Source: Bacillota bacterium (GTDB lineage: Bacteria; Bacillota; Sulfobacillia; Sulfobacillales; Sulfobacillaceae). From it: 32,928 nucleotides of DNA. Made by a program: the position numbers and the translations under genes. Below the pieces are notes generated by a model that did not search any database, was not told the origin of the DNA, and saw nothing but the letters and a program-made list of their open reading frames with translations. Location: the NCBI GenBank assembly GCA_023475835.1, contig JAMCVM010000014.1, positions 1-32,928 of the forward strand, given 5' to 3'. Positions within the stretch are counted from its first letter, which is position 1; every line of letters starts with the position of its first letter. This document shows, one piece after another, positions 1 through 32,928 of the stretch.

Positions 1-624
1 GCCCGAAAGTGTGGCATCGACCCTTCAACGCCATGGGAGTTCGTTGTCGAGATTCGACCACAAGTAGCCCACCGGCAGCGCTATCGCTGGGTCGGTGAGT
101 GTGGGGGACAGGATGCGGTCGCGAGTGATCGAAATGCCCTCGCCAAAGGGGCAGACCTCACTCCTCCCGTCGCCGATCCTAGGGAAGCTTCGGAGGCCAA
201 CACTGCGGCGGAGATTCCCCGGGGCTTTACGGCCTCCGGGCCCTTGAGTGTGATTCCCCGCGGACTGTTTACCCACCAATGGCTCATCCCAGGGTTAGCC
301 TGGAAATATCTCTGGAGGGTCCCCGTCCATCACCTGCGCCAAGTCTGGAAGACCCAGGGGGCCAATATTGCAGCTGGAAGTCTGGTGGGAGCGCTCCAAC
401 CCCTGGGGCCGATCTTCGAGCCCTGGTACGAAGCCCTTCAAAAAGTCCATCAGGCGGAACCGTGGTGGCATGCGGATGAACCCCATGGGAAAGTGTTCGC
501 GGCAACCGCGGGCAAGGTGGGGTATCGATGGTGGCTTTCGGTGTTGTTGGCGCCAACTGGATTTGTCATCGGTTCCGCTAACTTTCGTGCCATCAGATAC
601 ACCACAAATCATAACCAGACGTAA
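1..624 (+). pseudogene. IS66-family transposase, 5' part (decayed, enters from left edge)
   Basis: Frame 1 is open from the first base to a stop at 622-624. The translation has the layout of an IS66 transposase. A basic Cys-containing segment is followed by the conserved block PRGLFTHQWLI and KYLWRVPVHHLRQVW, then by WWHADE, where the first catalytic acidic residue is expected. Similarity ends near base 560, just after GYRWWLSVLLAPTG, and the tail to the stop is not IS66-like. The C-terminal half reappears at 974-1489, so this is one broken gene. The true start lies outside the window. Family assignment rests on remembered motifs. Confidence 0.75.
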
Positions 625-772
625 AGCCGAGATCAGCCCAAGGGGCTGGAATTCGCTGATTGACGTACCCAGAAAACCCACTGCCTACGCCAATCAGCGA
701 ATGCTGAGAATACCATAGGGCGAGTTCCCCGACCACCAGTGAACCCTGGAATTAGGCTAGAACTGATGACTA

Positions 773-899
773 TACTGCCCGCGGGTCAAATTTTTCGTTT
801 TTTAGGAGAGTGATCGGATACACGAAAGCCTTGTTTAGTGGGATGTTGGAGTGATCCCGGCTTCGCGGCCAAATCGTCAAGTGTGTCCCGCGCGCAGTA
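773..899. mobile_element. MITE-like element, copy A (127 bp, TA target duplication)
   Basis: The left end reads TACTGCCCGCGGGTCAAA and the right end, reverse-complemented, reads TACTGCGCGCGGGACAC, giving imperfect terminal inverted repeats. The element is flanked by TA on both sides (771-772 and 900-901), the duplication expected for IS630/Tc1-type transposition. It has no coding capacity. A related 126-bp copy in opposite orientation lies at 17328-17453. The element sits between the two halves of the IS66 transposase. Confidence 0.7.
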
Positions 900-973
900 T
901 ACAGGCTTAGCCAAACCATAGACAAAAGGAGTTAGCCAAAACAGGTGTTCAGCGGCCCCCAGTCGACGGGGTA

Positions 974-1489
974 TTGGCCCAGCCCTTGCCGCAGCGCCAA
1001 GGTCCCCATCGACTATTTGCCAGGCGATGGTGCGACCGATGGGATGTAACGAGTGGGTGGTACAAAGGGTTGATCACCGATTTCTTGGGAGCCTATCGCG
1101 CCCTGCTGGGGGGCATTATTCATACTTGGTGTTCGGCGCACATTCGTCGGAAGTTCCTGTCGGCGGGGCGGGTGCCTGGCTTGACTGCCTGGAGCGAACT
1201 CTGGGTCCAGCGCGTTGCCCGCCTCTATCGGCTACACGAGTTATGGAATTTGCAGAAGCCCAAATCCATGGGCTGGAGCATTGTGGATAGTCACCTGCGC
1301 CGGTGGGTCGACAGCCTGGCGACCCACCGGTGCCAGGAACTGGCCGATCCGAATTTGACGGAAGCTGCCCGGAGGGTCTTGGCCCCTGTGGAGCGCCAAT
1401 GGGAAGGATTGACCCGGTTTCTCGGTATATATTCGGTGTTGCAACTCGTAACTTCCTCATCCCTGCGTGAGGAGAACCTGCGACGCTAA
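974..1489 (+). pseudogene. IS66-family transposase, 3' part (decayed)
   Basis: The open frame contains LITDFLGAYRALLGG followed by HTWCSAHIRRKFL. This is the second catalytic acidic region and the CxAHxRR block of IS66 transposases. Further on, EAARRVLAPVERQWEGL matches the region before the final catalytic glutamate. The expected DNN...AER..R motif is lost, because the frame degenerates after base 1430. The methionine at 974 is not a real start, as the gene began upstream of base 1. About 350 bp separate the two halves, of which 127 bp is the MITE-like insertion. The rest is unrecognised. Confidence 0.7.
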
Positions 1490-1884
1490 ATTGCCCCATC
1501 AGCCTCAAACCCTGAGGACATCTCGGGCGAGCGAGCCCCAGGGCGAAAGCTCCACGGAACAGATCCTGGCGACCGCAAGCTGGGTTCGACCAGGAAGTAG
1601 CCATCGACCGGGCCGTAGTATCGAGCCAATCCTGTCGCCTTGTCCATGTCTCCGCATGCAGTGGATTTGCGGACGAATCAGAACGCGCAGCCTGGTGCCG
1701 AAGGGCGAAGGCAGTTCCTCGGGGTGAAAATAAGTGGAAGCACCCCGGGATATGGAGAGCAGCACGGTCAAAACCGGATGGCAAGCAAAGCGAGCCACGA
1801 CTTCACCCCCGCCGGTAGCTCTTCAGCGCATCCTGGGCCTCCCGGCACCGGCAAGGGGCCTGGCCCGGCGTATCAGCGCGAACC

Positions 1885-2304
1885 GTGAACTCGACGGGTG
1901 GTACGAAGCCGGGCCGATCGGATCGTCGGACTGAGGACGCGAAGGACCACAAAACGATGGGTAATGGATGGAACGATGATCGATGCCACGGGGGCCAAAG
2001 CCCATTACCCGGATCCTCGAGTGACCCTGAGGTGGGACCGAGCGCATCTCCAGTGTTTCATGGGAGGAATACGGTCATGGCCCTCGCGAACACTTGGCTT
2101 GATGGCACCTATTACGGGCGCGGACAACCCTTGGAAGTCACCGGCGGGGGACGCACTCGACCGCAATGGTATTTGGAAGAGTTGACGTATCCTTTTCATC
2201 GTCGGACCATGAGCACCGGGATGGCCGACCGCTTACGGATGGCGTGTGTGACGAGCCCCCCACCTCCGTCCGCCAGAGAGGGCGACCACCCGGTTGCCGC
2301 TTAG
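1885..2304 (+). pseudogene. IS1595/ISXO2-type transposase remnant (C-terminal part)
   Basis: Translation from about 2078 gives TWLDGTYYG, then YLEELTYPFHRRTMSTGMAD and RLRMACVTSPP. This resembles the C-terminus of ISXO2-like transposases, which carry a WL.GTY.G segment followed by YL.E..YRFNRR. Upstream, the sequence encoding HYPDPRVTLRWDRAHLQCFMG is in a different frame, so at least one frameshift is present near 2070. No catalytic core survives upstream and no terminal repeats were recognised. It is a transposase fossil. Confidence 0.5.
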
Positions 2305-3142
2305 GCCACCGTCATCGAATATTCAGGGTCAAATGAGGTTCCATGGAGCGTAACGTCGGGGGATTGGAGGCTTTATTGCCTCTGTGTGCTTCTTCCAATC
2401 CAATAGACCACCAAGCCTAATGTTTCCTAATTCCTCGTCTGAAGCTTCGGCCGATCTCATCAGACTCTCGAATCCTTTGGGTATGACCCCTCATCCGAAT
2501 CTCCACTCCCAAATCGGTCGAATCGGCGCATTGGCTTAAAGGCAATACGCTTCCGTAAAGTCCGCCGGTAGAGACTCTTCCCTACCACTTGGCGGATTGT
2601 GGGGTGCATGTTGAGCATTCCCCTACACACTCCTTCGGGCGGTGGGCCAGGTATTAGGCCACAAGGCGACACGGGCAGTCCCAGGGAGTGGACCGAAGGG
2701 CAACCTTCCCCGGTTCGTCCGGCAGCCTATGGTATTTAGACGGCGGTCGGTCGAATTCCTTTCGGCAGGTTTATCCACCATAAACAGCGAAGAACCATAA
2801 AGGAGCATAAAACCCCTATAAGAAAGACCCGAACAATGCGACTGATCCATCTCCTCGTGGCAAACCTTTACCCAAACATGAGAGTGGTACCCGCTAAGCC
2901 CGTTTGGCCCGGAACGAATTCGCGCAGCCATTCTCGGAGGCAACTCTACTACCAAACTGCCGCTAACGCTTGAGCACTACGGTTCCCGAGGCCTAGACCT
3001 TTTCCCTTGGCCTACGAACACCCGGATGGGCCGAGAATAGGACACCGATCGCGTTGTCGAATGTTCGACCGGAATCCTCCGACGATTTTTCGCTATCCTG
3101 TCTCTACCGCGTCTTCGCTGCGTGGAATAGCAATCAGGGGGG
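2305..3142. other. Region without recognisable gene
   Basis: About 840 bp. Open frames here are short, lack ribosome sites and give no family-like translation. A minus-strand frame at 2623-2955 is open for 110 codons but has no recognisable motif. The right end must contain the promoter for the prepilin operon. The region is probably old insertion debris. Confidence 0.5.
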
Positions 3143-3181
3143 ATGGATGTGGGACGCTGGTTGAAATTTTGGGGTGAACGG

Positions 3182-3343
3182 ATGGCACTCTTTTTTGCCC
3201 CAAAAGACGGCAACGTCTTTATCGAAAATGGGATATGGATCATTATCGTGGTCTTAGCGATGATCGTACCCATCGAAGCATTGCGAAACGCCTTAATCAA
3301 TGCCTTTGGACAAATCACAAACAACTTGAACTCGATTCCGTAG
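3182..3343 (+). CDS. Short type IVb (Flp/Tad-like) prepilin candidate
   Basis: A 53-residue protein starting at ATG 3182, preceded by GGGGTGA at 3173-3179. An in-frame ATG at 3143 would add 13 residues but has its purine tract too close. The sequence has a short leader ending in Lys-Asp-Gly, then NVFIE, then the hydrophobic stretch GIWIIIVVLAMIV, then an amphipathic tail. Gly followed by four residues and Glu at +5 is the prepilin-peptidase recognition pattern. Its size and layout match Flp-type pilins, which assemble into thin adhesive fibres. It heads a three-gene operon whose second product has the same Gly/xxxxE pattern. No prepilin peptidase or assembly ATPase is in the window. Confidence 0.6.
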   Translation: MALFFAPKDGNVFIENGIWIIIVVLAMIVPIEALRNALINAFGQITNNLNSIP

Positions 3344-3681
3344 ATGGTAGCGTATTTATCGAACTAGCCTTAGTGTTGCCGATGATCATGATGGTAATAT
3401 GGGGGAGTGTAGCGGTGTTTCAAGTCATGGAAGTCAACCTCGCCCTTAATGATGCAGCAGTTGTGGGCGTACAGGCCGAGATGGACGGAGCTAGTAGCGG
3501 TGCCGTGGAAGAGGATATTGACACCGCGTTGCAACAGGCGGGGATCAATCCGCGCGTTGTCTCCATCCAGTTACAGAGCGGGTCATCGCTAACCGACGTT
3601 CACTTGTCCACGTCGCTACAACTTCCGGTAGTCGGAGCCGTGACCATTTCGGCCACGCAACAAAGCTATGCAACGCCTTAA
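3235..3681 (+). CDS. TadE-like pseudopilin
   Basis: A 148-residue product. The only usual start codon in frame before the membrane segment is ATG 3235, which overlaps the previous gene by 109 bp. Near residue 38 the sequence reads DG then SVFIE, followed by LALVLPMIMMVIWGSVAVF. That is a prepilin-type cleavage motif with a transmembrane helix typical of TadE-like minor pilins. After it comes a soluble domain of about 85 residues. The upstream neighbour has an almost identical processing site (NVFIE). Alternative explanations for the long overlap are translational coupling, a rare start codon, or a frameshift joining the two genes. Confidence 0.6.
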   Translation: MDHYRGLSDDRTHRSIAKRLNQCLWTNHKQLELDSVDGSVFIELALVLPMIMMVIWGSVAVFQVMEVNLALNDAAVVGVQAEMDGASSGAVEEDIDTALQQAGINPRVVSIQLQSGSSLTDVHLSTSLQLPVVGAVTISATQQSYATP

Positions 3682-4075
3682 GGAGAGGTGGCTAAAAGAT
3701 CGGCAAGGAAACGTCTTGATTCTGTCCGTGGTATGGATTGCAGTGATCGTCGCGGGCTGTTTGGCGACCGCCGATGTGGGTTCAGGGTTAGCGGTGCGCC
3801 TTCGTCTGTCAGGTGCTATGTCCGCTGCTGCAACGAGTTTGGAACAATCGATGCGCTATGCCGGGCCCACCCGGGACAGCGCAGTGACCTTTCAAGCGAT
3901 AGTCCAACGAGATCTTGGCGACCAATTGACGTTTCGGCTAGCAAATTTTGACGTCCGTCGTGGAGGTCGGCTAGGATGGGAAGTGACCGCTACGGGGTAC
4001 GTTCTCTGGCCAATAGTGGCTCTGGTCGGCAGTACTCACGACGTGGTTATAGCGGACCAGGTAGGCTCTTTATAA
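3668..4075 (+). CDS. TadE/TadG-like pilus-associated membrane protein
   Basis: A 135-residue product starting inside the last 14 bp of the preceding TadE-like gene, so translation is probably coupled. The N-terminus is basic (MQRLKERWLKDRQG), followed by NVLILSVVWIAVIVAGCLA, a single membrane helix. A Gly precedes the helix as in prepilins, but the +5 position is Leu rather than Glu, so cleavage is doubtful. The rest is a soluble domain of about 100 residues without recognised catalytic motifs. Its place as third gene of a pilin operon suggests a minor pilin or TadG-like role. Confidence 0.5.
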   Translation: MQRLKERWLKDRQGNVLILSVVWIAVIVAGCLATADVGSGLAVRLRLSGAMSAAATSLEQSMRYAGPTRDSAVTFQAIVQRDLGDQLTFRLANFDVRRGGRLGWEVTATGYVLWPIVALVGSTHDVVIADQVGSL

Positions 4076-4543
4076 ATAGCGGTACATCGACGACGTCCTA
4101 GTTCCCGGATGTGCCGCTTTCAGCCCTTGGTGCCCCAACCTGTCGTCGGCCATAGGGACTGATGTGCTGTGGCCAAGCACTCAGTGCGTCTTTCCCTATA
4201 CCGGCGAAGGCTTTGGGGTTGGTTGGATGCCAGAAGATGCGAGTGCGTAGGGGACGAGATTCGCTCGGGCGCGACAAAGGTTCGAATCCCAAGTCCGAAC
4301 GTTAGTCACGACCTATTTGCGACGCTGAATTACGGGCTGACAGCTCCTAGATTTTCACGGCTCGGACGACAGGACCTAATCTAGAACTCTGAACGAACGC
4401 AAGTAGGATAGCGCCAAAATTTGTCATCGCAGCCTCGGTTGTGGTCGCTTGTTTGCGTCGGGATAGCCGCATTGCCATGGGGGCACATCCCCATCTTAGC
4501 TACTCGCATTTGCTATAGTAGTAGCGGAAGAGGAGATGACGTG
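4076..4543. other. Intergenic region, no gene recognised
   Basis: About 470 bp between the pilin operon and the ATPase gene. Open frames are short and unconvincing. GGTTCGAATCC at 4281-4291 matches the consensus T-loop core of a tRNA. However, the flanking bases do not form a T-stem and no D-arm or anticodon arm lies upstream, so a tRNA is not called. Confidence 0.4.
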
Positions 4544-5275
4544 ATGTTCTTGCGCCAGGTCCGGTTTATTGATTTTCCCAAGGGGTCCGGTTATCCGTTT
4601 GATCTCCCGGCCTTCCAGGGGGTGAAAACGATCAACTTCGAGCACTGTGTCACCTTCCTGGTCGGAGAAAATGGCAGCGGGAAGTCCATCCTGCTGGAGG
4701 CCATCGCTGTGCAAGCTGGGTTTAACGCGGAAGGAGGGTCTAGGGGGAATCGCTTCGCGACGGTGTCTGCCCATTTCGAGCTGTCCGATTACATCCAGCT
4801 AAGTTGGATGCCTAAAGTCACCGATGGTTTCTTTTTTCGAGCCGAAAGTTTTTTCACCTTCGCCACCTATATCGATGACCTAGAACCCTTGATTTCTGAC
4901 CCGTATAGCGCTTATGGCGGCCGACCTCTTCACGAACAGTCCCATGGCGAGTCCTTTCTGAATCTATTCACGCATCGCTTAGGAAACCGACGACCCGCGC
5001 TATATCTTTTGGACGAACCGGAGGCGGCACTGTCGCCGTCCCGTCAACTAGCCTTCTTGCGAATCTTGCGTAACCACGAACAAATCGGACGATCGCAATT
5101 CATCATTGCGACTCACTCGCCCATAATTCTTGGCTATCCTGAAGCCGACTTGTTTACCTTTGATGATGGTCCGCTCCGCTACACTTTCTATCATGACACC
5201 GATCACTATCAGATCACCCGACAATTTCTTAACGCCCCGGAGCCGATACTGCGAGAATTATTCAAGGGCGAGTAA
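4544..5275 (+). CDS. AAA/ABC-type ATPase (RecF/SMC-like, COG3910 style)
   Basis: A 243-residue protein. ATG 4544 is preferred because GAGGAG lies 8 bases upstream; a GTG directly before it is an alternative. The Walker A motif GENGSGKS is at residues 41-48. A signature-like SHGES follows the middle insert. Walker B LYLLDEPEAALS is near residue 155 and the H-loop IIATHSP near 190. These are ABC-type ATPase features in a small soluble protein without membrane segments, as in the predicted ATPase family COG3910. The partner and role are unknown; relatives act on nucleic acids or with nucleases. The next gene is 490 bp away, so no operon is evident. Confidence 0.8.
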   Translation: MFLRQVRFIDFPKGSGYPFDLPAFQGVKTINFEHCVTFLVGENGSGKSILLEAIAVQAGFNAEGGSRGNRFATVSAHFELSDYIQLSWMPKVTDGFFFRAESFFTFATYIDDLEPLISDPYSAYGGRPLHEQSHGESFLNLFTHRLGNRRPALYLLDEPEAALSPSRQLAFLRILRNHEQIGRSQFIIATHSPIILGYPEADLFTFDDGPLRYTFYHDTDHYQITRQFLNAPEPILRELFKGE

Positions 5276-5768
5276 GCGTGTATCCCTGGCTCAGCCTTCC
5301 GCAGGATATTATGGGGCGGGAGGAGATATTTGAAGTCTTGTCCGAACCCTTGGCGTGGTCTAACGTCTCGTCGGCTAGGGTCTCGGCAGCGAGCTGGGGG
5401 TAACTCTAGGCTAGTAGCAAGAACGGGGCCCCTCGGTGAGCGCACGACGAACATGGTCAATGCTGCTGACACCGTTTGTTTTTCGTAGCTCGACAAAAGG
5501 CCAAATGCTTTTGCCCCGGCTGCGCCACGAAGTGGGCTCCGAACCAATGGCTCGCTCTGGGTTGGCCTAGCAGGTTTCGTTGGAGCGATTGGCGAAGTGT
5601 ACCGCGAACCGCTAACCATGCAGACGAACTTCGGCGGTCACAGTTGAGCGCCAGAGTCGAATCCAAGCTCCATCCAAAACCGCTGACAGTGTCGAAAGTT
5701 GTGGAAATGCCGTTTACGAATTCGCCGGGCTTTGCCTACATGCTTAGCCTCAAAGGAGCCGCCGTTTC
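5276..5768. other. Intergenic region, no gene recognised
   Basis: About 490 bp. Short frames only. One frame reads CFCPGCATKWAP, a possible zinc-ribbon scrap, but it lacks a start site and a partner motif. The last 30 bp hold the AAAGGAG ribosome site for the metallopeptidase gene. Confidence 0.4.
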
Positions 5769-6491
5769 ATGCAAACGATTAACATCGGAGATGTGTCCAT
5801 TGTGTACTCCGTAGAACAGCGGCCACGCCGAAAGTATGTGGCCATAGAAATTGTCGCCCACAATCAGATTAACGTCCTCATTCCGCCATCATTCGATCAC
5901 CTCGAGGTAGAATCCTGGCTCCGCCGAGAGGCTGGGTGGGTGTTAAAGCAACTGCACACGCAGTCTCCAACGGGCATCCTACCGGCAAAACACTTCGCGA
6001 ATGGAGAACAGTTTTGGTTCCAAGGGAATCTCTTTCCGCTGGCTATCGCTTATCAGCCGGTATCCACCGCTCTGGTGGAGTTGGGAAACGCCCAACTCCA
6101 CGTGGTGTTGCCTTCGGACTTTCGATTGAATCCGTCAAACGAGCCTATTCGCCGTGCCTTAATCACCTGGTATGCGGAACAGGCGCGAGAACAGTTGCCG
6201 GAACGAATCGAAGCATTCGGACCCATTGTGGGAGCATGGCCCACTCGCCTAAAAATTTCTGACTATAAGTCGCGTTGGGGCTCGTGCAGTCATGATGGTA
6301 CCATCGCTTTCAACTGGCGCATCATTCAAGCTCCTTTGTTCGCCATGGATTATGTTGTGGTTCACGAACTGACGCATCGGATCCATCACGGTCACGGTCC
6401 CGCGTTTCATGCGGCAATTCAGGCAATTCTTCCCAATGCGGCCGAACGTCGGCAGTGGTTCAAGCAGCATGCTCCAGATCTTCGCTGGTAG
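5769..6491 (+). CDS. YgjP-like (DUF45, M48-type) zinc metallopeptidase
   Basis: A 240-residue protein with AAAGGAG about 9 bases before ATG 5769. The C-terminal third has the DUF45 signature: YKSRWGSCS near residue 167, then VVVHELTHRIHHGHGPAFH. HELTH occupies residues 199-203, with His199, Glu200 and His203 as zinc and catalytic residues, and His209 as likely third ligand. The length fits the family (about 230-240). The family is found across bacteria, sometimes beside restriction-modification genes; the substrate is not established. The gene stands alone and converges on pnkp, with a hairpin between them at 6591-6617. Confidence 0.88.
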   Translation: MQTINIGDVSIVYSVEQRPRRKYVAIEIVAHNQINVLIPPSFDHLEVESWLRREAGWVLKQLHTQSPTGILPAKHFANGEQFWFQGNLFPLAIAYQPVSTALVELGNAQLHVVLPSDFRLNPSNEPIRRALITWYAEQAREQLPERIEAFGPIVGAWPTRLKISDYKSRWGSCSHDGTIAFNWRIIQAPLFAMDYVVVHELTHRIHHGHGPAFHAAIQAILPNAAERRQWFKQHAPDLRW

Positions 6492-6579
6492 CCGCATGCG
6501 GGGCTAGGACAAACTCAGGCCCCTAAGCCGACTCGGACCACATTCTGATAGGTCGGCGTCCCAACGATATCCTTCTAAT

Positions 6580-6623
6580 CGTTGCCCGGATTTCTCGCCG
6601 AACAGTTCCGCGAGAAAACAACG
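6580..6623. terminator. Hairpin between convergent genes
   Basis: TTTCTCGC (6591-6598) pairs perfectly with GCGAGAAA (6610-6617) around an 11-nt loop. CGTTG (6580-6584) and CAACG (6619-6623) can extend the structure after an internal bulge. It lies between the convergent metallopeptidase and pnkp genes. There is no clean T-tract, so efficiency is uncertain. Confidence 0.4.
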
Positions 6624-6736
6624 AATGGGGGTAGGAAGACGGGAGAGGGCCCACTCCGTCGTTGAATGTTGTGGCCGTCAGGGTGCGAAATCGCGGAAGA
6701 CCGAGGGCCGAAAAATTTACGGCCCCGACTTGCTCT

Positions 6737-9294
6737 TCAGCCGAGGGTCGACCGGCTGACTTTCCAAGGCCAAAATAGCGTGGCCACACTCATGTACACG
6801 GCGGAGGGTTCATGTTGGACGAAGCGATGCAGTCCTTCCACGCCCAAAGCGAATTCTCGGATCGCCGGCGACTGTTTCGTCGCTAAGCCACGGTGCCTAA
6901 GCCGGTCAAGATTAGCGTCCACGCTGTAATCAGGGCCATAAATGATGTGTAGGTATTGTCGACCCCGTACTTTGATGGCCGGTTGGATGATGCGTCCGCG
7001 GTCGTTTCTCGACAAAAAGTGCAACGGCTTGACCACGATGCCTTCGCCGCCCAGTCGGGTCACTTCTTCCCACCACTGGACCGCGTCCGTCCGGCTGGCA
7101 GTATCGTCCAGTTGCCAATGACGTTGCGGGGTCTCTTGGAACAGAGACTGGTCGGATGAAAAGTGAGTCTGAATCCGGTCCAGATGCCATCCGTGCGTTT
7201 GATTGGCATGGACGGCTCCTTCCGACGCCAAGAGGTGCAAAGGGGCTAATCTTAGACCTTCGATATTGTCCACGGGCCAAGAGTACCTTCGATACACGTC
7301 GATAAACTGTTGCAGGCGTTCACGCCGACCCAAAATATTGGCCCGGAGGTCGGATGCCTTTTCGACACCCCGTCGTTCAGCCTGATTTAGAGCGTTGTCT
7401 GCAGCGGCCAACGCCACCGCTCCGACGCGACCAACGGCCGCATATTGATTCATAATCAGAGGTTGGGCTTTTAGCGACCAGGGCATTAACTCGGAGTCCA
7501 AAAGCACCCAATCCGACTGCAATTGGGCATATAGGCCCGAGTCATGAAGCGCTCGACCCACTCGTGCAAGCAACTCTTGTTCTCTTTTCGGGTCTTCAAA
7601 GAAAGGACGTCCGCTCCGGGTATAGACAACGCCCATACTGCCTGGGCCGACCCCGAACCGCCGTTGGGCCGCATTTTCGTGTTGACACACAATCATCATC
7701 GCGCGCGAACCCATGTGTTTTTCTTCGCAGACGACCTCTCTCAGACCCTCTGGTTGAAAGTAGGCGAAAGCCTGTTCCGGATGCTCCAGTGTCTTGGGCA
7801 GAAGACTGGTGGCGGCAGGCGACAGGGTCGGAGGAAGATAAATGAGCCAATGCGGGTCTACCGCAAAGCGGCGTAACCCTTCTAAGGCAGCGGGACTGTT
7901 CTCTTCGAGTATGCTGATATGACCGAGCAATTCGGTGGCAACGCGACGGCGGCCAGTCACGTCGTCCAGGTCCAGCACCTCCTCAGATTCTTGCTGAACG
8001 CTCGGGGCCGAAATCGACCGGTGTCCAATCGGAGGGATCGGATCGTAATAGGTTTGAAACGCCGAAACTTCAACTAATGTTTTCTCGGGATACCGCAGCG
8101 CAGTGAGCGCTCCACCAAAAACACAACCCGTGTCGACATCGATGGTATGGTTCAGCCATTCGGGTTGAGGCACGGGCGTATGGCCATAAACGACCATGGC
8201 CTGGCCTCGGTAGTCGCTGGCCCAATTGTAACGAACTGGTAGTCCAAACTCATCCGTCTCGCCGGTGGTTTCCCCATACAAAGCAAAGTCGCGCACCTTG
8301 GCCGATCCTCGTCCGTGCATCGTTTCAGGCAACCCGGCGTGAGCCACCACCAGCTTTCCGTCGTCAAGCACGAAATGATTGACCAAACTCTGTAAGAAGT
8401 CTTGCACTTTTTGTTGAAACTCGGGAGACTTTGCAGCCATCGGCTCCAAGCTCTCCTGAAGGCCGTGGGACACCGTAACTTTCTGGCCTTTAAGCTTTTT
8501 TAAACGGTTAGATTCATGATTACCGGGCAGGCACAGCGCCGCCCCGTCACTCACGGCCCCCATGACTAAACCCAACACTTCAGCCACTTTCGGCCCGCGA
8601 TCGACTAAATCTCCCAAAAATACCAGCTTTCGCCCCTGGGGGTGGTGAACGTGGTACGTGTGCGACCCATCCAGGGATACCTAATATCCCAACTTTTCCA
8701 TTAACGCAATCAATTCGTCATAGCATCCATGAACATCCTCGATGATGTCGAACGGTCCGTGTTCGTGCTTCCTATTGCTCCAGAGCGGCTGTCGTTCCCA
8801 ACTAAAGCCCTCGACATCTTCTTCGCAGGACAAGGCGATTATTTGATGAAATCCCTCGCGTCGAAGTTTGGACACGGAGGCATGCAGTTGACGAATTTGG
8901 CGATGGACAACATCGCGCGGAATGGCGCGATCCGTCCGCTCGGCATTGTGGTTAAGACAGACGGCCTCTGGGAGGTCAAAGACGATCGCCACGAATAGAA
9001 AATGATGGTCGCGAGCCTGGGAAATTAGAGAACGGCGACATCCGGGCAAAACATTGGTGGCATGATAACGGTCAGTCGACCCCGAGCCATCCGTTGGCCG
9101 GCAATGACATGAAGCAGTTCCAACGCGTCTTTTGTCGCATCCTGGTTGGTTTCGTCGTCAGAGACCAGGCCGCGGCAGACGTCGGAGGAGACGACTTCAC
9201 TGGCAAGAAACTGTCTCAGGGCAAAGTAAGACTTTCCTGCGCCGGAGGCACCAACCAGCAGTGCGAGGGAAAGCTCAGGAATTTTAGCTACCAT
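6737..9294 (-). pseudogene. pnkp: Polynucleotide kinase-phosphatase Pnkp, one frameshift and one in-frame TAG
   Basis: A bacterial RNA-repair enzyme with three domains. The kinase domain has P-loop GASGAGKS. The metallophosphatase domain has DVHGCYDEL, GDLVDRGPK and GNHE. The ligase-like adenylyltransferase domain has CEEKHMGSRA with the lysine nucleophile and ends at 6737. ATG 9294 overlaps the hen1 stop, so the two are coupled. Combined length, about 850 codons, matches the family. Two lesions break it. One G is missing between 9063 and 9064, in the codon expected to be Asp of V-D-A-T-N; the next frame continues the homology exactly. An in-frame TAG lies at 8681-8683, right after EKLGY, with homology continuing as VSLDG. 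The usual GDVHG also reads EDVHG. The downstream frame is otherwise well conserved. Confidence 0.9.
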
Positions 9295-10678
9295 TTCGCA
9301 TAAACACCCCCATCTGAGTCGGTGAACCGACCAAAGGATCGGTCGGTCCCACTCCTTCAATACGCACCTGGTAGCCAAAACGCAGGCTGACGTCATGTGC
9401 CCATGCTGAAAACTCGTTTCGGGTCCATTCGAATTGGTGATCCGGATTTCGGAGTCGGCCATCGGCCAGCCCTACAAACCTTGGGTTGGATTCGACATTG
9501 GGGGTGGTTACGATAACTAGGGGAGGGCGAGTAAATTCGAACACCACCCGTTCGAAGGAAGCGAGCCGTGAACGGTCCAAATGTTCTAGCACCTCGACAA
9601 TGGCGGCGGCATCATATCCTTGCAGGCGTCGATCACGGTAAGTCAGGGACCCATGCAGCAAGCGCAGTCTTCCCGCATGACTGCTGGGCAAGCGATCTAA
9701 ATGCAAGCGCTTTTCTGCCCGTTTTAAGGCTGCAGGAGACACATCCAGACCCACAATTTCGTGGAAAGTCGAATCCTGTACCAACAACTGGAGCAATCGA
9801 CATTCTCCACAGCCAAGGTCTAGCACGCGCTTTGCTCCATAGTTTCAAAATTCCTCAACCACTCTGTTTAGGCGCTCCGTGCTGAGGGAATCCGTCCGAG
9901 CCGGGTGAGCTTGGGTTTTAGAGTCGGGCGAATCCGGCACGTCGTCCTCTCCTTCGAGAACCAGGCGAGCCATGGCGGCTTCTGCCAACGGCCGACTGCG
10001 CTTAAGATATCTCCAGGTAATGAGGTCGCGATCGGGATGGGCGTGCAGCCAGCCGGAGCCATGACGCAAAAGTTTAGCGATTTCATCTTCTCCAATGTAG
10101 TAATGCTTCTCATTGTCGAGGACTGGGAGCAGGACATAGAGGTGACTCAATAGCTAGTGCAACGGCAGGGTGGCCGTTAGCGTCACCGTATAATATGGAC
10201 TGTTGCCCCATTCGGGGAAATGATCGTCGAGTAAGGTTCCCTCAATGCTCATGGTGTAGCCTAAGGGCTGAAACAGGCGTCGGATCAACGAAGCGCCCCC
10301 ATTACATGGCAGCACCGCCAGGGTCGCCTGGAGTGCAATGGGCGTCAGCGCTAATTCCGGTCGAGCTGTGCAACGGCCCGCCAACGCGGTGCCAAACACC
10401 TGCGCTAGGGCCACCGACATAAAAGAAGAAACCGTATACGGGCGATCATTCACGTATTGGTCAGTGACGGCTTCCTGCCCTCGACCGGTTCGAACCAAGC
10501 CGACTGCGTCGATGTTCAGCAGTAAAGCGGCGGTGCAGGAATCCTCATCGGCCGAAGGATAAAACACATGCGCCTGCCCAAACGAGAGAGGAAACGATTG
10601 CAGCCTATCGGGATGTTTGTGAAGCAAGAACCCAAGGTCCGTAGCGGGTTGATGCGTCGTCGTAATGGTCAAAAGCAT
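9284..10678 (-). pseudogene. hen1: Hen1 3'-terminal RNA ribose 2'-O-methyltransferase with two in-frame stops
   Basis: A full-length frame of 464 codons plus stop. The start is placed at ATG 10678, giving the family N-terminus MLLTITTTHQPATDLG. The N-terminal domain shows LSFGQAHVFYP, DQYVNDRPY and QVFGTALAGR. The C-terminal methyltransferase has the SAM-binding LDLGCGE, the metal-ligand motif EVLEHLD (ExxEH) and DHQFEWTR with the further His. Codon 175 is TAG (10154-10156), between LPLH and LLSHLYVLLPVL. Codon 278 is TGA (9845-9847), between VVEEF and NYGAKRVLDLG. Both are strictly in frame with homology on both sides. In known systems Hen1 methylates the repaired RNA terminus with Pnkp. Here it would yield three fragments unless the stops are read through. 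Confidence 0.9.
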
Positions 10679-11172
10679 GAAGCCGTTCACACTCTTTTCC
10701 TGTGCACTTGTCCTTTGACGATGGATAGGTCACCAAGACCTTACCGGCCAGGGGATTTTCGAATTCGTCATCTCGGTGAGCATCAGTCACCAAGTTAGCA
10801 GTAGTGTAACCTAATCCTCGCCGCTCGGAAAGGTCGGAAGACGAGCACAAGAAAGCCGGAGCGTACACGGCGTGATCTCGACTTAATGATCTCTCTTCCC
10901 TATCCTCATGCTCTTCTCTAGTGGAAGCGTTTACCGTAGGCAACGCGTCAACGCGATGCCTACGGGCCGTCGCTTGCGAAGCCGAGGACTAAAGAGAAGA
11001 TCAGGCAGTCGGTAATCGCGGGGGAGGAAGTTTAGCCGCTGACGGCGAAGGACTATGGTATGGAGCCTTGGTAAACCCATCGGCTGCCAAGGGGCCAAGG
11101 ACTTGTGCGCAGCATGAATTCATTGGCAATCGCCTTGTTCCTGAGCCTCGGGATGATAGGGGAGAACCGCAT
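10679..11172. other. Divergent upstream region of hen1 and the ABC operon
   Basis: About 490 bp with no recognised gene. A minus-strand frame (10605-10943) is open but has no known motif and overlaps the hen1 start. CCGTAGGCA (10934-10942) and TGCCTACGG (10957-10965) form a perfect 9-bp hairpin with a 14-nt loop. It could be regulatory or a terminator without a T-tract. Promoters for both divergent operons should be here, but none is clear. Confidence 0.4.
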
Positions 11173-11955
11173 TTGAGAGAGGTGTGGGCGGACGTGGACG
11201 AACTGCGACTGCAAGTAGAGGATTTGACGGTGCAATACGGGGCTTACACGGCCATAGCGGGGCTGAACTTGGGAATTCCGCGAGGCCAGTATGTGGTGCT
11301 GATCGGGGAAAACGGTGCGGGCAAGTCTAGCCTGTTGAAATGTGTAGGCGGTTGGATCCGTCCCAGTCAGGGGTCGCTGCGGATGGATGGTCAGTTGTTT
11401 GAAGAACACGAAAGGGCCCTGCGTGCCCAGGTGAAGCTGGTGCCCGATACGCCCGCCTTTTATCCCGAACTCAACGCCTGGGAGCACGTCGACTTGGTGA
11501 TGAGTGCCCATCGCCGTCGTCGAGACGAAGACTTGCGTCGCGAGGCTCGCAGTTGGTTTGAAGCTTTCGGCATCGATCGCAGTCGCGAGGCCTATCCCTC
11601 AAGCTTTTCACGCGGCATGCAATATAAATTGGCGATCATCATGTCGATTCTCACCCGACCGAACGTGCTGTTGTTGGATGAGCCCTACGGTCCGCTCGAT
11701 CCCGCCTCGCAATCTTACTTAGCCAGTCAACTAACCCAACTTGCTGCTACGGGGGTTAGCATTATCGTGAGTACGCATTTACTGCCCAACGACCATCCAC
11801 CGGAGCGCGTGATCATGCTCGACCAGGGAAGCTTGGCGCTGGATATTCCCCTCAGTGAAAAATGGAACCCTGAATCCGACGTGCCTTTGGCTTTAATCCC
11901 GGAACAGCTTTTGCGTCAGGTCTTGGCCGAACGACGAGGATTGCCCCATGAATGA
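11173..11955 (+). CDS. ABC transporter ATP-binding protein
   Basis: A 260-residue nucleotide-binding subunit. TTG 11173 is chosen as start because AGGGGAG lies 8 bases upstream and the domain begins right after (LRLQVEDLTVQYG). The frame is open upstream to 11068 but that part is not ABC-like. Motifs are Walker A GENGAGKS at residues 45-52, signature SFSRGMQ, Walker B VLLLDEPYGPLD and H-loop STHLL. The C-terminal tail resembles EcsA/YtrB-type exporters. The stop overlaps the start of the permease gene by 8 bp, so the two form a translationally coupled exporter. The substrate cannot be told. Confidence 0.85.
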   Translation: MREVWADVDELRLQVEDLTVQYGAYTAIAGLNLGIPRGQYVVLIGENGAGKSSLLKCVGGWIRPSQGSLRMDGQLFEEHERALRAQVKLVPDTPAFYPELNAWEHVDLVMSAHRRRRDEDLRREARSWFEAFGIDRSREAYPSSFSRGMQYKLAIIMSILTRPNVLLLDEPYGPLDPASQSYLASQLTQLAATGVSIIVSTHLLPNDHPPERVIMLDQGSLALDIPLSEKWNPESDVPLALIPEQLLRQVLAERRGLPHE

Positions 11956-13429
11956 GTTGATTGCGGTCGGCCGGATTCGATATCGTCGCAGTCGCGCGCA
12001 ATGGTTTTATTGGCTGAAAGTTCTAGGCGTCGACGACCAAAAGCCCGACATTTGGCAGTCCCTGTATGCGCTCTATCTCTTAGCTATTGTGTGTGGGTGG
12101 GTGGTGTTGAGTTGGGCCGGAATCGTCTCGATTGCGCATCATTTGGGTGGGCCCGTGAGTGCCCTATGGTTAAATCGCCTGCCGCTCATCTTCACCCTTG
12201 TCGCCATCCTGGTGGTGACCTGGCAAGTGGCCAGGATTCCATTGCGCCTTGGCCACGGCGATCTAGAATGGCTGGCCCCTTCCCCTATATCGCGCCGTAT
12301 TCCTGTGCTGTTTGATCTCATCCCTAAGCAAGCCGTGCGTTTAATGATGATCACCTTAATTGGCAGTGTGTTGGCATCCGCGATTCATGCCCCTCAATAC
12401 TTAGGGCTTGGGCTTTTGGTCGGTCTTTGGTGGCTGGCCATGGAATCGTTCGGCTATGCGGCTTCCCTGTGGCGGGCATCCCGACCCCGGGGGCCGTTGC
12501 CCAGCCTCTGGATTGCCGTGCTGCTTGGACTCGTCGGCCTGTTATCGGTGCTTCGTGCCCCCATGGTCTGGCCCAGCCATTTCGTCATCTTGCCTCTCAC
12601 TGAACATGCCTGGCAGACCGCCTTTATGGGAGTGGGTGCCTGGTTGATTGCAGGTTGGCTAGCCATCTGGCTGGCCGCACCGAGCGTGCATATGCTGACC
12701 ATCCAAAAGGGCAGTGTATTGTACGCGGACATTCGAGGATTAGGAACGCGCTATGCACCCAATCCGGGATTGGTTCAAGAGCTGCGGCAAAAGGCTGTGT
12801 TGAGTCGGCGGCGGCCTTGGGGCCGACTGCCCGAAGGATCGTCTCGATGGTGGGAATTAGGCCGATGGTTTTGGAGTATGGTCCGGATGCCCGGGCAAAT
12901 TTTGAGGTTTTTTGAATTGTCTTTGTTCTTGCGCGCGGGATTGTTATTAGCCAGCGACCGTCGGATTTCGCTGGCCTGGCTGATTTGGGTGTTTGTCGCC
13001 TATTGGTTTCGACGGGCCAGTCTTAGCCGCTGGTTTCGAACCGATGTGGGCGACCCCTTTATCCGCCAATTTTGGCCGGATACATTGGCCCATCGCCTAG
13101 TATGGAGCACCCTCCATCCGCTGCTCTGGGTGCTCGCGATCGCCGTCTCGGCATGGGTCATTCTTCCCGCAGGAACCGAGTTTACGCTGACCCATCTGCT
13201 GTTCCTCATCGGACTCGCCGTCTCTTGGTGGCTAGGCGAGGCGGTACTGATCATCCGCCAAATCGACAATGACGGGCGGACGGACGGTGCCCACTTGGGC
13301 TCCGTGGTGGCCGTCGGAGCGATGATGTTTGTCGGAGCCCAACTTCATCATCCTGGCGCTGCCTTGGCGGTCCCGATCATTTTACTCTTGTGGTTTTTCG
13401 GCCAATGGCAAACCGGATCAGCATCTTAA
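11948..13429 (+). CDS. ABC transporter permease (EcsB-like)
   Basis: A 493-residue membrane protein, ATG overlapping the end of the ATPase gene. Hydrophobic segments include SLYALYLLAIVCGWVVLSWAG, the run near LIFTLVAILVVTW, LGLGLLVGLWWLAM, LWIAVLLGLVGLLSVL and four more toward the C-terminus, giving about ten helices. A central hydrophilic loop lies around residues 255-320. There is no fused ATPase. The size and layout resemble EcsB-type permeases, which in Bacillus influence secretion and proteolysis; that role is not proven here. Its partner is the gene directly upstream. Confidence 0.75.
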   Translation: MNELIAVGRIRYRRSRAQWFYWLKVLGVDDQKPDIWQSLYALYLLAIVCGWVVLSWAGIVSIAHHLGGPVSALWLNRLPLIFTLVAILVVTWQVARIPLRLGHGDLEWLAPSPISRRIPVLFDLIPKQAVRLMMITLIGSVLASAIHAPQYLGLGLLVGLWWLAMESFGYAASLWRASRPRGPLPSLWIAVLLGLVGLLSVLRAPMVWPSHFVILPLTEHAWQTAFMGVGAWLIAGWLAIWLAAPSVHMLTIQKGSVLYADIRGLGTRYAPNPGLVQELRQKAVLSRRRPWGRLPEGSSRWWELGRWFWSMVRMPGQILRFFELSLFLRAGLLLASDRRISLAWLIWVFVAYWFRRASLSRWFRTDVGDPFIRQFWPDTLAHRLVWSTLHPLLWVLAIAVSAWVILPAGTEFTLTHLLFLIGLAVSWWLGEAVLIIRQIDNDGRTDGAHLGSVVAVGAMMFVGAQLHHPGAALAVPIILLLWFFGQWQTGSAS

Positions 13430-13462
13430 CTAAGAGCGTCCTGTCGTCTGCCCGCCCTGTGA

Positions 13463-13510
13463 CCGTCCTTTTGCCACACCCTACTTGCAGAGAGTGTGGC
13501 AAAAGGACGG
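13463..13510. terminator. Perfect 17-bp inverted repeat after the ABC operon
   Basis: CCGTCCTTTTGCCACAC (13463-13479) is an exact reverse complement of the bases at 13494-13510, with a 14-nt loop. It begins 34 bp after the permease stop, where a terminator is expected, but no T-tract follows on either strand. It may work as a factor-assisted terminator or be a small palindromic repeat. Confidence 0.5.
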
Positions 13511-13721
13511 ATCGCGCCAGCGGATACGAGGGCACACCTTCTTGTTGCGGCTGCTCCTTGGTACCTTAGGCTAGTCATGGCGGAGAAACCCCTGACCCGC
13601 GTTCCCCCGGCGCTCCCATGCAGGCGACCGGCGCCCGCCATGACCGCTCGGGGCGGGCGAGATTGGTCGGGTCGGGTATTCGGTGTGGCACCGGTGGTCT
13701 CGGGGGACAGGACTGGTGCGA

Positions 13722-13815
13722 AACCCGACAAAGCGTCTTTCGAAGCTCGCAACCGCGCGGGTTTCAGGGTCCCCGATCCGGTTTTTTAGGACTTATGCAC
13801 CAGGCCTCTAGCGCC
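13722..13815 (+). repeat. Dispersed repeat, copy 1 (IS-end-like)
   Basis: This stretch of about 94 bp matches 31034-31127 at roughly 80 of 94 positions by hand alignment. Both begin GCGAAACCCG and end around TTTTAGGACTTATGCACCA followed by CTCTAG. It does not encode a conserved frame. The sharp end and spread to unrelated decayed regions suggest the terminal part of an insertion sequence whose body is gone. Confidence 0.6.
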
Positions 13816-14190
13816 GATCTGACAGAGGCGCGTAAGCGATCCCTTCCAGACGATCGGCGCTAAAGAGTTGACCTCCGGCGTCAAATGAACAACGCGCAGA
13901 CTCGGTGAGAGTCGATCTCACCAGTTCTTGAGTCCCGGGCATACGGTCCAAAATATTTTCGCAGTCGGTAACAGAATGTATGACGCCTGAGTCTATTGTA
14001 GACGAACGACAAGGCTTACGAGAAGATGACGGGTCATCCTTCCACTGGTCCGCTCAGGGCCGGGTCTGAGTCTGTCGTTTGATGACTCGTCGTACTAAAT
14101 GGCACCAAAGCACAAAGTGCAAAGCGGCCAAGCCGAATGGTTCGAAGGCAAAATACAACGCCCGTCATCGGGCAGAGGAGTGAATCACTC
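13816..14190. other. Decayed intergenic DNA upstream of the SIMPL gene
   Basis: No convincing gene. The last 20 bp contain the AGAGGAG ribosome site of the SIMPL gene. The 5' part directly continues the IS-end-like repeat. Confidence 0.4.
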
Positions 14191-14928
14191 ATGAGAACAC
14201 CATATCGAAATGCAGCGGTAGTGGCGGGTGCCGCCATGGCCCTGGCGGTGACAGGATTCTTGCTGGCTCCGTTCGCGTCGTCTACTTCCTCCACCACCAG
14301 CCCGAGCACACTCACCGTAGAGGGGCAAGCCACGGTCAATATGAAGCCCAACCAGGCCGTAGTCAGTCTAGGCGATCAAGAATCAGCCAAATCGGCGAGC
14401 CTAGCAATGGCTCATAGTGCGGAGGTCACTCAGGCGATTATCCGGGCGGTTGAAACATCCGGGGTGCCAGCCTCGGAAATACAAACCGGCGGTCTCAGTC
14501 TCAATCCCGTTTATCCCCAGAACGCTAGTTCGAACCCGCCGACGGTCATCGGATACCAAGCCAGCGAGAGCCTAACTATCACCTTAACCAGTACCGCGTT
14601 GGCGGGCCCGGTACTGGATGCTGCCACCGCGGCTGGATCCAATCAGATCAATGGCGTGACCTTTAATATCACCGATCCGTCCGTGCTGTATCGTCAAGCC
14701 TTTGCTGCGGCGATAAACGACGCCCACAGTCAGGCTCAAGCAGCGCTGGCCCCCGAGCATGAAAAAATTCTCGCGATCCATTCCATGACATTGCAGAACA
14801 ACGGGTCGGGAAATACGACCCCAGAATACGCGGTCTTGACCAACGTCCCGGATGCTTCGGTGCCTGTCATGGCAGGAGAGGATCAGCTTTCAGTGCAGGT
14901 GACCGTGGTGTATTCGATCGGGCGTTGA
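14191..14928 (+). CDS. SIMPL (DUF541) domain protein, exported or membrane-anchored
   Basis: A 245-residue protein. ATG 14191 follows AGAGGAG by about 11 bases; the frame is open further upstream to 14137 but lacks a ribosome site there. Residues 7-28 form a hydrophobic signal or anchor (AVVAGAAMALAVTGFLLAPF), followed by a Ser/Thr-rich linker. From about residue 40 the SIMPL pattern appears: LTVEGQATVNMKPNQAVVSLG, then VIGYQASESLTITL, later FAAAINDAHSQAQA, and a C-terminal LSVQVTVVYSI. Family members are periplasmic or extracytoplasmic proteins of unclear molecular function. It appears monocistronic. Confidence 0.85.
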   Translation: MRTPYRNAAVVAGAAMALAVTGFLLAPFASSTSSTTSPSTLTVEGQATVNMKPNQAVVSLGDQESAKSASLAMAHSAEVTQAIIRAVETSGVPASEIQTGGLSLNPVYPQNASSNPPTVIGYQASESLTITLTSTALAGPVLDAATAAGSNQINGVTFNITDPSVLYRQAFAAAINDAHSQAQAALAPEHEKILAIHSMTLQNNGSGNTTPEYAVLTNVPDASVPVMAGEDQLSVQVTVVYSIGR

Positions 14929-15115
14929 GCCCAAGGGGCGTCAACGGTTTCTCCCACAAAGCGCCTAGCCCAACCTCGCCTGTCGAATCGCCGTGGCCAA
15001 ATTTCTGACCTCAAAGGCCCGTGGCTCGATGAATTGCGACTTGCTGACGATCATAGGTGCCACGGCCTCATGAGGAATTTCTCTTATCACGACGAATGTT
15101 GTCCTAAAGGCAGGC

Positions 15116-15697
15116 TTGGGCGGTGGGGGCTGGCAGCACTGGACCGAGTCGGCGGGAGATCAGGAATTTTTCGGAACAGAGGAGGGGAATTCTTCGGAAC
15201 CTACCCCAGCCGAAGCCATAGCCATTTTGTTCGACCAATATGGCGACGAAATCTTTAGCCATGTTCAACTCATGGTCGGTTCCATCCCCGATGCCGAAGA
15301 TTTGGTTCAAGACATTTTCTTACGGGCGTTGAGGGCTTGGCCATCTTTTCAAAAGCGATCATCGGCACGAACGTGGCTTTGGGCCATCACTCGCAATGTC
15401 CTCATCGATCATTACCGTTGGCAGAGTCGTGAAGGACAACAAAAGGAGGCGCTTAGAAGCCTGCCGCAGCCCAGGCGAACGGACTTGGCAGATCGCTTGG
15501 TGTGCTCCGAAGCCTTAGCCAGCCTGCCATGGCCGCAACGGCAAGTGTTTGTCTTGAGAGTCATTCAGGATCGCCCGTCTAAAGAGACCGCCGCGTTGCT
15601 GGGGTGGCCTGAAGTGCGGGTGCGCGTTACCTTGTATCGGGCATTAAAACGCCTTCGACAATGGTGGGATCAAGGAGGAGAGACTGGTGAAAAATAG
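15116..15697 (+). CDS. ECF-type RNA polymerase sigma factor
   Basis: A 193-residue protein. The likely start is TTG 15116 behind AAAGGCAGG; no ATG is in frame before the first domain, so the exact start is uncertain. Region 2 reads ILFDQYGDEIFSHVQLMVG and DAEDLVQDIFLRALRAW, with the -10 recognition segment RTWLWAITRNVLIDHYR. Region 4 reads LPWPQRQVFVLRVIQDRP, KETAALLGWPEVRVRVTLYR and ALKRLR. No extra C-terminal domain is present. The gene overlaps the following membrane-protein gene by 11 bp, the usual arrangement for a sigma factor and its anti-sigma factor. Confidence 0.88.
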   Translation: MGGGGWQHWTESAGDQEFFGTEEGNSSEPTPAEAIAILFDQYGDEIFSHVQLMVGSIPDAEDLVQDIFLRALRAWPSFQKRSSARTWLWAITRNVLIDHYRWQSREGQQKEALRSLPQPRRTDLADRLVCSEALASLPWPQRQVFVLRVIQDRPSKETAALLGWPEVRVRVTLYRALKRLRQWWDQGGETGEK

Positions 15698-16448
15698 GCT
15701 GACCGAATGGAAACAACGGTTTGCCCCGCTAACCGAAACGCCCATGTCCGATAGATTTCGAAGTTCGATGCTCACATTGTTAAGCTCAGAGTCCGCCCTG
15801 CCGGTACTTAGGTCTAATCACCCTGGGGCGCCCTTTAGACGAAGGCGCGGGCGCTTCATCTCTGCTGCGATGGGGATTGCGCTCATCGCCATCGCGGTGG
15901 TCCCGACGTTGACCATGCCAGCACAGATCCTGCCTCTTTTTAGAGCGTCACCGCCTTCGTTTTCTCCTCCGGTGAACGAATCGTCTCTGAGGCCCTCGTC
16001 GGCCGTGACGGCGGTGAGAGCCAGGTCGGCGGCGGGGCGAGGGGTTCCGATCTTGGAAGCAGGATGGCTTATCTATCATCGTCGCGTGTATATAGTCACC
16101 AACCGTCTGGTGGAGCGCGTCGGCCGAACCGACGCCCAGGTCGGCTCCGTTCGCTTGGGCGAAGTGCCCGGAGTAAATCCCGATCACGCTTTGGCAGTGC
16201 GTTATCAAACTGGTCAGGCTCAGCATCTGGCTCGATTCGCCTATCCCCAAGTAATCCGGTTTCGCGGGCGGGATTATAGGGTGTTGCATCCTGACCAGGG
16301 AGCGCATCCGGATCGGGTTTTGGGTGAAGTGAATTCCGTGTTTATCTATCGATTAGTCGGGATTTTACCCAGACATGCAATTGGATTACTCTTGGCTTCG
16401 ACTATCCCGCCGGTGACCGCCGAAGCCACTTCGCTTAAGTCCGGCTAG
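15687..16448 (+). CDS. Probable membrane-bound anti-sigma factor
   Basis: A 253-residue protein starting at GTG 15687 inside the end of the sigma gene, with GGAGGAGA upstream. Layout: about 55 cytoplasmic residues rich in basic amino acids, one transmembrane helix at roughly 58-78 (ISAAMGIALIAIAVVPTLTM), a Ser/Pro-rich linker, and an extracytoplasmic domain from about residue 115. There is no HxxxCxxC zinc motif, so it is not a classic ZAS anti-sigma factor. The function is inferred from the overlap with the ECF gene and the single-pass topology, not from recognised homology. Confidence 0.5.
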   Translation: MKNRLTEWKQRFAPLTETPMSDRFRSSMLTLLSSESALPVLRSNHPGAPFRRRRGRFISAAMGIALIAIAVVPTLTMPAQILPLFRASPPSFSPPVNESSLRPSSAVTAVRARSAAGRGVPILEAGWLIYHRRVYIVTNRLVERVGRTDAQVGSVRLGEVPGVNPDHALAVRYQTGQAQHLARFAYPQVIRFRGRDYRVLHPDQGAHPDRVLGEVNSVFIYRLVGILPRHAIGLLLASTIPPVTAEATSLKSG

Positions 16449-17327
16449 GTGAGAGCCGCTCATGATCCTTCGATGACTTTTCGCGGTCCTCCTTCAGTAG
16501 GGTCGAAGCCACGGTCTGAGGGCCCAATGGGTTTAGCGGGTTTGAGCCCGACCGACATTGCTGGCAAGCGCAAAAGCCTTGCCGAACGATCTCGATCGGA
16601 AATCAGCGCGAGCCAAAAGGCGTTGTGCGGCGCGGCGTTCATGCCCAAATCCCTTGGCCTACGATCATCCTTAGAGTCAAATCCGCGGTGCCTCCATGCC
16701 AACGGCTCGTTATCGTAGGCGATGATCTCCGGAACGCCCTGTTCCAGGCCGCTTGTCGGCGAAATCTCGGCATCCAAAGTCTCCGGCTTTCGCGCCTCTT
16801 GAGGGAGGGCCTGTTTTCTGCCAAAACGGGGCCAGGCTTTACCGGCTCCGAAAATACCTGCGGGATGATGCGCCAATCTTAGACGACCGAGGTCGACACG
16901 CTCTGAGCGTGAAGGAGCCAACTGGGACCTCGTGGAAATCATCGATAACGGATACCCAATTTGCGCCGCGTTCATTGCTAGTCCAGTACCGATTGACGGA
17001 TGGCACGAAGCGTTTTTTCAGGCCTCGACCCGGAATCCGGTCTTGGACCGTGTGGCCCATCCTGCCTGGAATATTGAGCGCTAACCCGGGGGCAATCGAC
17101 ATGCCCTGAGTATTGAATATCTCAGCGAACGGATAGACAGGCGGAGATTTTGAGACTAATACCGCGGGGCATATTTAGCCTGGCAGCCTGAACGCTTCTT
17201 GTGGCCGGAGTTTTTCATAGATTACCCCCTTGACATGCTCTCAGCAGGAAGAGGATGCTTACGAGGAAGCTACCAGCCTTGGCCACACTATTCCTGTGTG
17301 CACTCAAAGGGTCTAGCCGGGTGTCTA
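16449..17327. other. Decayed DNA, no recognisable intact gene
   Basis: About 880 bp. Minus-strand frames at 16460-16975 and 16839-17102 are open but in different phases, and neither shows a known motif. They may be pieces of an old transposase, which I cannot identify. Confidence 0.35.
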
Positions 17328-17453
17328 TACTGGGCGCGGGTCGCATTTGATAGTTTAATGCCAAATCTCTGAGCATCCCAACCTCTTGCTGTCTACTGGG
17401 TTCTGAGCACCGTGGCCGTCTCCTAAAACGGAAACTATGACCCGCCCGCAGTA
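17328..17453. mobile_element. MITE-like element, copy B (126 bp)
   Basis: The reverse complement of this element aligns end to end with 773-899. It starts TACTGCGGGCGGGTCA, continues with a GTTTTAGGAGA block shared with copy A, has a central GGGATG, and ends with a segment close to CCCGCGCCCAGTA. The left flank is TA (17326-17327); the right flank is CA (17454-17455), a one-base change from TA. Length and terminal repeats agree with copy A, so the two are separate insertions of one non-coding family. Confidence 0.7.
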
Positions 17454-17810
17454 CAACTAATGCTCGCCGGTTCAGTGGAATGAACGGTCACTTCCGCTCA
17501 GCCGCAGATCTGAAAGACTCCATGGATCTTCTCTGTTCGACAATGAGGGTAGGCGACGGTTCCTGAAAAGCATGCCCAAGCGCCAACCTGTCTTGTGCTC
17601 CGCTAGCGCCTAACGTCGGCATAAGCGCCCTCAATTTCACACCGGTCCCAAATGGGACGAGGTGGTCTTTGCCGCTCGCGGGTGCGCCAGGGGTCTCTTT
17701 CTTCAGGGCGGATCGGCAGGGGGCATTTGCTAAAGGGTTCCAATCCGCGGGTGCGGACAGAGATGGGTTTCATCGGAGTTTCCGGAAGATAGAGTAGGAA
17801 GGCGGAAGAT
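17454..17810. other. Intergenic region without recognisable gene
   Basis: About 360 bp. Nothing resembling a family was seen. The last 25 bp contain GTAGGAAGGCGGAAG, a plausible ribosome site for the truncated sigma gene. Confidence 0.35.
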
Positions 17811-17978
17811 ATGGCCGGTGACGATGCGGGATTGTTGGATCGAATCGCTAACGGTGATCAGGCAGCCAGGCTCAGTTTCTATGATCAATATTTTGGTATC
17901 GTCGCCGGGTATTGCCGCAAGCTCATTTTCGACCGAGATGCCGCCGACAAAGTTTGGCTAAAAGGGCAAGCATCCTGA
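17811..17978 (+). pseudogene. Truncated ECF sigma factor (region 2 only)
   Basis: A 55-codon frame beginning MAGDDAGLLDRIANGDQAAR and continuing with SFYDQYFGIVAGYCRKLI and FDRDAADKVW before a short unrelated tail. The LL.RIA.GD..A....YD.Y pattern is the start of sigma-70 region 2. An intact gene would next show an ED.VQ.TFL-like segment and then region 4; both are absent. A good purine-rich ribosome site precedes the ATG. It is either a deletion remnant or a small expressed sigma fragment. Confidence 0.6.
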
Positions 17979-17994
17979 CTGCAAATTGAATCAG

Positions 17995-18025
17995 AGGGCC
18001 GACCGATGGTGGACTCGTCGGCCCT
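17995..18025 (+). terminator. Hairpin terminator after sigma fragment
   Basis: AGGGCCGAC (17995-18003) pairs perfectly with GTCGGCCCT (18017-18025) around a 13-nt loop, followed by TCTTG. It lies 17 bp after the stop of the sigma fragment and suggests the fragment was once the end of a transcription unit. Confidence 0.5.
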
Positions 18026-18173
18026 TCTTGCCTGGATGGCCATCTCTACGCTCAGGCAGGAAATAATGCGCTATGATATCTACACGAAGCGGGCTTCTCA
18101 ATGCTGCTCATCAGGCTCACTTTACCGGGCAGAGGCCCAACATCGCTGCAGATTTCTTAAAGGGGGGCAATCG

Positions 18174-18725
18174 ATGAGCAAATCAGCGCTCATGGTGATG
18201 GATGTACAGAATGGGATCGTCGATCGTTATGGCAACCCCGAAGGCCTGCAGCCAGTACAGTTTGCCGTTCGCAGTGCGCGGGCGCATGGTATTGCCGTGA
18301 TTTTCGTTCGCGTGGCTTTTCGGCCAGGATATCCTGACGTCAGCCCTGACAATCGCTCCTTCTCGTCGATTAGACAGATGGGGGGGATGATCGAAACGGA
18401 CCACGCCACCCAGATTTGGCAGGGCGTACAGCCCGAGGGTGATGAAGTGGTGGTAGTGAAACGTCGGGTCAGTGCATTTACGGGCAGTGGACTGGAAGTG
18501 ATTTTACGTGCTCAAAACGTTGATCACCTCATTTTATGTGGAATTGCAACCAGCGGCGTGGTATTGTCAACCCTAAGACAGGCAGCGGATCTGGACTATC
18601 GTTTGACGGTCTTGTCAGACGCCTGTCTTGACAGTGATCCCGAAGTTCATCGTTTGCTGATAGAAAAAGTCTTTGTCCGCCAAGCCGAAGTGCTAAGCGT
18701 CGCACAATGGGACGCGACGCTTTAA
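18174..18725 (+). CDS. Isochorismatase-fold protein lacking the nucleophilic cysteine
   Basis: A 183-residue protein. ATG 18174 follows AAAGGGGGG by 5 to 7 bases; the longer frame from 18006 runs through the upstream hairpin and is rejected. The fold signature is clear: ALMVMDVQNG with Asp10, the VVVVKRR segment with Lys96, and the loop CGIATSGVVLSTLR. In catalytic members this loop reads like GVATxxCVxST, and the cysteine position here is Val129. Cys122, before the loop, is not at the nucleophile site. The C-terminus DPEVHRLLIEKVF is typical of the group. It may bind a ligand or catalyse a different reaction. Confidence 0.8.
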   Translation: MSKSALMVMDVQNGIVDRYGNPEGLQPVQFAVRSARAHGIAVIFVRVAFRPGYPDVSPDNRSFSSIRQMGGMIETDHATQIWQGVQPEGDEVVVVKRRVSAFTGSGLEVILRAQNVDHLILCGIATSGVVLSTLRQAADLDYRLTVLSDACLDSDPEVHRLLIEKVFVRQAEVLSVAQWDATL

Positions 18726-18962
18726 TTCCCAAACCGCAGGCTGAATTTGGCGTGCTCCTGACGCACCAACAGCGAAAAGCTGCGTATGACATTTTGAGAA
18801 TTGAAGGGGCAGAGCCGAGGGACACCCGAAAATCAGGCGAACATAGCGTGGTTCTTGCCCCGGTCCAATCGAGCCCAGGAACGCAGGGAACCCACGAACC
18901 CTGCTTGCAGAGAGTGGATCGGGTAGTCAAGGAGGTGCGGACTGATCGCATCGAAAACACGC

Positions 18963-19763
18963 ATGGTCCTTTCGGAATTTTGGGGCACACTGGCTCTCAT
19001 CTGGGTCGGTTGCTCGTTTGTGGTGTTGGATTTCTCTGTGATGAGTCCGGTCATTCACTGGATCCCGGCGGCGGCGCTCAGACGGGCCTTGACCGGATTC
19101 TTGTTTGGAACCACCGGCGGCTTGATTGCGGTATCCCCGGTGGGAAAGACCAGTGGAGCCCATATCAATCCCGTAATCACCTTAGCCTTTTGGATGCAAA
19201 AGAAATTGTCAGGCCGTCTGGCTCTGAGTTACATCGGTGCTCAAGTGCTGGGCGCAATCGCAGGAGCTTGGCTCCTGAGCAAGGTCTTTGGCCGCTGGGC
19301 CTTCTCCGTCCATGACGCTGCCACGCTGCCTGGGCCTTCAGGAGACTTTCTGGCGGTGGTGGGGGAAGGTATGGCCAGCATCTGCCTGGTGATTGGTTTG
19401 TTCCTGTTTTTGCGCAGCCGGACTTGGAGAAAATACACGCCCATGCTCTTTGCTCCTTTGTATGCAGTAATGGTGTGGTTGGAAGCACCGTGGTCAGGAA
19501 CTAGTACGAATCCTGCTCGCAGTTTCGGCCCCGAATTGATTAGTCACGCATGGCACGGCTGGTGGGTCTATTGGATAGGTCCATTGGGGGGTGGTGTCGT
19601 TGGCGTCGCTCTGTTGCTCCTCTTGTTCCCGTGGCTCTACCAAGAAGTAGAGATCGCTAAACTTTTCCATTTCCACCATGACCCCGACGGCGTATTTCGA
19701 AGCCAGCGTTGGCATCAATTGTCGGAAGACACTGGGTCCCGTGACTTCGGGGAAAAGCGCTAA
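18963..19763 (+). CDS. MIP-family channel (aquaporin/glycerol facilitator-like)
   Basis: A 266-residue membrane protein with six helices and two half-helix pore loops. The first pore motif reads SGAHINPVITLAF, with NPV instead of NPA. The second is STNPARSFGPEL, a standard NPA followed by the selectivity-filter Arg. The C-terminus is long and His-rich (LFHFHHDPDG). ATG 18963 has no close ribosome site. A strong AAGGAGG at 18929-18935 lies 6 bases before an in-frame CTG (18942), which would add seven residues and may be the true start. The substrate (water, glycerol or another small neutral solute) cannot be decided from the motifs alone. Confidence 0.85.
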   Translation: MVLSEFWGTLALIWVGCSFVVLDFSVMSPVIHWIPAAALRRALTGFLFGTTGGLIAVSPVGKTSGAHINPVITLAFWMQKKLSGRLALSYIGAQVLGAIAGAWLLSKVFGRWAFSVHDAATLPGPSGDFLAVVGEGMASICLVIGLFLFLRSRTWRKYTPMLFAPLYAVMVWLEAPWSGTSTNPARSFGPELISHAWHGWWVYWIGPLGGGVVGVALLLLLFPWLYQEVEIAKLFHFHHDPDGVFRSQRWHQLSEDTGSRDFGEKR

Positions 19764-19979
19764 GACGTGAATCGCATGACGGCTATGCTGACTACCAAGG
19801 TCCATGCGCGCCGCGTGGCCTATCCGCCCCGCCGCTTGGCCCGAATTCCAGCGAAGCACCGTCACCTTTGAACAGCGCATGACTGGCCACTTCGCTGACC
19901 GAATCGACAGGAGCCGAGTCGTCTCTGGGAAAGATCCGGGCACGTCGGGCCGCTTTGAGGGGGAAAGGCCTTTGACGGG

Positions 19980-20936
19980 TTAAGCCGCGTCGGAACGTTC
20001 TTGCCCCCGTCGATGGTTCAACAGCACGCCTAAAAACACCAGATAAGACAGCGCGACATCCAGGATCGACAAACCTCCATGCGATTTAAGCGATGCATCA
20101 TAGACGCCGTGCAAGGTGGCCGCCAAAATCAAAGCGCCCAGCGCTAGAGCCCAGTCTCGATACCCGCGTTTGGCGACTACCCCCAACGCGTAGGCCAAAA
20201 TACCAGCCCAAATCGCATGCAAGAATGGGGTATACAGTGCGCGACTCAAGGCCGTCATGGCGCCTAATCCTATGCCCCGGTGCAAGTCGTCAAAGCTAAT
20301 CCCATGTTGTACGTAGAGAATATTTTCGATGGCTGAAAACCCAAGGCCCGAGCTAATTCCAATCATCATATAGACCAAAGGGTTCCACACCGTGTGCTTG
20401 GCCCGATTGATCCCCAAAACTACCAGGACGAAGATCTGTTTCGCAAACTCTTCCGTCAAGCCCACAAATAAAATGTAACCGGGAGCGGACAGGAAGAAAT
20501 ATCGCGAATCCAAAAGCCGGTTGGCGCCGTGAGCTGTCCAAAACGATTCGACGGCCAAGGCAAACAGCGCGCCTACACTTCCGGTAAAGACATAAGCTCC
20601 CATGTCGACCAGCAGGGATCCAAAGGGCATCTGGATCTGCGCGGCCATTAATGGTTGAAAGACAAAAAACCAGAATAAGGAAAAATATATCATCATCCCA
20701 TCCACTATATTAAGGTGGAAGTCGGTGAGCAGGATAGGGACGATGGCAAAAATCAAGAGCCCAAGAAAGAGCCGCGACTTGATAAGCGTGACGATGTAGA
20801 ACAATCCGTTTCGCGGCAGGCGGCGATGCGCGATGGCAAAAATGCCGTTCTGCTGACTTCGACAACTTTCGCATAAGTCCCCATCTATCGGATCTCCGCA
20901 TTGGGAGCATCGGCCTCTAACCGGAGCATAATTCAT
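19980..20936 (-). CDS. PrsW-family intramembrane metalloprotease
   Basis: A 318-residue protein; ATG 20936 has AGGAGATGATGTC just upstream. The N-terminus carries a small zinc-ribbon-like motif, CSQCG then CESC, at about residues 10-25. About eight membrane helices follow. The PrsW catalytic pattern is present: LTEEFAKQ with Glu162, Glu163 and Lys166, then GFSAIEN, then TPFLHAIWAG and LHGVYD, with histidines expected as metal ligands. In Bacillus subtilis PrsW cleaves the anti-sigma factor RsiW. An ECF sigma and a membrane protein lie 3.5 kb away, but no link is shown. It converges on the MIP channel gene. Confidence 0.88.
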   Translation of the reverse strand: MNYAPVRGRCSQCGDPIDGDLCESCRSQQNGIFAIAHRRLPRNGLFYIVTLIKSRLFLGLLIFAIVPILLTDFHLNIVDGMMIYFSLFWFFVFQPLMAAQIQMPFGSLLVDMGAYVFTGSVGALFALAVESFWTAHGANRLLDSRYFFLSAPGYILFVGLTEEFAKQIFVLVVLGINRAKHTVWNPLVYMMIGISSGLGFSAIENILYVQHGISFDDLHRGIGLGAMTALSRALYTPFLHAIWAGILAYALGVVAKRGYRDWALALGALILAATLHGVYDASLKSHGGLSILDVALSYLVFLGVLLNHRRGQERSDAA

Positions 20937-21598
20937 GACATCATCTCCTGACCCAACGGGGTTATTTTCCGTTCGCAGACTTCCCGGCCGCAGAACCTAT
21001 CCGGCGGCGACCTCTGCTCCCGCCATCACCACGGATGACGTGAAAACGCAGCCAGCCTCTACCCGATCGTGTCCACCCGAATCCATATCCGTAAGCCACT
21101 CCGTCTGCACCCAACATACCACGGATTTAGGCGGCGTTGTGTAGGATGACTGGCGCTGTCGAGGAGAAATCAGAGATAGCCTCTCTCGACCCGTAGAAAG
21201 CCTTCCCTAAAATTACGAGGGATGGACACCGATTGTGCCCTCCGGGGGGACTACATCGTTGAAATGCTAGGCTCTGCTTTGCTAAATGCGGTCTAAGGCC
21301 CCAATCGTACCCCCTACTTCCTTGGAGCGGCCATGTTCGATTTTGACCGAACCCTATGGCCGAGAACCATACGGCCGCCCGCAGGCATCCATTCTTCGCA
21401 AGACCATCAGGTTCCCCCAGAACATTCCCTGCCGATGTCGGCAGTGCCTGCTTTGCCACGGTCGCTCCTTATCCGGAACTATTTCGAAATGCTGAGCTAC
21501 CGAGGGCATGGTTCGAAGTGTGAATGGTGGTGATCAACCGAAAAAAAGTTCGCAGGCAGGGTGGTCGATTTCTTATGAATTTCGCGCGACGAAGGGAG
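20937..21598. other. Decayed intergenic DNA
   Basis: About 660 bp with short frames on both strands and no recognised family. A Gly-rich minus-strand frame (20962-21117, 51 codons) directly precedes prsW but has no ribosome site. A minus-strand frame at 21127-21459 also shows no family motif. Confidence 0.35.
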
Positions 21599-21796
21599 TC
21601 AGACCAGAGTGGCACCGAATGATCGCGAGTTTTTATGTTCACCCCTGCCAGCCAGAAGACCCACTGCAGTTTCTCGTTGCAGTCGATTGATATCCGACAT
21701 CTCAGGGTCTTTAACGATCGCGCGAAAACGCTGAATAAATTCCTCACTCACCCGGATTAACGCGAGTTTCTGGTTCACAATGTTCTTGAGAAACTC
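21599..21796 (-). pseudogene. Unidentified coding remnant
   Basis: A frame of 65 codons, open between a TGA upstream and a TGA at 21599-21601. It reads EFLKNIVNQKLALIRVSEEF then IQRFRAIVKDPEMSDINRLQ. The composition looks like a real, mostly helical protein, but no start or ribosome site is present and I do not recognise the family. It is probably an internal piece of a lost gene. Confidence 0.3.
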
Positions 21797-22141
21797 TCAG
21801 GCGGCTGAAGTGGGTCAGAAGCTGAGAGATCCCCGTTGGTCGCCACTGCGAACGACCAACCTGGCTCCCGGTCAACCTGAACCCTTTTCCACCGTATCCG
21901 AGATCTTGTGCTTGGCTTTCAACGCTTCAGTGGTTTTCACGCAGTCAGGACACGCTCGCCTTCATAAGCAGTCTTTATGAACCCGGCGGTCGCGGCTCGA
22001 TCCGTCATTATCGATTGCGTGCAATCAAACCATCAAGTAATCTACGAATAGGCAGCTTTAGCGCATGATCGTTCAACAAACGTCATAAAAAAGAATGGAC
22101 GTCCACGCAATTTTCGATTGCAGAAGGCTTGGGCGGCGAGT
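21797..22141. other. Intergenic region, nothing recognised
   Basis: About 345 bp downstream of the minus-strand YihY-like gene. No gene, repeat or clear terminator was identified. Confidence 0.35.
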
Positions 22142-23011
22142 TTACCGTTTCTTTATCGGTGTCGAATGATTAAAATCTGCATCCGTTAGCGCGGTAATTT
22201 CGGCACCGACGACTAAAGCCACGCCCGCAAAATAGAGATACAACATGAGGAGAATAATGGCGCCAAGGCTCCCGTAGATGCGATCATATGTATTAAATCG
22301 GTCAATATAAAAGGAAAAGCCTAAAGAAATCAATACCCATATAGCCAACGCCGACAAGGCTCCTGGATTCAACCACCGAATCGGCCGCGGTTGATCGGGC
22401 AGTAGCGCGTAGAGCACAATTAAGGTCAGCCACAACAAAATGACCAAGCCAATCCAACGCAGAGCGATCAACAGGCCTGACGGCACCAGTAATTTGAATA
22501 TCACCCAGACCAGGGAATGCAAAAACTGGGAACTAACCGAGGCCAACAAGAGGGCCAGAGCAATGATTAAGCCAATCGCCAGGCCCGACAGCACCGACAA
22601 AACGTAACTCTTCCACAAATGCCGACGGCGGGGCAAGGGAAACTCGTACGCGTGATTCATGGCTTCAATGAGTTGTCGGAAAGCCCCCGACATGCCCGAC
22701 AAAAAACCTAGGGCACCCAGCGAGAGGAGAGTCGGGTGGCGCGTAGCCACCAGTTGCTTCCAAGCCGTGGCAATGAAAGATACCAATGAGACGGGCAGCA
22801 ACTGGCTGAGCGGTCCCTTAAATACCTCGTGCAGATGGGGCGAAAGATGCAAAAATGCCAACAAGGCGCTTAAAAACAGAATGAGAGGAAACAAGGCAAA
22901 TAAAAAATTATAAGCCAAGGCTGCCGCATAGGCAAACATGTCGTCTTGGGTCATTCGACCGGCTAGCAACTTTCCCCAGTGCATCATCCATCTCAGGATC
23001 CCAAACCGCAT
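22142..23011 (-). CDS. YihY/virulence factor BrkB family membrane protein
   Basis: A 289-residue protein. ATG 23011 is chosen because TAAGGAGG lies 7 bases upstream; the longer frame from 23065 is less likely. Six membrane helices are visible. Family hallmarks are the N-terminal DDMFAYAAALAYNFLFALFP segment, the PLLPDQPRP-like loop (YALLPDQPRPIRWLNPGALS), and the C-terminal YDRIYGSLGAIILLMLYLYF followed by GAEI. The protein was once named as ribonuclease BN, but that was later reassigned; its molecular role is unknown. No partner gene is adjacent. Confidence 0.88.
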   Translation of the reverse strand: MRFGILRWMMHWGKLLAGRMTQDDMFAYAAALAYNFLFALFPLILFLSALLAFLHLSPHLHEVFKGPLSQLLPVSLVSFIATAWKQLVATRHPTLLSLGALGFLSGMSGAFRQLIEAMNHAYEFPLPRRRHLWKSYVLSVLSGLAIGLIIALALLLASVSSQFLHSLVWVIFKLLVPSGLLIALRWIGLVILLWLTLIVLYALLPDQPRPIRWLNPGALSALAIWVLISLGFSFYIDRFNTYDRIYGSLGAIILLMLYLYFAGVALVVGAEITALTDADFNHSTPIKKR

Positions 23012-23529
23012 TGACTGCCTCCTTAACCCAGCCGCAAATTCCTGCCCTTGCGCGTATTTTGCCACCCACGATGAGCGTACGGTCTAAGTTTTCAGTAACG
23101 CTATGATCTCACACTTTCACTCTGGAAATCACCGAAAAGCAGCAAGAGACCCCGGGATTTTGGATCCCAGCCTCCGTTCAACGCGATTCGCACCGCGGCA
23201 TCCTCTCTCCTCATCACTTTGGATTCGATGCCGATTGGGCTGCGAAACACCGGCCGCGTGCCAGCTGGAAGCAGGCGGTAGGTGTTTGGATTCGGCCCTA
23301 AGGTCTCACCTTGATAAGGGGCTGGTGTTGCGGCATCGAGTTTGAGCCGAGCGCCCGGGCAGCCAGAAAATGGCATCCGTTCCACATCCCAAACCAGAGC
23401 ACGCGTTGGCCCAAGCGGTGTTGGGCCAGGGCGAAAGCGGCTCTGACTTAGGCAGAACCGCCTCCAGAGGTAGGCGGACGGTCGGCTGAGAGCCGTCAGT
23501 GACCCAGGCACCTGGTGCAAAACTCGAAA
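23012..23529. other. Intergenic region with no recognised gene
   Basis: About 520 bp. A minus-strand frame (23101-23520) is open but shows no family motif. The 23530-23612 part resembles the IS-end-like repeat and is listed separately. Confidence 0.35.
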
Positions 23530-23612
23530 GATCGCCCTTTGAGGATCGTCACCATGCCGAGTTCGGGGTTCTAATATCCTGGGTTGGGGGACTTATGCCC
23601 CAGACCCTTAGG
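23530..23612 (+). repeat. Possible third, diverged copy of the IS-end-like repeat
   Basis: The end reads GGGGGACTTATGCCCCAGACC, close to TTAGGACTTATGCACCAGGCC of copy 1. Upstream, a weaker run of matches includes CTTTGAGGATCG, CCGAGTTCGGGGTTC and TCCTGGGTT. It overlaps the end of the neighbouring minus-strand gene by a few bases. Identity is low enough that this copy is tentative. Confidence 0.35.
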
Positions 23613-24561
23613 AATTAGGCGCGCTGGTGAGCCAGGACCAGACAACGGCAGCCACTGACGCAGCCACCGTGGGATTTTGTTCGAGCGCGTCGGCAAAGGG
23701 AGCGAGCATTCCCTGATAGCCCCCTTGCGAAGTATTCAACCAAGCCTGGACGACATCTATCAACGTTGCCAAGGTTTGGCGGTCATCCAGAGAATCCATT
23801 TGAGCAATTTGTTGTTGGATGGCATCCAACTGCGAGGAAATGACGGATTGGGCATCGGCCGTTGGCGTCGTCATCGCGTGCAGCGCCTCGGAGGAAGGTT
23901 CATCCGTTGCTCTGACCGTGGATCGCGCAGGGGTTTCCGGGGGGAAAGTCAAATTGAACGCCGATGGATTTCCCAGCAATTGCGTGCCATGATCCGCCAG
24001 TTTAACCATGTAGTCGCCATCTAAAAATGCCGTCATAGAGAGATAGCCTTCATGTTCCAGCATTTTAATGACAGGCGTCAAGGTCGTCGGCGCCACATTG
24101 AGGTGATGCACCAGGCTTGCTTGCTGAACATGAGCATCGGGATCGAGTTGAAACGTTTCCCATAAGGCCTCAAGCACCGTTCGGCGCAGAAAATTAACCG
24201 ACCTTTGATCTTCTTGTTCATCCAAAGCCGGAGGTTTCGTCCACTCCGATTCCCGATTAAAGACACTCGGAAAATGTCGATTAAATAGATCCGGGCTTTC
24301 CATCAGCGAGAGTCCGCGAGAGTCCAACTGGACAGGAAATGTGCCCAGGTGATCGCTGGAAGATTTCTCATAACGCACGTAGCCTTGTTCCCGCAAACTG
24401 TTGAGATCGGATATAAATTCCTCGGTCAAACTCTGCCCCATAGCTTGGGCCAGCTCCGCGGCTGAAAAAGGATGATGATGAAGCCCTGCCGCCTTATACA
24501 ATCGCTGTAATATGTCTCGTCGTACCGTATTGCGTGCGACCTCGCTACCAGCTGCCACCAC
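23608..24561 (-). CDS. Protein with two tandem winged-helix domains
   Basis: A 317-residue protein; GTG 24561 with GGGAG upstream, and a second GTG directly after. Two similar segments follow one another. Residues about 15-100 run from RRDILQRLYKAA through LREQGYVRYEK to DLFNRHFP. Residues about 125-210 run from LRRTVLEALWETF through LEHEGYLSMTA to SAFNLTFP. Each looks like a winged helix ending in the same FN..FP tag, so an internal duplication is likely. A Thr/Ser-rich linker and a helical C-terminal domain (QLDAIQQQIAQMDSLDD onward) follow. I do not recognise a named family. A TAAC-type site similar to the one before the TrmB gene lies 87 bp upstream. Confidence 0.65.
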   Translation of the reverse strand: MVAAGSEVARNTVRRDILQRLYKAAGLHHHPFSAAELAQAMGQSLTEEFISDLNSLREQGYVRYEKSSSDHLGTFPVQLDSRGLSLMESPDLFNRHFPSVFNRESEWTKPPALDEQEDQRSVNFLRRTVLEALWETFQLDPDAHVQQASLVHHLNVAPTTLTPVIKMLEHEGYLSMTAFLDGDYMVKLADHGTQLLGNPSAFNLTFPPETPARSTVRATDEPSSEALHAMTTPTADAQSVISSQLDAIQQQIAQMDSLDDRQTLATLIDVVQAWLNTSQGGYQGMLAPFADALEQNPTVAASVAAVVWSWLTSAPNS

Positions 24562-24828
24562 TTCATCTCCCTAGTTACGACCAACGCCATTGCCGTTACG
24601 GTCCATAATCATCTCGGTATTCGATATCCGTTGAAGGGAATCCTCTTTAACTATTATGGTTTGCTCAAAATCTCATCAAATTACCACCGCTGTCCGTTAG
24701 CAGACAACTAAACGGGTTTCTGCTCCTCGAGGCTTCTCTTCACACATTCTGGCAACCTAGGCACCTGGCTAAAGGGCGGTTCAGAGTTCAGCCCGATGGG
24801 CGAATTGACCACCAGCGACCTAAACTAA
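24562..24828. other. Upstream region of the tandem winged-helix gene
   Basis: It contains the palindrome-like site at 24648-24662. No gene is recognised. The minus-strand terminator of the DUF2892 gene begins at 24829. Confidence 0.4.
24648..24662. promoter_or_regulatory. Candidate operator TAACTATTATGGTTT
   Basis: An imperfect palindrome; 13 of its first 14 bases match 25148-25161. It lies 87 bp upstream of the tandem winged-helix gene start. A match of this length alone could be chance in a window this size. The promoter context and dyad symmetry are what make it worth noting. Confidence 0.35.
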
Positions 24829-24862
24829 AACGAACCCCCGGAGGTCCCGCCGGGGGTTCGTT
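24829..24862 (-). terminator. Strong intrinsic terminator after DUF2892 gene
   Basis: A 13-bp perfect stem: AACGAACCCCCGG (24829-24841) with CCGGGGGTTCGTT (24850-24862) and an 8-nt loop. On the minus strand it continues into TTTTAGTTTAG. It lies 9 bp beyond the stop of the DUF2892 gene. Confidence 0.85.
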
Positions 24863-24870
24863 CACTGGAC

Positions 24871-25095
24871 TCAACCGACATGTTTGGGTGCCGTTGGCAA
24901 AGGACACGTGCGAATGCCTACCAATTGGTAAATGGCACAGAATCCGGTGATGCCGGTTAATAAAGAGACAACGCCTAAAACTCCAAAAATCCACTCTCCG
25001 ACCGTACCGCCGATATGTTGATAGACAAGAAATCCTAACACTAATCCCAGCACCACCCTAATAATCCGGTCTGTAGTACTTTCGTTGGCCATCAT
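24871..25095 (-). CDS. DUF2892 (YgaP-like) small inner-membrane protein
   Basis: A 74-residue protein; ATG 25095, followed by a second ATG, with AGGGAG upstream. Two membrane helices are visible: IIRVVLGLVLGFLVYQ and WIFGVLGVVSLLTGITGF. The C-terminal signature GFCAIYQLVGIRTCP matches the DUF2892 pattern G.CP.Y.L.G..TC, with two conserved cysteines. The same domain is fused to rhodanese in YgaP, so the family is often tied to sulfur chemistry. It is divergent from a TrmB-like regulator and followed by a strong terminator, so it forms a single-gene unit. Confidence 0.85.
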   Translation of the reverse strand: MMANESTTDRIIRVVLGLVLGFLVYQHIGGTVGEWIFGVLGVVSLLTGITGFCAIYQLVGIRTCPLPTAPKHVG

Positions 25096-25168
25096 AACCT
25101 AACTCCCTCTATTTTTTAAACCCCTCAAATTAGCGTAGCAACTATGATAACTACTATGGTTAGGTTAT
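25094..25168. promoter_or_regulatory. Shared control region with candidate operators
   Basis: TAACTACTATGGTTA at 25148-25162 has the symmetric halves TAAC and GTTA separated by 7 bases. ATAACCTAAC (25094-25103) and GTTAGGTTAT (25159-25168) form a wider 10-bp inverted repeat that overlaps the DUF2892 start codon. TATACT at 25166-25171 is a plausible -10 for the TrmB gene, so a bound protein would cover that promoter. The site is a natural candidate for autoregulation by TrmB. Confidence 0.45.
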
Positions 25169-25214
25169 ACTGTTCTAAGGCAAATGTCAAGGATAGACGG
25201 TTGGAGTGATGGCG

Positions 25215-25937
25215 ATGAATCCGATTCAGGCATTGCAAGAGATTGGCTGGTCAGAACTCGAAGCACGAGTGTATGTCGCACTGGTTGGCACCAACGAAGC
25301 GTTAACGGGATATCAGATCGCGAAAGCGGCACGAGCTGCGCGAGCAAACGTCTATCCGGTATTAGAGCGTCTAGTCCGCCGGGGCGCGTTGATGGAGGAA
25401 CCGAACGACCAAGGACTGCGGTACCGACCGATGCCGTTCGCCGCCGTAGCCCAGAGTCAGATGACGATGATGGAACACACGTTAACCGCGATTGAAGCGG
25501 CGTTGCCAACGGTCCGACCGATGAAAACTTTGGTGACGTCCCGGGGCAGCCAGGCCGTCTTTACGCAGGGATCTTCGCTGGTAAGCGCAACCCGCCATCA
25601 CTTGGATGTCGGAGCTTCACAAGGGACGGTGCAACCCTTCGCCCCAGCATTAGAAAAGGCCCGGGAAAGAGGGGTGATTGAACGGTTTTTATGCTTCGAT
25701 CATTGCCCAGCACCAGGATGCGGGGTCTGCCAAGATCCCATTGGAGTCTCGGCCGGAGCGTTTCACCCGACCGGTTGGCTGGTTTTAATGCGCGACGACG
25801 AAGACACCTTAATCACCGTGGGAGACGGAGATGAAGCCGAATTACTCCTCACGAATATGGTGCCAATTCGAGAAACCATGAAAATGCTGTTCCGGGCCGG
25901 AGAATTGGGCATCCAGACGCATCCTAGCAGCAACTAG
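25215..25937 (+). CDS. TrmB-family transcriptional regulator with four-cysteine cluster
   Basis: A 240-residue protein. ATG 25215 is preferred because GGAG sits 8 bases upstream; GTG 25206 and ATG 25209 are in frame. Residues 2-75 form a TrmB-type winged helix: LQEIGWSELEARVYVALVG, ALTGYQIAKAARAARANVY, VLERLVRRGAL. A short helix follows. The effector part contains CFDHCPAPGCGVC, that is Cys160, 164, 169 and 172 spaced C-x3-C-x4-C-x2-C, a likely metal, Fe-S or thiol-sensing site. It is divergent from the DUF2892 gene and is followed by a strong hairpin. Confidence 0.8.
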   Translation: MNPIQALQEIGWSELEARVYVALVGTNEALTGYQIAKAARAARANVYPVLERLVRRGALMEEPNDQGLRYRPMPFAAVAQSQMTMMEHTLTAIEAALPTVRPMKTLVTSRGSQAVFTQGSSLVSATRHHLDVGASQGTVQPFAPALEKARERGVIERFLCFDHCPAPGCGVCQDPIGVSAGAFHPTGWLVLMRDDEDTLITVGDGDEAELLLTNMVPIRETMKMLFRAGELGIQTHPSSN

Positions 25938-25962
25938 GGAACTAGCTGACGCGGTCAAGCAA

Positions 25963-26000
25963 AGAAAGAGGGGACAGCACAAGATCTGTCCCCTCTTTCT
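25963..26000. terminator. Bidirectional terminator between TrmB and DsrE genes
   Basis: AGAAAGAGGGGACAG (25963-25977) pairs perfectly with the 15 bases at 25986-26000 around an 8-nt loop. The T-rich arm CTCTTTCT sits at the 3' end on the plus strand. It lies between convergent genes and can serve both. Confidence 0.75.
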
Positions 26001-26068
26001 GTCGCTGGCATCGCCAAGCGATGAGCGGTAACGACACGATTCACGGGTATTTCGGTCAAAAATCTTGT

Positions 26069-26413
26069 CTAGACCCCAATGATTTGATAACCCGCATCTA
26101 CCAACTCGACCAAAACCTCACCCGCGGGACGGAGCACCGCGCCTGAGGCCATCACTTGTTCTTCATCCAAGCCCATTTGTTTCACGTTTGCGGGACAAGC
26201 ACCGACGCGCACGTCGGCCAACTTGAGGTCTTGGAGCACTTCTTGAATGCCAGGGTTGGGATCCGTGGTCAAACGCACCCCGGGGCCAAATAAATACACC
26301 TCAACCTCTTTTTGATCGCGAACCGTGCGCAATCGTTGCGCTAAACGCAATCCGGCCATCGCCTTAGGCGCCTGATCAGGACCAGCGGTGATCCAAAAGG
26401 CAATCTTTGCCAT
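26069..26413 (-). CDS. DsrE-family protein
   Basis: A 114-residue cytosolic protein. ATG 26413 has AGGAGG at 26422-26427 (8-base spacing); the in-frame ATG at 26419 is too close to it. The sequence begins AKIAFWITAGPDQAPKAMAG, has the central strand EVEVYLFGPGVRL, and contains VRVGACPANVKQMG with a single Cys in the position typical of DsrE-like sulfur-transfer proteins. It ends with a hydrophobic strand (YQIIGV). The family carries persulfide or binds sulfur intermediates. Nearby DUF2892 and a Cys-cluster regulator fit a sulfur or redox theme; that link is inference. Confidence 0.8.
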   Translation of the reverse strand: MAKIAFWITAGPDQAPKAMAGLRLAQRLRTVRDQKEVEVYLFGPGVRLTTDPNPGIQEVLQDLKLADVRVGACPANVKQMGLDEEQVMASGAVLRPAGEVLVELVDAGYQIIGV

Positions 26414-26862
26414 TACCATCGCCTCCTAATCCATGATATGTTCGCTGATTATCTTAGCACAAGATGGTCGCAGCCGCGTTTTTGGGAGAGCCTGATTAAA
26501 AAAACCTCGTAAACCGTCATTCGAGGTCACTGCCTGACGGCAGCGCGGATCTCACAGGATTTGTCCGTTGGAGGGCTGCTCTCGCACTATTGAAAGAGAA
26601 TCGGCGGGACGGCCCGCTCTCCTTCGCCGCCCAGGATCCACGAAAGAGAATGGCTATGCGTCTCGCCCCTGTCTTTCGCGTGGTACCCTCGGCCCAGGTG
26701 TTACCCGGCTCCTGATTCAGATGCCCCGCCGCGTCTTTCACCGTGTGACTACGGCAGGGATTGTGTCATTTAAGTGTTTAACGCTGATAAATCCAAGATC
26801 ATTATACCATCCATTATAAATCTTTACGAGCAAATTATGAAGCAGTTACAACCTCCTCCCCC
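26414..26862. other. Intergenic region between DsrE gene and cydC fragment
   Basis: About 450 bp without a recognised gene. ACCTCG at about 26504 and CGAGGT at about 26522 form a short hairpin. No further repeat or transposase was identified. Confidence 0.35.
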
Positions 26863-27939
26863 CTAGACTTGGGCCAGCCCTGATATTAGCCAATTGCAGG
26901 TCAAGAGTTGGTAGCGCATCATCCGACGGGCCAAGGCATTCGACTGCATGACCATCTCCGGACTGCCATGGTCGACGATGCGTCCGTCGGCGATCACCGC
27001 CACCGGATCCACCAGACTTAAGTTGGGTAGGCGATGGGTGACCCACAATACCGAGCGCTCCGTGGCCCAAGCAAAGAGGCTCGACAACACTTGACGTTCG
27101 CTAACCAGGTCAAGGCCTTCGGTGGGCTCGTCCAACAGCAGAATCGGCGCAGATTTGAGCACGACCCGGGCGATAGTTACGCGTTTGATTTCACCGCCCC
27201 CCCAAAGGGTTGTTCCGCGACTGTCCAACGGGGTATCTAGCCCTAAGAGCAAGGAGGCGATCAGCGGTCCGAGTTGAGACAATTCGATCGCCTCTTCTAA
27301 CGCCTCGTCAGTGGCGTCGGCGCGAGCCAGCAACAGATTTTCACGCAGGGTGATGGCGAATATATAGGGTTCTTGATTTACCACACCCATGAATTTGCGA
27401 ATATCTTCGCGCGGCATCGTTTGAAGATCCGTGCCATCGAGATCAAGGCGACCCGATTGGACGCGAGTCAACGCGCTTAACACCCGAATCAACGTGCTCT
27501 TCCCAGACCCGTTGGCGCCGATAACCGCCATATGGTGGTTGGGCTGGAGGGTTAGACTCAGACCCGTGAGAGCAAGTGAGGACGTCCCATCATATTGCAC
27601 GATAACATTACTGAGACGGATCGTAGGATGTTCGGAGACGACCGCAGAGTTTGAGAGCACGGCCAAAGGCTCGGGAACCAAGGTCATCTCCTGCACTCGC
27701 TGCTGAACCGATGGGATTTCGCCGCCTGTTGAAATGCTGCTGGCAACCCGTTGACCAGTTCAAAGCTGGCTAAGGTCAATAGAGCGATAACGGCAACAAA
27801 AAATGGGGGCTAGGGTATGATGGTCCACCGCGCGGATAGCAACCATCAAAATCAACCACAAGCCTAACAACGACACCAACAGCGAAAGTCCCTGGAACAA
27901 TCCCCTAAGACGATGCAGCCGCAGTTTCGTGGCCTGCCA
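26863..27939 (-). pseudogene. cydC: cydC fragment (cytochrome bd ABC exporter), 5'-truncated and frameshifted
   Basis: The ATPase half is open: Walker A GANGSGKST, signature LWGGGEIKR instead of the usual LSGGE-type, Walker B PILLLDEPTEGLD and H-loop VTHRL. Upstream, in other frames, the end of the CydC membrane domain is visible. It runs from WQATKLRLHRLRGLFQGLSL through LWLILMVAIRAVDHHTLAPI, then after a shift VAVIALLTLASFELVNGLPA. At least two frameshifts lie between 27690 and 27830. The first 60% of the membrane domain is missing. CydC, with CydD, exports thiols needed for cytochrome bd assembly. The break is next to a cydB fragment pointing the other way. Confidence 0.7.
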
Positions 27940-27980
27940 GCCTCAGTCCGCTGTGATGAGACGGGATGTCGCCAGATCCT

Positions 27981-28804
27981 AGCGGCGCCATGTTCGCCGC
28001 CTTTCCGGATTGGTATGCTACGTTCTTTAGTGGTTTTTACTTGGCATTGTTCTTACTCATAGTCGCTCTCATATTTCGTGGAGTGGCCATTGAATTTCGG
28101 AGTAAAGATGCGAGGCCCGGCCGAAGAAAAATGTTTGATGCGTTTATTGTTATCGGCAGTCTAATCCCTCCATTCATTTGGAGAGTGGCTCTGGGCAACC
28201 TGCTCCATGGCGTCCCGATTAGCGCTCACCTGAATTATGGGGATCGTTTTTTACCCTATGAAACCCCTATGCCTTAGTTGGAGGCGTGGCCACCATTCTC
28301 CTGTTTGTTCTGCACGGAGCCCTTGACCTTGGCTTAAAGAGTCCTGAACCTTTAGCCGAGCGCGCTTGGGCCATCGCCTATCGAGTGGGCCTTTTGGCTA
28401 CGGGGTTTTACTTTGGCTTTGTGGTGCTCAGTTATGTGTACAGCGATTTTGCCCATAAACTGGGAGTGAACCCGGGTCCGATTCCGATGTTGGCGGGAGT
28501 CAGCATGATTGCCGTACGTTTTCTATTGCCTGGAAAACATTATGGCTGGGCTTTTGCGGCCACGGGATTGACCATGGCTTTGTCGGCCGTAAGTGTCTTC
28601 TTGGTGCTCTTTCCCGACGTGATGATCTCCACCCTCAATCCTCACTGGAGTCTGACGATTTATAATGCCTCAGCTAATCCCTACAGTCTGAAAGTCATGA
28701 CCATCTTAACGCTCACGCTGCTGCCTTTTGTTCTCGCTTACCAAGCCTGGTCCTATTGGGTGTTTCGAAAACGCATCACCATGAGCAATTCGTTTCACGA
28801 TTGA
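27981..28804 (+). pseudogene. cydB: cydB fragment (cytochrome bd oxidase subunit II), 5'-truncated, one frameshift
   Basis: Homology begins with GAMFAAFPDWYATFFSGFYL and continues ALFLLIVALIFRGVAIEFRS, IVIGSLIPPFIWRVALGNLL and HGVPISAHLNY, all classic CydB. At 28240-28265 the frame breaks: NPYALVGGVATILLFVLHGA is encoded one phase over. The second frame then runs to a normal C-terminus at 28804, including LPGKHYGWAF and SLTIYNASANPYSLKVM. The first 60 or so residues, with the helix that starts normal CydB, are absent. The oxidase subunit cannot be functional. The gene points away from the cydC fragment, with about 40 bp between their broken ends. Confidence 0.85.
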
Positions 28805-29149
28805 TTCGAGCAACTGGCTTCGGAGTGTTCGGATCCGAACGACTTGATGAACCGATCGCAAGATCGTAGGCTCTCTCAAGCCGACCGCTGGCACCCTCGC
28901 ACGTGAAGGCACCAAGCACGATCTTGGTTGGACGCCCCAATCAATCGACTCATGAGACGGGGAATGCCGATAGCACTCGGCAAAATCGGGGGCCAGGGGG
29001 GCACCGGATAGCTAATCTTGTGAACGGTGCGGGTCATCATTTTAGCGATTTCAAGACGTGCATCCTAGCGTTGATGGTCGTCGTGGTCGAAAACGATCGT
29101 CGAAGTCCTGGCTCGAGTCGGTTGGCTTCGGATTTCTGCCCGAATACCC
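28805..29149. other. Decayed DNA after cydB fragment
   Basis: About 345 bp. Nothing recognisable apart from short open frames without ribosome sites. Confidence 0.3.
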
Positions 29150-29340
29150 GTGGCGAGATGCGTGCAAATGAAGCAGAGCGACCAATCTCGGGGCATTCGC
29201 CGACAGAGCAGAGTCTCGGAGCCTTTACGCGCTCCGGGTGGTTTTGCCTGTCCTGCGTGCGATTTTAAGACTCGCTCGGAAGAGCTTACTCTCTGCTGTG
29301 GTCAAAGCCGGAAGCCCCTAGAAAAACGGCAAATGCGGAC
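29150..29340 (+). pseudogene. Possible IS1595-type transposase N-terminal remnant
   Basis: Part of this frame reads LRAPGGFACPACDFKTRSEE then LTLCCGQSRKP. Pairs of cysteines around a GFxCPxC motif resemble the zinc-ribbon start of IS1595/ISXO2 transposases (WPxGFxCPxCG...C..C). The frame carries no recognisable catalytic region afterward. A related C-terminal remnant is at 1885-2304. Confidence 0.35.
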
Positions 29341-29786
29341 CATTTGCGGATCTTGCCGATGTTGCCCGCATAAGTCCACGGCACGTGTCCTTGACCCAGT
29401 GCCCTTGATAACAAAGAGCTGTCTCGCAAAAGGAGCCTTGCACAAAGGTTTTATTTGTCTCTTCAGCCCGGTTGTGGCCTAGATGGGGTAGTGGGTCTCG
29501 ATCATTCTCGGCGCACCCCGGAGTGCCCAATATTTCCTGCTCTAAATAATGCATACCGCCTAGTGCCATTTGCCCCAAGCACTGTCCACAGCTGCCGACC
29601 CGACGGTCGGGAAGCGATGCAGTCCTCACTTGATTTGGATCGCCGCTTATCCCAAAACTCGCAGCGCGGAACCAAGATCGGTCCGGGTTATTCTCGTCCA
29701 TTCCTGGAGACAGAGGACTCTTTGTGGAATAAGAGATATTGTACTATCGGTTGTTCTTGAAGTATTACGGGGATGGAAGCGATGAC
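29341..29786. other. Intergenic region without recognised gene
   Basis: About 445 bp, with short frames only. The right end supplies GGATGGAAG, a weak ribosome site for the helix-turn-helix gene. Confidence 0.3.
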
Positions 29787-30390
29787 ATGGTGGGCCATTA
29801 TCTTAGAGTCCAAGATGCTGCCCGTTTGTTGGATGTATCACCCGCGACGATTCGCCGGTATTCGCTTCAGGGGTGGTTGCCCGCTTACCGCGTAGGCCAC
29901 GGGCCCGGGGGACATCGTCGATTTCTTTACGCCGATCTCCAAACCTTGGCGCGCCGAACTGGGCGGTTTATCCCCAATGAGCCTGAATGGGACCAGGGGC
30001 AGTCACTGACGGTGGACCACCTGGCTCAGTATCTTGGACTCTCTGTTCGTTACCTCCTCGTATCACGGATGGGTTTCATCAGGGGCGGAGTGGAATTGGG
30101 AGGGTCTTCGGACCTTGGAACGCCAAATCTATTTGGAGCCTGATCGGCCGATTGCTGTGGAGAAAGAGAGCGAGCCATCGCTGATGATGGAATCAGAGCG
30201 AGAGCGAGAGTGTGGGTGTCACGGCGAGGGCATGCACCGTCAACACGTAGAAGGCGGGTGGCGCTCGGGCCCGACGCATGGAAGCCCTGCTCGTCAGGGC
30301 CATCACGGAATGGCCGGTAGGCTGGCTGGGGAAGAGGCCAGTCTTGTCAAGTCTCAAGTTGTTTGGCCAGGGCAGTCTCATTTTGCGTGA
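29787..30390 (+). pseudogene. MerR/excisionase-like helix-turn-helix protein, frameshifted
   Basis: From ATG 29787 the frame reads LRVQDAARLLDVSPATIRRY then SLQGWLPAYRVGHGPGGHRR, a MerR-type winged helix-turn-helix. A second helix-turn-helix-like stretch, LTVDHLAQYLGLSVRYLLV, follows near residue 72. Near 30060-30075 the homologous phase appears to switch. The first frame ends at 30143 with a Gly-rich tail, while the next phase reads WVSSGAEWNWEGLRTLERQI. This continues the helix more naturally and runs to 30390. I infer a single-base frameshift. The exact function is unknown; such proteins are small DNA-binding regulators or element accessory factors. Confidence 0.5.
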
Positions 30391-30409
30391 CCGTTTCGAG
30401 GGTGACTAG

Positions 30410-30790
30410 CTTTTAGCACGGGCTGAATGGAGGGGCAGCGGTTTTCTGGGTATCCATTCGGCCCGTTTCAGCCTGAAAGGCTGTATCCCTAGCGCCATGA
30501 AGACAGCATTTGGTGCGCACGAGCAGTTTCGCTTGGACGGAGAGTCTACCGAAAGCGTGGAAGCTCTCCGCGACCAATCCCAGATGCCGGTTTTCCCCCC
30601 AAACACTGGTCCAGGAATGTGAGACGAACGGTCTTTTTCGTGGCCAAATAGCGTGAGACTCGACACCAGTCTGATGATGTTGCGTCGCGCCAGGCGCCAT
30701 CTCGAAGTGCAAAAAGCGGACCTCGAAGACCAGATTGAGGATCTAGAGCGACGTATCGCATCGCATCCTGACACGCAGTCTCCCTCATAA
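30410..30790 (+). pseudogene. Unidentified coiled-coil protein remnant with in-frame TGA
   Basis: One phase is open from 30410 to TAA 30788-30790 except for a TGA at 30620-30622. After the stop the product reads SFSWPNSVRLDTSLMMLRRA then RRHLEVQKADLEDQIEDLER, a strong coiled-coil pattern. Before it, the product includes QMPVFPPNTGPGM. No good start or ribosome site was seen, and competing open frames exist on the other strand. The family is not recognised. It could be the C-terminal part of the broken gene upstream, or a separate decayed gene. Confidence 0.35.
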
Positions 30791-31033
30791 CCGGTGGGGA
30801 CGACCGCAGCGAGAAGAGAGTGGACTCCGCAGAACGATCCTTACGAGTCGACTCTTTTTCGCTACGGTCTCGGTATCTGGATTCATAGGAATCACGTTGA
30901 TGGTGAGGATCAGTTGGACTCTGGCAAGGCACACTCTTGACACCACCCCGAACCTCACCCTCACTAAGGCATTTAAGGGGTCGATTCACGTCATCCAGGG
31001 TTCGATATATCATCACGCACCTAGGGGGCTGAC
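30791..31033. other. Decayed intergenic DNA
   Basis: No recognised gene. A minus-strand frame (30546-31016) is open but not family-like. It borders the IS-end-like repeat. Confidence 0.3.
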
Positions 31034-31127
31034 GCGAAACCCGCCAAACTGTCTTTCGAACATGGCAACCGTGCGGGTGTCAGGGTTCGCGATCCGGTCT
31101 TTTAGGACTTATGCACCAACTCTCTAG
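31034..31127 (+). repeat. Dispersed repeat, copy 2 (IS-end-like)
   Basis: It matches 13722-13815 along its length, with about 14 differences in 94 bases by hand alignment. Shared blocks include GTCTTTCGAA, GCAACCG, TCAGGGT, CGATCCGGT and TTTTAGGACTTATGCACCA. The orientation is the same as copy 1. Flanking DNA on both sides is unrelated, which marks the boundaries of a mobile or once-mobile unit. Confidence 0.6.
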
Positions 31128-31615
31128 ATCAGAGCGTCGTAGCATGATGATACCGGAACCTATTGGGTGCGCGGGTCATCGTGTGCGTTTTGGGGAGAAC
31201 GCCATCGGGTTAGGGAACCCATGATCCAGCATGGGATTGAGACGCCTACAGAGTGGGTACAATCTGGCCAATGGGCTCCGCGCAGGATACATGACGGTTT
31301 AAGCCAGGTGGTAGAGTTCAGATGCTAAAGTCACCGGGACTCTAGCCGATATGGTGGGTCGTGGCCGTTGAAAACTACGTTATCCTGGTCGCTGCTCTTC
31401 ATCGCCTGCTTCCCACCGGACTTATCCGGGGATGGATGAAACGTTTGCCTCTGAGAGCGGAGGGCGGCTATTTCTCGTCCCATGGTCCCCATATTTTGGC
31501 GCAGTTTTCAGCACGGTAAACGGTTGGCGGTAGCAACCCATCAAAGATTGGCTGGCAGCGAGCTCTGCGAGGTGCGTAAGGCCGTCGAGCGCGATCTTGC
31601 GGTCTCACTTGCTAG
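31128..31615. other. Decayed region downstream of the oxidoreductase gene
   Basis: About 490 bp. One plus-strand phase near 31500-31630 reads GKRLAVATHQRLAGSELCEV, protein-like but without start, ribosome site or recognised family. Otherwise nothing. Confidence 0.3.
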
Positions 31616-32716
31616 CTATTTCGGCCAGACGTGACCGAATGCTCGCGCGAGACCGCGACGGTATTGGCGAAAGACCATGCGTTTCATCCACCGCGCACTG
31701 TAGCCTTGCACCGCCAATCCACCATGGTACACCCAGCCTACCCCTTTTCCAGGGTTTAACGCCACCAGCATGCCTCTTAATCGCGGATGAAAGGTAGGGA
31801 GCGGATAGTCATGATGCAAGCGTCGTCCGATCACGGTGCCAACGTAAGCTCCCGCTTGTTCCGCTAATTGGGCCGTCTGGGGAATCCAGCGTTTGTCATA
31901 ACCTCGAATCCTCCACAGATCGCCGGCAACGTAGATCTGGTCAGCAACTTCTCCGGTGTCGTCGCCGACAGGATAGCCCTGGCTGTCCAACGGCAAATCC
32001 GTGTCACGGAGCCACCCTGGGGGTTCGATCCCACCGGCCCAAATGAGGACATCATAATTCAGACGATGTTCTCCCGCTATTACGTGGTCGGCGGTGACCT
32101 CGGAAAGCTGGCTGCCTAAATGAAAATGCACCCCCGCGGTCTCTAATCGCCGATGCGCGTAGGCGGCTAGACCCGGGCCGAGGCCCGGGAGCAGCCGGGT
32201 CGACCCCTCTACCACACTCACCCGATGGCGCGACACCAACACCCCCGCGATTTCGATTCCGGTCAAGCCACCGCCTACGATGACGACTGTCTGGTTGGCT
32301 CGTCGGTCTATGTGACGCTTAATCCGCTCGGTATCCTTAGCACTCTTCAACGGCAAAGCAAACTTCTGCAAGCCAGCAATGTGGGGAAAGGCGGGGACCG
32401 TACCCACCGCTAAAATCAACCAGTCAAACGCTACCTGTTCGCCTGAGCCGAGCGACAACCAGCGCTGGGCGCAGTTAATGCTGACAATGGCGTCGGCAAT
32501 TCTACTGACCCGTGCGTCTTTTAGCAAATGGTCGTAAGAAACGACCCGACGCGACACTTGCTTTCCCGGACTTAACGCTTCGGGCAATTCTGGTATCAGG
32601 GTGTGGCCCGGCTCCGAGTCCACCAGGGTCAGGCGCGCGCCCGGCTCATTCAAAAGTTTTGCGAGCGCTGCCAATCCAGCATAGCCTCCACCCGCGACGA
32701 CGATTCGCTGAGCCAC
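31616..32716 (-). CDS. NDH-2-type FAD/NAD(P)H oxidoreductase
   Basis: A 366-residue protein. GTG 32716 is preferred: GGAGGG lies 7 bases upstream and the FAD-binding strand follows at once (AQRIVVAGGGYAGLAAL). The ATG at 32737 would place the ribosome site inside the gene. The second dinucleotide fold reads TVVIVGGGLTGIEIAG. Between and after come ILAVGTVP, LIWAGGIEPP and IYVAGDLWRI, the usual NDH-2/pyridine-nucleotide disulfide oxidoreductase landmarks. The C-terminus is basic and amphipathic (RWMKRMVFRQYRRGLARAFG), fitting membrane attachment. The likely role is electron transfer from NAD(P)H to quinone. The length is slightly shorter than typical NDH-2 (about 400). Confidence 0.82.
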   Translation of the reverse strand: MAQRIVVAGGGYAGLAALAKLLNEPGARLTLVDSEPGHTLIPELPEALSPGKQVSRRVVSYDHLLKDARVSRIADAIVSINCAQRWLSLGSGEQVAFDWLILAVGTVPAFPHIAGLQKFALPLKSAKDTERIKRHIDRRANQTVVIVGGGLTGIEIAGVLVSRHRVSVVEGSTRLLPGLGPGLAAYAHRRLETAGVHFHLGSQLSEVTADHVIAGEHRLNYDVLIWAGGIEPPGWLRDTDLPLDSQGYPVGDDTGEVADQIYVAGDLWRIRGYDKRWIPQTAQLAEQAGAYVGTVIGRRLHHDYPLPTFHPRLRGMLVALNPGKGVGWVYHGGLAVQGYSARWMKRMVFRQYRRGLARAFGHVWPK

Positions 32717-32847
32717 TTGCCATCCCTCCGTATGCACTCTAGCATGCCAATTCGCGTCAGCGCTGATACCCCTTCCACGGCCATACCTCTTCGATTTTTG
32801 CTCCGATACGAGGGTAAATAACTGCTAAAACAAATCACATGATATCT

Positions 32848-32875
32848 ATGTACATCGCATCATAAGGTGTATAAT
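32848..32875 (+). promoter_or_regulatory. Near-consensus promoter, possibly leaderless
   Basis: TATAAT at 32870-32875 is a perfect -10. TGTACA at 32848-32853 is a reasonable -35 with a 16-bp spacer. The ATG codons at 32876 and 32882 lie so close that transcription would begin at about the start codon. Confidence 0.5.
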
Positions 32876-32928
32876 ATGGGTATGCTAGTGAATATTGGCA
32901 AGGCTGCGAAAGCACTGGGTGTCCATCC
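32876..32928 (+). CDS. MerR-like or IS607-type gene, 5' end (runs off right edge)
   Basis: The visible translation is MGMLVNIGKAAKALGVHP. The pattern NIGKAAKALGVHP is the first helix-turn-helix of MerR-type proteins, including the DNA-binding start of IS607 serine recombinases (IGEAAKALGVS). Starts at 32876, 32882 or GTG 32888 are all possible. No ribosome site precedes it. The sequence ends after 17 codons, so the family cannot be fixed. Confidence 0.5.
   Translation, partial: MGMLVNIGKAAKALGVH

What the first reader, a model, noticed from the sequence alone, without database searches (positions are those of the whole stretch)
773..899. Small non-coding MITE-like family with TA target duplication
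773-899 (127 bp) and 17328-17453 (126 bp, opposite orientation) align end to end, share TACTG-starting terminal inverted repeats, and are flanked by TA (one flank mutated to CA). This points to mobilisation by an IS630/Tc1-like transposase, none of which is in the window. Copy A lies between the halves of an IS66 transposase gene and may have helped break it.
Basis: seen in the sequence. Interest (0 to 1): 0.6.

Follow-up and report, generated by a model that had tools for sequence, protein, structure and literature searches.

The report
IS630-type MITE family, 127 bp
The two short repeats are copies of a genus-wide family of about 100 small "hitch-hiker" DNA elements that carry no gene, inserted at TA sites and share their ends with IS630 insertion sequences in the same genome, which probably move them; this is a new family of a well-known kind.

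Summary
The window's own genome has at least 116 matches to this 127-bp family, its genus sister has at least 102, and the other relatives have 0-2 each. The window holds a third, decayed copy at 31163-31287. Copies are flanked by TA. Sites without the element carry a single TA, including a 99%-identical empty counterpart of copy A. Full-length IS630 elements with the same roughly 30-bp ends occur in this genome and its relatives; an intact 353-aa DD34E transposase is present. Copy interiors show no provable homology to those ISs, and the two arms do not covary. This is therefore best read as a type II MITE, mobilised in trans by IS630, like the pneumococcal RUP (107 bp, about 110 copies). One inference was wrong: copy A did not break the IS66 gene. 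A separate 270-bp repeat with a 5-bp GGTGT duplication did, and copy A later landed inside that repeat. Copy B's locus, MITE included, is shared with the sister genome. New family, ordinary mechanism.

The parts
773..899 (+). MITE copy A, 127 bp, young subfamily (12 other copies 92-98% identical in the genome)
771..772 (.). TA, left copy of the target duplication of copy A
   Evidence: single TA in the empty counterpart L180
900..901 (.). TA, right copy of the target duplication of copy A
773..803 (+). left terminal inverted repeat of copy A, TACTGCCCGCGGGTCAAATTTTTCGTTTTTT; about 30 bp resembling IS630 ends
871..899 (-). right terminal inverted repeat of copy A (TACTGCGCGCGGGACACACTTGACGATTT on the minus strand)
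17328..17453 (-). MITE copy B, 126 bp, older subfamily; locus shared with the sister genome at about 99% identity
17326..17327 (.). TA flank of copy B (other side, 17454-17455, reads CA)
545..943 (+). outer non-autonomous repeat, 270 bp without the MITE (TGTTGGCGC...CCAAAACA), split by MITE copy A; this insert broke the IS66 gene
540..544 (.). GGTGT, left copy of the 5-bp duplication of the outer repeat (right copy 944-948)
215..544 (+). first part of the interrupted IS66 transposase gene (ORF 244-624 reads on into the insert)
   Evidence: PF03050; 91.5% identical to L036 1-331
944..1428 (+). second part of the interrupted IS66 transposase gene (within ORF 974-1489)
   Evidence: PF03050; 88% identical to L036 326-812

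Best explanation
The feature is a family of miniature inverted-repeat transposable elements: about 127 bp, no coding capacity, roughly 30-bp terminal inverted repeats starting TACTGCGCGCGGGTCA. SHOWN: copies sit between TA dinucleotides and their absence leaves one TA, so they insert by TA-duplicating transposition. SHOWN: IS630-family elements in the same and related genomes carry the same ends, and one transposase gene in this genome is apparently intact with a DD34E arrangement. INFERRED: that IS630 transposase binds the shared ends of the MITEs and moves them in trans by cut and paste into TA. The family is old in the genus (many copies 65-80% alike; copy B shared with the sister species), with a more recent burst in this genome (13 copies at 92-100%, including copy A). 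Copies survive mostly in non-coding or already decayed DNA. Copy A landed in a pre-existing non-autonomous repeat that had already split an IS66 gene.
For: Copy number and confinement to the genus: 116 matches in the own genome, 102 in the sister, 0-2 elsewhere. TA on both sides in 47 of 53 recovered pairs (the search word held the TA but allowed 5 mismatches). Empty sites with single TA: copy A against L180 at 99%, copy L010:1501-1627 against sister-genome locus L163, several paralogous sites, and a MITE inserted at the TA within another MITE's end, in L033. IS630 with matching ends: sister L098, 1203 bp with perfect 18-bp words at both ends; L100, L138, own L042 and L039. Transposase: PF13358 DDE_3 and NF033545 transpos_IS630 at 213 bits against a cut-off of 100. 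TIR arms are conserved as a motif but do not covary, 85.8% paired against 86.0% in shuffles, as expected of protein-binding ends rather than a selected hairpin. Only 7 of 50 copies lie where the empty site would have an open frame of 150 aa or more, against 54% of random positions.
Against: No transposition was observed. The interior is not demonstrably derived from any IS630 found, so descent from a named parent by internal deletion is not shown. The intact transposase sits at a contig end, so its left end was inferred from another contig. The family is defined from two fragmented draft assemblies whose contigs often break at repeats.
Confidence: 0.92

Rival explanations
1. The elements are a structured RNA or ssDNA hairpin family kept for a host function (terminator, regulator) rather than transposon ends.
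For: Individual copies fold better than shuffles (z -1.6 to -4.4), as any inverted repeat would. Copies lie mostly outside genes.
Against: No covariation between arms, no consensus structure, no Rfam match, no terminator call at copy A. Clean TA-duplicating empty sites show insertion.
Confidence: 0.04
2. The elements are ordinary internal-deletion derivatives (type I MITEs) of the IS630 elements found here; this concerns their origin, not how they move.
For: Ends match for about 30 bp. The older subfamily B shows a weak, position-matched resemblance to the transposase 3' end (1 of 300 shuffles in two of 132 comparisons; 55 of 1000 with a profile).
Against: The profile test is not significant and subfamily A shows no resemblance at all.
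Confidence: 0.2
3. MITE copy A broke the IS66 gene.
For: It does lie between the two IS66 parts.
Against: IS66 paralogue L036 aligns to 215-545 and 944-1428, so the insert is 399 bp, not 129. The outer 270-bp repeat exists elsewhere without the MITE and with the same boundaries.
Confidence: 0.01
4. A different TA-duplicating transposase (for example an IS5/IS427-type one) moves the family.
For: TA duplication alone does not single out IS630 (general knowledge).
Against: The only elements found carrying these ends encode IS630 transposases. IS5-type transposases were not searched for.
Confidence: 0.03

Closest known systems
RUP (repeat unit of pneumococcus), proposed to be mobilised by IS630-Spn1
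   Same: Short (107 bp), about 108-110 copies, intergenic, TIRs like those of a resident IS630, TA target, no coding capacity (PMC2229807, PMC3049150).
   Different: Different host group and sequence. 127 bp rather than 107, terminal repeats of about 30 bp rather than the 9 bp listed for RUP, and many strongly diverged copies here.
Type II prokaryotic MITEs (homology to an autonomous IS confined to the ends)
   Same: Only the roughly 30-bp ends are shared with the IS630 elements; definition in PMC10969869.
   Different: A weak resemblance of subfamily B to the transposase 3' end leaves type I origin open.
IS630 family insertion sequences (Tc1/mariner superfamily)
   Same: The elements that carry the same ends encode NF033545/PF13358 transposases, and TA flanks occur in both.
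   Different: The MITE has no transposase; the IS copies are 1.1-1.2 kb where both closely matching ends were found (1.5-2.0 kb in some more distant relatives).
Nezha (cyanobacterial MITE)
   Same: Another bacterial MITE family described as active (cited in PMC10969869).
   Different: Not compared in sequence here; resemblance is by kind only.

Membership tests
MITE | Short (50-500 bp), no transposase, terminal inverted repeats | tested here: met
   125-128 bp in all 54 aligned copies; TIRs
MITE | Many dispersed copies with clean target duplication and empty sites | tested here: met
   116 and 102 copies; single-TA empty sites
IS630-mobilised MITE (RUP-like) | Ends match those of a resident IS630 element | tested here: met
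   own L042, L039, L040, C224; sister L098
IS630-mobilised MITE (RUP-like) | TA target duplication | tested here: met
   47 of 53 pairs with TA at both ends; empty sites
IS630-mobilised MITE (RUP-like) | Transposition in trans by the IS630 transposase | not testable with these tools
   needs an in vivo or in vitro transposition assay
Type I MITE (internal deletion of the IS) | Interior homologous to the autonomous IS | tested here: inconclusive
   subfamily A negative, subfamily B marginal
IS630 family (for the partner element) | DDE_3 transposase with DD34E triad | tested here: met
   NF033545 213 bits, PF13358 83 bits; 34 residues between LDN and IERLW read from the ORF
Structured RNA family | Covarying base pairs | tested here: not met
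   no Rfam match

The most novel reading that the evidence does not exclude
A genus-specific IS630-dependent MITE family that keeps its length at 125-128 bp through some 35% divergence of its copies, suggesting that the transpososome of this IS630 group needs a fixed end-to-end spacing, so that natural copies could reveal its geometry.
Probability: 0.12. Interest if true: 0.45.

Novelty: new member of a known kind. Interest (0 to 1): 0.25.

Why it matters
It adds a well-documented bacterial MITE family with its likely partner IS, precise empty sites and two age classes of copies, in a poorly studied lineage. It also shows a stepwise nesting history (IS66, then a 270-bp repeat, then the MITE) and corrects which element broke the gene. 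The mechanism itself is already known from RUP and similar families.

Tried and rejected
A parental interior was sought by local alignment and by a profile of IS 3' ends; neither was convincing. RNA or hairpin selection was tested and rejected. Strict length selection: substitutions per gap run from 9 to 15 in divergent pairs, not clearly unusual, and the pair search limited the spacing to 100-140, so no claim is made. Searching the sister genome with the C159 region gave only repeats, so no orthologous empty site there. No exact TIR word in viral contigs and no match in plasmids. No paper on MITEs in Sulfobacillus, a guess at the host lineage, was found in the held library.

Full report
Check of the observation. 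Searching the window's own genome (G000, 3.8 Mb in 246 contigs, window = contig 146) with the 127 bp gave 13 copies at 92-100% identity and a long tail of diverged ones. The end word TATACTGCGCGCGGGTCA occurs 158 times with up to 3 mismatches, against 31 for the reversed control. A sequence model built from 54 aligned copies finds 116 copies in this genome, 102 in the only same-genus genome (G001) and 0-2 in the others searched; these are probably lower bounds, since only the best candidates were scored. In the window the model also finds a third copy, which was not in the model. Extended to its TA flanks it is 31163-31287, 125 bp.

Anatomy. Of 53 recovered end pairs, 36 have exactly the spacing of 127-bp copies; the 54 copies in the alignment are 125-128 bp. 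One of the 53 is a double count caused by a MITE nested in another MITE's end in L033. Pairs were sought at 100-140 bp spacing, so this distribution is conditioned. TA flanks both ends in 47 of 53. Two main subfamilies exist: a young one (copy A; 13 copies at 92-100% including itself) and an older, diverse one to which copy B belongs.

Empty sites. Copy A lies in a 270-bp repeat, and a 99%-identical copy of that repeat in G001 (L180) reads ...CTGATGACTACAGGCTTAG..., a single TA where the window has TA-MITE-TA; L182 in the own genome (97%) is likewise empty, with the TA mutated to TC. Copy L010:1501-1627 has an empty counterpart with a single TA in G001 (L163). In L033 a MITE sits at the TA of another MITE's own end. 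Insertion with duplication of TA is therefore shown.

Partner element. The genome has IS630-type transposase matches (PF13358, 18 places). Several lie within or beside the same ends: L042 (1213 bp between ends, broken gene), L039 and L040. In G001, L098 is a 1203-bp IS630 with perfect 18-bp end words on both sides, and G013 and G018 carry further ones. The best preserved transposase in the own genome is a 353-aa ORF on contig 224 (L082:83-1144), IS630 by NF033545 (213 bits, cut-off 100) and PF13358. Reading the ORF, 34 residues separate the second D (LDN) from the E (IERLW), the DD34E layout of the Tc1/IS630 group. Its right end is present on the contig; its left end was inferred from a matching end on contig 47. 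That this transposase moves the MITEs is inference from shared ends and shared target.

Origin of the interior. Beyond about 30 bp at each end the MITE does not align convincingly with any of these ISs. The best signals are 1 of 300 shuffles in two of 132 comparisons, and a position-anchored profile test gives 55 of 1000 for subfamily B and nothing for A. It is best called a type II MITE, with type I origin not excluded.

Not a hairpin RNA. Copies fold as any inverted repeat does, but the two arms pair no better than when their letters are dealt out at random among copies (85.8% against 86.0%), no consensus structure is found, and Rfam is silent. The ends behave as two independently conserved protein sites.

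The IS66 question. ORFs 244-624 and 974-1489 both match the IS66 transposase. A paralogue, L036, runs uninterrupted through both parts; against it the window has an insert at 545-943 flanked by GGTGT on both sides. Matches to 546-770 begin exactly at the first base of the query in dozens of places, and L180/L182 show the whole 270-bp repeat without the MITE. So IS66 was broken by the 270-bp repeat, and the MITE either entered that repeat later at this site or came in with it; in either case the break is the outer repeat's. That copies of the same repeat lack the MITE makes later entry the simpler reading.

Age. Window 3245-18750 is collinear with G001 contig 112 at 96-99% identity, including copy B, so copy B predates the split or was transferred with the segment. 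Subfamily A copies match at best 80% in G001, so that burst looks recent in this genome. Copies are depleted from intact genes: 7 of 50 empty sites have an open frame of 150 aa or more, against 54% of random positions nearby.

Comparison. The nearest known case is RUP of Streptococcus pneumoniae: 107 bp, 108-110 copies, TIRs like IS630-Spn1, TA target (PMC2229807, PMC3049150). This family looks like RUP and meets every defining feature that could be tested; actual mobilisation was not testable. It is a new family of a known kind.

Host. 

Noticed in passing
window 545-943: A second high-copy non-autonomous repeat, 270 bp without the MITE, ends TGTT...AACA with imperfect inverted repeats and 5-bp duplication GGTGT. 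At least 46 matches in this genome and 40 in the sister genome; its partner transposase was not sought.
   Followed up: partly
window 31163-31287: Third, decayed MITE copy of the same family with TA on both sides, in a gap between ORFs.
   Followed up: yes
L043 503-1102: A MITE copy appears interrupted by an unrelated insert whose ends read CTCAGACTTCCC, probably yet another small mobile element.
   Followed up: no
window 10963/10964 versus L162 12043-12208: A 166-bp stretch is present in the sister genome and absent from the window in otherwise collinear DNA; it shows no TACTG ends.
   Followed up: partly
window 1-3244: The left 3.2 kb of the window, with transposon remnants, is not collinear with the sister genome's contig 112, whereas 3245-18750 is.
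   Followed up: partly
L020 1499-1876: A 378-bp stretch with TACTG ends on both sides, too short for a full transposase, possibly a second, longer MITE derived from the C224-type IS630.
   Followed up: no
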